Below, piece by piece: positions 1 to 54,204 of a stretch of 54,204 bases of DNA; the first letter of the stretch is position 1, and each line of letters opens with the position of its first letter. Made by a program: the position numbers and the translations under genes. A model generated the notes under the pieces. That model searched no databases and was not told where the DNA came from. It saw nothing but the letters and a program-made list of their open reading frames with translations. This DNA is from Hyphomonadaceae bacterium (GTDB lineage: Bacteria; Pseudomonadota; Alphaproteobacteria; Caulobacterales; Aquidulcibacteraceae), in NCBI GenBank assembly GCA_016791365.1, contig JAEUMT010000003.1, positions 1-54,204 of the forward strand, given 5' to 3'.

Positions 1-209
1 ACACCCTCAGTGTCGGGCAGGTGCCGTCCGAACTCTGGAGACAGGCGCTTTGCATACTTGGAGCGGGTATCATTGGACTCATGGCTCTTGCGCGACTGGC
101 CGAGCCTGATCCGGAGTGAGAGAGTCCGGAGAATCCCAAAACCGGAAACTAGCTTCTATCCGCCCGTTAGCAGACGTCCGCCCTCTGCTCTTCGCCGAAG
201 ACTACGGTT

Positions 210-503
210 CTAAGACTTGATGAAATTGTAGGCTGGGAAGATCTGAGGCGGCGCGTCGGGAAATCCAGCCGCCTTTAGGATCGGCATCAGCACTTCGGCA
301 AACTGCATCAGTTTTGCCTCGGATTCCCAAACGTCCACAACGCGCCACCCGCTCGGAGTCGGCCCCGCCACGTGGGCCAGCACACCGGCGACGGGCCAAT
401 CGGCCAGCTTGCTGAAGCCCTTGCCATTCGAGAGCCGCTTCAAAACATCGTCGTATTGAGCTTGGGTCACGCCCGCAAATTCGAAGAGTACGCCAATGGC
501 CAT
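210..503 (-). CDS. small protein, possible dimeric alpha/beta-barrel (ABM-like) fold
   Basis: This 97-residue protein begins MAIGVLFEF and has alternating predicted strands and helices. A central stretch (GPTPSGWRVVDVWES) resembles small antibiotic-biosynthesis-monooxygenase-like proteins of the dimeric alpha/beta-barrel fold. The start is well supported by AAAGGAGAG about 7 nt upstream of the ATG. I cannot name a substrate. It is the last minus-strand gene after merA and the VOC gene but lies over 400 nt from them, so membership of the mercury operon is doubtful. The fold is inferred from the overall pattern only, and a conserved hypothetical protein is the safe name. Confidence 0.6.
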   Translation of the reverse strand: MAIGVLFEFAGVTQAQYDDVLKRLSNGKGFSKLADWPVAGVLAHVAGPTPSGWRVVDVWESEAKLMQFAEVLMPILKAAGFPDAPPQIFPAYNFIKS

Positions 504-942
504 TTTGCTCTCTCCTTTGAGTTATCCCAGCCGTTCCATATCAGTTGCAGACGAGAAATGCGACGGCCAGGACGTGTCGCTCGAATTCATCGATCTGCCT
601 GTCTCGACATCGCCGAAACCGATACTAGGTGACGCAGATTGAGCAACGGCCAGCCCTACTCGGTCGCCGAAATCCCAATTTCGGACTCTGGCGACGCCGC
701 TCAGCGGACGTTCACGAGCAGAAAACCGAGCCGACTGCACATGACCTACGTGCCGGTTTCGCCGCCCGTTGCTGCTCGCTGCGGCGGCACGATGTAACAT
801 CAAAAGGACGCCCGCGAAGACGAGCTCAGACAATTCTGTCTCGGACAATCCCGGAGTCGTGGTGAAGGACCGCGCGGTTTTCATCACCATCAACGGCCCT
901 GCATTCGCGCTGGAAGCATGGGGATTCGGCCAGCGATGCGCC
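504..942. other. 439-bp gap with no convincing gene
   Basis: No reading frame here has both a ribosome-binding site and a recognisable protein pattern on either strand. The open frames that cross it run into the neighbouring VOC gene out of frame and have arginine/serine-rich shadow composition. It may hold decayed sequence. I see no tRNA, strong hairpin or clear promoter. Confidence 0.4.
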
Positions 943-1311
943 TCACGTCTTCTCAGCGAAACGCAGTCCGTTGCCGAAGGGATCGAGAATATCCATGCAG
1001 AGTCCGCCCCACGGCGCAGGGCCGAGGCCCGGACTGTAGAGTTTCCAAGGTCGAGACTGAAGTTCAGCATGAAAATCACGGATGCCCGTCATGGCCAAGA
1101 ATACGATCGTGCCCGGCGTGCCATCGCCAACGTGCTCGCTCAGATGCACTTTGAGAGCATCGCGCGAAACCTGCGCGTAGATGGGCGCCGCCGCATCGAA
1201 ACGGTGCTCCCAATCCCAGGCGAAGCCCAGCCAACCGACATAGAAGTCGCGCGCGAGCCGCTCGTCAAAAATACGGAGAATCGGTACGGCACCATAGAAG
1301 GCGATTGTCAT
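943..1311 (-). CDS. VOC-superfamily (glyoxalase/bleomycin-resistance-like) protein
   Basis: The 122-residue product starting MTIAFYGAVPILR has the single-module VOC pattern: an opening strand, the helix RDFYVGWLGFAWDWEH, a middle HLSEHVGDGTPG strand region, and the closing motif DPFGNGLRFAEK typical of the family. VOC proteins bind a metal or small ligand and include glyoxalases, dioxygenases and bleomycin-binding proteins. I start it at 1311 rather than 1353 because homologues begin just before the first strand and the longer form would overlap the merA stop. It lies about 40 nt downstream of merA on the same strand, so co-transcription with mer genes is likely. Substrate unknown. Confidence 0.75.
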   Translation of the reverse strand: MTIAFYGAVPILRIFDERLARDFYVGWLGFAWDWEHRFDAAAPIYAQVSRDALKVHLSEHVGDGTPGTIVFLAMTGIRDFHAELQSRPWKLYSPGLGPAPWGGLCMDILDPFGNGLRFAEKT

Positions 1312-1349
1312 GGGAGTGTCCCTTCGTTCCGCCAATCCAATTGATCGCG

Positions 1350-2777
1350 TCACCCGGCACAGCAGGAGAGCTTGGCGACATCGCGCTCGAAGCCCTGCGC
1401 GGCAAGCCTCAGACCCTCGACGGTGGTAAGATAGGGAAAGATCGTCTCGCCAAGCGCATGTGCGGTCATGCCGTGTTTGAGCGCCAGCGCCAGGGTTTGA
1501 ATGCTGTCGGCGCCTTCAGGCGCGAGGATTTGGCCGCCCAGCAAGCGGTCGGTGCGCGCGTCGGCAACAAGTTTGATGAGGCCGCGCGTGTCGCGCGCAG
1601 CCAGAGCGCGTGGGACTTGATCGAGCGGAACGACGGAGACCTTCACGTCATGTCCAGCAGCGGCGGCTTGCTCTTCGGTGAGGCCGACACCGGAGACTTG
1701 TGGATCGGTGAACACCACCCACGGCATCGCCGCGTTGTCGTAAGCGAGCGTATCGCTGCCTAGCGCATTGCGCGCGGCGAGCTTGGCGCCATAGGCGGCC
1801 ATGTAGACGAATTGATCGCGGTTGGTCACATCGCCTGCGGCGTAAACGCCTGCTTTGCTTGTGCGCATGTGCGCGTCGACGGCGATGGCGCCGCGCTGGT
1901 CTTGAGCGACGCCCGCTTCCGCCAGGGCCAGCCCTTCGACATTGGGTGCGCGGCCCGTGGCGATAAGGAGCTTCTCGGCGCGCAGCTCGACCAGGTCGCC
2001 TTTTTGCTTGACGCACAGCGTGACGCCCGCGGCGTCTTGCCGGCACGCATCGTAAGCAACGCCGCAATGGAGCTGGATGTCTTCGCGCCGAAACACTTCC
2101 ATCAGCGCATCCGAGACCTCGGGCTCGGCCTGCGGCAACAGTCGCGAGCGGCACACCATGGTGACGGCGACGCCCATGCGCGCCATCATCTGCGCCAACT
2201 CGGCGCCGATGAAGCCTCCGCCCACGACGATCAGGCTCTTCGGCAATGTGTCCAACCCAAGCAGCGAGGTGCTGGTGAGGGAGCTGACTCTGTCAATCCC
2301 TGGAATTGGCGGAACCGCTGGCCGCGCGCCGGTTGCGATGACAATCTTCGGCGTGCGGATGAAATGATCGCCGACGGCGACGCCGCCATCAGCGAGACGG
2401 GCTTTGCCTTCGACATACGAGATGCCTTCGTACTGCGGCAGCAGCTGGATATACTTCTTCTGGCGAAGGCCGACGACCAGTTCGTCCTTGGCGGCGATCA
2501 CACGGCGCCAATCGATGACGCGCGCTTCGCCCATGATGCCGTCAAAGCGGCTCGCAACACGCGCGCCATGCAGCGCTTCGGCCGCGCGGATCATGGTCTT
2601 GGAGGGCACGCAGCCGACATTGACGCAGGTGCCGCCGATGACCCCATGTCCGATCAGCGCCACGCGCGCGCCTTGCTCGGCGGCGGTGATTGCGGCCGAA
2701 AAGCCCGCGGAGCCGGCGCCGATAACAGCGAGGTCGTAGGCGTGCTCTTTTTTTGGAGTGGCGCAGCAGTCAGACAT
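1350..2777 (-). CDS. merA: mercuric reductase MerA (core form)
   Basis: Flavoprotein disulfide reductase that reduces Hg(II) to volatile Hg(0) with NADPH in the cytoplasm. The 475-residue protein has an N-terminal FAD-binding GAGSAG motif (about 20-25), the redox-active pair C51-VNVG-C56 in GGTCVNVGCVPSK, a second nucleotide-binding GGGFIGAE segment, and the MerA-specific C-terminal vicinal cysteines C472-C473 (LSCCAG) that hand mercury to the active site. It lacks the N-terminal NmerA metal-binding domain of the Tn501 type, although an N-terminal CC pair (residues 4-5) is present. Its ATG lies one base after the merF stop. It is the enzymatic core of the operon. Confidence 0.97.
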   Translation of the reverse strand: MSDCCATPKKEHAYDLAVIGAGSAGFSAAITAAEQGARVALIGHGVIGGTCVNVGCVPSKTMIRAAEALHGARVASRFDGIMGEARVIDWRRVIAAKDELVVGLRQKKYIQLLPQYEGISYVEGKARLADGGVAVGDHFIRTPKIVIATGARPAVPPIPGIDRVSSLTSTSLLGLDTLPKSLIVVGGGFIGAELAQMMARMGVAVTMVCRSRLLPQAEPEVSDALMEVFRREDIQLHCGVAYDACRQDAAGVTLCVKQKGDLVELRAEKLLIATGRAPNVEGLALAEAGVAQDQRGAIAVDAHMRTSKAGVYAAGDVTNRDQFVYMAAYGAKLAARNALGSDTLAYDNAAMPWVVFTDPQVSGVGLTEEQAAAAGHDVKVSVVPLDQVPRALAARDTRGLIKLVADARTDRLLGGQILAPEGADSIQTLALALKHGMTAHALGETIFPYLTTVEGLRLAAQGFERDVAKLSCCAG

Positions 2778-2778
2778 A

Positions 2779-3009
2779 TCAGGCTTTCTTGTGCGAGCGA
2801 TCGTTGGCGCCGCGCCGGCGGCTGAGAAATGCAGTCAGCCCCCACGCCAGCGCCGCAAGCGCGGCGACGCCCGCGAGCACGGGCAGAAACAGATCGCCCG
2901 CAATCGCCCGGAGGCTGGCGACGCCGAGGAGCGCCAGCACGATCGGCGTCAACAGGCAGCACAGCGCCGCCGCGGCGACGCCGATCAAGACGATCGGCCA
3001 CTCTCTCAT
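2779..3009 (-). CDS. merF: MerF-like mercury transport membrane protein
   Basis: This 76-residue protein has two hydrophobic helices (about 5-27 and 38-60). The first holds the vicinal cysteine pair in ALCCLLTPIV that MerF/MerT proteins use to receive Hg(II) from MerP. A basic tail (RRRGANDRSHKKA) fits a cytoplasmic C terminus. Its start ATG overlaps the merP stop (ATGA) and its stop is one base from the merA start, so translation is probably coupled. Length and the CC pair in helix 1 match MerF. Another small Mer membrane protein such as MerH is possible. Confidence 0.85.
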   Translation of the reverse strand: MREWPIVLIGVAAAALCCLLTPIVLALLGVASLRAIAGDLFLPVLAGVAALAALAWGLTAFLSRRRGANDRSHKKA

Positions 3010-3347
3010 GAGGCCGGCGTGACGAGATGCGCGGGATAGCCTGCGTTGGTCGAGGCTGCCGCGATCGCTTCGGAGGTGGCGCGGGCTGGATCGTAGGTCA
3101 CCGTGGCGCGCTTGGTTTCAAAATCGACGGTGACCGAGCGCACGCCGTCGACGCGCGACATCGCTGTGCGCACTGTTATCGGACAAGTCGCGCAGGTCAT
3201 GTTGTCGACGGCGAAGGAAGCGGTCCGCACTTGCACTTGCTGGCGCTGCGCGCCGGTTTGCGCGACCGATTGCAACGGCGCGAGTGCTGCGATCGCGCCG
3301 AGCCCTGCGAGTGCGGCAAGCGCGCCGACGATTACGAGCTTCTTCAT
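3006..3347 (-). CDS. merP: periplasmic mercury-binding protein MerP
   Basis: A small HMA-domain protein that binds Hg(II) in the periplasm and passes it to MerT/MerF. The 113-residue product has a signal peptide (MKKLVIVGALAALAGLGAIA...), then the heavy-metal motif NMTCATC and a ferredoxin-like fold ending in VTYDPARATSEAIAAASTNAGYPA. The start at 3347 is supported by GGAGG upstream; longer in-frame versions would read through merT. It follows merT by 11 nt and overlaps merF by 4 nt. Confidence 0.95.
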   Translation of the reverse strand: MKKLVIVGALAALAGLGAIAALAPLQSVAQTGAQRQQVQVRTASFAVDNMTCATCPITVRTAMSRVDGVRSVTVDFETKRATVTYDPARATSEAIAAASTNAGYPAHLVTPAS

Positions 3348-3358
3348 GGGGAGCCTCC

Positions 3359-3727
3359 TCAATAGAAAAACTTCGCCCACCAATCGATGGTGGCGGCCAA
3401 GGCGACGAGCGCTGCGGCGAGCCAAAGCGCGATCTGGGTGATCAAAGCCGATTGCGGACGCGCGCAGTACGAGCCGTCCTCACACTCGGCGCGCGGTCGG
3501 AAATAGACCTGCCAGAAACCGAGCCCGATGAAGATCGCCGCGACGGCGATGAAGACTGGCTTGTAGGGCTCAAGCGCAGTGAAATTGCCGATCCAGGCGC
3601 CGGAGACCCCGAGCGTCACCAGCACGAGCGGCAAGACGCAGCAGGATGACGCCAGGATGGCGCCGGCGACACCGCCCGCGGCAAGCCAGGACGAGCGAGG
3701 ACTAGGATCGGGGCTTTGCTGGACCAT
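3359..3727 (-). CDS. merT: mercury transporter MerT
   Basis: Inner-membrane importer carrying Hg(II) to cytoplasmic MerA. The 122-residue protein has three hydrophobic helices, the CC pair in helix 1 (SSCCVLPLVL) and a second cysteine pair in the loop between helices 2 and 3 (CEDGSYC), both diagnostic of MerT. The ATG at 3727 (MVQQSP) is chosen over an in-frame GTG at 3733, because the promoter -10 element occupies 3734-3739 and would place transcription start at or next to 3727, suggesting a leaderless or nearly leaderless message. First gene of merT-merP-merF-merA. Confidence 0.95.
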   Translation of the reverse strand: MVQQSPDPSPRSSWLAAGGVAGAILASSCCVLPLVLVTLGVSGAWIGNFTALEPYKPVFIAVAAIFIGLGFWQVYFRPRAECEDGSYCARPQSALITQIALWLAAALVALAATIDWWAKFFY

Positions 3728-3733
3728 GGCCAC

Positions 3734-3764
3734 ATGCTACAATCTGTAGAGACTACAGGATCAA
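3734..3764 (-). promoter_or_regulatory. MerR-controlled mer promoter and operator
   Basis: On the minus strand a -35 TTGATC (3764-3759) and a -10 TAGCAT (3739-3734) are separated by exactly 19 bp. The spacer holds the palindrome CTGTAG-N3-CTACAG (3744-3758). A 19-bp spacer filled by a dyad is the hallmark of MerR-activated promoters, where the regulator untwists DNA to align the two elements. A divergent plus-strand pair, TTGCTG (3716) and TACAAT (3738) spaced 16 bp, could drive merR, and would then be repressed by the same bound MerR. Confidence 0.85.
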
Positions 3765-3798
3765 GAAGATTTTGCAGCCCATTAAACAACGCGATTCC

Positions 3799-4278
3799 AT
3801 GCCGCTGTTGCGGCGCGGGGAGCTTGCCGCGCGGGTCGGCTGCAACCTCGAAACCATCCGCTATTACGAGGGCATCGGTCTCTTGCCGCACCCGCCGCGC
3901 TCGCAAGGACGCCATCGACTCTATGACGCGGACTTGGCCAAGCGGCTGCGCTTCATCCTGCGCGGGCGCGAACTCGGCTTCTCGATCGAAGAGATTCGCG
4001 CGCTTTTGGCCATCGCCGACGGCGGCGGCGGATGCGCTGACGTCTATGCGCTCACCACGCAGCACGTGGAGGTGATCAGGCGAAAGATCGCAGACTTGCG
4101 CAAGCTGCAACGCATCTTGACGGAAACTGCCGCGCGTTGCGCGCGCGACGCCTCGCCTGAATGTCCAATCATCGAGGCGCTGCAAGCGAGCAGCGCGGAC
4201 GGTCCCCTTGGGGCCGCAAGCTTTGCAGTGGTGCCTAACGCACGGGAACTTGGCAAGGCAGTCGCGACTCGTCCGTGA
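3799..4278 (+). CDS. merR: Hg(II)-responsive regulator MerR
   Basis: MerR-family activator/repressor of the divergent mer operon. From ATG 3799 the 159-residue protein has the winged-helix motif GCNLETIRYYEGIGLLP (about 14-30), a long dimerisation helix, and the three mercury ligands C79, C114 and C122. The C79-C114 spacing of 35 matches the C82-C117 spacing of Tn501 MerR. A TTG codon at 3772 could extend it by nine residues, but MPLLRRGELA fits family N termini better. The C-terminal tail beyond residue 130 (DGPLGAASFAVV...) is longer than usual. The operator lies between it and merT. Confidence 0.95.
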   Translation: MPLLRRGELAARVGCNLETIRYYEGIGLLPHPPRSQGRHRLYDADLAKRLRFILRGRELGFSIEEIRALLAIADGGGGCADVYALTTQHVEVIRRKIADLRKLQRILTETAARCARDASPECPIIEALQASSADGPLGAASFAVVPNARELGKAVATRP

Positions 4279-4649
4279 TTGCGCGAATGCGCCCTCGCCA
4301 TTGTGACTCGTCGGGACACCCAGATCGCCAACAGCAGCACTCTCTGGCGGCTATCTTCGAAGGGCCCTGGTGGTCATGCTGGTGATTTGGTCGATCCTGA
4401 GATTGGAGCCGCTTCAGCTCCCTACTAACGCTACGTGTGTAGCTTTGGTCATGGCGACCAGCGCGAAGCTCGTCTCGGAGCGCTTTGATGGCGATCTCTG
4501 GCTACGGATTGAGCGTTCAGTCCTCGCGGTCCTGGCGAACAACTCTTCCTGTACAGCAAGAACCAAATGCCGATTGCTGACTGGTTCTTGCTGCACCCGC
4601 GGGACACGCTCAAAGAGCGAACGCAACACCACTCGCCGTTGGGCGTTCA

Positions 4650-4785
4650 TGAAGCCGACATTTCGAGGCTTAGCAGGAGGCCAATTATCTCGTAATCGCG
4701 AACGGGCTCCAAGTTGCAGCCCGTCCGCTGGGCGTGTTCCGCCTGCGCAGGCCCTTCACCAGGGTGTGAACGCGCATGGCCAAAA
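4650..4785 (-). pseudogene. decayed second merR fragment
   Basis: One minus-strand frame reads RTGCNLEPVRDYEIIGLL, close to the MerR DNA-binding helix of the intact gene (VGCNLETIRYYEGIGLL), then stops after about ten unrelated residues. The only nearby ATG (about 4778) is in another frame, so the start has been lost by frameshift and the whole effector domain is missing. It is divergent from merB with a mer-type operator between them, repeating the merR/merT arrangement. This suggests a once independent merR-merB unit. Boundaries are approximate. Confidence 0.6.
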
Positions 4786-4791
4786 ACCTCC

Positions 4792-4822
4792 TTGACCCTG
4801 TAGTGACTACAGACTGCACGCT
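4792..4822 (+). promoter_or_regulatory. second mer operator, upstream of merB
   Basis: TTGACC (4792-4797) is followed by a 19-bp spacer containing the perfect palindrome CTGTAG-TGA-CTACAG (4798-4812). The arms are identical to the merT operator and only the central three bases differ. The expected -10 at 4817-4822 (CACGCT) is a poor match, so this promoter is either weak or damaged. It lies about 170 nt before the merB start. The intact MerR at 3799 could act here in trans. Confidence 0.7.
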
Positions 4823-4978
4823 CAAGGCCTCGGCCAGGAAAGAGAGGCCGACATGTTTGCATTGCGAGCCCGAACAACGGCAACCGCCACGGAGAGACGA
4901 CTTGCTTGCGGTTTCATTGGCGCCGGCACCAATGCCCACCTGCGGCGAGGTGGGAAGCATGAAGAAGGACCTGAAACA

Positions 4979-5827
4979 ATGAACGATTGTTGCGCATCCT
5001 CCCCTGCGCCGGACAAGGCGACGGTTTCCACAGACGCGACGCTGCCGAGTTACATTATGCGGCCGGGAGTGACCTTTCCGGATTGGTCGGTCGTCACATC
5101 GCCAACCGTTCGAGACGCTCTGCAGACCATGGTCAGCTCCGGCCATGTGCTCGAACGTTGGAGCGGCTACGAAGCGGCCGCAGACCGCGTGCGTGTTGCG
5201 CTGCTTCAGCTTTACGTTGAGCTTGGACAAGCCCCGACCACAGACGTGCTCGCCCAGCGCGCGGGGCTGAGCGAGGAATCCGTCCGTCCACTACTCAAAG
5301 AACTGCGCCGTCGCGATCTCGCCATTCTCGATGGCGACACCATCACCGGAGCCTATCCCTTCACCGAGCGCGACACCGGCCATCGGGTTACCCTGGACGC
5401 GCGTACGCTCAAGGCCATGTGCGCGGTCGACGCGCTCGGCGTTGGCGACATGACCGGGCGCGACATCGCGGTTGAATCACGCTGCCGCCACTGCGGCACG
5501 CCGGTCAAGATCACCACGCAGGACCGCGGGCGAGCTCTGGCTGACATCGCTCCCGACACGGCCGTCGCGTGGCTCAGCGTCCGTTACGAAGATGGCTGCG
5601 CTGCAAGCTCGCTTTGTACTGCAACATCGTTCTTCTGTTCGGATGATCACCTCGCCGCCTGGCGTCACGCGCAGCCTGCTGACAAGACGGGATACCGCCT
5701 GACGATCGAAGAAGCCTTGGAAGCAGGTCGGGCGATCTTCGCGCCGAGCCTTGCCGGAGTGGGCGCAATCGCCGGCCACGACGACGACGGGACCAAGACA
5801 CGCGACAGGGCCGAATCGGGCAATTGA
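4979..5827 (+). CDS. merB: alkylmercury lyase MerB (long form)
   Basis: Cleaves the carbon-mercury bond of organomercurials by protonolysis, delivering Hg(II) to MerA. The 282-residue protein has the catalytic set seen in the family: C148 and D151 in MCAVDALG and C220 in FFCSDDHL, corresponding to C96, D99 and C159 of the classical enzyme. It is longer than the usual ~212 residues because of an N-terminal extension of about 50 residues beginning MNDCCASSPA, which contains a CC pair that might bind metal (inference). A winged-helix-like segment at about 70-120 is typical of MerB. ATG 4979 is the likely start; the frame is open further upstream. Confidence 0.93.
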   Translation: MNDCCASSPAPDKATVSTDATLPSYIMRPGVTFPDWSVVTSPTVRDALQTMVSSGHVLERWSGYEAAADRVRVALLQLYVELGQAPTTDVLAQRAGLSEESVRPLLKELRRRDLAILDGDTITGAYPFTERDTGHRVTLDARTLKAMCAVDALGVGDMTGRDIAVESRCRHCGTPVKITTQDRGRALADIAPDTAVAWLSVRYEDGCAASSLCTATSFFCSDDHLAAWRHAQPADKTGYRLTIEEALEAGRAIFAPSLAGVGAIAGHDDDGTKTRDRAESGN

Positions 5828-5856
5828 GACGCACGCTCCTGAACAGCGGCTTGCTC

Positions 5857-6006
5857 TTATTCTTCGGTTTCGCCGAACCGTTCATAGACGTAGGCCATGT
5901 TGAGCATGCGCGAGGGCGCCTTGTGACGCGCTGCGTTTGAAAGTCTGCAATCGGCGAGTTGCCGTCCGCCCAACTCGTCCGTTATTGCCCCGAAGCAGCT
6001 GTTCAC
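5857..6006 (-). CDS. small ORF coupled to the XRE regulator
   Basis: A 49-residue frame from GTG 6006 overlaps the stop of the upstream XRE gene as GTGA, the usual sign of translational coupling. The product ends SRMLNMAYVYERFGETEE, which has ordinary protein-like composition rather than the Arg/Pro/Ala bias of shadow frames. I recognise no family. It could be a genuine small partner of the regulator, or the remnant C terminus of a larger gene that has lost its start. Confidence 0.4.
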   Translation of the reverse strand: MNSCFGAITDELGGRQLADCRLSNAARHKAPSRMLNMAYVYERFGETEE

Positions 6007-6293
6007 CGCTTCCGTTTTAGTACGGGGATGTCCTTCAAGACATCCGCGAAGAATTTGCGTTCATCGATTTCGAGGGCGCGCAGCCATTCAACGAACTGAA
6101 CGATGTCTAGCCGCCGTTCGTGCAACTCGACCTTGGCTACATAGGATTGCGGCTTCTCAAGCAACGCGGCCAACTCGCGTTGATTCAGCCCAGCGTCTTT
6201 GCGCAGAGCGATAAGCCGAGCAACGATTGCTCGGTAACGCGGATCTCGCAAAGTTGACGCCACCCGGCCCTCCCGCAGCTTCGCGGTGGGCAT
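6003..6293 (-). CDS. XRE-family helix-turn-helix regulator
   Basis: The 96-residue product from ATG 6293 holds a Cro/C1-type HTH: RYRAIVARLIALRKDAGLNQRELAALLEKPQSYVAKVELHERRLDIVQFVEWLRAL. This is the five-helix pattern with the QRELA and SYVAKVE helices. A TTG at 6335 would add 14 residues, but that start lies inside an inverted repeat (6314-6336) better read as the operator. It is transcribed away from the 6350 gene that precedes the lasso sigma factor, so it may repress itself and that gene. A short coupled ORF follows. Target not knowable from sequence. Confidence 0.8.
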   Translation of the reverse strand: MPTAKLREGRVASTLRDPRYRAIVARLIALRKDAGLNQRELAALLEKPQSYVAKVELHERRLDIVQFVEWLRALEIDERKFFADVLKDIPVLKRKR

Positions 6294-6313
6294 CCCGGGT
6301 AAGCAGGTTTCAG

Positions 6314-6336
6314 GTTGATCCCGAAGAGGGATCAAC
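6314..6336. promoter_or_regulatory. perfect 9-bp inverted repeat, probable XRE operator
   Basis: GTTGATCCC and GGGATCAAC are perfect 9-bp arms separated by GAAGA. It lies between the divergent genes at 6293 (minus) and 6350 (plus), 20 nt from the regulator ATG and 13 nt before the plus-strand ATG. Position and symmetry fit an autoregulatory operator controlling both directions. Confidence 0.65.
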
Positions 6337-6349
6337 TAGACTCCGAGCC

Positions 6350-6712
6350 ATGGGCCACATGGCATCGGATTTAGTCCCGCCGTGCGTCGAGGCGTTGGAC
6401 AAAGGGCTGCGCAGCAGCGGTTTTCGGCCGCTCGCCCGAGTGCTGGACACTGCCCGCGCCACCGATGTGGCCGTCGCGCTCGCCACCGGCCGCGTAGCCG
6501 TCGTCCGCTGCGTGGAGCACGCCGCCCCTGAAGATCACACCGCCCTCGCAACAATGCTGACTGAGGGCGACTTCGTCTGGGCTGGGCTGGTCTATGGCGA
6601 GCGGGAGGGATCAGAGACCGTTGGTCTGGTCGAGACCTTCCATGTCAGCGAACTCGACCGGCTGGTTTCTCGGCTTCTGGAACTCCGGGAGGCGTTCGGT
6701 GAAGCCGGCTGA
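6350..6712 (+). CDS. uncharacterised protein overlapping the ECF sigma gene
   Basis: A 120-residue protein of unknown family. Visible features are an N-terminal helix (VPPCVEALDKGLRSSGFRPLARVLDTA), a strand-rich centre (DVAVALATGRVAVVRCVEHAAPEDHTALATMLTEGDFVWAGLVYG) and a C-terminal amphipathic helix. The AVALATGRVAVVRCVEH strand pair loosely recalls restriction-endonuclease-like folds, but I do not see a full PD-(D/E)xK motif. Its 3' end overlaps the sigma gene by 14 nt, which suggests coupled expression. It is divergent from the XRE regulator with a shared operator, so XRE may control entry into the lasso uptake operon. Confidence 0.65.
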   Translation: MGHMASDLVPPCVEALDKGLRSSGFRPLARVLDTARATDVAVALATGRVAVVRCVEHAAPEDHTALATMLTEGDFVWAGLVYGEREGSETVGLVETFHVSELDRLVSRLLELREAFGEAG

Positions 6713-7256
6713 TCTCGCCCGCCTCTTCGCCACCGAGGGCCCTCGCCTGCTGCGGCGGCTGCGGCGCTTTCGCGGGCGCATCGCCGCCGAGGACGTGGTC
6801 CAGGCCGCTTTTGCGAAAATGCTAGAAGTGGACGAGGCCGAGATCGAAGAGCCGCGCGCTTATCTGGCGCGCATCACCCGCAATTTGGCGATCGACGAAT
6901 TGCGCAAGCATGAGCGCGGCGGCCTCTCCTTCGTCGACGAAGGCGAACTGGATCGGCTCGGGGTCGGTGGCAGTTTGACCCCTGAGCAGATGCTGATCGA
7001 GGGCGAGCGCTTCGCGCACATGACCGGCGCGTTTTTGGCGCTGCCGAAGAAGGAGCGCATGGCGGTCGTCCTGTTCAAATTGAAGGGGCTCTCGCACGAA
7101 GAAATCGGCAGGCGGCTTGGCATTCCCCGCCACAGCGTGCCGCGCTATCTCTCCCGCGCGCTTGCCAAATGCGCAGAGGCGATGCAGGCCTTCGAACGAG
7201 CCGGGCTCGATGAGAGTGCTGATGACCAGCCCAAGGGAGAAGCGGATCGGACGTGA
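6699..7256 (+). CDS. ECF sigma factor (FecI-type)
   Basis: An extracytoplasmic-function sigma factor of 185 residues. Sigma-2 is seen as RLLRRLRRFRGRIAAEDVVQAAFAKMLE...AYLARITRNLAIDELRK, and sigma-4 as FLALPKKERMAVVLFKLKGLSHEEIGRRLGIPRHSVPRYLSRALAKC. The start is GTG 6699, with GGGAGG a few bases upstream. It overlaps the downstream FecR gene. In FecI/FecR systems the sigma factor is released when a ligand-loaded outer-membrane receptor signals through FecR. The next genes are FecR, a receptor with a signalling domain, and a lasso isopeptidase, an order known from astexin-type lasso clusters. Confidence 0.9.
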   Translation: MKPADLARLFATEGPRLLRRLRRFRGRIAAEDVVQAAFAKMLEVDEAEIEEPRAYLARITRNLAIDELRKHERGGLSFVDEGELDRLGVGGSLTPEQMLIEGERFAHMTGAFLALPKKERMAVVLFKLKGLSHEEIGRRLGIPRHSVPRYLSRALAKCAEAMQAFERAGLDESADDQPKGEADRT

Positions 7257-8181
7257 GGCCGCCGAATGGGTGGTGAAGTTCGATGGCGTCGCGTTCGACG
7301 CCCGCGATGTCCGCGCCTTTCGCCGCTGGCTTGCCAAGTCCGAAGAACACCGCGCCGCGTTCCAGCTCGCAAGCCGCACCTGGCATAAGCTCGACCTGTT
7401 GGCGCGGCTCGAGGCGTTCGATCTGCCCGCCAATGACGATGCGCCCATGATCAGCCGCCGCGCCCTCGCCGCGGGCGCTGGCGTACTGGCAGTCGGGATC
7501 GGCAGTTATGTCGCGCTTTCCGGCAGCGACGCCGAGGCGTTCGAGACCGGTATTGGCGAACGGCGCGAAATCGCATTGGCCGACGGCACGCGCGTGTTGC
7601 TCAACGCAAGCTCGCGCATCGAAGCGCGCATTCGCGAGAACCGCCGCGAAGCCCGCGTGACGGCCGGCGAAGCCCTGTTTGCGATTGCTGAGAGCGGCGC
7701 CGGCGTCTTTTCCATCACCACCCCGTCCGGCGAGATTGAAGCGGCGAGTGGCCAAATCCTGGTGAAGCTCTTGCCCGAAGGCGCGCGCGTAGCGCTGCTG
7801 TCGGATGGCGCCCGCGCGTCGCGGCGCACCTGGCTTGGCGGATCGCCGCCAGTTGCAGCCGGCGCCAGCAGCGAGATCGTGTTTGGAGAAACGGTCGAAG
7901 TGGGCGCCGTTTCCGCCGATCAGCTGGAACGGCGTCTTTCCTGGCGCGATGGCATGCTCGCCTTTGACGACACGCCGCTCTCCGAGGCCGTCGCCGATGT
8001 GACACGTCAGAGCGGCGTGCGCTTTACCTTCGCCGATCCGGCGCTGGCCGATCTTCGGGTGGGCGGACTTGTACGCGCCGATGATCTCGACGCCTTCCTA
8101 ACGCTCCTCAACAACAACCTCGCCGTTCGTTCAGAACGGCGTGACGGTGAGATCGTGCTGAGTTCGACCGCGACCCTTTAG
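7222..8181 (+). CDS. FecR-family anti-sigma factor
   Basis: Inner-membrane anti-sigma/co-activator of 319 residues. The N-terminal cytoplasmic domain (about 8-65, GREAAEWVVKFDGVAFDARDVRAFRRWLAKSEEHRAAF) binds the sigma factor. A single membrane segment follows at about 81-99, then the periplasmic FecR domain (FETGIGERREIALADGTRVLLNASSRIE...) and a C-terminal STN-like DUF4974 region (LSWRDGMLAFDDTPLSEAVADVTRQSGVRFTF) that contacts the receptor. Start 7222 lies inside the sigma gene; ATG 7210 is an alternative. It couples receptor occupancy to sigma release, here presumably sensing imported lasso peptide. Confidence 0.9.
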   Translation: MTSPREKRIGREAAEWVVKFDGVAFDARDVRAFRRWLAKSEEHRAAFQLASRTWHKLDLLARLEAFDLPANDDAPMISRRALAAGAGVLAVGIGSYVALSGSDAEAFETGIGERREIALADGTRVLLNASSRIEARIRENRREARVTAGEALFAIAESGAGVFSITTPSGEIEAASGQILVKLLPEGARVALLSDGARASRRTWLGGSPPVAAGASSEIVFGETVEVGAVSADQLERRLSWRDGMLAFDDTPLSEAVADVTRQSGVRFTFADPALADLRVGGLVRADDLDAFLTLLNNNLAVRSERRDGEIVLSSTATL

Positions 8182-8203
8182 GTCAGCAGAACTGACATTT
8201 TTT
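8182..8203 (+). promoter_or_regulatory. short hairpin plus T-run after fecR
   Basis: GTCAG-CAGAA-CTGAC followed by ATTTTTT lies immediately after the FecR stop. The stem is only 5 bp, so it would be a weak terminator or attenuator separating the sigma/anti-sigma pair from the much more highly needed receptor gene. The receptor has its own strong ribosome-binding site (AAGGGGGAAG). Confidence 0.3.
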
Positions 8204-8285
8204 CTCGGCCGACTGCTAAATCGCGCCTCTTCCAACGTCCCTCCCTTCAAAGCCGCCAACTTGAGAGCGGCCAAGGGGGAAGACC

Positions 8286-11249
8286 ATGGGCAATTCTTCG
8301 GCGCGTACGCGCCGCGACGGCGCGCGCTCGCTGATCGTGATGGCGCTCGCATCTGTTTCAACGCTGGCTATGAATGGATCGGCCTTCGCGCAATCGCCTG
8401 ATCAAACTTCGCGCGCCGCGACCGCCGAGCGCGATTACGACATCCCCGCTCAACCGCTTTCGTCGGCTCTGCTCCGCTTCGCTGAGCAATCTGACCTGCA
8501 AATCCTGTTCTCGCAGGAAGATGTCGCAGGCATGACATCGCGCCCCGCGCGCGGTCGGCTCACGCCGGAAGCGGCGCTCGCGCAACTGCTGCCACAAGGC
8601 GCGCCGCGCATCGAGATCGCTGGCGATCGCGTCGTGCGGACGGACCTCCCCCGCCCCCAGTACGCCGGGAGTGACGAGGAAATCGTGGTGACGGGGACGC
8701 GCATTCGCGGCGCCGCGCCTGCCGGCGCGCACGTGCTGACGCTTGACGCCGACACCATCGAGGAGACGGGCCGTACGACCCTACAGGACGTGCTGCAGAC
8801 ACTGCCTCAGAATTTTCCAGGCAGTCAGAACGAAGCCAGCCAGCTCGGTTCGATCAACGCCGGGCGTAATGTAAGCTTCGGATCAACCGTGGATCTCCGC
8901 GGGTTGGGCGCCGACGCTACGCTCACCTTGCTGAATGGACGTCGCTTGGCGCCCGCCGGTTTCGGAAACTTCGTCGACATCTCCGCCATTCCGCTTGCAG
9001 CGGTCGAACGCGTCGATGTGCTGGCGGATGGCGCGTCCGCCACCTATGGCGCGGATGCCGTGGCGGGCGTCGTCAACATCATTCTGCGCGATGATTTTGA
9101 AGGCGCAGAGACTTCCGTTCGCTACGGCGCAGCGACGCGGGGCGAGCCCAACGAAATCGGCTTCTCCCAGGTGTTTGGCACGACTTGGAGGACCGGCTCG
9201 GCGATGATCGGTTATGAGTACCGCGATCGCAGCGAACTTGCCGCCGACGATCGCTGGTTCTCGGCGACCTCCGACTTGCGGCCGTGGGGCGGCACGAACT
9301 TCTCTTCGCCCTTCACCAATCCTGGCAACATAACGCGCATCGGCGCGACCAACGTCGTGCTGGCTATACCGGAAGGCCAGGATGGCACCTCGCTTAGTGC
9401 GGGCGATTTACTGCCAGGCGTCGTCAACCAACGACCTATGAACGCCGGCAACTCGCTCCTGCCGCAACAAACCAATCACGGCGTCTTCGCCACCTTGCGC
9501 CAGGATATCACGCCAAGTCTGGACGTCTTTGTCGACCTCATAGCCGGGCGCCGTGAATCTGAGTCCGATCGCTGGCAGAACAACGCCACCTTGGTCGTGC
9601 CCGAAACCAACGCCTACCGCGTGCTGAACAATCTCTTCCCAGGTCAAGGCGCCATCCGCATCAACTACAATCTGGGCGACGATCTGGGACCCTCTCACTT
9701 CTCGACGCGCGCCGACACGCTCTCGCTGGCTCTGGGCGCAGGTTACGAGCTTCCGAACGAATGGCGCGTTGAGGCGAGCGCGAGCCTCAGCCGTTACGAA
9801 ACGGCCGCCGATCAACTGAACATCTTCAGCCCGGGCGCCGCGCTCAACGCAGCCTTGGCGAGCAGCGACCTCAACACGGCCTTCAACCCCTTTGGTGACG
9901 GCGCCAATTCACCTGCGGCGGCTTTGGTCGGGCTGACCTTCGATGACCACCTCGAAGGCCTCTCAGAGATGGTCGTCTACGGCGCCAAGCTCGACGGCCC
10001 CTTCATGCGCCTTTGGGGCGGGCAAGCGCGGCTCGCCATCGGCGTCGAACGGCGCGAGGAAACGCTTGAGCTCCATCGCACGCGCGTGGCGTTCACTGGC
10101 ACAACTGTGACGACAAGCGTGCCTGAATCTGCGCGCACGACCGATGCGATCTTCGCGGAAGTCTTTCTTCCGCTCATCGGGCCAGAGCAGAATATCTTCG
10201 CCGTGCAGGGCTTCGACATCTCGATGTCGTTGCGCCGGGAGAGTGCGAGCGACTTTGGTGACGCCACCACGCCAAAGATCGGCGCGACCTGGACCATCAA
10301 CGATGAGCTGGCTCTGCGCGCCTCCTGGGGCGAATCGTTCAAAGCGCCGCAATTCCAATATCTGCGCGGCAATATCGTCGGCACCCTCACCTTCGCGACG
10401 CCGGCGCAAGATCCCTTCGCGACGAACGGCTCAACTGGCGTGCTCATCCTGGGCGGCGCCAACCCAGGACTGCGTCCAGAGAGCGCCGAGAACTGGACCG
10501 CTGGATTTGACTACAGACCTGCCTGGGCTTCCGGTCTTCGCTTCAACGCCACCTACTACGACATCGATTTCGTCGACCGTATCTCGCCACCGGGATCAAT
10601 TCTCTCAGCACTCGTCAATCCGGTCGGATACGAGACGGTTTTCATCCGCAACCCAACGCAAGCTCAGATCGACGCCTATCTCGCAGAAGCAAACACCGTC
10701 GTCGGCGCAGTGCCGGTCGATGGCGTCGAAGTGATCTGGGATGATCGCCAGTCCAACTTGGCTAGTCTCAGAACGCGCGGGGTCGATTTCGGCAGTAGCT
10801 ATTCGTTCGACACGTCCTGGGGCGACTTCAACGTGTTCGCGCAAGCGAGCCTCATGCTTCAATACACCGTCCAAACAGGGCCCGCGAGCACGCCGATCGA
10901 TGCGCTGGATACGCTCTTCTATCCCGTTGACCTGCGTGCACGCGCAGGCGTGTCGTGGAACAATGAGGGCTGGGGCGCAGGCCTGACGGCAATCTATGTC
11001 GACGACTATCGCGACAATATCAGTACACCCGCGCGCGATGTCGATGAATGGCTGACCTGGGATGCGCAAGTCAGTTACGACTGGAGTGGCGAAACCGAAC
11101 GTGCCGGCCCGCAGATCACGCTCAATGTGCAGAACCTCTTCGATGAAGATCCGCCCTTCACCAACAATCCTGTCGGCTACGCCTTTGACGCACAGGCGCA
11201 CTCCCCGCTCGGCCGCTTCGTGTCGCTGGAGCTGCGCCAGAGATGGTGA
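8286..11249 (+). CDS. TonB-dependent receptor with STN signalling domain (lasso-peptide importer)
   Basis: A 987-residue outer-membrane receptor. Order: signal peptide ending near SAFAQS (about 36); STN domain (about 48-120, YDIPAQPLSSALLRFAEQSDLQILF) that touches FecR; the plug starting EEIVVTGTRIRG with ADGASATYGADAVAGVVNIILR; then a 22-strand-type barrel ending FVSLELRQRW. The STN domain marks it as a transducer like FecA, matching the upstream sigma/FecR pair. Its stop overlaps the isopeptidase start, which ties ligand to lasso peptide. In astexin-type clusters the homologous receptor is thought to import the cluster's own peptide. The ligand here is inferred from context. Confidence 0.92.
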   Translation: MGNSSARTRRDGARSLIVMALASVSTLAMNGSAFAQSPDQTSRAATAERDYDIPAQPLSSALLRFAEQSDLQILFSQEDVAGMTSRPARGRLTPEAALAQLLPQGAPRIEIAGDRVVRTDLPRPQYAGSDEEIVVTGTRIRGAAPAGAHVLTLDADTIEETGRTTLQDVLQTLPQNFPGSQNEASQLGSINAGRNVSFGSTVDLRGLGADATLTLLNGRRLAPAGFGNFVDISAIPLAAVERVDVLADGASATYGADAVAGVVNIILRDDFEGAETSVRYGAATRGEPNEIGFSQVFGTTWRTGSAMIGYEYRDRSELAADDRWFSATSDLRPWGGTNFSSPFTNPGNITRIGATNVVLAIPEGQDGTSLSAGDLLPGVVNQRPMNAGNSLLPQQTNHGVFATLRQDITPSLDVFVDLIAGRRESESDRWQNNATLVVPETNAYRVLNNLFPGQGAIRINYNLGDDLGPSHFSTRADTLSLALGAGYELPNEWRVEASASLSRYETAADQLNIFSPGAALNAALASSDLNTAFNPFGDGANSPAAALVGLTFDDHLEGLSEMVVYGAKLDGPFMRLWGGQARLAIGVERREETLELHRTRVAFTGTTVTTSVPESARTTDAIFAEVFLPLIGPEQNIFAVQGFDISMSLRRESASDFGDATTPKIGATWTINDELALRASWGESFKAPQFQYLRGNIVGTLTFATPAQDPFATNGSTGVLILGGANPGLRPESAENWTAGFDYRPAWASGLRFNATYYDIDFVDRISPPGSILSALVNPVGYETVFIRNPTQAQIDAYLAEANTVVGAVPVDGVEVIWDDRQSNLASLRTRGVDFGSSYSFDTSWGDFNVFAQASLMLQYTVQTGPASTPIDALDTLFYPVDLRARAGVSWNNEGWGAGLTAIYVDDYRDNISTPARDVDEWLTWDAQVSYDWSGETERAGPQITLNVQNLFDEDPPFTNNPVGYAFDAQAHSPLGRFVSLELRQRW

Positions 11250-13243
11250 GACGCCAAGCCATCGGCGCCCTCTTTGCTGTGCTGTTCTCAACGATTGCGC
11301 CCGCCGCGGCGCAATCGTCGTCTGGCCCGACAATCGAAGATCTGGCGGCGCTCAGAAACCTTGGCGCCGGCCAAGGCGGATTGGCGCTCTCGCCGGACGG
11401 CGAGTGGCTCGCCGTGTTTCAGTCGCATATGGGTTTCGAACGCAACGAAGTCCGCTACGCCCTTGTCGTGACCGCGGCCCGACCGGGCGCTGCACCGCGC
11501 ATCGTCGCAGACGCCGGCGCAGGACTGCCACATCGAAATCAGGGCAGAGCGAGCGGAAGTCTCGTCGATCGCATTCCTCGCTGGTCGCCCGATAGCCGCG
11601 CCATTGCGTTCATCGCCGAACGCGAGGGGCGCGCGGAATTGTGGATCACCGACCTGACGGGGCGCGCACGCCTCGCTGCTCGACCAGACGGCGACGTCAC
11701 CGATTTCGCTTGGACCTCAGCACACAGCCTCGTCCTCACGACAACAACGTCCCGCGCGCTCGTCGAGGCGCAGCGCGCGTTGGACGCACGCGACGGCTTC
11801 CTCGTCACCGACAGTTTCGAACCCGGGTTTTCTTTGGCGCCTCTGCCCGCCGTCGAGGCGCAACGCCAGTGGCTTCATCTCGACACCCGCAACAGAGCGC
11901 TAACCCCGGCCGATGAATCGCAAGCGGCGCTCCTGCGCACGCCGCGGCGCGGCAACACATGGATTGGGGCCCGAGACGGCGCCTCTCAAGTCTCGCGCCC
12001 GCCTCGCGGTCTTTTCACAACGAGTGACGGCGCCTCGATCCTCTGCGCAGTCGACGCCTGCACCGGTCTCCTCAGAGACGCTGGTGCGTTGACGGACGGC
12101 GATGTGTGGTTCACGCGCGGCGAAGGTCCCTCGGCTGCTGATCTCTCACTCTATGTATGGACGCCAACGACCCAGAGCGTGCGCCGGGTCCGGCTGGCCG
12201 AAGAGCGGCTCTATGGGTGCAACACGCATGGCGCCTTCATTTATTGTCTCCAGGAATTTTCCACGCAGCCCCGCCGCATCGTGTCGATCGACACACGCGA
12301 CGGGGCGTTGGCCGTCATCTACGACCCCAATCCTCAGTGGCGGCGCTTCGCGCTTCCTCGGGTCGAGCGCCTGGCGTTCGAAGATGAGCGTGGCCTCCAA
12401 TCCTACGCGCATCTCGTTTATCCCAGCGACTATGTCGCCGGCCAAAGATACCCCACCATCATCGTGCAGTATCGCTCGCACGGGTTTTTGAATGCAGGCG
12501 TAGGGGGCGAGTATCCCATCTTTCCGGCCGCCGCCCAAGGCTACGCGGTGTTGAGCCTGGAGCGCCCCGAGCCACGCCTGCGAGAACAACAAATCTCGCG
12601 CGCGGAACTGGATCACGAAATGCTGATCGGCGATGAGGAAGAGCGGATGAAGCTCGCATCGCTCGACGGGCTTCTCGCTCTCGCGGTCGATTCCGGCGTC
12701 GTGGATCCCGATCGCGTTGCGATCACTGGCATGAGCGATGGCGCCGAGACTTTGTACTGGGCGCTGCGCGATCGCCACTTCGCCGCGGCCGTCGCCAGTG
12801 GACCGCCGATTGATCCCATCTTCTGGTGGTTGGCGGATGCCAACTTTCGTGCCGAGCTCCGCCAAACCGGCCTCGAAGCGCCTGATCTCGACCGGATGGC
12901 GCCGTGGTGGCGTCACAACGCAACGTTCTACTACGCCGATCGCATCGATACGCCATTGCTCATGAACCTCGCACAGAGTGAGGCGCCGCACGCGATGCCG
13001 CTCTACGTGCAACTCCACGATCGCGGCGCCGCAGTCGAAGCCTATATCTACCCGCAAGCCTTCCATGCCAAGACGCGCCCGAGCCACGTGCTGGCGGCGC
13101 AGAGACGCGCGATGGCCTGGATCGACTTTTGGCTGCGCCAGCCAATGAGTGAGGATGCAAACGACCCGAACCGCGCGGAACGCTGGGAGCTCATGCGCTC
13201 GCGATCTCTTGGGTCTCACCCTGCTCCGCGTGGCGCGCCTTGA
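11243..13243 (+). CDS. lasso-peptide isopeptidase (S9 prolyl-oligopeptidase-like)
   Basis: A 666-residue periplasmic serine hydrolase predicted to cut the macrolactam of a lasso peptide and linearise it. It has a signal peptide ending near APAAAQ, a WD-like beta-propeller N-terminal half (LSPDGEWLAV, PRWSPDSRAIAFI), and an alpha/beta-hydrolase domain with nucleophile S498 in GMSDGAE and histidine H608 in YPQAFHAKTRPSH. AtxE-type enzymes carry an acidic residue 28 before the histidine. Here that position is E580, in LAQSEAPHAM, where most relatives have an ADxE-like stretch. Its ATG overlaps the receptor stop, and its 3' end overlaps the convergent cyclase gene by 53 bp. A general S9 peptidase is the alternative, but context strongly favours isopeptidase. 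Confidence 0.9.
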   Translation: MVRRQAIGALFAVLFSTIAPAAAQSSSGPTIEDLAALRNLGAGQGGLALSPDGEWLAVFQSHMGFERNEVRYALVVTAARPGAAPRIVADAGAGLPHRNQGRASGSLVDRIPRWSPDSRAIAFIAEREGRAELWITDLTGRARLAARPDGDVTDFAWTSAHSLVLTTTTSRALVEAQRALDARDGFLVTDSFEPGFSLAPLPAVEAQRQWLHLDTRNRALTPADESQAALLRTPRRGNTWIGARDGASQVSRPPRGLFTTSDGASILCAVDACTGLLRDAGALTDGDVWFTRGEGPSAADLSLYVWTPTTQSVRRVRLAEERLYGCNTHGAFIYCLQEFSTQPRRIVSIDTRDGALAVIYDPNPQWRRFALPRVERLAFEDERGLQSYAHLVYPSDYVAGQRYPTIIVQYRSHGFLNAGVGGEYPIFPAAAQGYAVLSLERPEPRLREQQISRAELDHEMLIGDEEERMKLASLDGLLALAVDSGVVDPDRVAITGMSDGAETLYWALRDRHFAAAVASGPPIDPIFWWLADANFRAELRQTGLEAPDLDRMAPWWRHNATFYYADRIDTPLLMNLAQSEAPHAMPLYVQLHDRGAAVEAYIYPQAFHAKTRPSHVLAAQRRAMAWIDFWLRQPMSEDANDPNRAERWELMRSRSLGSHPAPRGAP

Positions 13244-15002
13244 TCTGGCGAAGCCAGAGTTCGGCGACCAGCTCATTTGAGAAATCTAAGACAGCCCGCC
13301 GCGGCTTCGCATCAAGGCGCGCGGCGTCGAACAAGCCGCGCTGGACCAATTCGCCGCCCTTCAAGGCATCGATGATGAAGTCACCGTTTGCCGCAGCGAC
13401 CGCTCCGAAGAAGCGCGTAGTGTCGCCCTTGCGTTGCCGCGCGACGGACGACGCCGGCAGATCATCTGCGAACGCCAGGCGCGCCAAGGCGCGATCTCGT
13501 CCGCCGTCGTAGCTTCGGTACGTGGGTATCGAGCAACAGAATTCGACAATGGGCTGCGAGGTGATCACGGGCGCCGGGATGAAGGAGCGACTGAGCAGCG
13601 ACGGGCCATGATAATATTGAAGGTCGCTGATGAGGAGCGCACGCATCGCTTCACCGGGCCCGCGCGCGAGCGCATCCTTGACCCAAGGATCCTCGAGCGC
13701 CGCGTCTGCCGCGCCCATCGCCGCATGGGGCCCGCTCTCCCGAGCCGCATCCATCAAGAGATTGCGTAAATAGGCGCGCGGCGACCGGAGGAGACCGTAT
13801 TGCGCGCCGATGGCCAATCCTGGCCATATCGATCGCCGCGACACGCGCGCTGCATCGAGCGCCAGCGATATGACGGTTGCAGGATTCAGCCGGTCACGAA
13901 CCGCGTCCGCGATCGTGCATGCCGCGCGCGAACGATAGAAGACTTGATCGCCGCCTTGGCCGGAGGTCAGCAAGCTCCCCGCATCTGCAAGGTCATGGAA
14001 GTGCGGATCGGCAAAGCTCAAGGTAGCGATCGAGGGCTTGGCCGAAAGCGGCGCCTCCATCAGTTTGCGATAGTCGATCTCACGAGGCTCATATTCCAGT
14101 TCGACCAGTTTCGCTCCGAACTTCGATGCGACAGCGCGCGCGGCCTGCCGCTCATCGCCCTCTGCGTACCCGCGCGGCCATTCGTTGACGCAAACGATGT
14201 CGCCGCCAGCCTGAGACAATGCCGCCAGTGCAATGCTGGAGTCGAGGCCACCCGAGAGGCGATGCAACGCCGGCCTGTTGAGCAACGCCCACGCACAGCA
14301 GGCGCCAAGAACGTGCGAGCGAAGATCTCTGGCCAGATCCTCCGTCTTAGCGGCAGCGAGTTCGACCCGGCGCGCCGGCGGGCGCCAAAAGAGGCTGGCG
14401 CAGTCGCCTTCGGCGCCGAGCGTGTAACATTCGCCGGCCAGTATCTCTCGCACGCCCCGAAGACCCGTTCGCTCATTGACAATCCGCGGCTGCGCGAGAA
14501 AGAGGCGCACGAACTCTTCGTCTACGCTCCGCAGCGGCGACCATTCGGCGACATCTTCAAAGTCGGTGAATAGGATACGCACGCCGTCGCCCTGCTCCTC
14601 GCGCGCAAAGCAGGGCCGCGCACCCATCGGGTCGCGGATGATCAAAATGCGCTCGCGCGCATTGTCGACGAGGATGGCGAGGTAGCCACCCCAACACGTT
14701 TTTGCGAGGCTGGCGCCTTGGGTTTCAGCCCATGCGCGGCATGTCTGCGGGTCAGGTTCTAAAACGCGCGCATCGTCGCTTCCTTCGCTTGTGAAAAGCG
14801 CGCCAACAACGAGCCCCATACTGTTCGGCAAGACCAGCGGCTCGACATCGCCGCTCGTCTCGGTCGCCAAAAGCAAGAAGCCGCGCGTGCTGACCACTTG
14901 GCGCCAATTGCCACGACCCAGCACGCGCGCGGCGTACGCTTCGGCTGCCTTGCGGCCTTCAAAGTGACCAGGCCGCCACCTAAAGCCTACGAGCCGGTGC
15001 AT
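13191..15002 (-). CDS. lasso cyclase, C protein (asparagine-synthetase-like)
   Basis: ATP-dependent macrolactam synthetase: it adenylates the side chain of ring residue 9 and joins it to Gly1 of the core. The 603-residue protein has an N-terminal glutaminase-like domain lacking the catalytic Cys2 (it begins MHRLVGF), as expected of lasso C proteins that need no glutamine. It also has the PP-loop ATP site SGGLDSS at 250-256. The start lies 3 nt after the B gene stop. The 3' end overlaps the convergent isopeptidase gene. Ordinary AsnB is excluded by the missing Cys2 and the lasso context. Confidence 0.95.
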   Translation of the reverse strand: MHRLVGFRWRPGHFEGRKAAEAYAARVLGRGNWRQVVSTRGFLLLATETSGDVEPLVLPNSMGLVVGALFTSEGSDDARVLEPDPQTCRAWAETQGASLAKTCWGGYLAILVDNARERILIIRDPMGARPCFAREEQGDGVRILFTDFEDVAEWSPLRSVDEEFVRLFLAQPRIVNERTGLRGVREILAGECYTLGAEGDCASLFWRPPARRVELAAAKTEDLARDLRSHVLGACCAWALLNRPALHRLSGGLDSSIALAALSQAGGDIVCVNEWPRGYAEGDERQAARAVASKFGAKLVELEYEPREIDYRKLMEAPLSAKPSIATLSFADPHFHDLADAGSLLTSGQGGDQVFYRSRAACTIADAVRDRLNPATVISLALDAARVSRRSIWPGLAIGAQYGLLRSPRAYLRNLLMDAARESGPHAAMGAADAALEDPWVKDALARGPGEAMRALLISDLQYYHGPSLLSRSFIPAPVITSQPIVEFCCSIPTYRSYDGGRDRALARLAFADDLPASSVARQRKGDTTRFFGAVAAANGDFIIDALKGGELVQRGLFDAARLDAKPRRAVLDFSNELVAELWLRQIKARHAEQGETQEIASA

Positions 15003-15005
15003 GCG

Positions 15006-15626
15006 CTACACACGAAGTATCTCGACGAAGGCAGCGCAGTATTCCGCCTCGTCATTCAGGATGCGCCCTTCGGCCTCAAGCCAGCAATGGGCGGCGAAAG
15101 GCGGATGGCGGACGCCGAACACGATCTCGGGGCGCTCGCCCGTGCGCACAAGGAACGCGGCGAGCGCCAGAGTGTCGAACAGGCACACGTTTCGCCGCGG
15201 ATACCACGGCCGCCATGCGCGAAACTGATTGAGCGCGCGATGAGACGCCATGCTTGCGCCGCCATCCCGGCGCCCCCGAAACCAGCGAAGCGCTAGATCG
15301 AGACGGCGCCTGCGCAGATAGAGCTCTGCCCAAAGACAAGCGGTGAGCACGGCGGCGGGACCACCATTGCGGCCAAGGACCTGTGCGGTCTCCGCTACCA
15401 ATAGACCTTGGCGCATGAGCTTCTGGCGAAGCGGGATCACGAGCGGATCGCTTGGCCCCTCCTCTGCCAGCACATTCAAAAACGCAGCCGCCGGCGAGGC
15501 GACGTAGCGATCGGTCCGAAGGTCGAGCAAGATCGCCGTATCGCCAAGAACCGCATGATGCACTCCCGCCGCCGGACGCACGCGTCCCGGCGGCGCGCCG
15601 TTGGGCGCGCCACCGGCGCCGGTCAC
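15006..15626 (-). CDS. lasso B protein, fused leader-binding (B1/PqqD-like) and cysteine protease (B2)
   Basis: The 206-residue protein removes the leader peptide and hands the core to the cyclase. Residues about 18-85 (VHHAVLGDTAILLDLRTDRYVASPAAAFLNVL) form a PqqD-like recognition domain. Residues about 95-206 form a transglutaminase-like protease with a visible triad: C148 (RRNVCLFDTL), H180 (PFAAHCWLE) and D192 (RILNDE). Proteobacterial lasso B proteins are usually this fused form. The GTG start at 15626 overlaps the A2 stop as GTGA, so B translation is coupled to the precursor. No ABC exporter (D protein) is in the window, as is usual for isopeptidase-type clusters. Confidence 0.94.
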   Translation of the reverse strand: MTGAGGAPNGAPPGRVRPAAGVHHAVLGDTAILLDLRTDRYVASPAAAFLNVLAEEGPSDPLVIPLRQKLMRQGLLVAETAQVLGRNGGPAAVLTACLWAELYLRRRRLDLALRWFRGRRDGGASMASHRALNQFRAWRPWYPRRNVCLFDTLALAAFLVRTGERPEIVFGVRHPPFAAHCWLEAEGRILNDEAEYCAAFVEILRV

Positions 15627-15754
15627 GGCGTATAGAAGTCGCGCGTGCTGATGCCTTCCTTGGCATCTTCCAGCGGCACGCCTTGGGTTTCTTCGGTGAC
15701 GGCGCCCAGATCGACGACATCATCGCGCTCACGCGCTTCATCTTGCTTGCGCAT
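15623..15754 (-). CDS. lasso peptide precursor A2 (43 residues)
   Basis: A gene below usual ORF cut-offs. The leader (residues 1-24) starts MRKQDEARER and ends DDVVDLGAVTEETQ. It matches the proteobacterial lasso leader pattern LGxxSxxTx followed by Gly, with Thr at -2. The predicted core (25-43) is GVPLEDAKEGISTRDFYTP. Gly1 and Glu9 can form a 9-residue ring, leaving a 10-residue tail with bulky R14, F16 and Y17 as possible plugs. Calculated monoisotopic mass of the macrolactam is 2076.02 (MH+ 2077.02). AAGGAA precedes the ATG, and its stop overlaps the B start. Confidence 0.93.
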   Translation of the reverse strand: MRKQDEARERDDVVDLGAVTEETQGVPLEDAKEGISTRDFYTP

Positions 15755-15804
15755 CTGATAGTTCCTTTTCTCAGGTTACGGATTGGACGCTGCGTGATGG
15801 AGAC

Positions 15805-15921
15805 CTAGTCGTCGGTCCAATGATCCTTCATCGTCAACGACTCGTAATGGTCCATCATGAACGAGCCTTGGGTGAGCTCGCTCACTGATCCGAGTTCAAC
15901 GATATCTTGGTCATCACGCAT
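15805..15921 (-). CDS. lasso peptide precursor A1 (38 residues)
   Basis: Leader residues 1-18 are MRDDQDIVELGSVSELTQ, which share the D-x-V-x-LG-x-V-x-E-x-TQ pattern with A2. The predicted core (19-38) is GSFMMDHYESLTMKDHWTDD: Gly1-Glu9 ring, 11-residue tail with K14, H16 and W17 as candidate steric locks. Calculated monoisotopic mass of the macrolactam is 2426.96 (MH+ 2427.97), with three methionines liable to oxidise. GGGAGAGAG precedes the ATG. It lies 50 nt before A2 on the same strand. Cores share almost nothing except Gly1 and Glu9, so the two peptides probably have different targets. Confidence 0.92.
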   Translation of the reverse strand: MRDDQDIVELGSVSELTQGSFMMDHYESLTMKDHWTDD

Positions 15922-15934
15922 CGCTCTCTCCCTC

Positions 15935-15949
15935 GGGTGTCATTCACCC
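15935..15949. promoter_or_regulatory. inverted repeat just upstream of A1
   Basis: GGGTG-TCATT-CACCC, 5-bp arms with a 5-nt centre, lies 14 nt before the A1 start in the gap after the GntR gene. It could be an operator (GntR dimers bind short dyads) or a small hairpin close to the ribosome-binding site. Short enough to be chance. Confidence 0.3.
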
Positions 15950-16017
15950 AATAAGAGTATGCGCGGCCTCGCGACGATCACCGAGCTGATCAGCATGAAG
16001 ATCAGGTAGGCGTTCAC
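15940..16017 (-). CDS. possible 25-residue hydrophobic peptide ORF
   Basis: A frame starting GTG 16017 overlaps the GntR stop (GTGA) and encodes a 25-residue peptide beginning NAYLIFMLISSVIVARP after the start, hydrophobic enough for one membrane helix. It ends 18 nt before A1. It could be a coupled small membrane peptide or a remnant of a lost transporter N terminus. No family is recognised and no good independent ribosome-binding site is seen, so it is a weak call. Confidence 0.25.
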   Translation of the reverse strand: MNAYLIFMLISSVIVARPRILLLGE

Positions 16018-16634
16018 CGCGGCGCACCGTTCGGCGGGAGCGCCTTCAGGGCGATGCGCTCGCGTATGGCCTCGGCGCCTTGAATGCGGCGTCGTTGATA
16101 TGACTTCATCAGAGTGCTCACGCGCTTCGTCCTCTGGGCAATCGCGGTCACCAGCGCTTCGAACTCGCCCTGAACATCTCCAAGAATGTCGGCTTCGGCG
16201 ACGCGCGCTGCGCGCAGCCTTTCATCGGCATTGAGCGCAGATCGGCGTAGGTTTGGGTTGGCGCCGCCTTCAAGCATCCGCATCACGTTCTCTACCGCTT
16301 GCGCATAGGGTTGCGTGCGAGCCAGACGCTGCAATTCCGGGGCGGACGCGGTCGATGGAAGAACAAGCGTAAGGAGCGCGCCACGCCATTCGTAGAGTTG
16401 GGCGAGTTCTGCGGCTGGCCAGAGCGCAACTTCGTAGCCCGAGTGCTCGCCTGGGCGAACGAGGCGCTCCGCGTTCAGCAGGTTAAGCGCCAGCCTGACA
16501 GGCATCGAACTGACGCCCACTCTTCGCGCCAAGTCCTCGAGGTCAAGGCGCGAGCGCACCGGCAGCGCGCCGTCGAGGATCAGGCGCTTTATCTCATCAT
16601 AGGCGCGCTGCGCCGCACTCGCATCGGCCGCCAT
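16014..16634 (-). CDS. GntR-family transcriptional regulator
   Basis: A 206-residue regulator with an N-terminal winged helix: AYDEIKRLILDGALPVRSRLDLEDLARRVGVSSMPVRLALNLLNAERLVRPGEHSGYEVALW (about 11-75). A helical C-terminal ligand-binding domain of FCD-like size follows. Its ATG is one base from the phyH stop, and it is followed after 92 nt by the precursors, so it sits inside the putative luxR-luxI-phyH-gntR-A-B-C operon. It may sense a peptide fragment or metabolite and adjust precursor transcription (inference). Confidence 0.85.
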   Translation of the reverse strand: MAADASAAQRAYDEIKRLILDGALPVRSRLDLEDLARRVGVSSMPVRLALNLLNAERLVRPGEHSGYEVALWPAAELAQLYEWRGALLTLVLPSTASAPELQRLARTQPYAQAVENVMRMLEGGANPNLRRSALNADERLRAARVAEADILGDVQGEFEALVTAIAQRTKRVSTLMKSYQRRRIQGAEAIRERIALKALPPNGAPR

Positions 16635-16635
16635 G

Positions 16636-17508
16636 TCATTCGCTGGACGCCATCAGCGTCTTCAGCTCCGCGGCGATCGCCGGCGGCAACGCATCCCGGT
16701 GTGGTCCGCATGGAGACGCATCGCGCAGATACTCTATTGGGTCCTGGCCTTCCCAGCCGCCAATATTGGGCCGATGCCAGCGATAGCCGATGAGACGCTG
16801 CAGCTCTTCGGGAAACCATCGGGCTACATCGCGCGGGTACGCCAAGAACTGTTCTTCGTAAGTGCGCAGCCACCCCGCACAATAGCCGATGACGACGCCG
16901 GTGCGGTCAGCGTCTGAACGATTGGCGCCGCCGCTATGGGTCAGCCCGCCCAGATAGACGAGCGCCGATCCCGCTTTCATCACGCCTTGGATTGCGTGTT
17001 GTGGATCAGGACTACGACCCAAACGTTCGATGTGACTGCGGGGCCAAAGCCGCGTCGCGCCATTGGTCTCGGTGAAGTCGCTGACCGCCCACATCACATT
17101 GAGCGACCAGATTTGGCCGTTAGGATCGGCCGGCCACATCTCTTCGTCACGATGCGGCGCTTGCGCCTTCTGTCCAGGATGAATGCGGATTGCCTGGGTC
17201 ATGTTGAGCCGCATGCAATCGCAGGCCGGCGCAATGGCTGCGTCGGCGAGCGCCAAGATGCGTGGATGCAGCGCCAGCTGCTGGACCAGCGGCGCCTTAG
17301 ACAGAAGCCCATTCACACGTGTCGTCGACCAGCCGTGGAAGTCGCCCTCGCAGCGCGGTGTGCGTTGGAGCCAGGGTTCGAGCTCGGCGGCCAGCGCATT
17401 CGCTTGGCCTTCGTTCAGGAGCCCATCGAGCACGAGGAAGCCATCGCGCTGCAGCGCATAAAGATCGCCGGCGAGCGTGTCGTTCGCCGCAAAAGCCGTA
17501 ACGGACAT
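16636..17508 (-). CDS. phytanoyl-CoA-dioxygenase-family (PhyH) Fe(II)/2OG oxygenase
   Basis: A 290-residue non-heme iron oxygenase. The facial triad is visible as H119-R-D121 (APHRDEEMW) and H191 (GLTHSGGANRSD), with R202 suitable for 2-oxoglutarate. The N-terminal LQRDGFLVLDGLL is typical of PhyH proteins. GGAGGGG precedes the ATG, 16 nt after the luxI stop. Substrate is open: it could hydroxylate a lasso peptide (each core has several Asp residues; Asp hydroxylation by a 2OG enzyme is known in another lasso pathway), the acyl chain of the LuxI signal, or something unrelated. Placement between luxI and gntR-A1-A2 makes either of the first two plausible. Confidence 0.88.
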   Translation of the reverse strand: MSVTAFAANDTLAGDLYALQRDGFLVLDGLLNEGQANALAAELEPWLQRTPRCEGDFHGWSTTRVNGLLSKAPLVQQLALHPRILALADAAIAPACDCMRLNMTQAIRIHPGQKAQAPHRDEEMWPADPNGQIWSLNVMWAVSDFTETNGATRLWPRSHIERLGRSPDPQHAIQGVMKAGSALVYLGGLTHSGGANRSDADRTGVVIGYCAGWLRTYEEQFLAYPRDVARWFPEELQRLIGYRWHRPNIGGWEGQDPIEYLRDASPCGPHRDALPPAIAAELKTLMASSE

Positions 17509-17524
17509 TTTCCCCTCCTCTCTT

Positions 17525-18154
17525 TTAGGCCGCGCGCGCGAGGTCGGCGGGCACGAACCGGGTCAACGGCGCGGTGATCGCGAACGCTTCGCGCACGCGC
17601 TTTAGCCCCGCCCCATCGATGCTCGCGACAAAAGCCTGAATGCGGTTGCGCCCCTCACCGCGAGGCGCGCCCAGAGCGCGGACGTCCCAGCCGACTTTGA
17701 GCGCCATAGGCGCGAGCGCGGCGTCGGCGACGTACGTCACCTGTTCGATGCCGAAAAGGAGCGCGGTCTCCATAATGCCGGCGATCATGCGCCCGAGCAT
17801 CTGGCGGCGCGGGGCGCCGGCGGGCGTGTCGGGCGCTGGACAAAACCGCGTCGCTTCCCAAACACCGGGCCCTGCAGGCAGCCCCTCTTCACAGAGATCG
17901 GCGAATTGTTGGCTGAGCAGGTGCGGACGCACTGTGGGCAAGAGCCGCGCCGACACGCTGACGTCCGAAGTTAGCGTTCCCGCCTCGATCAGATAGATCG
18001 CGTCGTGACTGTCATAGCTGTCGATTTCGAGCCCGGCGCTTTCCTCCAGCCGCCATTTGAGTTTGTCGATGAACACCTGCTTTCGCTGGCGGTGCATCTC
18101 GGTCAACAGGTGGTGAAACCGCCGACGGTTTTCTTCCGATACGATGTAGATCAT
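17525..18154 (-). CDS. LuxI-family acyl-homoserine-lactone synthase
   Basis: Makes an acyl-homoserine-lactone signal from SAM and an acyl donor. The 209-residue protein has the family's invariant residues in expected places: R24, F28, W34, D45, D48, R70 (SARLLPT), E100 and R103 (GVWEATRFCP). Its acyl length cannot be read from sequence. It lies 88 nt downstream of luxR on the same strand. Its ribosome-binding site can fold into a hairpin, and a perfect 14-bp dyad lies 54 nt upstream, so both transcriptional autoinduction and translational control are possible. Confidence 0.93.
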   Translation of the reverse strand: MIYIVSEENRRRFHHLLTEMHRQRKQVFIDKLKWRLEESAGLEIDSYDSHDAIYLIEAGTLTSDVSVSARLLPTVRPHLLSQQFADLCEEGLPAGPGVWEATRFCPAPDTPAGAPRRQMLGRMIAGIMETALLFGIEQVTYVADAALAPMALKVGWDVRALGAPRGEGRNRIQAFVASIDGAGLKRVREAFAITAPLTRFVPADLARAA

Positions 18155-18157
18155 GAC

Positions 18158-18190
18158 GCCTCCGACCGCTCGGAGGAAGCATGCGGAGGC
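18158..18190 (-). promoter_or_regulatory. hairpin that can hide the luxI ribosome-binding site
   Basis: On the minus strand the luxI Shine-Dalgarno CGGAGG (18164-18159) can pair perfectly with CCTCCG at 18176-18171 (6 bp, 6-nt loop). It can also pair with a second upstream copy, GCCTCCG (18190-18184), giving a 7-bp alternative. Two competing anti-Shine-Dalgarno copies ahead of one gene is unusual and would suit translational control or buffering of signal synthesis. Confidence 0.55.
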
Positions 18191-18207
18191 GTGCGTCGAC
18201 GGGTATT

Positions 18208-18221
18208 GGTCCCACGGGACC
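18208..18221. promoter_or_regulatory. candidate lux-box dyad
   Basis: GGTCCC-AC-GGGACC is a perfect palindrome with partial extension outward (about 18205-18224). It lies in the luxR-luxI gap, 54 nt upstream of the luxI ATG. Size, symmetry and place fit a LuxR binding site, although the sequence is more GC-rich than the classical lux box. Confidence 0.55.
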
Positions 18222-18242
18222 TATTGACTCTTTTCGAATCGA

Positions 18243-18980
18243 TCAGCCGGTCAAATCGTCGACCATGATCTGACCGTCGAACACCGCACGCACGACCGCC
18301 TGCACCCTGGAGGAAACGCCATAGCGCTTCTTGGCGCGCTCGATGGCGTTGTGGGCGGTTCGCCAATTTACGCCCAGCACTTCGCCAATCACCCAATCAC
18401 TCTTGCCGCAGCCCGCGAGCGTCAGGCACTCGCGCTCGCGCGGCGGCAGCACGACGGGATCGGCCAGCGCATCGGGATTGAGCCGGCGATGCATGGCGCC
18501 ATGCCCATAGATGACGATCATGAGAACGTGCGCCATCGCCAAGGGATCGACGCCGTCCGATCCGGCAATGAGCGAGCAGGAAGCCGGAATCACATCGGGC
18601 GAACGCAGCGGAATGGTAAGGCCCTTTGAGAGTCCGTAGAGGGCGCCCTCATCCAACACACGCTTTTGCTCGCGGCTCAAACGCATCTTCGCCAGGCAGT
18701 CCACCCAATTGAATGGCGAGGACATGATGCGCGCCGCCAGGAAGACTGGATCGATCCGCGCGAAATCCGCTTCCGAATAATGCTGCACCCAAGGGACTGG
18801 ATAGTTGAGCACGCTCACCCCGCCCGGCCGCGGCCGAAGCGGGTCTACATGCGAGGCGCAAGCGACGTATTCATAGCCGAGCGCTTGCAGCGTTGAGACA
18901 AATCGATCCTCGATGACCTGCGCGCTCGTTTGCTTCTCACAGAAGTCGAGGAAATCCAGCGCAATCTTGCTGGCAGGCAT
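18243..18980 (-). CDS. LuxR-family quorum-sensing regulator
   Basis: A 245-residue receptor-regulator. The N-terminal autoinducer domain has the signature residues W64, Y68, D77, P78 and W92 (VPWVQHYSEADFARIDPVF...FNW). The C-terminal HTH is LPPRERECLTLAGCGKSDWVIGEVLGVNWRTAHNAIERAKKRYGV. Start 18980 (MPASK) has GGAGG 7 nt upstream; a longer frame to 19064 lacks support. It is the first gene of the minus-strand run, so it may autoregulate and drive luxI and the lasso genes. Preserved ligand residues argue that it is a cognate receptor rather than a solo. Confidence 0.93.
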   Translation of the reverse strand: MPASKIALDFLDFCEKQTSAQVIEDRFVSTLQALGYEYVACASHVDPLRPRPGGVSVLNYPVPWVQHYSEADFARIDPVFLAARIMSSPFNWVDCLAKMRLSREQKRVLDEGALYGLSKGLTIPLRSPDVIPASCSLIAGSDGVDPLAMAHVLMIVIYGHGAMHRRLNPDALADPVVLPPRERECLTLAGCGKSDWVIGEVLGVNWRTAHNAIERAKKRYGVSSRVQAVVRAVFDGQIMVDDLTG

Positions 18981-19277
18981 GGCGAAACCTCCAGTTGTGT
19001 CTTGCCTACTAAGATCGGACTCCGGTCGGCATGCAAGAGGCGCGCTGTAGCCGAGCGTGTGCATCTCCCCAACTCGCGCGTTAGGCGCGTGCTCGCTCGC
19101 GCGCCGGAGAGGCCATGCCCGCGCCGGGGCCCTGCGTCGAGGGACGCTCCGCTCTCAAAGATGAGCCCTCGACCCAGGTCCCCTCTGGGGCGCGGGCCTT
19201 GGGGACGAGCCGTCGCGCAAGCGACCCCGCGCCAGCACTTCCGCGGCGCGGGTCTCGTTCCAAAGGTTCGAACTCCG
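18981..19277. promoter_or_regulatory. divergent luxR/parB intergenic region with hairpins
   Basis: Next to luxR lies an imperfect dyad GATCGGA-C-TCCGGTC (19013-19027), a candidate site for luxR control. The parB side is a GC-rich leader with at least two stems: GTCGAGGG paired with CCCTCGAC (19136-19173, with an inner GCTC/GAGC stem) and GTCCCC paired with GGGGAC (19178-19206). No gene is seen. The border between the lasso/quorum locus and the conjugative genes falls here. Confidence 0.45.
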
Positions 19278-21176
19278 ATGTCCGACACTCAACACATCCC
19301 GCTCAACAAGCTCGTCGAGAGCGAGGACAATGTGCGCCGCACCGAGCGTAAGCGCGACATCGATGCGCTCGCCGCATCGATCGCCGCGCACGGTCTCTTG
19401 CAGAACCTTACCGTCACCGAACGCGACGCTGGCAAGTACGCCGTGGTCGCCGGCGCACGCCGGCACGCGGCGCTGAAGCTGCTCGTCCGCCAAGGCGAGC
19501 GGGCCAAGGATTGGCCCGTCCCCTGCCATGTCGTTGACGCCGCTGCGGCCGTGGAAGCGTCCCTCGCCGAGAATGTCCAGCGCGTCGACATGAACGCCAT
19601 GGACGAAGTCGAGGCTTATGCGGCGCTCGTCGATGGCGGCGCTTCCGCTGAAGATGTGGCGCATCGCTTTGGCGCCACCGTGCGCCATGTCGAGCAGCGT
19701 CTGGCGCTGGCGCGCCTCAGCCCCCGCATCCGAGCCGCCTATCGCAAGGGTGAACTCACACTCGATGTCGCCCGCGCTTTCTGCCTCGACCCCGACCACG
19801 CCGCGCAGGAGCGCGTCTTCAAAGGGTTGAGCAAGCCGATCTCAAACACGCACGCGGTGCGGAGCGCCCTCACCCAAGGACGGGCACCCGCGAGCGATCG
19901 CCTGGCGCTCTTCGTCGGCATAGAGGCTTACACGCAAGCTGGCGGGCGCATCGTCAAAGATCTCTTCGAAGACGATGTCGTGCTGCTAGACGACGGCGAC
20001 ATCATACAGCGCCTGGCGTTTGCAAAAGCCGAAGCGCTGCGCGACGCCGTGCTGGCCGAAGGCTGGGGCTGGGCCGAGATCAATCTCGCGGGCGGTCACA
20101 TCGAGGGCTGCGCGTCCGAACGCCTCCGCGCCACACAACGCAAGCTCACGGCCAAGGAAAAACGCCGCATGTCGGCGCTCGACGCTGAGATCGAGCGCAT
20201 CGACGGCGAGCTTGAAGACATGGAAGACGGCGAAGCCGCCGACACCCTGTGGAGCGAACGCGACAAGCTCGACCAGGAACGCGACGACCTCATCGAGGCG
20301 ACACGCGTCTACGACAACGCGATGATGACGCACGCAGGCGCCGTCATCAGCGTCGACCGCGACGGCAAAGCGCAGATCGTGCGCGGCCTCATCCGCCGCG
20401 GCGACATGAAGGCGATCGACAAGCTTCGCAAGCAAGCCATGGCCGGCGACGATGGAGACGGCGACGACGACGGTGCGGATGGCGGCGCACCGATGGGCTC
20501 GGGCCTAAGCAAGGCACTGACTCGCGACCTCACGCTCGCCCGCACGCGCGCCATCCGCGCCGGCGTCGCCAGCGACGGTCACGTGGCGCTTGCGCTGATG
20601 GTTTGCCTGCTGTCGAAACGGAGCGCGGGCGAAGGCGATTTGGTCGGCCCAGAGATCAGCTCAACGCCGCGCGACTTCGGCGACGGCGACTTCCTGCAGA
20701 CGCTCAAATCCGCGCGCGCCATGCCGGAGAGTTTTGGGGAATGCCTCGCGCTCGATTGCGAGGCGCTCATCGCCTGCCTTGCCATCCTCGTGGCAGAGAC
20801 CATCGACCTCACCCACGACGGCGCGGGCGCACGCGACGATGAGCGTCAGCGCGCCGGCGACCTGATCGCCGCGGCGATCAATCTCGACATGGCCGCCCAT
20901 TGGTCGGCCGGCGCCGAATTCTGGATGCGCACGCCAAAGCAATATGCCTTGGATGCCATCCTTGAAGCGCCCGCCTTGGCCGAACTCGGCGAGAAAGACC
21001 GCGCTGCGAAGCTTAAGGCCCTGGCGAAGCTGAAGAAGAGCGAATTCGCCGACGCCGTGGCGAAGACATTCGCGCAGAGCCGCTGGCTCCCGGAATGCCT
21101 GATCACGCCGATGCGCGAAGGCGCTTTCGCCGTCACTGGCGAAGCAGCCGAAGCGGCGGCGTCACCCCAACACTGA
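19278..21176 (+). CDS. ParB-like N-terminal-domain protein of a conjugative element
   Basis: A 632-residue protein. Residues about 5-95 are a ParB/Spo0J-like domain (IPLNKLVESEDNVRR, GLLQNLTV, VVAGARRHAALKLL). A HTH-like region follows (AMDEVEAYAALVDGGASAEDVAHRFGATVRHVEQRLALARLSPRI). Then comes a long helical part with a charged coiled coil (EIERIDGELEDMEDGEAADTLWSERDKLDQERDDLIEA) and an Asp-rich hinge. Such long ParB-like proteins sit next to ArdC and Toprim genes on plasmids and integrative elements of alphaproteobacteria and are not chromosomal ParB. ATG 19278 is chosen because IPLNKLV is the normal start region. No parA is nearby. Confidence 0.88.
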   Translation: MSDTQHIPLNKLVESEDNVRRTERKRDIDALAASIAAHGLLQNLTVTERDAGKYAVVAGARRHAALKLLVRQGERAKDWPVPCHVVDAAAAVEASLAENVQRVDMNAMDEVEAYAALVDGGASAEDVAHRFGATVRHVEQRLALARLSPRIRAAYRKGELTLDVARAFCLDPDHAAQERVFKGLSKPISNTHAVRSALTQGRAPASDRLALFVGIEAYTQAGGRIVKDLFEDDVVLLDDGDIIQRLAFAKAEALRDAVLAEGWGWAEINLAGGHIEGCASERLRATQRKLTAKEKRRMSALDAEIERIDGELEDMEDGEAADTLWSERDKLDQERDDLIEATRVYDNAMMTHAGAVISVDRDGKAQIVRGLIRRGDMKAIDKLRKQAMAGDDGDGDDDGADGGAPMGSGLSKALTRDLTLARTRAIRAGVASDGHVALALMVCLLSKRSAGEGDLVGPEISSTPRDFGDGDFLQTLKSARAMPESFGECLALDCEALIACLAILVAETIDLTHDGAGARDDERQRAGDLIAAAINLDMAAHWSAGAEFWMRTPKQYALDAILEAPALAELGEKDRAAKLKALAKLKKSEFADAVAKTFAQSRWLPECLITPMREGAFAVTGEAAEAAASPQH

Positions 21177-21186
21177 TCAACGCGAG

Positions 21187-21217
21187 GCGTGCGCGCGGGC
21201 ACGGCCCGCACGCACGC
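21187..21217. terminator. 14-bp hairpin between parB-like and ardC genes
   Basis: GCGTGCGCGCGGGC pairs with GCCCGCACGCACGC across a 3-nt loop, with one G-T wobble, then TTT. It sits 10 nt after the ParB-like stop and 26 nt before ardC. It may act as a terminator or attenuator. The T-run is short. Confidence 0.5.
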
Positions 21218-21243
21218 TTTGCCAAACTTCCAGGAGACTTCCC

Positions 21244-22149
21244 ATGTCTGACACGCATTGCGTGGGGCACCGGCGCGACATTGCCGCCGACATCACCGCC
21301 AAGATCCTCGCCAGCCTGAACGCCGGCGTGATGCCATGGCACAGACCTTGGGACGGCGCCCGCACCGGCCCTGCTTTGCCGCGCCGGGCGAACGGCGAAA
21401 TCTATCGAGGCGTCAACACCATCATGCTCTGGTACGCCAGCGCGGCCCGCGGCTACGCTTCGCCCTATTGGGTGACGTTTAATCAGGCCATCAAGCTTGG
21501 TGCGCGCGTGCGGAAGGGCGAGCGCGGTGAAATCGTCGTCTACTACGGCAGCGCGCACCGCACAGCGCTAACCGCCGAAGGCGGCGAAACCGAAACAGCC
21601 TTTCGCTTCTTGAAATCTTACGCCGCCTTCAATGCAGACCAGGTCGAAGGCTTGCCGGAACGCTTTTACCCAAAGCCGACCGACGAGGCGCGTCTTCCAA
21701 TCGCTGCGCATGAGCAATGGTTCGCCAAGCTCGAGATCACGCGCATCATGACGCGCGATCTCGCCTGCTACATTCCAAGCCGCGACGTCATCGGCATGCC
21801 TCCCCTCGCCGCCTTTGACGACGCTGAGGCTTATGCGGCGACCTTAAACCACGAGGCGGTGCATGCGACCGCCGCACCTCACCGCGTCGGGCGCGATCTC
21901 TCCAAGCGCTTCAAGGAAGCGATCGCCGCTGAAGAACTTGTCGCTGAGATTGGCGCGGCAATTCTGGGTGCACATTTGCGGCTGCCACCCGATCACATCT
22001 TCGATCACGCCGCCTATATTGAGAACTGGATGAGCCTTCTCCAATCCGACAAGCGCGCATTCTTCCATGCGGCGGCGCAGGCGCAATTGGCAGTGGACTG
22101 GTTGCTCGCTAAGAGCCCGGCGCCGGACGAGACCGATGTCCAAGCTTAA
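21244..22149 (+). CDS. ArdC-family antirestriction/ssDNA-binding zincin protein
   Basis: A 301-residue protein with the ArdC N-terminal ssDNA-binding domain (ADITAKILASLNAGVMPWHRPW...NGEIYRGVNTIMLW, about 15-110) and a C-terminal metallopeptidase-like domain with H203-E-A-V-H207 and a downstream glutamate in AEELVAEIGAAILG. ArdC proteins protect incoming DNA from restriction and can coat single strands during conjugation. CAGGAGAC precedes the ATG. Its end overlaps the Toprim gene by 14 nt. This gene order is a hallmark of proteobacterial conjugative elements. Confidence 0.9.
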   Translation: MSDTHCVGHRRDIAADITAKILASLNAGVMPWHRPWDGARTGPALPRRANGEIYRGVNTIMLWYASAARGYASPYWVTFNQAIKLGARVRKGERGEIVVYYGSAHRTALTAEGGETETAFRFLKSYAAFNADQVEGLPERFYPKPTDEARLPIAAHEQWFAKLEITRIMTRDLACYIPSRDVIGMPPLAAFDDAEAYAATLNHEAVHATAAPHRVGRDLSKRFKEAIAAEELVAEIGAAILGAHLRLPPDHIFDHAAYIENWMSLLQSDKRAFFHAAAQAQLAVDWLLAKSPAPDETDVQA

Positions 22150-23020
22150 GCGCATCGTCGATGCGATGGGCGGCGTCATCACCGACGGCGGGCGCCGCGC
22201 GCTCATTCGCGGTCCAGGTCACGGTCCTGCCGATCGTTCAGTCTCGCTCCTTGAGACCGAGGATGGACGCGTGCTCATTCATTGCTTCAGCCCGCGCGAC
22301 GATTGGCGCGCCGTGCGCGCCGAACTCGCCGACCTTGGCCTTCTGGACGAGAGCGAGCATGGGCACGCCTCAGCCCATGAGCCGGTCGTGCGGCTTCAAC
22401 CCGAACAGCGCGACGAAGACCGTCGCGCGCGCGTGTTGCGGCTTTGGGATGAGGCCGTCGCCGTCGCTGGCACGGTTGGGGAGCGCTATTTGCGCGCGCG
22501 CGCGATTCTGGGCGAATTGCCCGGACCCGACGTGCTGCGCTTCCATCCGCGCATGACGAGCCTGGAAGACCGTGAACGGCGCCCTGCCCTGGTCGCTGGC
22601 CTGGTCAACAATGACGGCGTCCTTGAAGGCATTCAGGTCACGCTTCTGACCGCGCATGGCGCGGCCAAAGCGGCGCTGACGACGCCGCGGCGAACCATTG
22701 GCAAGCTGATGGGTCATTATGTTCGCATCGATGCGCCAGGCGATGTGCTCATCGTCGCTGAGGGCCTCGAGACCGCGCTTTCGGCCAGACGCGCGCTTGA
22801 CGCCGGCGCCTGGGCATGTCTGAGCGCGGAGAACCTCGCACAATTCGAACCGCCACCCGTCATCGACAAGCTCATTATCGCCGCGGACCATGACGACGCA
22901 GGTCTTGCCGCCGCCGCGCGGTTGAAGGAGCGGATCGAGGCGTCGATCGCGTGCAAGATCGCGCTTCCACCGGATGACCATCCCGACTGGAACGATTGGG
23001 CTCGGGCTGTGGCGCACTAG
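22136..23020 (+). CDS. Toprim-domain protein (DUF7146-like primase/helicase relative)
   Basis: The 294-residue product from ATG 22136 carries a C-terminal Toprim domain: LIVAEGLETALSARRAL supplies the glutamate and LIIAADHDDAGLAAA the DxD pair. It is preceded by a DUF7146-like region (WDEAVAVAGTVGERYLRARAI). The N-terminal 80 residues (LLETEDGRVLIHCFSPRDDWRAVRAEL) resemble the CHC2-like start of plasmid primases but without clear zinc cysteines. Such proteins accompany ArdC on mobile elements and probably serve in priming or replication of transferred DNA. Overlap with ardC implies co-translation. Confidence 0.85.
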   Translation: MSKLKRIVDAMGGVITDGGRRALIRGPGHGPADRSVSLLETEDGRVLIHCFSPRDDWRAVRAELADLGLLDESEHGHASAHEPVVRLQPEQRDEDRRARVLRLWDEAVAVAGTVGERYLRARAILGELPGPDVLRFHPRMTSLEDRERRPALVAGLVNNDGVLEGIQVTLLTAHGAAKAALTTPRRTIGKLMGHYVRIDAPGDVLIVAEGLETALSARRALDAGAWACLSAENLAQFEPPPVIDKLIIAADHDDAGLAAAARLKERIEASIACKIALPPDDHPDWNDWARAVAH

Positions 23021-23318
23021 AGCGGACTGTCGAGGATCATCGCATTCGCCGACGCCGCGGAAGGCGCGATTTCAAAGCTCCGCCTCCAATCGCCCGCGTT
23101 CCGCGCACGCCGCGAGAGCTCACCCACGCCGTCGCCATCTCCGCCCGGCCGTCGCCGTCCACAAGGACAAAATCGTTTCCCCGCGCGGCGTCGCCGCCTT
23201 CGGTCCTAACGGACGCGGGCCCCACCATTTTCTCCTTGCAGCCGCCGCCTCATGGCCGGGCGCGAAAAGCGCCGTCGCGGGCGAGCTCCCGCGGCCCCGT
23301 CAACAAAGCGGGCACTCA
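23021..23318 (+). other. non-coding GC-rich leader before the SSB-like gene
   Basis: No protein frame with support. It contains small hairpins, for example GCGC-GAAAA-GCGC (23260-23272) and CGCGGG-N6-CCCGCG (23276-23293). This resembles the hairpin-rich leaders before the parB-like and ardC genes and may reflect a shared layout of the element's operons. Confidence 0.35.
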
Positions 23319-23330
23319 ATGGAGACAGAC

Positions 23331-23669
23331 ATGAACCGCGTCAGCCTCACCGGCAAACTCATCGACGATCCCAAAGTCCGCACGCTCGAATTCCGCGGCG
23401 GCTCAACCGACATCGTCTCACTCTGGCTTGAAGTTCGCTCAGGCGAACGCAGCGACCGCTTCACTGTCGAGATCTACTGCCCCCGGCAGCAAGAGGCGGC
23501 CAAAGCAATGCGTAAGGACGTGCTGGCCGAGGTCACCGGCGTGCTGCGCCACGACCGCTGGAAGGACAAGGCGACCGGCCGCTGGATCGGCAAGGTGTTC
23601 GTCGCCATCGATCCCGCCGAAGGCACGGTCAAGTCGCTCGGCATGGCCGACACGGCGGCCGCCGCCTGA
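23331..23669 (+). CDS. small single-stranded-DNA-binding (SSB/OB-fold-like) protein
   Basis: A 112-residue protein beginning MNRVSLTGKLIDDPKVRTLEFRGGSTDIVSLWLEV, the start pattern of SSB OB folds, with FTVEIYCPRQQEAAKAM and VLAEVTGVLRHDRWKDKATGRWIGKVFVAID completing the barrel. It has no acidic SSB tail, so it is probably an element-borne variant and not the replication SSB. An ATG at 23319 would add four residues (METD). The upstream GGAGAC supports the 23331 start. Confidence 0.82.
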   Translation: MNRVSLTGKLIDDPKVRTLEFRGGSTDIVSLWLEVRSGERSDRFTVEIYCPRQQEAAKAMRKDVLAEVTGVLRHDRWKDKATGRWIGKVFVAIDPAEGTVKSLGMADTAAAA

Positions 23670-23676
23670 ACCGCGA

Positions 23677-23706
23677 GACGCCGCTTCGGCTCACCGAGGC
23701 GGCGTC
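23677..23706. promoter_or_regulatory. 13-bp hairpin between SSB-like and DUF6876-like genes
   Basis: GACGCCGCTTCGG pairs with CCGAGGCGGCGTC across the tetraloop CTCA, with one wobble pair. It starts 8 nt after the SSB-like stop and ends 35 nt before the next ATG. No T-run follows, so an mRNA-stability or translational element is as likely as a terminator. Confidence 0.5.
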
Positions 23707-23741
23707 CGCCAATCAAAATTCATCCATCGAGGAGACACAAC

Positions 23742-24104
23742 ATGTCTTCGAAGACGCTGCGCGCGAGCGATCTCGCGCAATTCACCGGGAGCGAATGCTG
23801 GTATCGCCATCCGCTCTATCCTTCCATCACCTATACGGACGGCGCTCAGTACGTCGCCGAAGCCGGCGGCGCCTATTGGCTCTTGGACGCCATCGTCTCG
23901 CACCAGCACGATGCGCGCGTGCGCGCGCAAGAATTCCAAGTGTGGACTTTGAAGGTGGCCGAGGACCACACTGCGCTGCTCACCTGCGAGGACGGCGATC
24001 ATGGCCTCGTCACCAGCCAGGCCATCCCCTTCACCGACTTCCCTCTGCCCGACATCACGCTCTGGCTTCAGAACAACGTCCTCTTCCTGCCGAGCGAATA
24101 CTGA
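23742..24104 (+). CDS. DUF6876-like protein of mobile elements
   Basis: A 120-residue protein with the conserved look of DUF6876: an opening LRASDLAQFTGSECWYRHPLYPSITYTDGAQYVAEAGGAYWLLDAI, then QEFQVWTLKV and FPLPDITLWLQNNVLFLPSEY. Function unknown. It is usually found beside ArdC, Toprim and SSB-like genes on conjugative elements. GGAGACAC precedes the ATG. Confidence 0.8.
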   Translation: MSSKTLRASDLAQFTGSECWYRHPLYPSITYTDGAQYVAEAGGAYWLLDAIVSHQHDARVRAQEFQVWTLKVAEDHTALLTCEDGDHGLVTSQAIPFTDFPLPDITLWLQNNVLFLPSEY

Positions 24105-24172
24105 TCTTGGACCGGCGCGCCAGTCGGGTGCATCTGCTTGGCGCGCCGGACCGTCGGGCGCAGTCTCACCTC

Positions 24173-24670
24173 GTGCCAAACAAGCGCGTGCTCATTCTGT
24201 TGCTGACGGGCGCGGCGGCGGGCGCCGCTTTGATTGCGTTTGCGCTGCCAGCCGCGAGCGACCGCCTCCTCTATAACCACACGCCGTCCGTGCCCGTGGG
24301 ATTCTACATTCGGACCAATGCGCCGGTCACGCGCGGAACTTACGTGACCGTCCGCGCTGCCGACGTAGCGCCGGAGGCTGCGCGCGCCCGTGATTTCGAA
24401 GGGCGGCGGGATCGCTTCATCAAGCGCATCGCCGCCGTGGCCGGCGACCGCGTCTGCGCCGAGGGCGATGTGCTTACGATCAATGATGGACCGCCAATGT
24501 CGCGGCGGACGCATGACAGCACGGGCGCCGAGCTGCGGCGTTGGAACGGCTGCCGGGCGCTGGCAGCCCATGAGGTACTGCTGCTCGGCGACGCCGAGCA
24601 ATCCTTCGACGGACGCTATTGGGGTCCCATTGACCGGAACCTAATCGAAGGCGTCTGGGGCCCACTTTAA
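24173..24670 (+). CDS. S26-family signal peptidase, TraF type
   Basis: A membrane serine peptidase, about 165 residues from GTG 24173. One N-terminal membrane segment (VLILLLTGAAAGAALIAFAL) precedes the catalytic region: nucleophile S39 in TPSVPVGFY, general base K84 in RFIKRIAAVAGD, and the closing motif GDAEQSFDGRYWGPI. TraF peptidases mature conjugative pilin in P-type systems, though no pilus genes are present here. The start is uncertain (TTG at about 24106 or GTG 24188 are alternatives). Confidence 0.85.
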   Translation: MPNKRVLILLLTGAAAGAALIAFALPAASDRLLYNHTPSVPVGFYIRTNAPVTRGTYVTVRAADVAPEAARARDFEGRRDRFIKRIAAVAGDRVCAEGDVLTINDGPPMSRRTHDSTGAELRRWNGCRALAAHEVLLLGDAEQSFDGRYWGPIDRNLIEGVWGPL

Positions 24671-24712
24671 TTTCACTTTCAGCACTGCTATCGGCTCGCC
24701 ATCCAGGGGTCA

Positions 24713-24946
24713 GTGGAAGCGCGGGACATGCCAGACGAGTCCGAGCTCGCCGTCGATATCGCCAATCGCATCAATGAGGTCATGCGCCACCTGCCCGATC
24801 ACGTGCAGCCTGGCGACGTTCTGACCGCGCTCGCGGCAGTAAGCGCTCGATTGCTGACAACGCTGCGACCGCAAGATCGCGAGGGCGCCTATCAATTTCT
24901 CACGACCACCGTGCGCGCGCATTCGGGACTGGCGCCGTTGCAATAG
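24713..24946 (+). CDS. small hypothetical protein of the conjugative block
   Basis: A 77-residue mostly helical acidic protein (MPDESELAVDIANRINEVMRHLPDHVQPGDVLTALAAVSARLL...). Start GTG 24713 or ATG 24728. Unknown family. Its position between the TraF-like peptidase and the relaxase is shared with other such elements as far as I recall. No catalytic motif is visible. Confidence 0.6.
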   Translation: MEARDMPDESELAVDIANRINEVMRHLPDHVQPGDVLTALAAVSARLLTTLRPQDREGAYQFLTTTVRAHSGLAPLQ

Positions 24947-25173
24947 CAGTCGGCCCAGCCTCGTCGCCCTCACGCGCCACTACCTGAGACGACCTGCGAC
25001 GTGAGCACGGACAGCACGCGAAAAAAGTGGGGCGATGGCTAGATAAAGAGTGGTGCACTTCATTCGCCACGCACTTGAAATGTCTCGCGCAAACACGAGG
25101 TGTGAAGCATCATTGCAGGGTGCGGGACACCTTACCTGCACCCCACTTGCATCCCACCACTCGGATTGTGGTT
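24947..25173. other. intergenic region upstream of the relaxase, candidate oriT
   Basis: Relaxases usually act on a nick site just upstream of their gene. This 227-bp gap contains a nested inverted repeat, TGCAGG (25114-25119) with CCTGCA (25135-25140) and an inner GTG/CAC stem, plus a GTGGGG (about 25026) and CCCCAC (about 25142) pair at its two ends. The composition is less GC-rich than the genes. No nic consensus is recognisable, so this is a positional guess. Confidence 0.3.
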
Positions 25174-26385
25174 ATGTCACAGCCTCCGACCAGCAACGAA
25201 CGCTTCCGAGCCAGCAAGCTGCTTCGTGGCGCGCGGGCGAAAGATGTGATTACGCCCGGTTCGCGCTTGCGCATCAGCCGCCCCCTTGATGCAGAGAGTC
25301 TCACCGGCCGTCACGAGGGCGTGGGTCGTACGAAGTCTGGCGCGAGTAGCGGCAGCTTGTCGGCGAGCTTGCAGAAGCGGATCGGCAGCTCTCGCGCACT
25401 GGCGAAGGCGTTGGCTCGAAAACGCGCGCCGCATACACCGTTCACGTTCGATGGCCGTCAACGAGCGGTGGTCAAGCTCCATTACTTCGCGCACGCCAAA
25501 GGCGGCGGCGCCGCGCTCAAGGCTCACGCACGCTATATCGCGCGCGATTCCGCCGCGAGGGCTGAAGAAATCTCGCTCTCGAAAGCCGAGACGGAACGAG
25601 ACGGCGACCAGGCGCGCGACGAGCACGATCGCCGCCAACCCCCGCGCCAAGAGCATTGGGTCTTTTACGATGGCGCGCGCGACAGCGTGAGCGGCGCCCG
25701 CCTCGCCGGGCACTGGGCGGAGTCGGACAAACGCCACTTTCGGATCATTCTGTCGGCGGAGAATGGCGGCCGCATTGGCGACCTGCGCGCCTATACGCGC
25801 GAGGTCATGGATCGCGCTGAAGCCGCGCTCGGCACCCGGCTCGAATGGTTGGCCGTCGACCACTTCGACACCGACAACCCCCACACGCACATCGTCCTCC
25901 GCGGCGTACGGGATGACGGGCGCGATCTCGTGATCCCCAGAGAGTTTGTCCAGCACGGATTCCGTAACGCCGCCCGTGATGCGGCGACCAGCCGGCTGGG
26001 CCAGCGTACGCGGGATGACGCGCGCAAAGCACTTCAGCGCGAGGCGCTGGCACATGCGCCGACGCGGCTTGATACACTGATCGCTGCTCAACTCGACGAG
26101 AGTCGGACGATCCGCTTGGCGGAACTTCGCGCGCCGAACGGTTCGCCGGACATGACCGATGCTCTGAAGGCGCGCGCGAGAGAGCTGAAGAACCTTGGTC
26201 TGGCGCAGGAGGTGCGGCGAAATATCTTCCGTTTCGAAGCGGGCTGGCGCGAGGCGCTGAAAGCGATGGAGCTCCACCTCGACATTCGCAAATCGCTTAT
26301 GCAGGCGCGCGCGCAGGACGCAACGCGATCGCTTGCAGCGCCAGGTCGCAAAGAGGCTCGCTTCCCGTTCGGGCTCGGATTGTAG
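25174..26385 (+). CDS. VirD2/DUF3363-type relaxase, probably C-terminally short
   Basis: Nicks oriT and pilots the transferred strand. The 403-residue protein has an N-terminal basic region, a candidate catalytic tyrosine in LKAHARYIAR (Y121), and the metal-binding histidines H230, H237 and H239 in DHFDTDNPHTHIVLRG, followed by helices rich in Arg. DUF3363 relaxases are often 550-700 residues; this one stops after FPFGLGL, so the C-terminal domain appears lost or replaced. Start ATG 25174 (MSQPPTS) is chosen over longer open frame. No coupling protein or mating-pair genes are in the window, so the element may be mobilisable rather than self-transmissible. Confidence 0.87.
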   Translation: MSQPPTSNERFRASKLLRGARAKDVITPGSRLRISRPLDAESLTGRHEGVGRTKSGASSGSLSASLQKRIGSSRALAKALARKRAPHTPFTFDGRQRAVVKLHYFAHAKGGGAALKAHARYIARDSAARAEEISLSKAETERDGDQARDEHDRRQPPRQEHWVFYDGARDSVSGARLAGHWAESDKRHFRIILSAENGGRIGDLRAYTREVMDRAEAALGTRLEWLAVDHFDTDNPHTHIVLRGVRDDGRDLVIPREFVQHGFRNAARDAATSRLGQRTRDDARKALQREALAHAPTRLDTLIAAQLDESRTIRLAELRAPNGSPDMTDALKARARELKNLGLAQEVRRNIFRFEAGWREALKAMELHLDIRKSLMQARAQDATRSLAAPGRKEARFPFGLGL

Positions 26386-26420
26386 TCGTGGCGCGCAGGC
26401 CCCCAAGGCTCAGCGCGAAA

Positions 26421-26681
26421 TCAGGCCAGCAAATTTCGAACGCCGCGTATCGCGGCGCGGATCATAATCCGCGTCAGTGCCGTCACTGACATGAAGGCCA
26501 AGAGCCCGATCGCGAGCGCCCCGAGCGGATCGACGCCAAGCCGATGCGCAGAGAGAGCCGCCGCAAATCCGGCCGCGGCGCCTGGCCCGTACAGCATCAG
26601 CAGGAGCGCCGTCACGCTTAGTCCGAGGAACACGAGGATCAAAAGCAAAAGCAAGGCGATGGTGACGATCGTTTCGAGCAT
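26421..26681 (-). CDS. small membrane protein
   Basis: An 86-residue protein with two to three hydrophobic segments: ETIVTIALLLLLILVFLGLSVTALLLMLY, a middle GAAAGFAAALSAHRLG, and LGALAIGLLAFMSVTAL. It ends in a basic tail. No family recognised. It lies 9 nt downstream of the ATPase gene on the same strand, so the two are probably one transcript and may work together. Confidence 0.65.
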   Translation of the reverse strand: MLETIVTIALLLLLILVFLGLSVTALLLMLYGPGAAAGFAAALSAHRLGVDPLGALAIGLLAFMSVTALTRIMIRAAIRGVRNLLA

Positions 26682-26690
26682 GGGTCGCGC

Positions 26691-27944
26691 TCACTTTGTC
26701 TTGCGCTTCTTTGCCGGCGCGCTTTTGCTATTGCGCGTACCTTTGCTTGCGCCGACCTTCTTCGGCGGATCCTGTACGAATTTCGGAATTTCGCGCTTCA
26801 AATATTCATCGAACATCGGCACCGTGAAGGCGATGTCGCCATAAGTCGGCGTGTAGGCCACGCCCTTCGCAATGATCTTTGAGCGCACCGGGCCGACGCT
26901 TTCCACTTTGCGTCCGAGCTTTGCGGCCACATCGCCGGACGCGTGAGGTCCGGGGCCAAGCTCGGCCATGGCGCGGAGATACTTCTTTTCGGAGGGCGAG
27001 AGCCGCTCCATGCGCACTCTGAAGAAGCCGTCATCGAGTTCGGCGATCGCGCCCGGCGTCGCGGCGCGTACATCGTCATTGGCGATGGGCGAATGATCGG
27101 CCGCGTTCCAAGCATGCTTGCCCCATTGCTGCAGGAAGAACGGGTAGCCTTTGGTCAAATGCAGGATCGACCGCAGCGCATCGGGATCGATCTTCTCGCC
27201 CTCTTCTTCGATCGGCTTCTTGATCGCGGCGATGGCGTCTTTTTCCGGTAGCGCGCTGATGGATTCGAAGTGAAAGAGGCGCTCGGCGTACGATTTGGCG
27301 TCGCCGATGATGGCGTGCAGCTGCGGCAGCCCCGCGCCGAAGAGAAGCAGCGGCAAGTCAAGCTGGCTTACCCGGTGGAGCGCCGCGATAAGCGCCGCCA
27401 GTTCGTCAGCGCCGACATATTGAAGCTCGTCGATGAAGATGGCGACCGCCGCGTCCTTCTCTCGCGCAGCTTCTCCGACGGCGACCAGAAGATCGGTGAT
27501 GTCCGCCGCCAAAGCGCCGCTGTCGGCCGTGCCTGCGGTTTTAATACCGACGCCGATATCGCCGATCTTGATTTCGAAGACCGACGCGAAGGCGCGGAGC
27601 GCGCCGATTGCTTTTTGCACCTTGTCGGCGGCGCCTTTGCGCAGATCCAGCCGCAGCAGAATTTGGCGCAGCGGCGGCGCCAGGATTTCCGCGAGAGGTT
27701 TGTTTTCCGGCGCTTCCAAGTAAGCCGTTTGGTAGTCCTCGTTCTCAGCCATCTCGAAAATGCGGTTGAGCAGAACTGTCTTTCCGACGCCCCGCAGGCC
27801 GATCAGAAGGGCGCTGCGATCGTGACGTCCGCCCTTGACCCGCCGCAGCGTGATCTCGGCCCGCTCAAGCACGCCCTCACGGCCAGCCAGCTCGGGCGGC
27901 TGGCGCCCGGCGCTTGGGGTAAATGGATTGCGGGTGGGGTCCAA
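26691..27944 (-). CDS. AAA-family ATP-binding protein (ORC/STAND-like)
   Basis: A 417-residue ATPase with Walker A GLRGVGKT at 49-56, Walker B AIFIDELQ with D172-E173, a sensor-like LLLFGAGLPQLHAI, a GYPFFLQQWGKHAWN motif typical of the Orc1/Cdc6-related ATPases found on archaeal and bacterial mobile DNA, and a C-terminal winged-helix region (YLRAMAELGPGPHASGDVAAKLGRKVESVGPVRSKII) ending in a lysine-rich tail. It could serve element maintenance, transposition target choice or defence; sequence alone cannot decide. Two 25-bp inverted repeats lie directly upstream. Confidence 0.82.
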   Translation of the reverse strand: MDPTRNPFTPSAGRQPPELAGREGVLERAEITLRRVKGGRHDRSALLIGLRGVGKTVLLNRIFEMAENEDYQTAYLEAPENKPLAEILAPPLRQILLRLDLRKGAADKVQKAIGALRAFASVFEIKIGDIGVGIKTAGTADSGALAADITDLLVAVGEAAREKDAAVAIFIDELQYVGADELAALIAALHRVSQLDLPLLLFGAGLPQLHAIIGDAKSYAERLFHFESISALPEKDAIAAIKKPIEEEGEKIDPDALRSILHLTKGYPFFLQQWGKHAWNAADHSPIANDDVRAATPGAIAELDDGFFRVRMERLSPSEKKYLRAMAELGPGPHASGDVAAKLGRKVESVGPVRSKIIAKGVAYTPTYGDIAFTVPMFDEYLKREIPKFVQDPPKKVGASKGTRNSKSAPAKKRKTK

Positions 27945-27970
27945 TTTCCTGCCTTTATCGACCTAAGCCT

Positions 27971-27995
27971 AGTTTATCTCGATTCCTGGTAAACT
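27971..27995. repeat. 25-bp inverted repeat, copy 1
   Basis: Arms AGTTTATCTC and (after GATTC) CTGGTAAACT form an imperfect dyad built on AGTTTAYC/GRTAAACT. It lies 27 bp upstream of the ATPase ATG, in an AT-rich pocket unlike the flanks. Confidence 0.65.
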
Positions 27996-28022
27996 GAATA
28001 CAGGCTCCATCAGGATGTAACT

Positions 28023-28047
28023 AGTTTACCTCCCATGGAGATAAACT
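28023..28047. repeat. 25-bp inverted repeat, copy 2
   Basis: AGTTTACCTCC and GGAGATAAACT flank a 3-bp centre. It has the same outer arms and total length as copy 1 and begins exactly 52 bp from it, about five helical turns, so proteins bound to both would sit on one DNA face. It lies 13 bp from the integrase stop. It could be an operator pair, an ATPase-binding site or part of the recombination region. Confidence 0.65.
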
Positions 28048-28059
28048 TGGTATAACCGG

Positions 28060-29295
28060 CTAAAGCCGCTGGTCGGCGCCTTTCCCTCCCTGGCGCTTGA
28101 CGAGTTCGGCCTGATGCAAGCCATCCAAGTGATCGGCCCACCACTGCATCATATCGCGGCGTTGTTTTAGGTACTGCGCAGCATTGTACGCGGCGCGCGC
28201 CTTATTGCGCTCGTCGTGAGCGAGCTGGCGTTCGACCCAATCTTCATTCCAACCGTTCTCGTTCGCTTCCGTAGAGAACAGTCGGCGGAATCCGTGCGTC
28301 GTGGTCCTGCCATGAAAACCCATTCGATAGAGCGCAAAGAGCATCGTGTTGTTGGACATGAAGCCTTCGGGCGCGTTGCCCGGAAACAAGTGAACGCTCT
28401 TGCCGGTGATGTTCTTCAATCTTGTCAACAATGAACGTGTCTGGCGCGCCAACGGCACGAGGTGCGGCCTATGCATCTTCATACGTTCAGCCGGAACGCG
28501 CCAAAGCCCCTCGTCGCTTTCAATCTCCTCGAACTCCGCCCAGCGCGCTGCACGCAACTCCGTCGTGCGCGGCGCCATTAACAGCGCCAGATTGATAGCG
28601 ATGCGCGTTTCCTCCTCGCCATCGTAAGCGGCGAGGCGGATGAGGAAGTCGCCGACCTCGCCCGCGGCAAGCGCCTTGTGGTGCTTGGGACGGGGCGGCG
28701 GTTTCAGCGCGCCTCGAAGGGGCGCCGCCGGATCGTGTTCGCAATATTGGCTGGCGATGCCGTATCTGAAGATCGCCGAGCAATATTGTTTCAAGCGCCG
28801 ATTGGTCTCAAGCACGCCGCGCGCTTCAACCGCCTTTAAGACTTCAAGCATCTTAGCGGGCTTCACCTCGGCCACATCAGCCTCGCCGATCGACGGGAAA
28901 ACATCGGCCTCCAGCCGGCTCATGATTTGCCTGGCGTAAGCAGGCGTCCATTCGTGCAGATGCAATTGATGCCACTCTTGGGCCACCGCCTTGAAGGAGT
29001 GAATGCTCGCAAGCTTGCGTTCGCGTTTCGCGGCGGCTCGTTCTTCGGCGGGGTCGGCGCCTGCCTGCAGTTTCTCGAGCGCCGCATTGCGCTCTTTGCG
29101 CGCCGCCGTGAGCCCGATCTTTGGATAGGAGCCAAACGAGAGAAGCTTCTCTTTGCCCGCGGCGGTCTTGAATCGGAAGCGCCAGATCTTTCCGCCGCTC
29201 GGCGTGACCAGCAGGAATAGACCTTCGGAGTCGTAGAGTTTGTAGGCGCTAGCGGCGGCCTTCGCCGTTCGGACCTGCGGTTCTGTAAGAGGCAT
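28060..29295 (-). CDS. P4-type tyrosine integrase
   Basis: A 411-residue site-specific recombinase with the DUF4102 arm-binding N terminus (MPLTEPQVRTAKAAASAYKLYDSEGLFLLVTPSGGKIWRF). The SAM-like core-binding domain follows at about 100-195. The catalytic set is R243 (APRTTELR), H334 and R337 (HGFRRLFS), H360 (LAHDE) and Y370 (AAYNAA). It lies 160 bp from the 3' end of tRNA-Ser and is read away from it, the standard layout for P4-like islands that recombine in tRNA 3' ends. It appears intact. Confidence 0.95.
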   Translation of the reverse strand: MPLTEPQVRTAKAAASAYKLYDSEGLFLLVTPSGGKIWRFRFKTAAGKEKLLSFGSYPKIGLTAARKERNAALEKLQAGADPAEERAAAKRERKLASIHSFKAVAQEWHQLHLHEWTPAYARQIMSRLEADVFPSIGEADVAEVKPAKMLEVLKAVEARGVLETNRRLKQYCSAIFRYGIASQYCEHDPAAPLRGALKPPPRPKHHKALAAGEVGDFLIRLAAYDGEEETRIAINLALLMAPRTTELRAARWAEFEEIESDEGLWRVPAERMKMHRPHLVPLARQTRSLLTRLKNITGKSVHLFPGNAPEGFMSNNTMLFALYRMGFHGRTTTHGFRRLFSTEANENGWNEDWVERQLAHDERNKARAAYNAAQYLKQRRDMMQWWADHLDGLHQAELVKRQGGKGADQRL

Positions 29296-29302
29296 GATGC
29301 GA

Positions 29303-29354
29303 AGTGGGGTATGTTGAAATCAAAGTGGGGTATGTTGCCCGAAACGTACCCCAC
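29303..29354. repeat. repeats upstream of the integrase (candidate arm sites)
   Basis: Two direct copies of AGTGGGGTATGTTG (29303-29316 and 29324-29337, 21 bp apart, two helical turns) are followed by the inverted partial copy GTACCCCAC (29346-29354). Position between the integrase start and the tRNA fits binding sites of the integrase N-terminal arm domain or an excisionase; they may also autoregulate the integrase gene. Confidence 0.6.
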
Positions 29355-29455
29355 GTTTGATGAGATGGACCGATATCGGGCGATCTCACCTGAACCACAA
29401 ATCGCAGCAAATTCAATTGGGTTGGCGTGTCAGCTTGGATCAGGCTGAAGCATGC

Positions 29456-29545
29456 TGGCGGACAGAGAGGGATTCGAACCCTCGTTAGGCTTGCACCTAA
29501 ACACGCTTTCCAAGCGTGCGCCTTCAGCCACTCGGCCACCTGTCC
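29456..29545 (-). tRNA. tRNA-Ser (GGA)
   Basis: A 90-nt class II tRNA including encoded CCA. The acceptor stem pairs GGACAG with CTGTCC. The anticodon arm is CACGC-TTGGAAA-GCGTG, giving anticodon GGA. The long variable arm and the GGTTCGAATCC T-arm are all present. The 3' part is the probable integration site of the adjacent P4-type island. Confidence 0.97.
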
Positions 29546-29719
29546 GGCGGGCGGTTTATGACCGGCGCCGCCGCCAGGCGCAACCGCTGTAACCGCGCCC
29601 AGGAGCGGCGCGTACTCTCTCCGCACGCCGCCCGCCCCGTCTCCTCCCCGCGCACCCACATCAGGGGGTGCGCGCGGCGCGGCGGCGACCTACATCATGC
29701 CAACGCAAACGAGGTTTTC

Positions 29720-30361
29720 ATGGCCCGATCCACAACCATGCCTGGCGCCGACCAAATCCTCCCCGGCCGCCCCTCTCCGATCCCGACCTCGGCCACGCAT
29801 TTCGTCAATGGCAACGCGCTAAAGCCGCCGTTCCCGGCGGGACTTGAGGAAGCCGTCTTTGGCCTTGGCTGCTTCTGGGGCGCCGAGCGCAAGTTCTGGC
29901 AAACGCCGGGCGTGTGGAGCACATCCGCCGGTTATGCCGGCGGCGCGACGCCGAACCCGACGTACGAAGAAGTCTGCTCGGGCCGCACCGGCCACACCGA
30001 AGTCGTGCGCGTGATCTTCGACCCCAATGAGATCAGCTACGAACAGCTCTTGCGGATCTTCTTCGAGAACCATGATCCCACCCAAGGCATGCGTCAGGGC
30101 GGCGATGTCGGCACGCAATACCGGTCAGCGATCTACACAATCTCGGGCGTGCAAAAACACACAGCCGAGGCGGCGCTAAAAGCGTACGGCGAGAAACTTC
30201 GCGCCGCGGGTTTTGGCGCGATCACGACGGAACTTCGGGATGCGCCGGAGTATTTCTACGCCGAAGACTATCATCAACAATATCTGGCAAAGAATCCCAA
30301 CGGATATTGTGGCATTGGCGGTACTGGCGTCGCTTGTCCTATCGGACTGAATGTAGAGTAG
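29720..30361 (+). CDS. msrA: peptide methionine (S)-S-oxide reductase MsrA
   Basis: Repairs methionine sulfoxide in proteins. The 213-residue protein has the catalytic [11 protein letters not shown] motif, the family segments [26 protein letters not shown] and YRSAIYT, and a C-terminal resolving-cysteine region ([16 protein letters not shown]). ATG 29720 has GAGG upstream; a longer frame would run into the tRNA. It is the first chromosomal-type gene on the other side of the tRNA. Confidence 0.96.
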
Positions 30362-30454
30362 CGTTCACAGCCTGCGCTTCCGCAACGGAAATAAAGACAA
30401 GACGAAATCATCGGCGCCGTGGTAGCTGTCACGGCCAGTTAGCGAACCGCGCCG

Positions 30455-30847
30455 ATGACCCCACGCGCCCGTATTTGTCTAGTCGACGATGATATTTTCG
30501 TCCGGGACGCGATGGCGCTTGGGCTCAGTGACGCGGGCTATGACGTGATCACGGCGCCCGGCGCCGCAGCGGGCTTTGACATCGCAAGCCGCGAAAAACT
30601 CGACGCCATCGTGACCGACATGAACATGCCCGGCACGGGAGGCGCCCAGTTTATTCCCGAAGTCCGCGCGCGCTGGCCGCACATGCCTGTTGTCGCGATT
30701 TCCGGCGCCGGGACCATGAACGGGCGCAACACCGCGGATGTCGCACGCGAGCTCGGCGCGGACGCAACGTTGATCAAGCCCTTCCGCGCGCGCGAGCTCG
30801 GCGCCGTCATCGAACGCGCAATCAGCGCGCGAAAACCACCGGCGTGA
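30455..30847 (+). CDS. single-domain response regulator
   Basis: A 130-residue CheY-like receiver: acidic pocket VDDD at 10-13, phospho-acceptor D55 (AIVTDMNMPG), SGA switch region and KPF lysine. It has no output domain. Its stop overlaps the GTG start of the downstream hybrid kinase by 4 nt, so the two are co-translated and probably form a phosphorelay in which this protein is the partner or a shuttle. Confidence 0.93.
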   Translation: MTPRARICLVDDDIFVRDAMALGLSDAGYDVITAPGAAAGFDIASREKLDAIVTDMNMPGTGGAQFIPEVRARWPHMPVVAISGAGTMNGRNTADVARELGADATLIKPFRARELGAVIERAISARKPPA

Positions 30848-32739
30848 CGGGCGTGTACGCCGCACACGAGCAATCGCGCCTGCGGGCCGTGGTGGACACC
30901 GCGGTCGATGGAGTCATCTTGATCAACGCCGAAGGCGTTATTCTGATGTTCAATCCCGCTTGCGAGCGCCTGTTTGGGTACGCGTCGTTCGAGGTCATCG
31001 GCCGCAACGTGAAAATGCTCATGCCGGAGCCCTATCAAAGCGGACACGACGCATTCCTACGCAACTATCTTGAGACCGGCGAACGCAAGATCATCGGCAT
31101 TGGCCGCGAAGTGCTGGGCCGAAAGCGCGGCGGCGCCACCTTTCCGATCGATCTCTCAGTGGCGCAGGCTGAAGAAGACGGTCACCCGATCTTTGTCGGC
31201 ATCATCCACGACCTGACCGAAAGAAAAACCGCCGAGACCGCGCTCCGCGAAGGCGCCGCACGTCTTCGCGCGGTGGTCGAAACCGCTGTCGATGGCGTCA
31301 TCATGATCGACAAACACGGCCGCGTCATGATGTTCAACCCTGCGTGTGAACGGATGTTCGGTTACCAAGCGAACAAAGTCATCGGACAGAATGTACGCAT
31401 GTTGGTGCCGCCGCCTTACCGAGGCGAGTCCGACAATTTCACGGCGAACTTCATCGGCCAGGGACGCGAAGCAGCCGGCCTACGCAAGGATGGCTCAACC
31501 TTCCCAATGGATCTTTCGGTCGGAGAGGCCAAGCAGGAAGACGGATCCGTTTTTGTCGGCATCATCCACGATCTCACCAGCCGCAAGCGCACCGAAGAGC
31601 AATTGGTGCAAGCGCAGAAGATGGAGATGGTGGGCCAACTCTCGGGCGGCATTGCGCACGACTTCAACAATCTGCTCACCGTCATCCTCGGCAACGCCGA
31701 GGCGCTCAGCACGCGACTGAAAGCGCGCGACGACCTGCGTCAACTCGCGGACACAATTGGCCTTGCCGCCGAACGCGGCGCCGAACTTACGCGCGGGCTC
31801 CTGGCTTTCAGCCGTCGCCAAGTCCTGCAACCGACAGTGATCGACTGCAACCTGCTCGTGGAAAGCATGCGCATGCTTCTGCGGCGCACGCTCCGCGAAG
31901 ACGTGGAGCTCAGCATTACAACAGCACCAGTGTCGATTTACGCGCTCGCGGATGCGGCGCAGTTGGAATCGGCACTGCTCAATCTTTCGCTCAACGCACA
32001 AGATGCGATGCCAAACGGCGGCATGCTTACGTTCACAACATCCGAAGTTGAGCTCGACTCGGCGTCGTTTCCCCGCGATGCGGTTCAGGCCGGCCGCTAC
32101 GTCGCCATCTCCGTTACAGACAACGGGTCCGGCATGCCGCGCCAAGTGGTTGAACGCGCGTTCGAGCCCTTCTTCACCACCAAGGAAGTCGGCAAGGGAT
32201 CGGGCCTCGGCCTCTCGATGGTCTATGGCTTCGTCAAACAATCCAATGGGCACGTGACGATCTATTCGGAGCCGGGGCTTGGGACCAGCATTCGGCTTTA
32301 CCTGCCGTTGATGAGCGAAGCCAACGCACCGCAGCCAAAGCGTCACGACGGCAAGATGGTGGGCGGCCACGAGCGTGTATTGGTGGTCGAAGACGACGCC
32401 TTCGTTCGCAGCCACGCCATCGCGTCGCTCGAAGGTATTGGCTATCGCGTTGTCGTTGCGCGGAACGGGCCGGAAGCCCTGGCGCTGCTGCGCGGCGAAA
32501 CTGAGTGCGATCTTCTGTTCACCGATCTTGTCATGCCTGGCGGCGTCAACGGCTGGGAACTGGCGACCCTGGCGCGGCAAATCAATCCAAAGCTCAAAGT
32601 GCTGTTCACGTCCGGCTATCCGCTGGAGACGCTATCGGATCGCGTTGTGTCCGGCCCGCGGACGCACATTTTGAGCAAGCCCTATCGCATCGCGGAGTTG
32701 GCGAAGCGCGTGCGCGAAGCTCTGGATTCGCCGGACTAG
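30844..32739 (+). CDS. PAS-PAS hybrid sensor histidine kinase
   Basis: The 631-residue cytoplasmic protein has no membrane segment. Order: PAS 1 (about 10-130) and PAS 2 (about 135-255), both FixL-like (AVVDTAVDGVILINAEG / AVVETAVDGVIMIDKHG) and so similar that they look duplicated; HisKA with phospho-acceptor H272 (SGGIAHDFNNLLTVILGN); HATPase (DNGSGMP, GKGSGLGLSM); and a C-terminal receiver with D561 (FTDLVMPG). Whether heme is bound cannot be told. It starts at GTG 30844. Its stop overlaps the convergent gene by 4 nt. Confidence 0.94.
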   Translation: MTGVYAAHEQSRLRAVVDTAVDGVILINAEGVILMFNPACERLFGYASFEVIGRNVKMLMPEPYQSGHDAFLRNYLETGERKIIGIGREVLGRKRGGATFPIDLSVAQAEEDGHPIFVGIIHDLTERKTAETALREGAARLRAVVETAVDGVIMIDKHGRVMMFNPACERMFGYQANKVIGQNVRMLVPPPYRGESDNFTANFIGQGREAAGLRKDGSTFPMDLSVGEAKQEDGSVFVGIIHDLTSRKRTEEQLVQAQKMEMVGQLSGGIAHDFNNLLTVILGNAEALSTRLKARDDLRQLADTIGLAAERGAELTRGLLAFSRRQVLQPTVIDCNLLVESMRMLLRRTLREDVELSITTAPVSIYALADAAQLESALLNLSLNAQDAMPNGGMLTFTTSEVELDSASFPRDAVQAGRYVAISVTDNGSGMPRQVVERAFEPFFTTKEVGKGSGLGLSMVYGFVKQSNGHVTIYSEPGLGTSIRLYLPLMSEANAPQPKRHDGKMVGGHERVLVVEDDAFVRSHAIASLEGIGYRVVVARNGPEALALLRGETECDLLFTDLVMPGGVNGWELATLARQINPKLKVLFTSGYPLETLSDRVVSGPRTHILSKPYRIAELAKRVREALDSPD

Positions 32740-33851
32740 CCCGGCCAGCGAAGACCGACGCGGCGACGTTGCTGCAGCGTCTGTTCAGCGCGTTGCAGCG
32801 CCCGCAGCGCCACTTCGGCTTGCTGCAGCGAGTCCGTCGAACGCAACGCGTCCATGGCAAGACGCAGGCGCGAGGCGCCCTCTTCCAACTTGTCGCGCGC
32901 GCCTTCACGTTCGCCGAGCGCGGTAAGCGCGCGGCCAATCTCTTGTTGCGCCGCGCCCCACGCGATCGGATCAGTCGTGCGATCCACCGCATCAAGGTAA
33001 CGCTGGCGCGCATCAAGCGCCTTGGACAGCCATTTGATGTGACCGCCACGCTCGCCGAGGCTCAGAGCACCCGAAGCGAAATCGGAGAGAATGTCGAGAT
33101 AGAGGTTTTCGCTGATCTCGACCGGGCGCAATTCAACGAGCTTGTCGAGCGATTCCACGATCGGCTGCAGGCGCTCAGGCTTGTAGTCCTGCGGGCGATG
33201 CAGAACCGGCCGCGCCTTGCGCGCCAGCGCAAACGCCAGCGCGCGCTGCACGGCTTCATCCGGACGCCCAACTTTCCAGCCGAGCGCGAAATCCTGCACA
33301 TCGTGCGTGCGGCCATAGCCAGGCAGCGTTGTGATGCGCAGTTCCATCTTGCCGAGCATATTGCGCTTGCCCCAGACGATCACGTCCGCGGCCGAACGCT
33401 CAAGCGCTTCACCGGCTTCAACGGCGATACGCCGACGCGTCTCGGGATGCGCGCGCGGCGAAACAGTTTTGAGTTTGATTGGGAAGAGATCGACCTGCAC
33501 GTCCTGCTCGAACGAGAACATGCCGAAATTGTCTTCGATCGCTTCCTTCATCTCCTGGCGCAGCAAAGAGCCGCCGCCTTCGATCTCAGCGATGAGCACG
33601 AGCGCGCGGTGATCCTTCGTGCGCTTGAGCGCCTGGCCGCGCAGCGCCATGCGCGCCATGCCGCTCGCCTTGCCCATACCGGTGAGCATCCAGAACGCGG
33701 CCACGAGTACGCCGGCAAGGAAGATCGACGTGAAGAACATGAAGACGTTCGGCGACTGCACGAACGCATCCTGGAATTCACGGGGCAAGAGCCGCATGAC
33801 GCGGGACGCCAGTTCGGGCGCGATCGCTGCGGCTGCTGCAAAATTAACCAT
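32736..33851 (-). CDS. membrane-anchored helical-repeat (TPR-like) protein, unknown function
   Basis: A 371-residue protein with one membrane segment near the N terminus (VFMFFTSIFLAGVLVAAFWML). A compact domain follows (ALVLIAEIEGGGSLLRQEMKEAIEDNF...ADVIVWGKRNMLGKMELRITTLPGYG). The C-terminal half is rich in amphipathic helices (ENLYLDILSDFASGALSLGERGGHIKWLSKALDARQRYLDAV...) resembling tetratricopeptide repeats. I recognise no named family. It is convergent with the histidine kinase. Confidence 0.75.
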   Translation of the reverse strand: MVNFAAAAAIAPELASRVMRLLPREFQDAFVQSPNVFMFFTSIFLAGVLVAAFWMLTGMGKASGMARMALRGQALKRTKDHRALVLIAEIEGGGSLLRQEMKEAIEDNFGMFSFEQDVQVDLFPIKLKTVSPRAHPETRRRIAVEAGEALERSAADVIVWGKRNMLGKMELRITTLPGYGRTHDVQDFALGWKVGRPDEAVQRALAFALARKARPVLHRPQDYKPERLQPIVESLDKLVELRPVEISENLYLDILSDFASGALSLGERGGHIKWLSKALDARQRYLDAVDRTTDPIAWGAAQQEIGRALTALGEREGARDKLEEGASRLRLAMDALRSTDSLQQAEVALRALQRAEQTLQQRRRVGLRWPG

Positions 33852-33968
33852 TTAGCGTCCGTCAGTCCCTGCCCAAGCGAAGAGCATTAGCCCGCCGTGC
33901 GGCAACGCACAACGGGCAGAGGCGCCTTCCAGCGCCACAAAGCAGCCTCTCCCTAATTGGGAAAAGCT

Positions 33969-34628
33969 CTAATTGCCCCGTTGCTTAGCGGCTTCGAGCG
34001 CCTGGTTCATCATCGCGCCCATATTGCCGAGATCGGTGGCCTCAACGCCCGCCGGCAAAGCAAACAGCTCAGCGCTTTGCGGACCGCGCTGAACACTGGT
34101 TGTCTCCCAGACGACACGGCCGTCATCGGTGGCGCGCAGGATGATGCCGTCCTCGGTCACACACACCGAGTCAGTGCCATCTTCAGCTGTCGTTTTCGTC
34201 CACTCGGCGCCGTTCTCGCCGGCCACCGAACACGAGCCCGTGCGCGTCGCGGTCTGCGCCAACTCACCCTGCCATGCGTCGGCCGGGTCGACCTCGTTCA
34301 TGCCAGAAGCGCGAATCGCCATCTGGCGACCGCCCTGGTTCGTGAGCAGGAAAGTCTCGCCCGTTTCGCCATTGGTGATGAACGTGCTGCCAACGCCCTG
34401 CGTTGTCATTTCCATGCGAATTTTCTGACCGTCGCGCACCATCACAACCGGGATCGACTCACCTTCCTGATTGGAAAGCGTCGCCTCGGCCCGATAGGAC
34501 GCGGTGTGCAAATCGGGGAACAAGCCGCCACCGGCGCCGCCGCCCGCGTCGGCGTTTTGTTGCTCAGCGCCCTGCCCGCAAGCCGCCAGCGCGCATACCG
34601 AAACCAGAGCCACAACCAGACGACGCAT
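33969..34628 (-). CDS. lipoprotein, DUF4412-like
   Basis: A 219-residue predicted lipoprotein with lipobox ALAAC (C17) and a Gly/Ala-rich linker. A beta-rich domain follows with repeated strand pairs (YRAEATLSNQEGESIPVVMVRDGQKIRMEMTTQG, TFITNGETGETFLLTNQGGRQMAIR), resembling DUF4412/LolA-like periplasmic barrels. Function unknown. It is divergent from the M3 peptidase gene, with about 200 bp between them. Confidence 0.75.
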   Translation of the reverse strand: MRRLVVALVSVCALAACGQGAEQQNADAGGGAGGGLFPDLHTASYRAEATLSNQEGESIPVVMVRDGQKIRMEMTTQGVGSTFITNGETGETFLLTNQGGRQMAIRASGMNEVDPADAWQGELAQTATRTGSCSVAGENGAEWTKTTAEDGTDSVCVTEDGIILRATDDGRVVWETTSVQRGPQSAELFALPAGVEATDLGNMGAMMNQALEAAKQRGN

Positions 34629-34830
34629 ACACTCCTCCCGAAATCCGAAGCCGCATCCTTAGCAGGACGCCCTGTCGCTCGTAAGCCCAGGCCAACCATT
34701 CGTCGCAAAGCGACAGTGAGTTCCCCGGCAGGCGCCGCCCGCCCTTGCTCTGACCGCCCGATAGCGGCCAAAATCAGGCCAACGCCGCCCGAGCGCCTCG
34801 CCGCCGGGCGTATCTTGTTTTGGGGGTCCC

Positions 34831-37068
34831 ATGAAAAAGCAGCTTCTCGCCGTTTGCCTTGCCGCGAGCGTGCCCTTCCTCGCCGCCTGCGCCACGACCG
34901 GCGCGGAAACCGCCGTCGCCAATTTCGGCGACACGGCCGCCTATCAACAGGCTCAAACCAACGTGCAAACGCTCACCGCTCAAGCCAATCAAGATCCGCT
35001 GCTGAAGCCTTGGAGCGGTCCGCACGGCGGCGTGCCGCCGTGGGATCAGGCGCGCGCTGAACTCGTCGGCCCCGCGCTCGATCTCGGCATCCGTCTGCAA
35101 GAGGCCGAAGTCCAGGCGATCGCCAACAATCCTGAACGCCCGACGTTCGACAACACGATCGGCGCCATGCAGGATTCCGGCCGTCATCTCGATCGCGCCA
35201 CCACCATCTTCGGCGTGATGACCGACAACATCAGCAACGAACAGATCCAAGGCGTCGAAGCCGAATGGTCGCCGAAGCTCACGGCCGCCTACAACGCCAT
35301 CACCTTCAACCGCGCACTCTACAACCGCATTGACGATCTCTATCAACGGCGCACAGCGCTTGGCCTCAACGCGCATCAACTGCGCTTGCTCGAACGCACG
35401 CGCGATCAGTTCGTGCGCGCGGGCGCCGCCGCCACGCCGGAGCAACAAGCCCGCCTCGGCGCCATCAACGAAGAGCTTTCAACCAAATACGCCGATTTCG
35501 GCCGCCGCCTGTTGGCTGACGAAAGCACCGCGATCTACATCACCAACCGCCGCGACCTCGCCGGCCTGCCGCCGAATATCGTTGAATCGCTCGCCGCCGC
35601 CGCGACAGAACGCGGCCACGCTGGTCAATGGGCGGTCGTGAACACCCGCTCCAGCGTCGATCCGTTCCTGACCTTCTCGACCAATCGCGCGCTTCGTCAG
35701 CGGGTCTGGACGACGTTCAAGAACCGCGGCGACAATGGCGATGCGAACGACACCAATGCCGTTATCGCCGATATCCTGCGTCTGCGCGCCGAACGCGCGC
35801 AAATCCTTGGCTTCCCCACCCACGCCCACCTGCGCATGACCGACACCATGGCCGGCACACCGGAACGCGCTCAAGATTTGATGATGCGCGTTTGGCCGGC
35901 CGCAGTCGCGCGCGTGCACGAAGAAGTCCGCGACATGCAGGCGATCGCCAACCGCCAGCGCGCTAACATCACCATCGAGCCGTGGGATTACAATTACTAC
36001 GCCGAGCAAGTCCGCCGCGACCGCTACAATCTCGATCAGAACGAAGTGCGCGAGTATTTCGAACTGAGCAACATGGTCAGCGGCGCCTTCTACATGGCCA
36101 ATCAGCTCTATGGCCTGTCGTTCCGCGAAATCACCGGCACCGTGCCGGTGTTCGAGCCCAACGTGCGCGTGTTCGAAGTCACCGATCGCGACGGTTCGTA
36201 TCAGGGCCTGTTCTACCTCGATAACTTCGCCCGCACCGGCAAACGCTCCGGCGCGTGGATGAACACCTATCGCTCGCACGAGACCTTCACGGGCCGCGCC
36301 ATCACGCCGATCGCGTCAAACAACAACAACTTCGTACGCGGCGCGCCAGGCGAACCCATCCTGATCTCGCTGGACGACGCGCAAACGCTCTTCCACGAAT
36401 TCGGTCACGCCATTCACTATCTCGTCTCCGAGGTCGATTATCCCGGCCTCGGCAACGTGCCGCGCGACTATGTCGAATATCCAAGCCAGGTGCACGAGCA
36501 CTGGGTGCTGTCGCGTCCGATCCTCGATCAATTCGCGCGCCACTACCGGACCAACCAGCCGATGCCGCAAGCGCTGGTCGACCGCATCAACAATGCGTCG
36601 ACCTTCAACCAGGGCTACGCCACGGTGGAATATCTCTCCTCCGCGCTGGTCGACATGAACCTGCACAACCGCGCGCAGCCGATCACGGACGTTGACGCAT
36701 TCGAGCGTGAAACGCTCACCTCGCTCAACATGCCGCGTGAATTGGCTATGCGTCACCGTCTGCCGCAGTTCGGTCACTTGTTCTCGAGCGACGCTTACTC
36801 GGCCGGCTATTACTCGTACCTTTGGTCCGAGACGATGGACGCCGACACCTGGGAAATGTTCGAAGCCACCGGCAACGTGTTCGATCCGACCGTCGCCGCC
36901 GGCATGCGCAACATCATCCTCGCGCCCGGCAACATGACCGACCGCGCCGAAGCCTACCGCCAATTCCGCGGCCGCGATCCCGACGTCAACGCCCTCCTCC
37001 GCACGCGGGGATTTCCGACCGGAGAAGCTCAGAGCGGCACAGAAGGCAGCGGCGGCGGCGAAGAATAG
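34831..37068 (+). CDS. M3-family metallopeptidase (peptidyl-dipeptidase Dcp-like), lipoprotein
   Basis: A 745-residue zinc peptidase with the M3 motif HEFGH at 522-526 (TLFHEFGHAIHYL) and the downstream E in QVHEHWV. A lipobox (FLAAC, C20) predicts membrane anchoring in the periplasm, where Dcp-type enzymes remove C-terminal dipeptides from oligopeptides. The C-terminal YSAGYYSYLWSETMDADTWEMFE is typical of the family. It ends in a Gly/Glu-rich tail and is followed by a strong terminator. Confidence 0.93.
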   Translation: MKKQLLAVCLAASVPFLAACATTGAETAVANFGDTAAYQQAQTNVQTLTAQANQDPLLKPWSGPHGGVPPWDQARAELVGPALDLGIRLQEAEVQAIANNPERPTFDNTIGAMQDSGRHLDRATTIFGVMTDNISNEQIQGVEAEWSPKLTAAYNAITFNRALYNRIDDLYQRRTALGLNAHQLRLLERTRDQFVRAGAAATPEQQARLGAINEELSTKYADFGRRLLADESTAIYITNRRDLAGLPPNIVESLAAAATERGHAGQWAVVNTRSSVDPFLTFSTNRALRQRVWTTFKNRGDNGDANDTNAVIADILRLRAERAQILGFPTHAHLRMTDTMAGTPERAQDLMMRVWPAAVARVHEEVRDMQAIANRQRANITIEPWDYNYYAEQVRRDRYNLDQNEVREYFELSNMVSGAFYMANQLYGLSFREITGTVPVFEPNVRVFEVTDRDGSYQGLFYLDNFARTGKRSGAWMNTYRSHETFTGRAITPIASNNNNFVRGAPGEPILISLDDAQTLFHEFGHAIHYLVSEVDYPGLGNVPRDYVEYPSQVHEHWVLSRPILDQFARHYRTNQPMPQALVDRINNASTFNQGYATVEYLSSALVDMNLHNRAQPITDVDAFERETLTSLNMPRELAMRHRLPQFGHLFSSDAYSAGYYSYLWSETMDADTWEMFEATGNVFDPTVAAGMRNIILAPGNMTDRAEAYRQFRGRDPDVNALLRTRGFPTGEAQSGTEGSGGGEE

Positions 37069-37111
37069 TGCGCGGATAGCGCCGCATACTTGACAGAAAT
37101 CAACGTGCTCA

Positions 37112-37140
37112 GGGCGCGGGACACAGTCCCGCGCCCTTTT
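37112..37140 (+). terminator. Rho-independent terminator after the M3 peptidase gene
   Basis: GGGCGCGGGA and TCCCGCGCCC form a perfect 10-bp stem with loop CACAG, followed directly by TTTT. It lies 44 nt after the stop codon. Confidence 0.9.
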
Positions 37141-37238
37141 CGTTGCGACTTCCCGGGACTTCGCTACTTTGCCCCCGCGTCAGCCTATAGCGTTGTAGCG
37201 GCGGCAGTCTTTGCCTTGTCCGCGGTGGAGACAGGCGA

Positions 37239-40200
37239 ATGCCACTATCTTGGCAAACCGTACGATCCTTAGCTGAGTTGGCCGCGGAAGCGTACGATAC
37301 CGGAACGCCTGTCTGGAATCGTCTTCCAAGCGGATGGGTTGAGGTGTCCGCAGAATTGCTCGGAATGAATCCTTCGCGGTTCGATGCGAATGGATATTTT
37401 GTGGGCGGAGCCGGTGCATCAGCATTCATCGCCTTCAACGACGCCACGAACCAGGCTGTGTTGGTGTTCAGAGGGACAGAAGGATTTGTCAGTCTAGATT
37501 CGATAAGTGATTTGCAGATTGCTATCGGTGGCGTTCCAGAGCAGTTCGACTCGTTTACGGCATTAATCCAGGGCCTGCACTATTTCATTAGCGACTCAAC
37601 TGGTCCGGGGTTTGGTGCGACCGCTTTGACTGCGGGACACAGTCTAGGAGGCGCGCTCGCCGAGCTATTCTGGGCAAGCAATCCGCTGTTTGCCGGCGGC
37701 GTGAGCACGGGGTCTCCCGGTCAACTCGCACTAGGGCTTGATGGGATCGTCAACAATAGTGCTTTCGTTCACATCACCCGCTGGGAAGATGCGGTCGGCA
37801 CGTACCAGCTTAACCAACACAACGGAATAACGATCGGGTTTGCGGACGATAACTTCTCCGACGACCCTTTCGATATCTTCGCGGACTTTGCAGGAGGAGC
37901 GCACAATCACGTGCTTTACGCAAGTGACGTGCGGTTCTTGCTAAGTTCACCCATTGCTGCATTTCTTCCATCCGGCGATCTGGAGGTTCGCATCCTCTCA
38001 GTCTTCGGGGCCAACCTCTCTGGCGCTGCACTTGGGGCGTACGATGCGTTTCTCGGGTCAGCGACAATCGATATTCTAGACGGTACTACGCTCGGCCTTC
38101 CTTTGCGCGTCGAGGGACTCAGTGGGAATGACACCATAGTCGGCAGCGGGCTCGCCGATTATCTGTCTGGCGGCAGTCACAGCGACAGTTTGCGCGGTGG
38201 CGGTGGGGCAGATTACATTTGGGGCGGCTCAGGCGGAGATACGTTGGAGGGCGGCGCCGACACCGACACAATTTATGGCGGTGCAGACACTGATACGCTC
38301 ATTGGCGGCACGGGAAGCGATACGCTCTATGGTGAAAGCGGAAACGACACCGCTGTTTTCGAGCGCGCATTTAGCACAGCGAACTATCGCATCTACCAAT
38401 CTGGCGGGTTCTATGTCGTCGAAGATCGTCAGTCTGGCGACGTCGACCGGTTGAGCTCGGTCGAGTATCTTCGCTTCGGCACAGTCACGAACACGCTCGA
38501 CTACTGGCTCAACGCCGCCAACACGTCTCCGCCAACACAACCGCCCCCCACCGTGCCGCCGGTCACCCCGCCCGCGACACCGCCGCCGTCACAAGGCGAC
38601 GATTTCGGCAACTCGATGGCAGCGGCGCACGGCATCTCCAACAACACGGCTTTCGCTGGCGTCATCGGCGTGGGCGGCGATCAGGATTGGTTCTCCGTCA
38701 CCCTGCAATCCGGCATCCAATACAGCTTCAGCATGGCCGGCGGATCGTATGGCGGCGTCAGCAGTCTGGCGTCGCCGCATCTCTATTTGGTCAACGGCGC
38801 CGGCGACATCATTGCCCACGGCGCGCCCGTCTCGACCAACTCGATTTTCCAGTTCGTTCCAACGACCGGCGGCGTTTATTATCTCCGAGCACAATCGCAC
38901 GGCGACCAAGGCACGGGGGCCTATGGCTTGGCCATTACGCCGATCGGCCCGGCGCCGCCGTCTCCTTCGCCGCCTCCGCCAAACCAACCGCCTGGCCCCG
39001 TGGTGCTCAACCTCGACGAAGTCATCGACATTGTCGCCGAGGACGACGGACAGCTCATCTTCCACGTCGAGTACGATGGCGATCTAACGGAAGACATCGT
39101 CATCGGCTGGACCCTCACCGGCGCCGGCGATGATCCCATCGAAGCGATCGATGTATTCCGCATGTCGGGGACGGTGACGCTGCAATCACATGATGACGAC
39201 GGCTACGTCACGATCCGGGTCGATCCGCAGGACGACCGCGTTGACGAAGGCGACGAAGAGTTCGAGATAACAATTCACGTCGTCAGCGGCAACGCGACGA
39301 TCCGCGACGACGACGAGCGCGCCACCATTCTCAATGACGATGCGGGCCGCATCCACCCCGACGTTGACGAACACAGCAACAGCTTCACCGGCGCGACGCA
39401 GATTGTTCATGAAACATGGAATCGCGGTTTCATAACCACTCAAGGCGACGTTGATTTCTTCGCGGTGACGCTGACGGGCGGGGCGACGTACGCCATCAGC
39501 GCAGACGGCGACAGCGACACATCTCTAATCGACGGCGCCGAGTCAGGATTCATAGGCCTGACGGATCCTCATGTGCTCGTGTACGACAGCAATTTCAATC
39601 TGATTGGCCAAGCCTTTGCGCCCGTCAACCGGGATGCGGCAACTTATCAGTTCACGCCGGCTACGACCGGCCTCTACTACGTCGCCGTGCGCGAGGAAGG
39701 TGACAACGACATCGGCCAATACTTTGTCCGAGCCGACATTCGCGTCCCGGCGGATGATTTTCGCGGTGACGCCACGACCAGCGCGACGCTCAGTGAAGGC
39801 GAACTCGGTGTAATTCGTAACGAGCGCGACGGCGACGATGACTGGATTAGTGTCAACCTCGAAGCCAACACGACCTATTCGTTCTTCGCCGTGACTCAGC
39901 AAGTTTGGAGTGGGTCCGACTATCGGTGGCCGGCATGGATTGCCGAACTCGAGATTCGCGTTCTCAATGCCACTGGTGTTGTCGTTGCCAGCTTCGGGCC
40001 CGGGGCAGTGACAACGCAAACAAACCAGTTGACGTTCACGCCAACGCTGTCCGGCGAGTATTTCTTCTCTGTACGATCCCCAACGACATTCTCGTATTCA
40101 AACTACAGCTACGTTGTAGGCTTCGATGCGGTAAATGTCGCGCCGGCAGGCCAACCGATCATCATACAGCCTGGCCCGACGGACGGCGCCGACTTGTATT

Positions 40201-42443
40201 TCCATCAAGTGCGCGATGCAGGATCCACGGACCCTGGCATTGATACCGGTCTGCTGCGTGTCGGCGGGCAAACAGGATCGATCGGCTCGTCCGGATCGGC
40301 GCTCCGCTTCGATCTCTCGTCGCTTCCTGGCGAAGCTCAAGCTGCTTACGTCGAAATTTATCTCTCCAGCGCCGTTTGGAATGGCAACAACGTCGCTCCC
40401 GGCACGATGGTGCTCGCCGCTGCCGGCGCCGCTTGGAGTGAGACATCTAGTTTCGATCAACTGGGGCCGTACCTATTCCAATCCTGGCTGGCGGCGCCTA
40501 CGGGCCCTGGCTGGTATCGGATCGACATCACCACCCTCTTCAATCAGTGGCAAACCGGCGCGCTCGCAAACAACGGCCTGCTGCTGTTGCCGGCGGATCT
40601 CACCATACAGATCAATCAATTCTACAGCTCCGATCACACCGACGCGGCGCTCCGGCCGAGACTCGTCGTGTACGAACGCGGCCCGGGCGAGATTCCCGGC
40701 ACGAACGCCGCCGAGTCTCTCGTGGGGACCGCGCTCGCAGATTCGATTGTGGCGCTCGGCGGCGATGACTTAGTCAGCGCCGGCGCCGGCGCCGATATTA
40801 TTGAAGGCGGCGATGGCGGCGATTTCATCAACGGCAGCGACGGTTACGATACAGCGAGCTACGCCACTTCACCTCAAGGTGTGCATGTTGACCTGGCGCA
40901 GAACCAAGCGTCCGGCGGCCACGCGGCCGGGGATTCATTGCTCAACGTTGAGCATCTGATCGGCTCCAGTCACGCTGACACGCTGAGCGGAGATGCCGGT
41001 GCAAACTTGTTGCGTGGCGACGCTGGCGACGACACGCTCGATGGTGGTCAAGGCGCTGATGCGTTGATCGGCGGAGCCGGCAACGACACGTTCGTCGTCG
41101 ACAATGCTGGCGACGCCGTGACCGAAAATCCGAACGAGGGGTCCGACCAGGTTCGTTCATCGATCACGTTCACGCTTGGAGCGAATATCGAGAATTTGAC
41201 TTTGGTCGGCGGCGACGCAACCAGTGGTGTAGGCAACACGCTCGCCAACAGCATTGTCGGCAACAGCGCCAACAACGCATTGTATGGAAGCGGCGGCAAC
41301 GACATCCTTTCGGGCGAGGGCGGCGCTGACATTCTGGATGGCGGCGACGGCGTGGATCGCCTGTTTGGCGGCGACGGCAACGACACGATTTTCTACGATC
41401 CGAGCGACGATCTCGCAAACGTCCAGGGCGGCGCGGGTTCGGATGTGCTGGTGTTCACCAGCGGCGCCGCGCCGGGGACATTCAATCTTGTCGCGCAAGG
41501 TTTTGAAGCAGCGCAAGGGCGTTTCACGGACACTGGCAACGCCAATCCATGGGCCACGCGCACCATATTCTACGACACGCTTTGGCGCACCGACTTGATC
41601 ACGAGCGTGAATGACGATGGCACGGGCGAGACAGTCGATTTCGACGAAGCAAGCAGCGTCAACTGGACAACCTTCCTGACCCGCACCGACACGCTCGGCC
41701 GCACAACCGAAACCGTGCTCGCGTTTGACGACGGCGTCACCGACACCACCGATTTCGATCCGGGCAACACCAATTTCTGGTCCAGCTTCGTTACACGCCG
41801 CGACGCACTCGGCCGCACGACGGAAAGTCTCCTCATTCACGACAACGGCGTGCGCGACACCACCAATTACGACTCCGACAATTCCCGGTTCTGGACCAGC
41901 TTCGTCACGCGTCGTGACGACCTTGGCCGCCAAACCGAGAGCCTGCTGATCCACGATAGCGGCGTGCGTGACACCACGAACTACGACGCCGAAGACTTGC
42001 AATTCTGGTCCAGTTTCGTCACCCGTCGCGACGACCTTGGCCGTCAAACCGAGAGCTTGCTCATCCACGATGACGGCACGCGCGACACCACCAACTTCGA
42101 TGCTGACAATTCCCTGTTCTGGACCAGCTTCGTCACCCGCCGGGACGCTCTTGGACGTCAAACAGAAAGTCTGCTTATCCACGACGACGGTACGCGCGAC
42201 ACCACCAATTTCGACCCGGAAAACAATGAATTCTGGTCAAGCTTCGTAACGCGCCGCGACTCACTCGGGCGCACGGTCGACACGTTGCTCATCTATGATG
42301 ATGGCCGCCGTGACTCGACAGACTACGACGAAGCCGGCGCTTTCAACTGGGCCAATGTCGTCTATCGCTACGACGCCGCCGGCATCCTACAACAGACCAT
42401 CACCACGTATGACAACGGCTCAATCGTCATTATTGGCCCTTAA
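37239..42443 (+). CDS. giant secreted lipase with RTX-like and novel C-terminal repeats
   Basis: A 1734-residue multi-domain protein without a Sec signal. Order: class-3 lipase domain (about 1-240) with the nucleophile elbow GHSLGG, S135; a first glycine/aspartate calcium-binding repeat block (about 290-370, LSGGSHSDSLRGGGGADYIWGG); a Pro-rich linker; a pre-peptidase-type beta domain (about 450-570); a Calx-beta-like region (about 590-700); two further PPC-like domains; a DNRLRE-like domain (about 985-1145); a second calcium-repeat block (about 1150-1400); and 38-residue repeats to the C terminus. RTX repeats and no signal peptide suggest type I secretion, but no T1SS genes are nearby. The lipase part has a lower GC share than the rest. 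Confidence 0.9.
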   Translation: MPLSWQTVRSLAELAAEAYDTGTPVWNRLPSGWVEVSAELLGMNPSRFDANGYFVGGAGASAFIAFNDATNQAVLVFRGTEGFVSLDSISDLQIAIGGVPEQFDSFTALIQGLHYFISDSTGPGFGATALTAGHSLGGALAELFWASNPLFAGGVSTGSPGQLALGLDGIVNNSAFVHITRWEDAVGTYQLNQHNGITIGFADDNFSDDPFDIFADFAGGAHNHVLYASDVRFLLSSPIAAFLPSGDLEVRILSVFGANLSGAALGAYDAFLGSATIDILDGTTLGLPLRVEGLSGNDTIVGSGLADYLSGGSHSDSLRGGGGADYIWGGSGGDTLEGGADTDTIYGGADTDTLIGGTGSDTLYGESGNDTAVFERAFSTANYRIYQSGGFYVVEDRQSGDVDRLSSVEYLRFGTVTNTLDYWLNAANTSPPTQPPPTVPPVTPPATPPPSQGDDFGNSMAAAHGISNNTAFAGVIGVGGDQDWFSVTLQSGIQYSFSMAGGSYGGVSSLASPHLYLVNGAGDIIAHGAPVSTNSIFQFVPTTGGVYYLRAQSHGDQGTGAYGLAITPIGPAPPSPSPPPPNQPPGPVVLNLDEVIDIVAEDDGQLIFHVEYDGDLTEDIVIGWTLTGAGDDPIEAIDVFRMSGTVTLQSHDDDGYVTIRVDPQDDRVDEGDEEFEITIHVVSGNATIRDDDERATILNDDAGRIHPDVDEHSNSFTGATQIVHETWNRGFITTQGDVDFFAVTLTGGATYAISADGDSDTSLIDGAESGFIGLTDPHVLVYDSNFNLIGQAFAPVNRDAATYQFTPATTGLYYVAVREEGDNDIGQYFVRADIRVPADDFRGDATTSATLSEGELGVIRNERDGDDDWISVNLEANTTYSFFAVTQQVWSGSDYRWPAWIAELEIRVLNATGVVVASFGPGAVTTQTNQLTFTPTLSGEYFFSVRSPTTFSYSNYSYVVGFDAVNVAPAGQPIIIQPGPTDGADLYFHQVRDAGSTDPGIDTGLLRVGGQTGSIGSSGSALRFDLSSLPGEAQAAYVEIYLSSAVWNGNNVAPGTMVLAAAGAAWSETSSFDQLGPYLFQSWLAAPTGPGWYRIDITTLFNQWQTGALANNGLLLLPADLTIQINQFYSSDHTDAALRPRLVVYERGPGEIPGTNAAESLVGTALADSIVALGGDDLVSAGAGADIIEGGDGGDFINGSDGYDTASYATSPQGVHVDLAQNQASGGHAAGDSLLNVEHLIGSSHADTLSGDAGANLLRGDAGDDTLDGGQGADALIGGAGNDTFVVDNAGDAVTENPNEGSDQVRSSITFTLGANIENLTLVGGDATSGVGNTLANSIVGNSANNALYGSGGNDILSGEGGADILDGGDGVDRLFGGDGNDTIFYDPSDDLANVQGGAGSDVLVFTSGAAPGTFNLVAQGFEAAQGRFTDTGNANPWATRTIFYDTLWRTDLITSVNDDGTGETVDFDEASSVNWTTFLTRTDTLGRTTETVLAFDDGVTDTTDFDPGNTNFWSSFVTRRDALGRTTESLLIHDNGVRDTTNYDSDNSRFWTSFVTRRDDLGRQTESLLIHDSGVRDTTNYDAEDLQFWSSFVTRRDDLGRQTESLLIHDDGTRDTTNFDADNSLFWTSFVTRRDALGRQTESLLIHDDGTRDTTNFDPENNEFWSSFVTRRDSLGRTVDTLLIYDDGRRDSTDYDEAGAFNWANVVYRYDAAGILQQTITTYDNGSIVIIGP
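41565..42443 (+). repeat. tandem 114-bp repeats encoding 38-residue units
   Basis: Units begin at 41682, 41796, 41910, 42024, 42138 and 42252, each exactly 114 bp, with a degenerate seventh at 42366 and a diverged one before 41682. The consensus contains RRDxLGRxTESLLIHDDG, RDTTNxD and FWxSFVT. The LGR-T/Q-TE core recalls YD/RHS repeats. DNA copies differ at many third positions, so the units are kept by protein selection and not by recent duplication. Confidence 0.85.
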
Positions 42444-42452
42444 GATCGGCTT

Positions 42453-42476
42453 GGCGTCACCCTTCGCGGTGACGCC
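42453..42476. terminator. bidirectional hairpin between convergent genes
   Basis: GGCGTCACC and GGTGACGCC form a 9-bp perfect stem with a 6-nt loop, between the lipase stop and the DUF1428 stop. No T-run follows on either strand, so this may be a Rho-independent-like structure or simply a 3' stability hairpin. Confidence 0.5.
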
Positions 42477-42487
42477 ATGCCCCCGCG

Positions 42488-42844
42488 TCAGTGCAACTCC
42501 AAGAAGCTCTTGAAGCCGCCAAAGATCATGCGCTTGCCGTCGAACACGTCCTTGTATTCGTCACCTTTCATCCGCGGGTCATCCATGATCTTCTTCATCA
42601 CCATGTCGCGGGTTTCGCGATCCTTGTAGGTCACCCACGAAAAGATCACGACTTCGTCTTCCTTGGCCTGCACCGCGCGCGGAAACGAGGTCACTTCGCC
42701 GTACGGCACATCGTCGCCAACGCATTCGACATAATCGTCCGCGCCATGCTCTTTCCACACATCGCCCGCCTTGCGCGCCATGTCCTTGTAGGCGTCCAGA
42801 TTCTTCTTCGGCACCGCGAGTACAAAACCATCGACATAGGGCAT
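42488..42844 (-). CDS. DUF1428 family protein
   Basis: A 118-residue protein matching DUF1428 along its whole length: MPYVDGFVLAVPKKNLDAYKDMARKAGDVWKEHGA, YGEVTSFPRAVQAKEDEVVIFSWVTYKDRETRD and DVFDGKRMIFGGFKSFL. The family has a dimeric alpha/beta-barrel fold and no assigned role. AAGGAGATG precedes the ATG. Probably a single-gene unit. Confidence 0.9.
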   Translation of the reverse strand: MPYVDGFVLAVPKKNLDAYKDMARKAGDVWKEHGADDYVECVGDDVPYGEVTSFPRAVQAKEDEVVIFSWVTYKDRETRDMVMKKIMDDPRMKGDEYKDVFDGKRMIFGGFKSFLELH

Positions 42845-42917
42845 TGAGCATCTCCTTGAGTTTTGCGATCCACCCTAGGACGTATGGCGTTGCCCGTATC
42901 CGACAACCGCTTCGCGA

Positions 42918-43862
42918 CTATGTGAGCGGGATGCGTTCCCTGTTCTGTTTCACCCATTGACGGAACGTCAGCAGTTCCGAATTGAGCCGGCGCGAGGTTT
43001 CCAGATTGCGCGCGCCGCGGAACGCCGCTTCGAAATCGCGCTTGAATTGGAACATGTTGCCGAGGTCATCCGCACCCGGAAATCCGTAGCCGCGGAACTC
43101 TTCCGGCGAGGCCGCGTGGTGGCGCACGTTAATACCGAGCACGTCGCTCAACACCGCCGCCATTTCCGCGCCGGACAAATGCTCGCCCGCGATACCGACA
43201 GTCTTGCCAAGCGAAGGCGCGCCTTCCTTGAAGACGCCATACGCGCATTTGCCGATATCTTCGGCCGCGATCCCCGGCATCTTTGCGTCACCGGTCGGCA
43301 GCGTGAACAGATACCCGCCCTGCCCATCCGGTTTCGGGTTCATGCCAAAACCGATGAGATTGTCCCAATAGAACGAGGTCAGCAGAAACGTCGTCCGCGC
43401 CTTGTCAAACGCCGCATCCGCTTCGCCCTTGATGTCGAAGTGCGGAACTTTGTAGCGCTTGTGGATCGTCGGCATCTGATCGCTGTCGAGCGGCACCCAG
43501 CGCCGGGTATCCTCCAGCGTCGACCACACCGTGTGCTGCACGTTCTCGCGCTGCACCGCCGCCGCCAGATTGCGCGCGTCCGCCGCTTCGCGTTCAGGCG
43601 ACATGTGCGCCCAGTAGAACGTCACGCAGTACGCGCCATGCGCACCGCGGAACGCGCGCTCCAGGCTCCCCGGATCATCGAGATCGCCCTGCACGACCTC
43701 GGCGCCAATGGCTTTGAGCTTCTGCGCCGCTTCCGAGTCCGGGTTCCGCGTAATCGCACGCGCCCTGAACGGCCCGCCAGTATCCGCCTGGATGGCGCGC
43801 ACCAGCCCGCCGCCCTGTGCGCCGGTCGCGCCCGCGACAGCGATAATTCTCTTATCAGACAT
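42918..43862 (-). CDS. NmrA-family NAD(P)-binding protein
   Basis: A 314-residue atypical short-chain dehydrogenase fold. The N-terminal AVAGATGAQGGGLVRAI is the NAD(P) loop. Then come ARAITRNPDSEAAQKLKAIGAEVVQGDLDDPGSLERAF and GAYCVTFYWAHMSPEREAADARNLAAA, which are characteristic of NmrA/HSCARG-like redox sensors. The usual SDR catalytic YxxxK is absent, so sensing or binding is more likely than catalysis. A long open frame on the opposite strand is a shadow. Confidence 0.9.
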   Translation of the reverse strand: MSDKRIIAVAGATGAQGGGLVRAIQADTGGPFRARAITRNPDSEAAQKLKAIGAEVVQGDLDDPGSLERAFRGAHGAYCVTFYWAHMSPEREAADARNLAAAVQRENVQHTVWSTLEDTRRWVPLDSDQMPTIHKRYKVPHFDIKGEADAAFDKARTTFLLTSFYWDNLIGFGMNPKPDGQGGYLFTLPTGDAKMPGIAAEDIGKCAYGVFKEGAPSLGKTVGIAGEHLSGAEMAAVLSDVLGINVRHHAASPEEFRGYGFPGADDLGNMFQFKRDFEAAFRGARNLETSRRLNSELLTFRQWVKQNRERIPLT

Positions 43863-43949
43863 GCGGTTACCCCGAGACTTGCGCGCGCCATTAAGGATTC
43901 AGCCGCCGTTCAGCCACGGCGCGCCATTGTCGGTATGGGAGCACTGACA

Positions 43950-44411
43950 ATGATGCGCAAGTTCATCGCCATCTTCGCGACGTTCGCGTTCGCCATGGCA
44001 ACATTCACAGCCACACCCGCCAGCGCGCAGCGCTATCGCGACCGTGGCGATTATTCCCGGCACGACGGCGATTACGGCCGCCACGGCGACTACGACCGCC
44101 GCGGCCGCGGATATTACAACCGCCCCGAATGCTACGACCGCCAAGGCCGCAACCATTGCTATGACCGGCACGATGACGACGATGACGCCGTCGCCGCCGG
44201 CGTGATCGGCCTCGTGCTCGGCGCGGTGATCGCATCGGCGGTCGCCAACAGCAACAATCAGCGCGACGACGGCTATTACGACAACGGCCGCCGTTCCAAT
44301 GACGGCTACTATCAGAACGATGGCTATTACGAGCCGCGCCAATGCATGCAGCAAGTGCGTCGCTATGATCGCCGCAGCGGCCGCTACATCATCGTCGAAG
44401 AGCCCTGCTGA
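43950..44411 (+). CDS. secreted Asp/Arg/Tyr/Gly-rich protein with a glycine-zipper-like segment
   Basis: A 153-residue protein with a signal peptide (MMRKFIAIFATFAFAMATFTATPASAQ). A repetitive region of GDY/RHGDY/DRRGRGYY units follows. The hydrophobic AVAAGVIGLVLGAVIASAVA has glycine-zipper spacing. A second tandem pair (RDDGYYDNGRR, NDGYYQNDGYY) precedes a C-terminal CMQQVRRYDRRSGRYIIVEEPC with two cysteines. Similar envelope proteins of unknown role are common in alphaproteobacteria. Start could also be 43935. Confidence 0.8.
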   Translation: MMRKFIAIFATFAFAMATFTATPASAQRYRDRGDYSRHDGDYGRHGDYDRRGRGYYNRPECYDRQGRNHCYDRHDDDDDAVAAGVIGLVLGAVIASAVANSNNQRDDGYYDNGRRSNDGYYQNDGYYEPRQCMQQVRRYDRRSGRYIIVEEPC

Positions 44412-44530
44412 ACACTCTTCCGCGCAGTGCCGAACGGAGGCGTGCCTTGTGGACCACAGGGCGCGCTTTCGTGCATCCAATGGCAGTCGCTTCCATAATT
44501 TGTTCCGGATGCTGAGCTAAGCTTCCTCAC

Positions 44531-44953
44531 ATGCGGTACGTGTGCGATGCGCCCGGCGGCGCAACCTGGTTCAGATTTGAGACCGAGGCCGAGGCGGAAG
44601 CCGAAGCGGCGCTGATGCGCCATGTGGTCGACAAATACTTCCGCCGTTACGAAGGCGCGGCGCGCGAAACCTGGCGCGCGCCAAAGGGCGCGGCGAGTTT
44701 CGAGCAGGAAATTGGACTTAAAGATCACATCGCAAAGGCGATGCCGCTATTCCTGACGCTACGCGCCGCCGACGGCGAAGGGCTAGCGACGGCGATGTTG
44801 CCGCCCCAAGGCCGCAACCAGCCAAGCTTCCGGATCGTCATCGTAGGCCCGGCCAACACCGACCCTTACGAAAACCACGAACCGGCAATCGAGGCCCTCG
44901 CGCGGCACTTCAAAATCGAACTGCCGCGCGAGGAATGCTTCCCGTACGCCTGA
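44531..44953 (+). CDS. conserved hypothetical protein
   Basis: A 140-residue protein beginning MRYVCDAPGGATWFRFETEAEAEAEAALMRHVVDKYFRRY. It has no signal peptide or membrane segment. The acidic N-terminal helix and the mixed C-terminal half (RNQPSFRIVIVGPANTDPYENHEPAIEALARHF) look like a folded cytoplasmic protein. I recognise no family. It is convergent with the lipoprotein gene, with 5 nt between stops. Confidence 0.7.
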   Translation: MRYVCDAPGGATWFRFETEAEAEAEAALMRHVVDKYFRRYEGAARETWRAPKGAASFEQEIGLKDHIAKAMPLFLTLRAADGEGLATAMLPPQGRNQPSFRIVIVGPANTDPYENHEPAIEALARHFKIELPREECFPYA

Positions 44954-44958
44954 GCGCC

Positions 44959-45567
44959 TTACGGCTTGCCGGGCGTCGAACCGCCAGTCGTCGTTGTCTC
45001 ACCACCGGCAGGCGCTTGCGGCGCGGCCGCCGGCGCATTGCTGACAACCCGGGCGCCGGCATAGCAAGGCGCACGCGTGCAGGCCTGCATCAGCAAACGC
45101 ACCATGTACTGGCCGTTCGCGGGCGGCGTGAAGCCAAAGATCGGATAATCATCCGGCAGCATGTCGTTGGCGACGACGCCGCCGGTTTCCATGCTGATCA
45201 GCTCAAGATCGACATTGGTGCAGTCGCCGTCGCACGCGCCGATGAAGCCGTATTCGGTGCCGCCGGTAAGATCGATCACGAATCGATGATCACGTCCCGG
45301 TTGCATCGGCACGATCGTGTCGTTGCCGACCGGCGTGTAATTGCCGGCATTGGCGCTTTGCAGCTGACCCAATTGCGTGCCGATCATCTGAATGAGCTGC
45401 TGGCGCACTTCATCCGTGACTTGTGTCTGTTCCGTGCCAGACGCCGGCGATTGCGTTGACGGCGGCGTCGCGCCCGCCTGGACACGCGGCAACGGCGGAC
45501 CATCCGCACCTGCCCCGCACGCCGCGAGCATACAAGCCGCCGCAGCGGCGATCAGAAACTGACGCAT
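44959..45567 (-). CDS. predicted lipoprotein
   Basis: A 202-residue protein with lipobox MLAAC (C17) and a Pro/Ser/Gln-rich linker. The domain GRDHRFVIDLTGGTEYGFIGACDGDCTNVDLELISMETGGVVANDMLPDDYPIFGFTPPANGQYMVRL has the look of a beta-sandwich with a cysteine pair. It ends in a disordered Ala/Pro/Gly/Thr tail. Start 45567 is chosen because it gives the lipobox. Function unknown. Confidence 0.75.
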   Translation of the reverse strand: MRQFLIAAAAACMLAACGAGADGPPLPRVQAGATPPSTQSPASGTEQTQVTDEVRQQLIQMIGTQLGQLQSANAGNYTPVGNDTIVPMQPGRDHRFVIDLTGGTEYGFIGACDGDCTNVDLELISMETGGVVANDMLPDDYPIFGFTPPANGQYMVRLLMQACTRAPCYAGARVVSNAPAAAPQAPAGGETTTTGGSTPGKP

Positions 45568-45712
45568 GAAATTCCCTCCTCCGTTCGCGAACCCGCCTAA
45601 CCCCGGCGGACGCCACTGTCCACGTGTGCCGCACCCCCAAACGCGGGGCTGTGCCACAAGTCACGCCAAAGGCGCGATCGGTCGCCCGGGAGCCCGGCGT
45701 TTCCTCCTGAAC

Positions 45713-46108
45713 TTAAGCCCCCGCGAGCGCTTCAATCACACGGCATTCGCCTGCAATCTTACCGCCGCTGCAAGCTGAGTTGATGCGCACCAGTTCGGCC
45801 TTCAAAGCTGTGAGCTGGCGCAGGCGCTCTTCCACCACCTGCAATTGCCGGCGCGCGATCTCGTCAGCTTCGCAGCACGGACGATGCGGATTGTCGGCAA
45901 GGTCGAGAAGCGCACGAATGTCTTCAAGCTCGAAGCCCAGCGTCCGGGTGTGGCGGATGAAGGTGAGCCGCCGGATATCGGCATCGGCATAAATCCGCCG
46001 ATTGCTCTGTGTCCGCGCCGGCGACGGCAGCAAGCCTTCTTGCTCATAAAAGCGAATGGTGGGCACTTTCACCCCGGTCGCTTTTGCCACATGGCCGATC
46101 GAAAACAT
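45713..46108 (-). CDS. MerR-family metal regulator (CadR/PbrR/ZntR type)
   Basis: A 131-residue regulator with the winged helix IGHVAKATGVKVPTIRFYEQEGLLP, a dimerisation helix, and metal-type cysteines C78-C79 (HRPCCEAD), C113 and C122 (SACSGGKIAGEC), the layout of Cd/Pb/Zn-responsive members, not the Hg set. It is divergent from a CDF-type transporter, with a MerR-type promoter between them, so it very likely activates export of a divalent metal. Confidence 0.93.
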   Translation of the reverse strand: MFSIGHVAKATGVKVPTIRFYEQEGLLPSPARTQSNRRIYADADIRRLTFIRHTRTLGFELEDIRALLDLADNPHRPCCEADEIARRQLQVVEERLRQLTALKAELVRINSACSGGKIAGECRVIEALAGA

Positions 46109-46111
46109 GGC

Positions 46112-46142
46112 TTGATCCTCTAGTCGCTAGAGGATGTAGGAC
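46112..46142 (+). promoter_or_regulatory. MerR-type promoter and operator of the CDF gene
   Basis: TTGATC (46112-46117) and TAGGAC (46137-46142) are exactly 19 bp apart. The dyad ATCCTCTAG-TCG-CTAGAGGAT (46115-46135, perfect 9-bp arms) overlaps the -35 and fills the spacer. It is the same architecture as the mer promoter in this window, with a different dyad, so the two regulators should not cross-talk. Confidence 0.88.
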
Positions 46143-46169
46143 CAGCGCCTGGAAGTCCAGGAGCCATGG

Positions 46170-46799
46170 TTGGACGAATGTTGCGCCCATAAGTCCGCCG
46201 AAACAGATCGGCTCGCGCTGCACAGCGCACAACGGCGCGTGCTGACGATCGTTCTTGTGCTCAACGCGTCTATGTTCGCGGCGGAATTTGGCGCCGGCAT
46301 TGTCGCCGGATCGTCAGCGCTGATGGCGGACGCTGTCGACATGTTGGGCGACGCGCTCGTCTATGGGGTCAGCCTTTACGCTTTGAGCCGCGGTGATCTT
46401 TGGAAAGCCCGCGCGGCGATTTTCAAGGGCGTCTTCATCCTGCTGCTTGGGGTGGGCGTTCTTGCACAAGTCGGAATGAAAGTGTTAACCGGCGCGCCGC
46501 CAATTTCCTCAATCATGATTTGGGCAGGGTTCGCCGCACTCGCAGTCAATCTGACGTGTCTCGCATTGCTTTGGCGCTTTCGCCGCCAAGACGTGAATAT
46601 GTCGAGCACATTCGAATGTTCGCGCAACGATGTGATGGCGAACATCGGCGTGCTCGTCGCGGCTGGCGCCGTGATGACGACCAACTCGATCTGGCCCGAC
46701 GTGATCGTCAGCCTCATCATCACCGCGATCTTCGCGCGCTCGGCGTTCAGCGTCCTCGTCGGCGCTTTTCCGTTGTTGAAAACGCCACAACACACATGA
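46170..46799 (+). CDS. cation diffusion facilitator-like transporter
   Basis: A 209-residue protein with five to six membrane helices and the CDF metal-site pattern in helix 2, AVDMLGD (D57 and D61). It has an N-terminal DECCAHK metal-binding motif and a second polar site near CSRNDVMANIGVL. It lacks the cytoplasmic C-terminal domain of canonical CDF proteins. Start TTG 46170 has GGAG upstream; no ATG gives the DECC start. The divergent MerR regulator points to Cd, Zn, Pb or Co export. Confidence 0.85.
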   Translation: MDECCAHKSAETDRLALHSAQRRVLTIVLVLNASMFAAEFGAGIVAGSSALMADAVDMLGDALVYGVSLYALSRGDLWKARAAIFKGVFILLLGVGVLAQVGMKVLTGAPPISSIMIWAGFAALAVNLTCLALLWRFRRQDVNMSSTFECSRNDVMANIGVLVAAGAVMTTNSIWPDVIVSLIITAIFARSAFSVLVGAFPLLKTPQHT

Positions 46800-46822
46800 C
46801 TGAGTTTTGGGGGATCATCTGA

Positions 46823-48805
46823 ATGCGCCGGCAATTGTTTGTCACAGCGAGTGTTGGGCTCTTGAGCCTCGCCGCCGCTCCGCCTGCCGTGGCGCAAGAG
46901 GAAGCCGCGCGCGAAGCCACCGAAGAACATGAGGCCGAGGAGGAAGAGGACGAGATCGTCGTGCAAGCGACACGGTCCAATCGCCGCGTGCAGGATGAGC
47001 CCATTCGCGTCGAAGTGATCGGCGCCGAAGAGATCGACGAAAAAGCGATGATGACGCCCGGCAACATCTCGATGTTGATGGCGGAAACGGGCGGCGTCCG
47101 CGTGCAGGTGACCTCCCCCGCGCTCGGCGCTTCCAACGTGCGCATGCAAGGCATGAACGGGCGCTACACGCAATTGCTGGCGGACGGCTTGCCGCTCTAT
47201 GGCGGCTCCTCCTCTTCGGTCGGCCTCCTGCAAATTGCGCCGACCGATCTCGGCCGCGTCGAAATCATCAAAGGCTCGGCCTCCGCGCTCTATGGCCCCT
47301 CCGCGCTTGGCGGCGTCATCAACCTCGTCTCGCGCCGCCCGGAGCACGAACCGCAAAGCACAGTCCTGTTCAACGCCACCTCGCGCGACGGCCAGGACCT
47401 CACCGGCTATGGCGCGGCGCAACTAAACGAAACCTGGGCCTATTCGCTTGTCGGCGGCCTACACCGTCAATCCGATCAGGACCTCGACGATGACGGCTGG
47501 ATCGATATGTCGGGCTACGAGCGTTGGACATTCCGCCCGCGTCTCTTTTGGGAAGGCCAGAGCGGCGCCAACGCCTTCGTCACGCTCGGCGCCATGAACG
47601 AAGAGCGCGAAGGCGGCACGCGCCCCGGCGCGCTCGCGCCGGACGGCCAACCCTTCGCCATCCTGCAAGAAAGTTCACGCCTCGACGGCGGCGCCGTCGC
47701 CGAATTTCCAATCGCGGGCGTCGGCGATCTCCACCTGCGCGCGTCAGCGATGACGCTCGATCATCGCCACCAGTTCGGCGCGCTCGTCGAAGAAGACCAA
47801 CACGACACGGCCTTCGCCGAAGTCTCGCTCGCCACCGGCACGGAGCGCACATCATGGCTCATCGGCGCCGCACTACAGGCTGACACCTTCGAGTCCGAAG
47901 CGTTCCCCATCTTCGACTACGACTATTCTTCCCCCGGCGTGTTCGCCCAAGTCGAGCACGACGCCACCGAAACTCTCACCCTCGCCGCCAGCGCCCGCTA
48001 CGACGATCACAGCGAATTCGGCGCGCACTTCAGCCCGCGCATTTCGATGCTGTACCGCCCCGGCCCGTGGCGCGTCCGCGCCTCGTACGGCCAAGGCTTC
48101 TACGCGCCGACGCCATTCGTGGAAGAAATCGAAGCCGCCGGTCTCTCGCGCCTCGAACCCCTCGGCGCGCTCGAAGCTGAAATCGCGCAAACCGCCTCGT
48201 TCGACGTCGGCTATTCGCATGGCCCGATCGAACTCAGCGCCACGCTCTTCGCCTCCGACATCGAAGACGCCGTGCAACTGCAAGAGGTCGACGCCGACAC
48301 AGTGCGCCTCGTCAACGCCGATGGCGTCACCCGCACACGCGGCGTCGAACTGCTCGCGCGCTATCGCTGGGAAAGTTTCGTCGTCACCGGCAGCTACGTG
48401 TACGTGGACGCCAGTGAGCCCGATCCCGATCTGGGCAGCCGCCGCACCACGCCTGAAACGCCGCGCAACACCGCTGGCATCGTCGCCATGTGGGAAGAGC
48501 ATGGCCGCGGGCGCCTTGGCGTCGAAGCCTATTACACCGGCGAACAAGAGCTTGAGGACAATCCGTATCGCACCGAGAGCGAACCCTATGTCGAACTCGG
48601 CATCCTCGGCGAAATCACACTCGGCAACGCCAGCCTTTATGTGAACTTCGAAAACATCCTCGACGTCCGCCAAACCCGCGAAGACTCGCTCCTACGCCCT
48701 GCTCGCGCGCCCGATGGGCGCTGGACGGTTGATGCCTGGGCGCCACTCGACGGCTTCACAGTGAATGCGGGCGTGCGACTGCGCTTTGGTGGCGGCGAAC
48801 ATTGA
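46823..48805 (+). CDS. TonB-dependent outer-membrane receptor
   Basis: A 660-residue receptor: signal peptide ending near AVAQE, acidic linker, TonB-box region DEIVVQATRSNRRVQDEP, a plug with RVEIIKGSASALYGPSALGGVINLVSRR, and a barrel ending in FTVNAGVRLRFGGG. It has no STN domain, unlike the lasso receptor. It starts 23 nt after the CDF stop on the same strand, so it is probably co-induced by the metal regulator. Its substrate could be a metal chelate, although an importer beside an exporter is odd. Confidence 0.92.
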   Translation: MRRQLFVTASVGLLSLAAAPPAVAQEEAAREATEEHEAEEEEDEIVVQATRSNRRVQDEPIRVEVIGAEEIDEKAMMTPGNISMLMAETGGVRVQVTSPALGASNVRMQGMNGRYTQLLADGLPLYGGSSSSVGLLQIAPTDLGRVEIIKGSASALYGPSALGGVINLVSRRPEHEPQSTVLFNATSRDGQDLTGYGAAQLNETWAYSLVGGLHRQSDQDLDDDGWIDMSGYERWTFRPRLFWEGQSGANAFVTLGAMNEEREGGTRPGALAPDGQPFAILQESSRLDGGAVAEFPIAGVGDLHLRASAMTLDHRHQFGALVEEDQHDTAFAEVSLATGTERTSWLIGAALQADTFESEAFPIFDYDYSSPGVFAQVEHDATETLTLAASARYDDHSEFGAHFSPRISMLYRPGPWRVRASYGQGFYAPTPFVEEIEAAGLSRLEPLGALEAEIAQTASFDVGYSHGPIELSATLFASDIEDAVQLQEVDADTVRLVNADGVTRTRGVELLARYRWESFVVTGSYVYVDASEPDPDLGSRRTTPETPRNTAGIVAMWEEHGRGRLGVEAYYTGEQELEDNPYRTESEPYVELGILGEITLGNASLYVNFENILDVRQTREDSLLRPARAPDGRWTVDAWAPLDGFTVNAGVRLRFGGGEH

Positions 48806-48839
48806 GTTACAGCAGCCGGCGCGAGTAGCTCCCCACTTC

Positions 48840-48902
48840 CCGCCCTTCTCCCCTCGTGGGAGAAGGTGTTTTGGCGCACCGCGCCGAGACGGATGAGAGG
48901 GT
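48840..48902 (+). repeat. REP-like hairpin element, copy 1
   Basis: CCTTCTCCC-CTCGT-GGGAGAAGG stem, then a GGCGC-ACC-GCGCC stem and the tail GACGGATGAGAGGG. It ends directly at the DUF559 start codon. Confidence 0.85.
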
Positions 48903-49265
48903 ATGAAGCGCCTAATCAAATCCGACCGCACACTCACCCGCGCCCGCAAACTCCGCGCAAAAATGAGCGACGAAGAACGCATCCTCTGGATGCTGCTCCG
49001 CGATCGCCGCTTCGCAGATTTCAAATTCCGCCGACAAGTCCCACTCGGCGATTACGTCGCCGACTTCGTCTGCTTCGGCGCCAAACTCATTCTCGAACTC
49101 GACGGCTCACAACACGCCAACCCCGAACAAGCAAAGTTCGACGCCATCCGCACCCAACACCTCGAAGCCGCCGGCTTCCGCGTCACCCGCATCTGGTGCA
49201 GCGACCTCTTCAAAGACCGCGAAGCCGCCATGAATCAAATCTGGAACGCATTGCACGACCGCTAA
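48903..49265 (+). CDS. DUF559 endonuclease-fold protein between REP-like elements
   Basis: A 120-residue protein of the DUF559/Vsr-like restriction-endonuclease fold: SDEERILWMLLRDRRFADFKFRRQVPLGDYVADFVCFGAKLILELDGSQHANPEQAKFDAIRTQHLEAAGFRVTRIW, with the acidic residues of the nuclease core (YVADFVC and ELDGSQH). Its ATG abuts one REP-like hairpin and its stop is 4 nt from another in the same orientation. DUF559 genes are scattered in many alphaproteobacterial genomes. A role in spreading the repeats, like that of RAYT transposases for other REPs, is inference. Confidence 0.88.
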   Translation: MKRLIKSDRTLTRARKLRAKMSDEERILWMLLRDRRFADFKFRRQVPLGDYVADFVCFGAKLILELDGSQHANPEQAKFDAIRTQHLEAAGFRVTRIWCSDLFKDREAAMNQIWNALHDR

Positions 49266-49269
49266 CATC

Positions 49270-49322
49270 CCCGCCCTTCTCCCCTTGTGGGAGAAGGTGG
49301 CGCGAAGCGCCGGATGAGGGGT
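49270..49322 (+). repeat. REP-like hairpin element, copy 2
   Basis: CCTTCTCCC-CTTGT-GGGAGAAGG, then GGCGC-GAA-GCGCC and the tail GGATGAGGGGT. Direct orientation relative to copy 1. Starts 4 nt after the DUF559 stop. Confidence 0.85.
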
Positions 49323-49389
49323 GCATGCAACACCCACCACCGCGCAATCACCCCTCACCCAAACCAACGCCGCCGAACAACCGCGCCCG

Positions 49390-49415
49390 CGCTCCCTCTC
49401 CCACAAGGGGAGAGG
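49390..49415 (-). repeat. REP-like hairpin element, copy 3 (inverted, shorter)
   Basis: CCCTCTCCC-ACAAG-GGGAGAGG is the reverse orientation of the main hairpin with slightly changed arms. The second stem is not clear. Confidence 0.7.
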
Positions 49416-49450
49416 CCCAACCCCGCGCACTCGACACGCGGGCGCCCTCG

Positions 49451-49512
49451 TCCTTCTCCCCCTGTGGGAGAAGGTGGCTCGGCGCAAAGCGCCGAGACGG
49501 ATGAGGGGTAAC
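49451..49512 (+). repeat. REP-like hairpin element, copy 4
   Basis: CCTTCTCCC-CCTGT-GGGAGAAGG, then CTCGGCGC-AAA-GCGCCGAG and the tail ACGGATGAGGGGTA. Direct orientation, closest to copy 1 in the tail. Confidence 0.85.
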
Positions 49513-49649
49513 AGCGCGAGAAATTCGAACGCTTCGCAAACACCGTCGCCATCATTCATCGTCGCGAAAATCGCTGTTACCCGCTCAGCACGCGACACGT
49601 TAACGAGTGCCGGGACGACTCGCTGCATGATCTCGATACGAGGTGCGTG

Positions 49650-50684
49650 ATGTCGCGGTTTCCGTTTAAGAACCTTGAGAAGTACAAAGTCGGCGGGTCA
49701 GGTGATACAATGCACCTGGCGATGCCTGCGCCAGTCACTCCCAAAGGCAAAATCCTTCGACGCTGCCCACAAGACGATTGTCAGCCCGCCCTCTTCCAAC
49801 TTGGGGACGGTTCTGGGACTCATCCGCGACCGGGGAAATGCGTCCGGACACCAGGCACACCCGGTACGACTTGTCCCTACTGTGGACATAGCGGCGCAGA
49901 TTCCGAATTCGCTGCCGAGGAAGACATCGCCGCAGCGTTGGCAGAGGTGAAGTGGGCAGCAGCGAAGGACATTCAGGACGCGCTCAACGACATGGCCAAG
50001 AAATTCAATCGTGGTCAGAAGCGCGGAAGCCTCATCTCGATGAAAATGACGACTCAACATCGGCATCTCCCACGGCCGGTTGCTTATCGTGAAGACCTGC
50101 TGAGAGATTTGGCCTGCGACTGTTGTGGGCGCCAATACGGGGTATTCGCAATTGCGCTGCACTGTCCCGACTGTGCAGCCCCAAACTTACTGACGCATTT
50201 CAAGCGCGAGACAGAACTCATTGATCTGCAGTTGGCGCTGTCCGAAACGGCGCGCTCCGACGGAAACGCTGAACTCTCGCATCGCCTATTGGGCAATGCT
50301 CATGAAGACGTGCTGACGGCGTTTGAGACCTATCTAAAGGTCGCTTACTCGCATCTCGTGTACAAGTCCTCTGGATCTCGTCCAAAAGCTCAGAAGAATC
50401 GATTTCAAAACGTTGGCAGAGCAAAGGCGGCGTTTGCCGAAATTGGTCTTGACCCTTTCAACGCCCTCACCGATGCGGAACTAGAGGCGCTGTCGGAAAA
50501 CATCGAGAAGCGCCACGTAGTGGGGCACAATCTCGGTTTGATAGACGATCACTTTGTGAACGTCATGGAAGAGGGCGAAGCGGGCAAGACACTGGAAATT
50601 TCGAGCACGGAAGTGGCCGCTTTTGCGATTCAGTGCGGCCAGGTCGTGGGGCGCCTGGATGAAGCGTTGCCGGTACCAGTCTAG
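49650..50684 (+). CDS. uncharacterised protein with zinc-ribbon-like cysteine pairs
   Basis: The ~344-residue product has two cysteine clusters, CPQDDC with CVRTPGTPGTTCPYC (about 40-80), and CDCCGRQYGVFAIALHCPDC (about 155-175). A long helical C-terminal part follows (NAHEDVLTAFETYLKVAYSHLVYKSSG...RHVVGHNLGLIDDHFVNVM) that includes an RHVVGHNLG stretch reminiscent of the HEPN-like or MAE_28990 type of helical bundle. GC content and codon use are lower than in lepA next door, so it looks recently acquired. No firm family; a stress or defence role is only a thought. ATG 49650 is chosen (GTG 49647 also possible). Confidence 0.7.
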   Translation: MSRFPFKNLEKYKVGGSGDTMHLAMPAPVTPKGKILRRCPQDDCQPALFQLGDGSGTHPRPGKCVRTPGTPGTTCPYCGHSGADSEFAAEEDIAAALAEVKWAAAKDIQDALNDMAKKFNRGQKRGSLISMKMTTQHRHLPRPVAYREDLLRDLACDCCGRQYGVFAIALHCPDCAAPNLLTHFKRETELIDLQLALSETARSDGNAELSHRLLGNAHEDVLTAFETYLKVAYSHLVYKSSGSRPKAQKNRFQNVGRAKAAFAEIGLDPFNALTDAELEALSENIEKRHVVGHNLGLIDDHFVNVMEEGEAGKTLEISSTEVAAFAIQCGQVVGRLDEALPVPV

Positions 50685-50713
50685 GGGACAGGCCGTCTTA
50701 GCTATTGTGAGTT

Positions 50714-52519
50714 TCAATCGCTATCCATCTTCAATGCCGCAATGAACGCTTCCTGCGGGATGTCGACTTTGCCGAACTGGCGCATCTTTTTCTTACCCGC
50801 CTTCTGCTTGTCGAGCAGCTTACGTTTGCGCGAGGCGTCGCCGCCGTAGCACTTGGCCGTCACGTCCTTGCGCAAGGCTGAGAGCGTTTCGCGGGCGATG
50901 ATGCGGCCGCCGATCGCGGCTTGGATCGGGATCTTGAACATGTGCTGCGGGATCAGCTCTTTCAGCTTTTCCACCATCGAGCGGCCACGGCTTTCGGCGC
51001 GCCCGGCATGCACGAGCATCGAGAGCGCATCGACCGGATCGTCGTTCACCAGGATCGACATCTTCACCAGATCGCCGACGCGGTGATCGATGATGGAATA
51101 GTCGAAGCTGGCATAGCCCTTCGAGACGCTCTTCAAGCGATCGTAGAAATCGAACACGACTTCGTTGAGCGGCAGCTCATAGACCAGCATCGCGCGCGAG
51201 CCGACATAGTTGAGCTCCTTCTGCACGCCGCGCCGATCCTGGCAAAGCTTGATGATGGAGCCCAGATATTCATCCGGCGTCAGCAGCGTGGCCTTGATCC
51301 ACGGCTCTTCGATTTCCTTAATGTAAACGACGTCCGGCAGATCGGCCGGATTGTGCAGCTCTTTGATCTCGCCGTCGTTCATATGAACTTTATAGACGAC
51401 GCTGGGCGCCGTCGCGATGAGATCAAGATCGAACTCGCGGCTGAGGCGCTCTTGGATGATTTCCAAGTGCAGCAACCCAAGAAAGCCGCAGCGAAAACCG
51501 AAGCCGAGCGCGGCTGAGGTTTCCATTTCATAGCTGAAGCTCGCGTCATTGAGGCGGAGCTTCGACATCGCGGCGCGCAGATCTTCAAAGTCCGCGGCGT
51601 CCGTGGGGAAGAGACCGCAGAACACAACCGGCTGCGCCGGTTTAAAGCCCGGCAGCGCTTGCGCGGTTTCGCGGCGATAATCCGTGATCGTGTCGCCCAC
51701 GCGCGCGTCGGCCACTTCCTTGATCGATCCCGTCAAGATTCCGATTTCACCGGGACCGAGTTCAGCAACGTCTTCACGCTTGGGCCTGAGCACGCCGAGC
51801 GTGTCGACATTGTAGTCAGCGCCGGTCTGCATGAGCTTCACGCGCATGCCCTTCTTCACCACGCCATCGATGACGCGGAAGAGCACGACAACGCCGAGAT
51901 AAGCGTCGTACCAGGCATCGACGAGCATCGCCTTCAGCGGCGCGTCGCGATCGCCGGCTTTCGGCGGCGGCAAGCGCGTGACGATGGCCTCGAGAAGCTC
52001 GGTGATGCCCTCGCCTGTCTTGCCGGACGCCAGCACAGCCTGGCTCGCATCAAGCCCGATCACATCCTCGATCTGCTGCTTCACGCGCTCGGGCTCGGCC
52101 GCGGGCAAGTCGATCTTGTTGATCACCGGCACGATCTCAAGATCGAGATCCAGCGCCTGATAAACGTTCGCCAGCGTTTGCGCTTCGACGCCTTGGCTCG
52201 CGTCCACGATCAGCAACGCGCCCTCGCAAGCCGCCAGCGACCGCGAGACCTCATACGCAAAGTCCACGTGCCCAGGCGTGTCCATCAGATTGAGAACGTA
52301 ATCGTTCCCATCCCGCGCCTTGTAATCCAGGCGCACCGTCTGCGCCTTAATCGTGATCCCCCGCTCCTTCTCGATATCCATGTTATCGAGAACCTGCTCG
52401 GTCATCTCACGCGCCGTGAGGCCGCCAGTCGTTTGAATCAAACGATCGGATAGAGTGCTCTTGCCGTGGTCGATGTGGGCCACGATTGAGAAGTTACGGA
52501 TGCGGTCGCGGGCAGTCAT
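50714..52519 (-). CDS. lepA: elongation factor 4 (LepA)
   Basis: A ribosomal back-translocase GTPase. The 601-residue protein shows the full family: G1 [15 protein letters not shown]3 [13 protein letters not shown]4 NKIDL, EF-G-like domains II, III and V, and the unique C-terminal domain ending [26 protein letters not shown] housekeeping gene, probably chromosomal, and a good anchor for phylogeny. Confidence 0.98.
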
Positions 52520-52573
52520 TTCAACGCCGGTAGGTATAGGCGCTCGCGCGGGGCGCCAAGGCTCACGGCTGCG

Positions 52574-53134
52574 TCAGTTCGGCATTAGAGCGAAAAATAC
52601 CGCGTAGAATAAGAGCCATGCGCCGATGAGGACCCAAAGCAGCAGCCGCTCGCTGAGCCGGCGGCTCAGGACGCGTCCGGCGAGCGAGACGCCGATCGAG
52701 ACGATCAGGAAGCGCGGCAGGCGCGCCGCGACAGCGGCGAGTGCGAATGCCGGCAGCGATGCGCCGGCGTTTGGCGCGAGGATGGCAAAGACTTTGAACG
52801 GCGTGGACGTCAGCGGCCCGAGCAACGTGGTTAGGAACCAGTTCTCGGCCATGCCCTGCTCCGCGCGTTGCGCCATCGCTTCGCTGACAGCCGGCACGGC
52901 GAGCACGGCTTCACGCGCGGTCGCGGGATCGTTCGTGCTCCACAGATACATGATGACGCCGCCGACGCTGGCGCCGATAGCGGCAATGATCGAAGCGCGT
53001 AGAGCAGGCTTGATGCCGCGCTTCAGGCCGATATAGCTCAGCAGCACGTCAGGCACGACAAAGAACAACGTAGCCTCCGCCACCCCCCAGACGAAGGCGG
53101 CGATGTCGAGCGCGTTTTTCCTTAGCATCGTCAT
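52574..53134 (-). CDS. multi-pass membrane protein (VTT/YqaA-like)
   Basis: A 186-residue protein with about five membrane segments (IAAFVWGVAEATLFFVVPDVLLSYIGL, ASIIAAIGASVGGVIMYLW, LLGPLTSTPFKVFAILAPNAG, LPAFALAAVAARLPRFLIVSIGVSLAG, LLLWVLIGAWLLFYAVFF). The layout recalls small SNARE-associated/VTT (DedA/YqaA) proteins. Its ATG overlaps the previous gene's stop (ATGA), forming the end of a three-gene operon. Confidence 0.75.
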   Translation of the reverse strand: MTMLRKNALDIAAFVWGVAEATLFFVVPDVLLSYIGLKRGIKPALRASIIAAIGASVGGVIMYLWSTNDPATAREAVLAVPAVSEAMAQRAEQGMAENWFLTTLLGPLTSTPFKVFAILAPNAGASLPAFALAAVAARLPRFLIVSIGVSLAGRVLSRRLSERLLLWVLIGAWLLFYAVFFALMPN

Positions 53135-53469
53135 TTGCGCTTCGGGCTGTAGGGGCTCTCGGGGTTGGCGTCGAGGTCAACGACTTCGACACACCCCTGT
53201 GGTTGAGCGTGACGATCGCCGCTTTTCCATTCGCCCTCATGCAGACGCGCGAAACTCACCTTCGACAAGAACAAGCAACGCCATTCGCCGCCAGGCGGCA
53301 AACCTGAACCACTGGCGCCGCCAACTTGATAGGTAAGCGCTTTCTCTTCGCCACCGCTGTGACCGAGAATGACGGGGCAAAGTTCGCGACGATGGCCGCC
53401 GTACATGCACGCAATTTGCTTACGGGTGCGCAGCGCCTGCTCGAACAGCTTGTAGGTCGCGCTCGTCAT
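53131..53469 (-). CDS. small protein, possibly WYL-like
   Basis: A 112-residue protein: MTSATYKLFEQALRTRKQIACMYGGHRRELCPVILGHSGGEEKALTYQVGG...WRCLFLSKVSFARLHEGEW. The order (basic helix, CMYGGHRRELCPVILG, YQVGG, LSKVSFARL) resembles a stand-alone WYL-type ligand-binding domain, but the WYL triplet itself is missing. Start 53469 overlaps the upstream gene (ATGA) and the stop overlaps the downstream gene (ATGA), so all three are co-translated. It could sense a nucleotide or fragment if WYL-like (inference). Confidence 0.65.
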   Translation of the reverse strand: MTSATYKLFEQALRTRKQIACMYGGHRRELCPVILGHSGGEEKALTYQVGGASGSGLPPGGEWRCLFLSKVSFARLHEGEWKSGDRHAQPQGCVEVVDLDANPESPYSPKRK

Positions 53470-53843
53470 GCGCCCGACGCCATCGGCGGCAGGTCCAGGC
53501 GCACACCAAGGCTCGCGCGCTCGCCGCTGGCGGTTTCGAAGCCGCCGACAATGCGGGCTTTGCACTGCACTGTTGCGTCGGGTGTGCCGGCGGCGGCGAG
53601 GTCGGCACGGTAGCGCGCGGCATTGTCGCGGCTGAGGTAGCCAATGAGCGCATCATCGATTTCAACACGTACGGCATTGGCATCGTACGGATTTGCGTTC
53701 TCGAGGATCAGATGCGCGTCGACGGTGACGGTGCGACTGCTGCGCCCATGCCGTTTGACGACATCCGCAAGCACATCCTGCCGCCGCGAGACGCCGACGA
53801 CTTCGACAGCGAATGTCCCGGGCCCCTCAATCCTGATAAGCAT
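53466..53843 (-). CDS. HIRAN-like domain protein
   Basis: A 125-residue protein beginning MLIRIEGPGTFAVEVVGVSRRQDVLADVV. The segment ILENANPYDANAVRVEIDDALIGYLSRDNAARYR matches the HIRAN pattern (E-x-NPYD-x-NAVRV...IGYL), a domain that binds DNA ends in helicase-associated proteins. A seven-residue longer start at 53864 is possible. First gene of a three-gene ATGA-linked operon. A close paralogue starts in inverted orientation across the tRNA-Leu gene. Confidence 0.72.
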   Translation of the reverse strand: MLIRIEGPGTFAVEVVGVSRRQDVLADVVKRHGRSSRTVTVDAHLILENANPYDANAVRVEIDDALIGYLSRDNAARYRADLAAAGTPDATVQCKARIVGGFETASGERASLGVRLDLPPMASGA

Positions 53844-53978
53844 AAGGCGGCCGCCTCTCGACAACTGCCCCTATGTAGGACTGGAAGCGCCGCCCGTCAG
53901 GGGTGCATGGGCCGGGCCGGCGCCGGTGCATTGACGCGTGTTCCGGTCTTCTTTAAACCCCGCGCTCTTCTACCCCGT

Positions 53979-54065
53979 GCCCGGATGGCGGAATTGGTAG
54001 ACGCACCAGCTTCAGGTGCTGGCGCTCGCAAGGGCGTGGAGGTTCGAGTCCTCTTCCGGGCACCA
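53979..54065 (+). tRNA. tRNA-Leu (CAG)
   Basis: An 87-nt class II tRNA with encoded CCA. The acceptor stem GCCCGG pairs with CCGGGC. The anticodon arm is CCAGC-TTCAGGT-GCTGG with anticodon CAG. The GGTTCGAGTCC T-arm and a variable arm of Leu type are present. It lies between the two HIRAN-like genes. Confidence 0.97.
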
Positions 54066-54124
54066 AGCTTTGCGCGATGCGCTGCGCCTGGCGCGCTCTT
54101 AGGCGCAACTAGGCAAGGTCTGCG

Positions 54125-54204
54125 ATGCAGATTGACCTCCATGGCCCAGGCACATTCGCGGTTGATGTCGTTGGCGTCTCGCGGCGTCAGAGCGTGCTTG
54201 CGGC
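54125..54204 (+). CDS. partial HIRAN-like paralogue, runs off the window
   Basis: The frame from ATG 54125 reads MQIDLHGPGTFAVDVVGVSR and continues RQSVLA to the edge. Of the first 26 residues most are identical to the minus-strand HIRAN-like protein at 53466-53843. It is cut by the window end. The pair forms an inverted duplication around tRNA-Leu. Confidence 0.75.
   Translation, partial: MQIDLHGPGTFAVDVVGVSRRQSVLA

Follow-up and report, generated by a model that had tools for sequence, protein, structure and literature searches.

The closest described relatives of the locus analyzed here are the astexin/AtxE2, benenodin and subterisin clusters, in which lasso A, B and C genes are accompanied by genes for an isopeptidase, a TonB receptor, an ECF sigma factor and FecR, with a GntR gene ahead of the precursors. 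Subterisin is produced by Sphingomonas subterranea, now Novosphingobium subterraneum. In the available text of a 2022 review, GntR proteins and sigma/anti-sigma pairs are given as the usual lasso regulators, and the role of lasso peptides of the isopeptidase type is called enigmatic (PMC9266682). A luxR-luxI-phyH synteny, with or without a GntR gene, has been described for Sphingomonadaceae in the accessible parts of three papers (PMC3704786, PMC4288048, PMC5012321): Gan and colleagues found that luxI is adjacent to phyH in four of five Novosphingobium pairs, with PP1Y among the strains (PMC3704786), and a GntR gene follows phyH at one Novosphingobium subterraneum locus, in a report that also gives the reaction of phyH beside sphingomonad luxI as yet to be described (PMC5012321). 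Those same parts contain no occurrence of "lasso peptide" (PMC3704786) or of "lasso" (PMC4288048, PMC5012321). Similarly, the words quorum, LuxI, GntR and phytanoyl do not occur in the accessible part of a 2026 review (PMC13352647), nor luxI or quorum in that of a report on a Sphingomonas lasso cluster (PMC11006600), and a LuxI-linked lasso cluster is described in none of the titles and abstract openings listed by our search, subscription journals lying mostly outside it.

We analyzed a stretch of 54,204 nucleotides from a Hyphomonadaceae bacterium (the window), in which the gene set of the astexin, benenodin and subterisin clusters is present with GntR at the same position (Table 1). By its genes, this appears to be a complete, standard isopeptidase-type lasso cluster, with the expected TonB receptor, sigma/anti-sigma pair and GntR all present, and alone it would be another case of a known type. 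Unlike in those three clusters, LuxR, LuxI and PhyH genes and a lux-box-like site head the strand, and clusters of the window type have two precursors with cores that are alike within a cluster. The trio is the same as in Sphingomonadaceae, but, unlike in the synteny as published in the parts available, it heads a putative lasso operon. The larger point is the repeated occurrence, on mobile DNA, of a lasso operon apparently wired to a predicted LuxI/LuxR circuit.

Table 1. Features of the lasso cluster, its upstream genes and the neighboring integrase in the window.
Feature	Position	Strand	Remarks
ECF sigma factor (FecI-type by position)	6594..7256	+	PF04542, 45.2 bits; PF08281, 47.8 bits
FecR-type anti-sigma regulator	7117..8181	+	PF04773, 49.6 bits
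TonB-dependent receptor	8286..11249	+	PF00593, 113.8 bits
Lasso isopeptidase (AtxE2 family)	11243..13243	+	NF033523, 507 bits, cut-off 400
Lasso C protein (asparagine-synthetase-like macrolactam cyclase)	13191..15002	-	PF00733, 56.7 bits
Lasso B protein (leader peptidase)	15006..15626	-	NF033537 lasso B2, 66.1 bits, cut-off 33
Lasso precursor A2	15623..15754	-	43 aa; core GVPLEDAKEGISTRDFYTP; predicted ring G1-E9
Lasso precursor A1	15805..15921	-	38 aa; core GSFMMDHYESLTMKDHWTDD; predicted ring G1-E9
Second recurring element of ~30 bases, possible GntR operator	15981..16012	-	by eye, GntR-A1 gap
GntR-type regulator	16014..16634	-	PF00392, 42.9 bits
PhyH-type Fe(II)/2-oxoglutarate dioxygenase	16636..17508	-	PF05721, 94.9 bits
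LuxI-type acyl-homoserine-lactone synthase	17525..18154	-	PF00765, 80.2 bits
Lux-box-like palindrome ATTGGTCCCACGGGACCTAT	18205..18224	.	8/10 pairs; LuxR-LuxI gap
LuxR-type regulator	18243..19064	-	PF03472, 84.7 bits; PF00196, 26.4 bits
Tyrosine integrase	28060-29295		window

The ECF sigma, FecR, TonB receptor and isopeptidase genes lie on the plus strand, facing the minus-strand precursors, B and C. The Cys-His-Asp residues of B (C148, H180 and D192) are kept in 23, 23 and 22 of 23 aligned homologues, and S498, E580 and H608 of the isopeptidase, for which the nearest solved structure by sequence is AtxE2 (5txc, E 5e-80), are conserved in 21 of 21. C contains a conserved SGGLDSS motif and did not reach the cut-off of either NCBIfam lasso cyclase model (NF033561, 69.3 vs 300 bits; NF033535, 19.5 vs 525). 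The N-terminal STN match of the TonB receptor was weak (22.5 bits, below the cut-off of 28.4). Receptor, isopeptidase or C genes are seemingly split in two frames in the relatives L033, L034 and L025.

A preliminary description of this DNA had reported two precursor ORFs with a leader pattern D-x-V-x-LG-x-V-x-E-x-TQ and with Gly1 and Glu9 in both cores. Both ORFs are present on the minus strand, the pattern is found in A1 (leader MRDDQDIVELGSVSELTQ) and in A2 (leader ending with VVDLGAVTEETQ), and both ring residues were correctly placed; the lasso masses given there (2426.96 and 2076.02; MH+ 2427.97 and 2077.02) agree with our computed values for A1 and A2 (2426.961 and 2076.016; MH+ 2427.968 and 2077.024). 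Maturation by the adjacent B and C, also proposed there, is consistent with the conserved residues of both proteins. A1 and A2 have Thr at -2, a small residue at 1 and Asp/Glu at 7-9, as expected for lasso precursors, and the 3´ end of A2 and the GTG start of B share four bases. A2 matched the Pfam family Subterisin (PF24178, 31.6 bits, cut-off 27) and A1 the NCBIfam model lasso_leader_L3 (NF033521, 20.1 bits, cut-off 19); A1 matched no Pfam family, and the benenodin model (NF033522, cut-off 33 bits) was missed by both A2 (30.0) and A1 (24.9). One or two comparable precursors occupy the same position before B in same-genus clusters, and this recurrence, together with the family scores, ruled out that A1 and A2 are chance ORFs. 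Among 36 distinct precursor sets collected by a regular expression, which yielded none at nine B loci, every core has Asp/Glu at 7-9 except one probable false call. The chemistry proposed for the pair, two lasso precursors with predicted Gly1-Glu9 rings, appears sound.

The precursors of the preliminary description thus stand, the claim that their cores are unrelated is not supported (see below), and absent from it were LuxR, LuxI, PhyH and GntR, which lie upstream of A1 on the same strand as lasso A-B-C. By family, the first two comprise an AHL synthase and an AHL-binding LuxR with an HTH, and LuxI carries R24, F28 and W34, residues of a kind named absolutely conserved in the accessible part of PMC3704786. 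The cassette's LuxI is the only one detected with PF00765 in the 3.46-Mb genome (completeness 99.47). Intergenic gaps are 16 bases between LuxI and PhyH, 1 between PhyH and GntR, 92 between GntR and A1, 50 between A1 and A2, and 3 between B and C, with a 4-base overlap of A2 and B; since no gap from LuxI to C exceeds 92 bases and all the genes are on the same strand, a single transcript is plausible. The position of GntR recurs in relatives, and the ~30-base element in the GntR-A1 gap differs, by eye, with the type of GntR; this gap may contain a separate promoter. A scan for consensus sigma-70 promoters found none at LuxI and gave 0 promoter-like sites, and a terminator scan gave 4 terminator-like sites vs 5.0 expected.

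The palindrome in the LuxR-LuxI gap is unremarkable in quality, as many 20-mers at 8-21 kb also reach 8/10 pairs, and the case for a box therefore rests on conservation. Its core GGTCCCNNGGGACC occurs once, with 0 or 1 mismatch, in the whole 3.46-Mb genome, vs 5 matches per strand for the reversed control; with up to 2 mismatches it gave 2 matches in the window vs 2.32 expected. In 17 of 18 cassettes from the genus, the exception being L033, a palindrome of at least 6 pairs follows an identical GTCAA and starts 70-82 bases before LuxI. The arms vary by type yet remain complementary (GGTCCC, GGCACG, GGCCTGATC, GATCTGATC, GGGCCGATC): complementary cells numbered 138 of 170 in 17 distinct 20-base boxes, vs 110 on average and 127 at most across 2000 column shuffles, a test that is inflated by the relatedness of the genomes and from which boxes of the 18-base GGGCCGATCGGCCC type, as well as those that are weak or missing (L028/L048, L033/L089, L072, L082, L083), were left out. 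At many distant loci the regular expression gave no LuxI start, which left their boxes unscored. On the plasmids viewed, the box was clear in 4 of 10 gaps, and only two of the six lasso-bearing plasmids viewed have a clear palindrome before LuxI (L136 and L138, both among the four). The pattern GGCACGNNCGTGCC, found in 25 of 30 genomes, was rejected as a box on its own because it is too common. G018 and G019 each have three cassettes with three box types, between which LuxI is 55-64% and LuxR 38-47% identical, an arrangement that would suit parallel private channels.

Linkage of LuxI to lasso genes was found in several samples. Of 27 wider B-homologue loci, drawn from 17 other genomes, 20 contain PhyH, and in 17 of the 20 LuxI and LuxR precede it, the other three being cut by the contig start. 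We also took a census of isopeptidase places, a choice independent of PhyH, which comprised 48 places in 299 genomes of the order (a split gene counted once, at most four candidates scored per genome). LuxI lay within 10 kb of the isopeptidase at 30 of these: 22 of 30 in the genus, including one partial cluster whose nearby LuxI belongs to an adjacent cassette (G008:C3:1088713), 4 of 4 in two other genera of the family, and 4 of 14 elsewhere. Of the eight genus places without a nearby LuxI, six lie on contigs that stop short of the position; the remaining two are L032, a cluster with two precursors and no PhyH, GntR or LuxI in the ~9 kb visible upstream, and L116, where only isopeptidase and receptor remain. 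Among 30 genus genomes, 18 have both LuxI and isopeptidase, 1 isopeptidase alone, 3 LuxI alone and 8 neither (Fisher P 2.2e-4 for co-occurrence, with the genomes taken as independent), such that 18 of 21 LuxI-bearing genomes also contain an isopeptidase. At four loci from another family (L102, L105, L106, L112), LuxR-LuxI-PhyH is divergent from GntR-A-B-C, PhyH being out of view in L106. Besides L032, lasso clusters with no LuxI in view are L103, L108, L110, L111, L113 and L115. A class-wide isopeptidase sample proved too sparse to be of use (2/385).

Scanning genome contigs with an alignment of PhyH gave 47 loci, many on contigs already counted around B or the isopeptidase, from Hyphomonadaceae MAGs, Terricaulis, Sphingosinicella, Steroidobacter, Povalibacter and others. 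LuxI is present in 44 of the 47, and B and C are both in view in 24; many of the remaining 23 end shortly past PhyH, and seven have no B-C pair despite ~10 kb downstream (L050, L068, L075, L082, L083, L087, L092). On the contig of L050, LuxR-LuxI-PhyH-GntR (L133, 8881-11846) forms an orphan regulatory arm with no lasso genes in 8-9 kb downstream. At L076, L078 and L081 (Povalibacter, proteobacterial MAGs), a lasso cluster with differing cores lies ~1-6 kb downstream of LuxI-PhyH. The PhyH alignment gave 80 pattern matches on viral contigs, with 0 confirmed.

Plasmid records matched PhyH in 68 cases and C in 21; 7 of the 21 C plasmids are also found at a nearby position among the 40 of 68 PhyH matches listed, and 14 are not. 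Six were viewed (Novosphingobium PP1Y Lpl, Sphingobium indicum UT26S pCHQ1, Sphingomonas paeninsulae, Sphingopyxis indica pMC4, Novosphingobium ES2-1 p2 and Blastomonas RAC04), and a seventh with PhyH near C is that of Novosphingobium THN1. All six are annotated with an AHL synthase, a phytanoyl-CoA dioxygenase, lasso B2 and an asparagine-synthase-like protein within ~15 kb, rearranged relative to the window order. The pCHQ1 stretch of UT26S has no annotated LuxR or isopeptidase in a gene table that is incomplete, and the luxI of the UT26S plasmid is called a solo in the accessible part of PMC11024222. In PP1Y (Lpl) and ES2-1 (p2), a single plasmid combines LuxR, AHL synthase, PhyH and GntR with an isopeptidase-containing lasso cluster, its A-B-C genes being out of line with luxI; the ES2-1 gap contains a perfect palindrome. 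Compared with L037 (G008), the window is 95.6, 93.8 and 91.4% identical in LuxR, LuxI and PhyH, vs 65.5, 36.4 and 36.5% in GntR, B and C; compared with L021 (G018), B and C are 51.0 and 55.4% identical, vs 40.4% for LuxR. The signal arm and the peptide arm thus seem to have been exchanged separately, yet kept together.

In Agrobacterium Ti plasmids, control of conjugation of the TraR/TraI type is exerted by an AHL circuit on mobile DNA. The cassette resembles this system in being a predicted AHL circuit on mobile DNA, and in three relatives its box is also found before traG. An exact copy of GGTCCCNNGGGACC is present in 5 of the 30 genomes of the genus; in G018, G019 and G008, whose cassettes carry the GGTCCCNNGGGACC box, the sole other site is directly before a traG gene (PF02534, 255-263 bits) on the same contig, 64-104 kb from the cassette. 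A T2SSE-type ATPase gene comes next after the boxed traG in G018 and G019, and in G008 the longest traG frame overlaps the box, the homologue-aligned start being ~90-100 bases past it. The one GGTCCCNNGGGACC site of G006 precedes a traG fragment 93% identical to that of G019; since the one LuxI cassette found in G006 bears a different box, this genome was not counted as a match. Across 14 TraG homologues from five genomes, 5 have a box-like palindrome ~95 bases upstream (four GGTCCC and one of the common GGCACG pattern); the other 9 lack one. Unlike TraR/TraI, the window genome has no box before any of its three TraG homologues, its one box in 3.46 Mb being that of the cassette, and the visible target is the putative lasso operon. 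Coupling of the box to conjugation is thus seen, at the level of sites and genes, in three relatives and not in the genome of the window.

We consider it probable that the locus is a density- or signal-gated operon on mobile DNA that makes two paralogous G1-E9 lasso peptides, the best reading of these data. LuxI would make an acyl-homoserine lactone, and signal-bound LuxR would bind the lux-box-like site and direct a luxI-phyH-gntR-A1-A2-B-C transcript; as luxI and the lasso genes would then share one transcript, signal and peptide synthesis would increase together. The likely substrate of PhyH is the signal or the acyl precursor of the signal, rather than the peptide, and GntR, acting at the recurring element ahead of A1, would probably gate the operon a second time. 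B would cut the leaders off after Thr-Gln, and C would join Gly1 to Glu9 on both cores, giving two paralogous threaded peptides that would leave the cell, be imported by the FecI/FecR-controlled TonB receptor and be opened in the periplasm by the isopeptidase.

An ordinary isopeptidase-type lasso cluster, transcribed from its own GntR-controlled promoter and simply lying beside a quorum module with which a mobile element controls conjugation, would also account for the box before traG in three relatives and for the recurring element before A1. We regard this arrangement as unlikely, as the lasso linkage is kept despite the divergence of LuxI between cassettes of a single genome, persists in several layouts and extends to 18 of the 21 LuxI-bearing genus genomes, and as the TraG homologues of the window genome are boxless while its luxI-to-C run is intact. 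The place of PhyH bears on a different alternative, that this enzyme hydroxylates one or both lasso cores, like CanE on the canucin precursor. The canucin cluster, like the window, combines lasso genes with an Fe/2OG enzyme, and it provides a known case, according to the accessible part of PMC9266682, of a lasso precursor hydroxylated by such an enzyme; the metal triad of the window PhyH (H119-x-D121...H191) is intact. However, unlike the canucin enzyme, PhyH tracks LuxI more than peptide genes: it follows LuxI at genus loci with no lasso genes in at least 8 kb visible downstream (L124, L126, L133) and on Variovorax, Sphingobium and Novosphingobium P6W plasmids outside the 21 that match C. In CAP-1 and SYK-6, PhyH lies shortly before virB-type transfer genes, and PhyH with no LuxI is a minority (L090, L092 and a homologue on a Methylocystis plasmid). 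The profile and fold matches are to small-molecule Fe/2OG enzymes and do not discriminate the substrate: fold comparison of a model with a mean pLDDT of only 72 gave 569 PDB matches at E <=0.001, the best 50 of which are Fe/2OG oxygenases, mostly of small molecules. Because PhyH accompanies LuxI also where lasso genes are absent, membership of the signal module is more likely than peptide tailoring; we disfavor the latter as the role of PhyH and think hydroxylation of the cores improbable. For the same reason, the +15.99 variants suggested in the preliminary description gain little from the presence of PhyH.

The claim that the two cores are unrelated, with two separate activities, is at odds with the similarity of partners within clusters. 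In 16 two-precursor sets with LuxI nearby, the normalized similarity of partner cores was 0.416, vs 0.126 (sd 0.033) for shuffled partners, and 0 of 5000 shuffles reached the observed value. Several of these sets are near copies of each other, such that the 16 are not independent and similarity is counted more than once; one pair includes a probably false precursor (L058), and L021 entered with one precursor, though two are visible at that locus. The window pair itself, at 0.197, is a diverged case below the mean pair, and to this extent speaks for unrelated peptides, but its cores have G1, E9 and a [KR]-D-x-[WY] tail in common. The closest relative of the A1 core is an L021 core (0.355) and that of the A2 core an L034 core (0.354); tblastn of A2 against plasmids gave no match. 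We therefore treat A1 and A2 as a probable paralogous pair, consider the inference of two unrelated activities weak, and give two unrelated peptides little chance.

Under the signal-gated operon reading, a further, tentative step, possible but on balance doubtful, would be that each element has one private signal serving both traG-dependent transfer and twin lasso peptides that act between carriers and non-carriers, with several differently boxed circuits running in parallel within one genome; the peptides might, for example, mark, exclude or inhibit cells through the cognate TonB receptor. The LuxI-lasso linkage joins two questions, the role of the lasso peptide and the reaction of phyH, that are testable in the cultured strains Novosphingobium sp. 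PP1Y and Novosphingobium sp. ES2-1. If the signal does control the peptide, this suggests a way to switch on silent lasso clusters of the isopeptidase type.

With respect to its setting, the rest of the window encodes, in addition to the integrase, ParB, ArdC, Toprim and S26 peptidase proteins and a weak relaxase match (24.8 bits vs 24.6), and past the integrase the genes look chromosomal (for example, lepA). The cassette probably rides as cargo on an integrated element, whose transfer genes may have been lost. We also noted a pyridine-nucleotide oxidoreductase (1350-2777) and a MerB-type alkylmercury lyase (4853-5827) near the left end, as well as a 1734-aa protein with RTX calcium-binding repeats (37239-42443).
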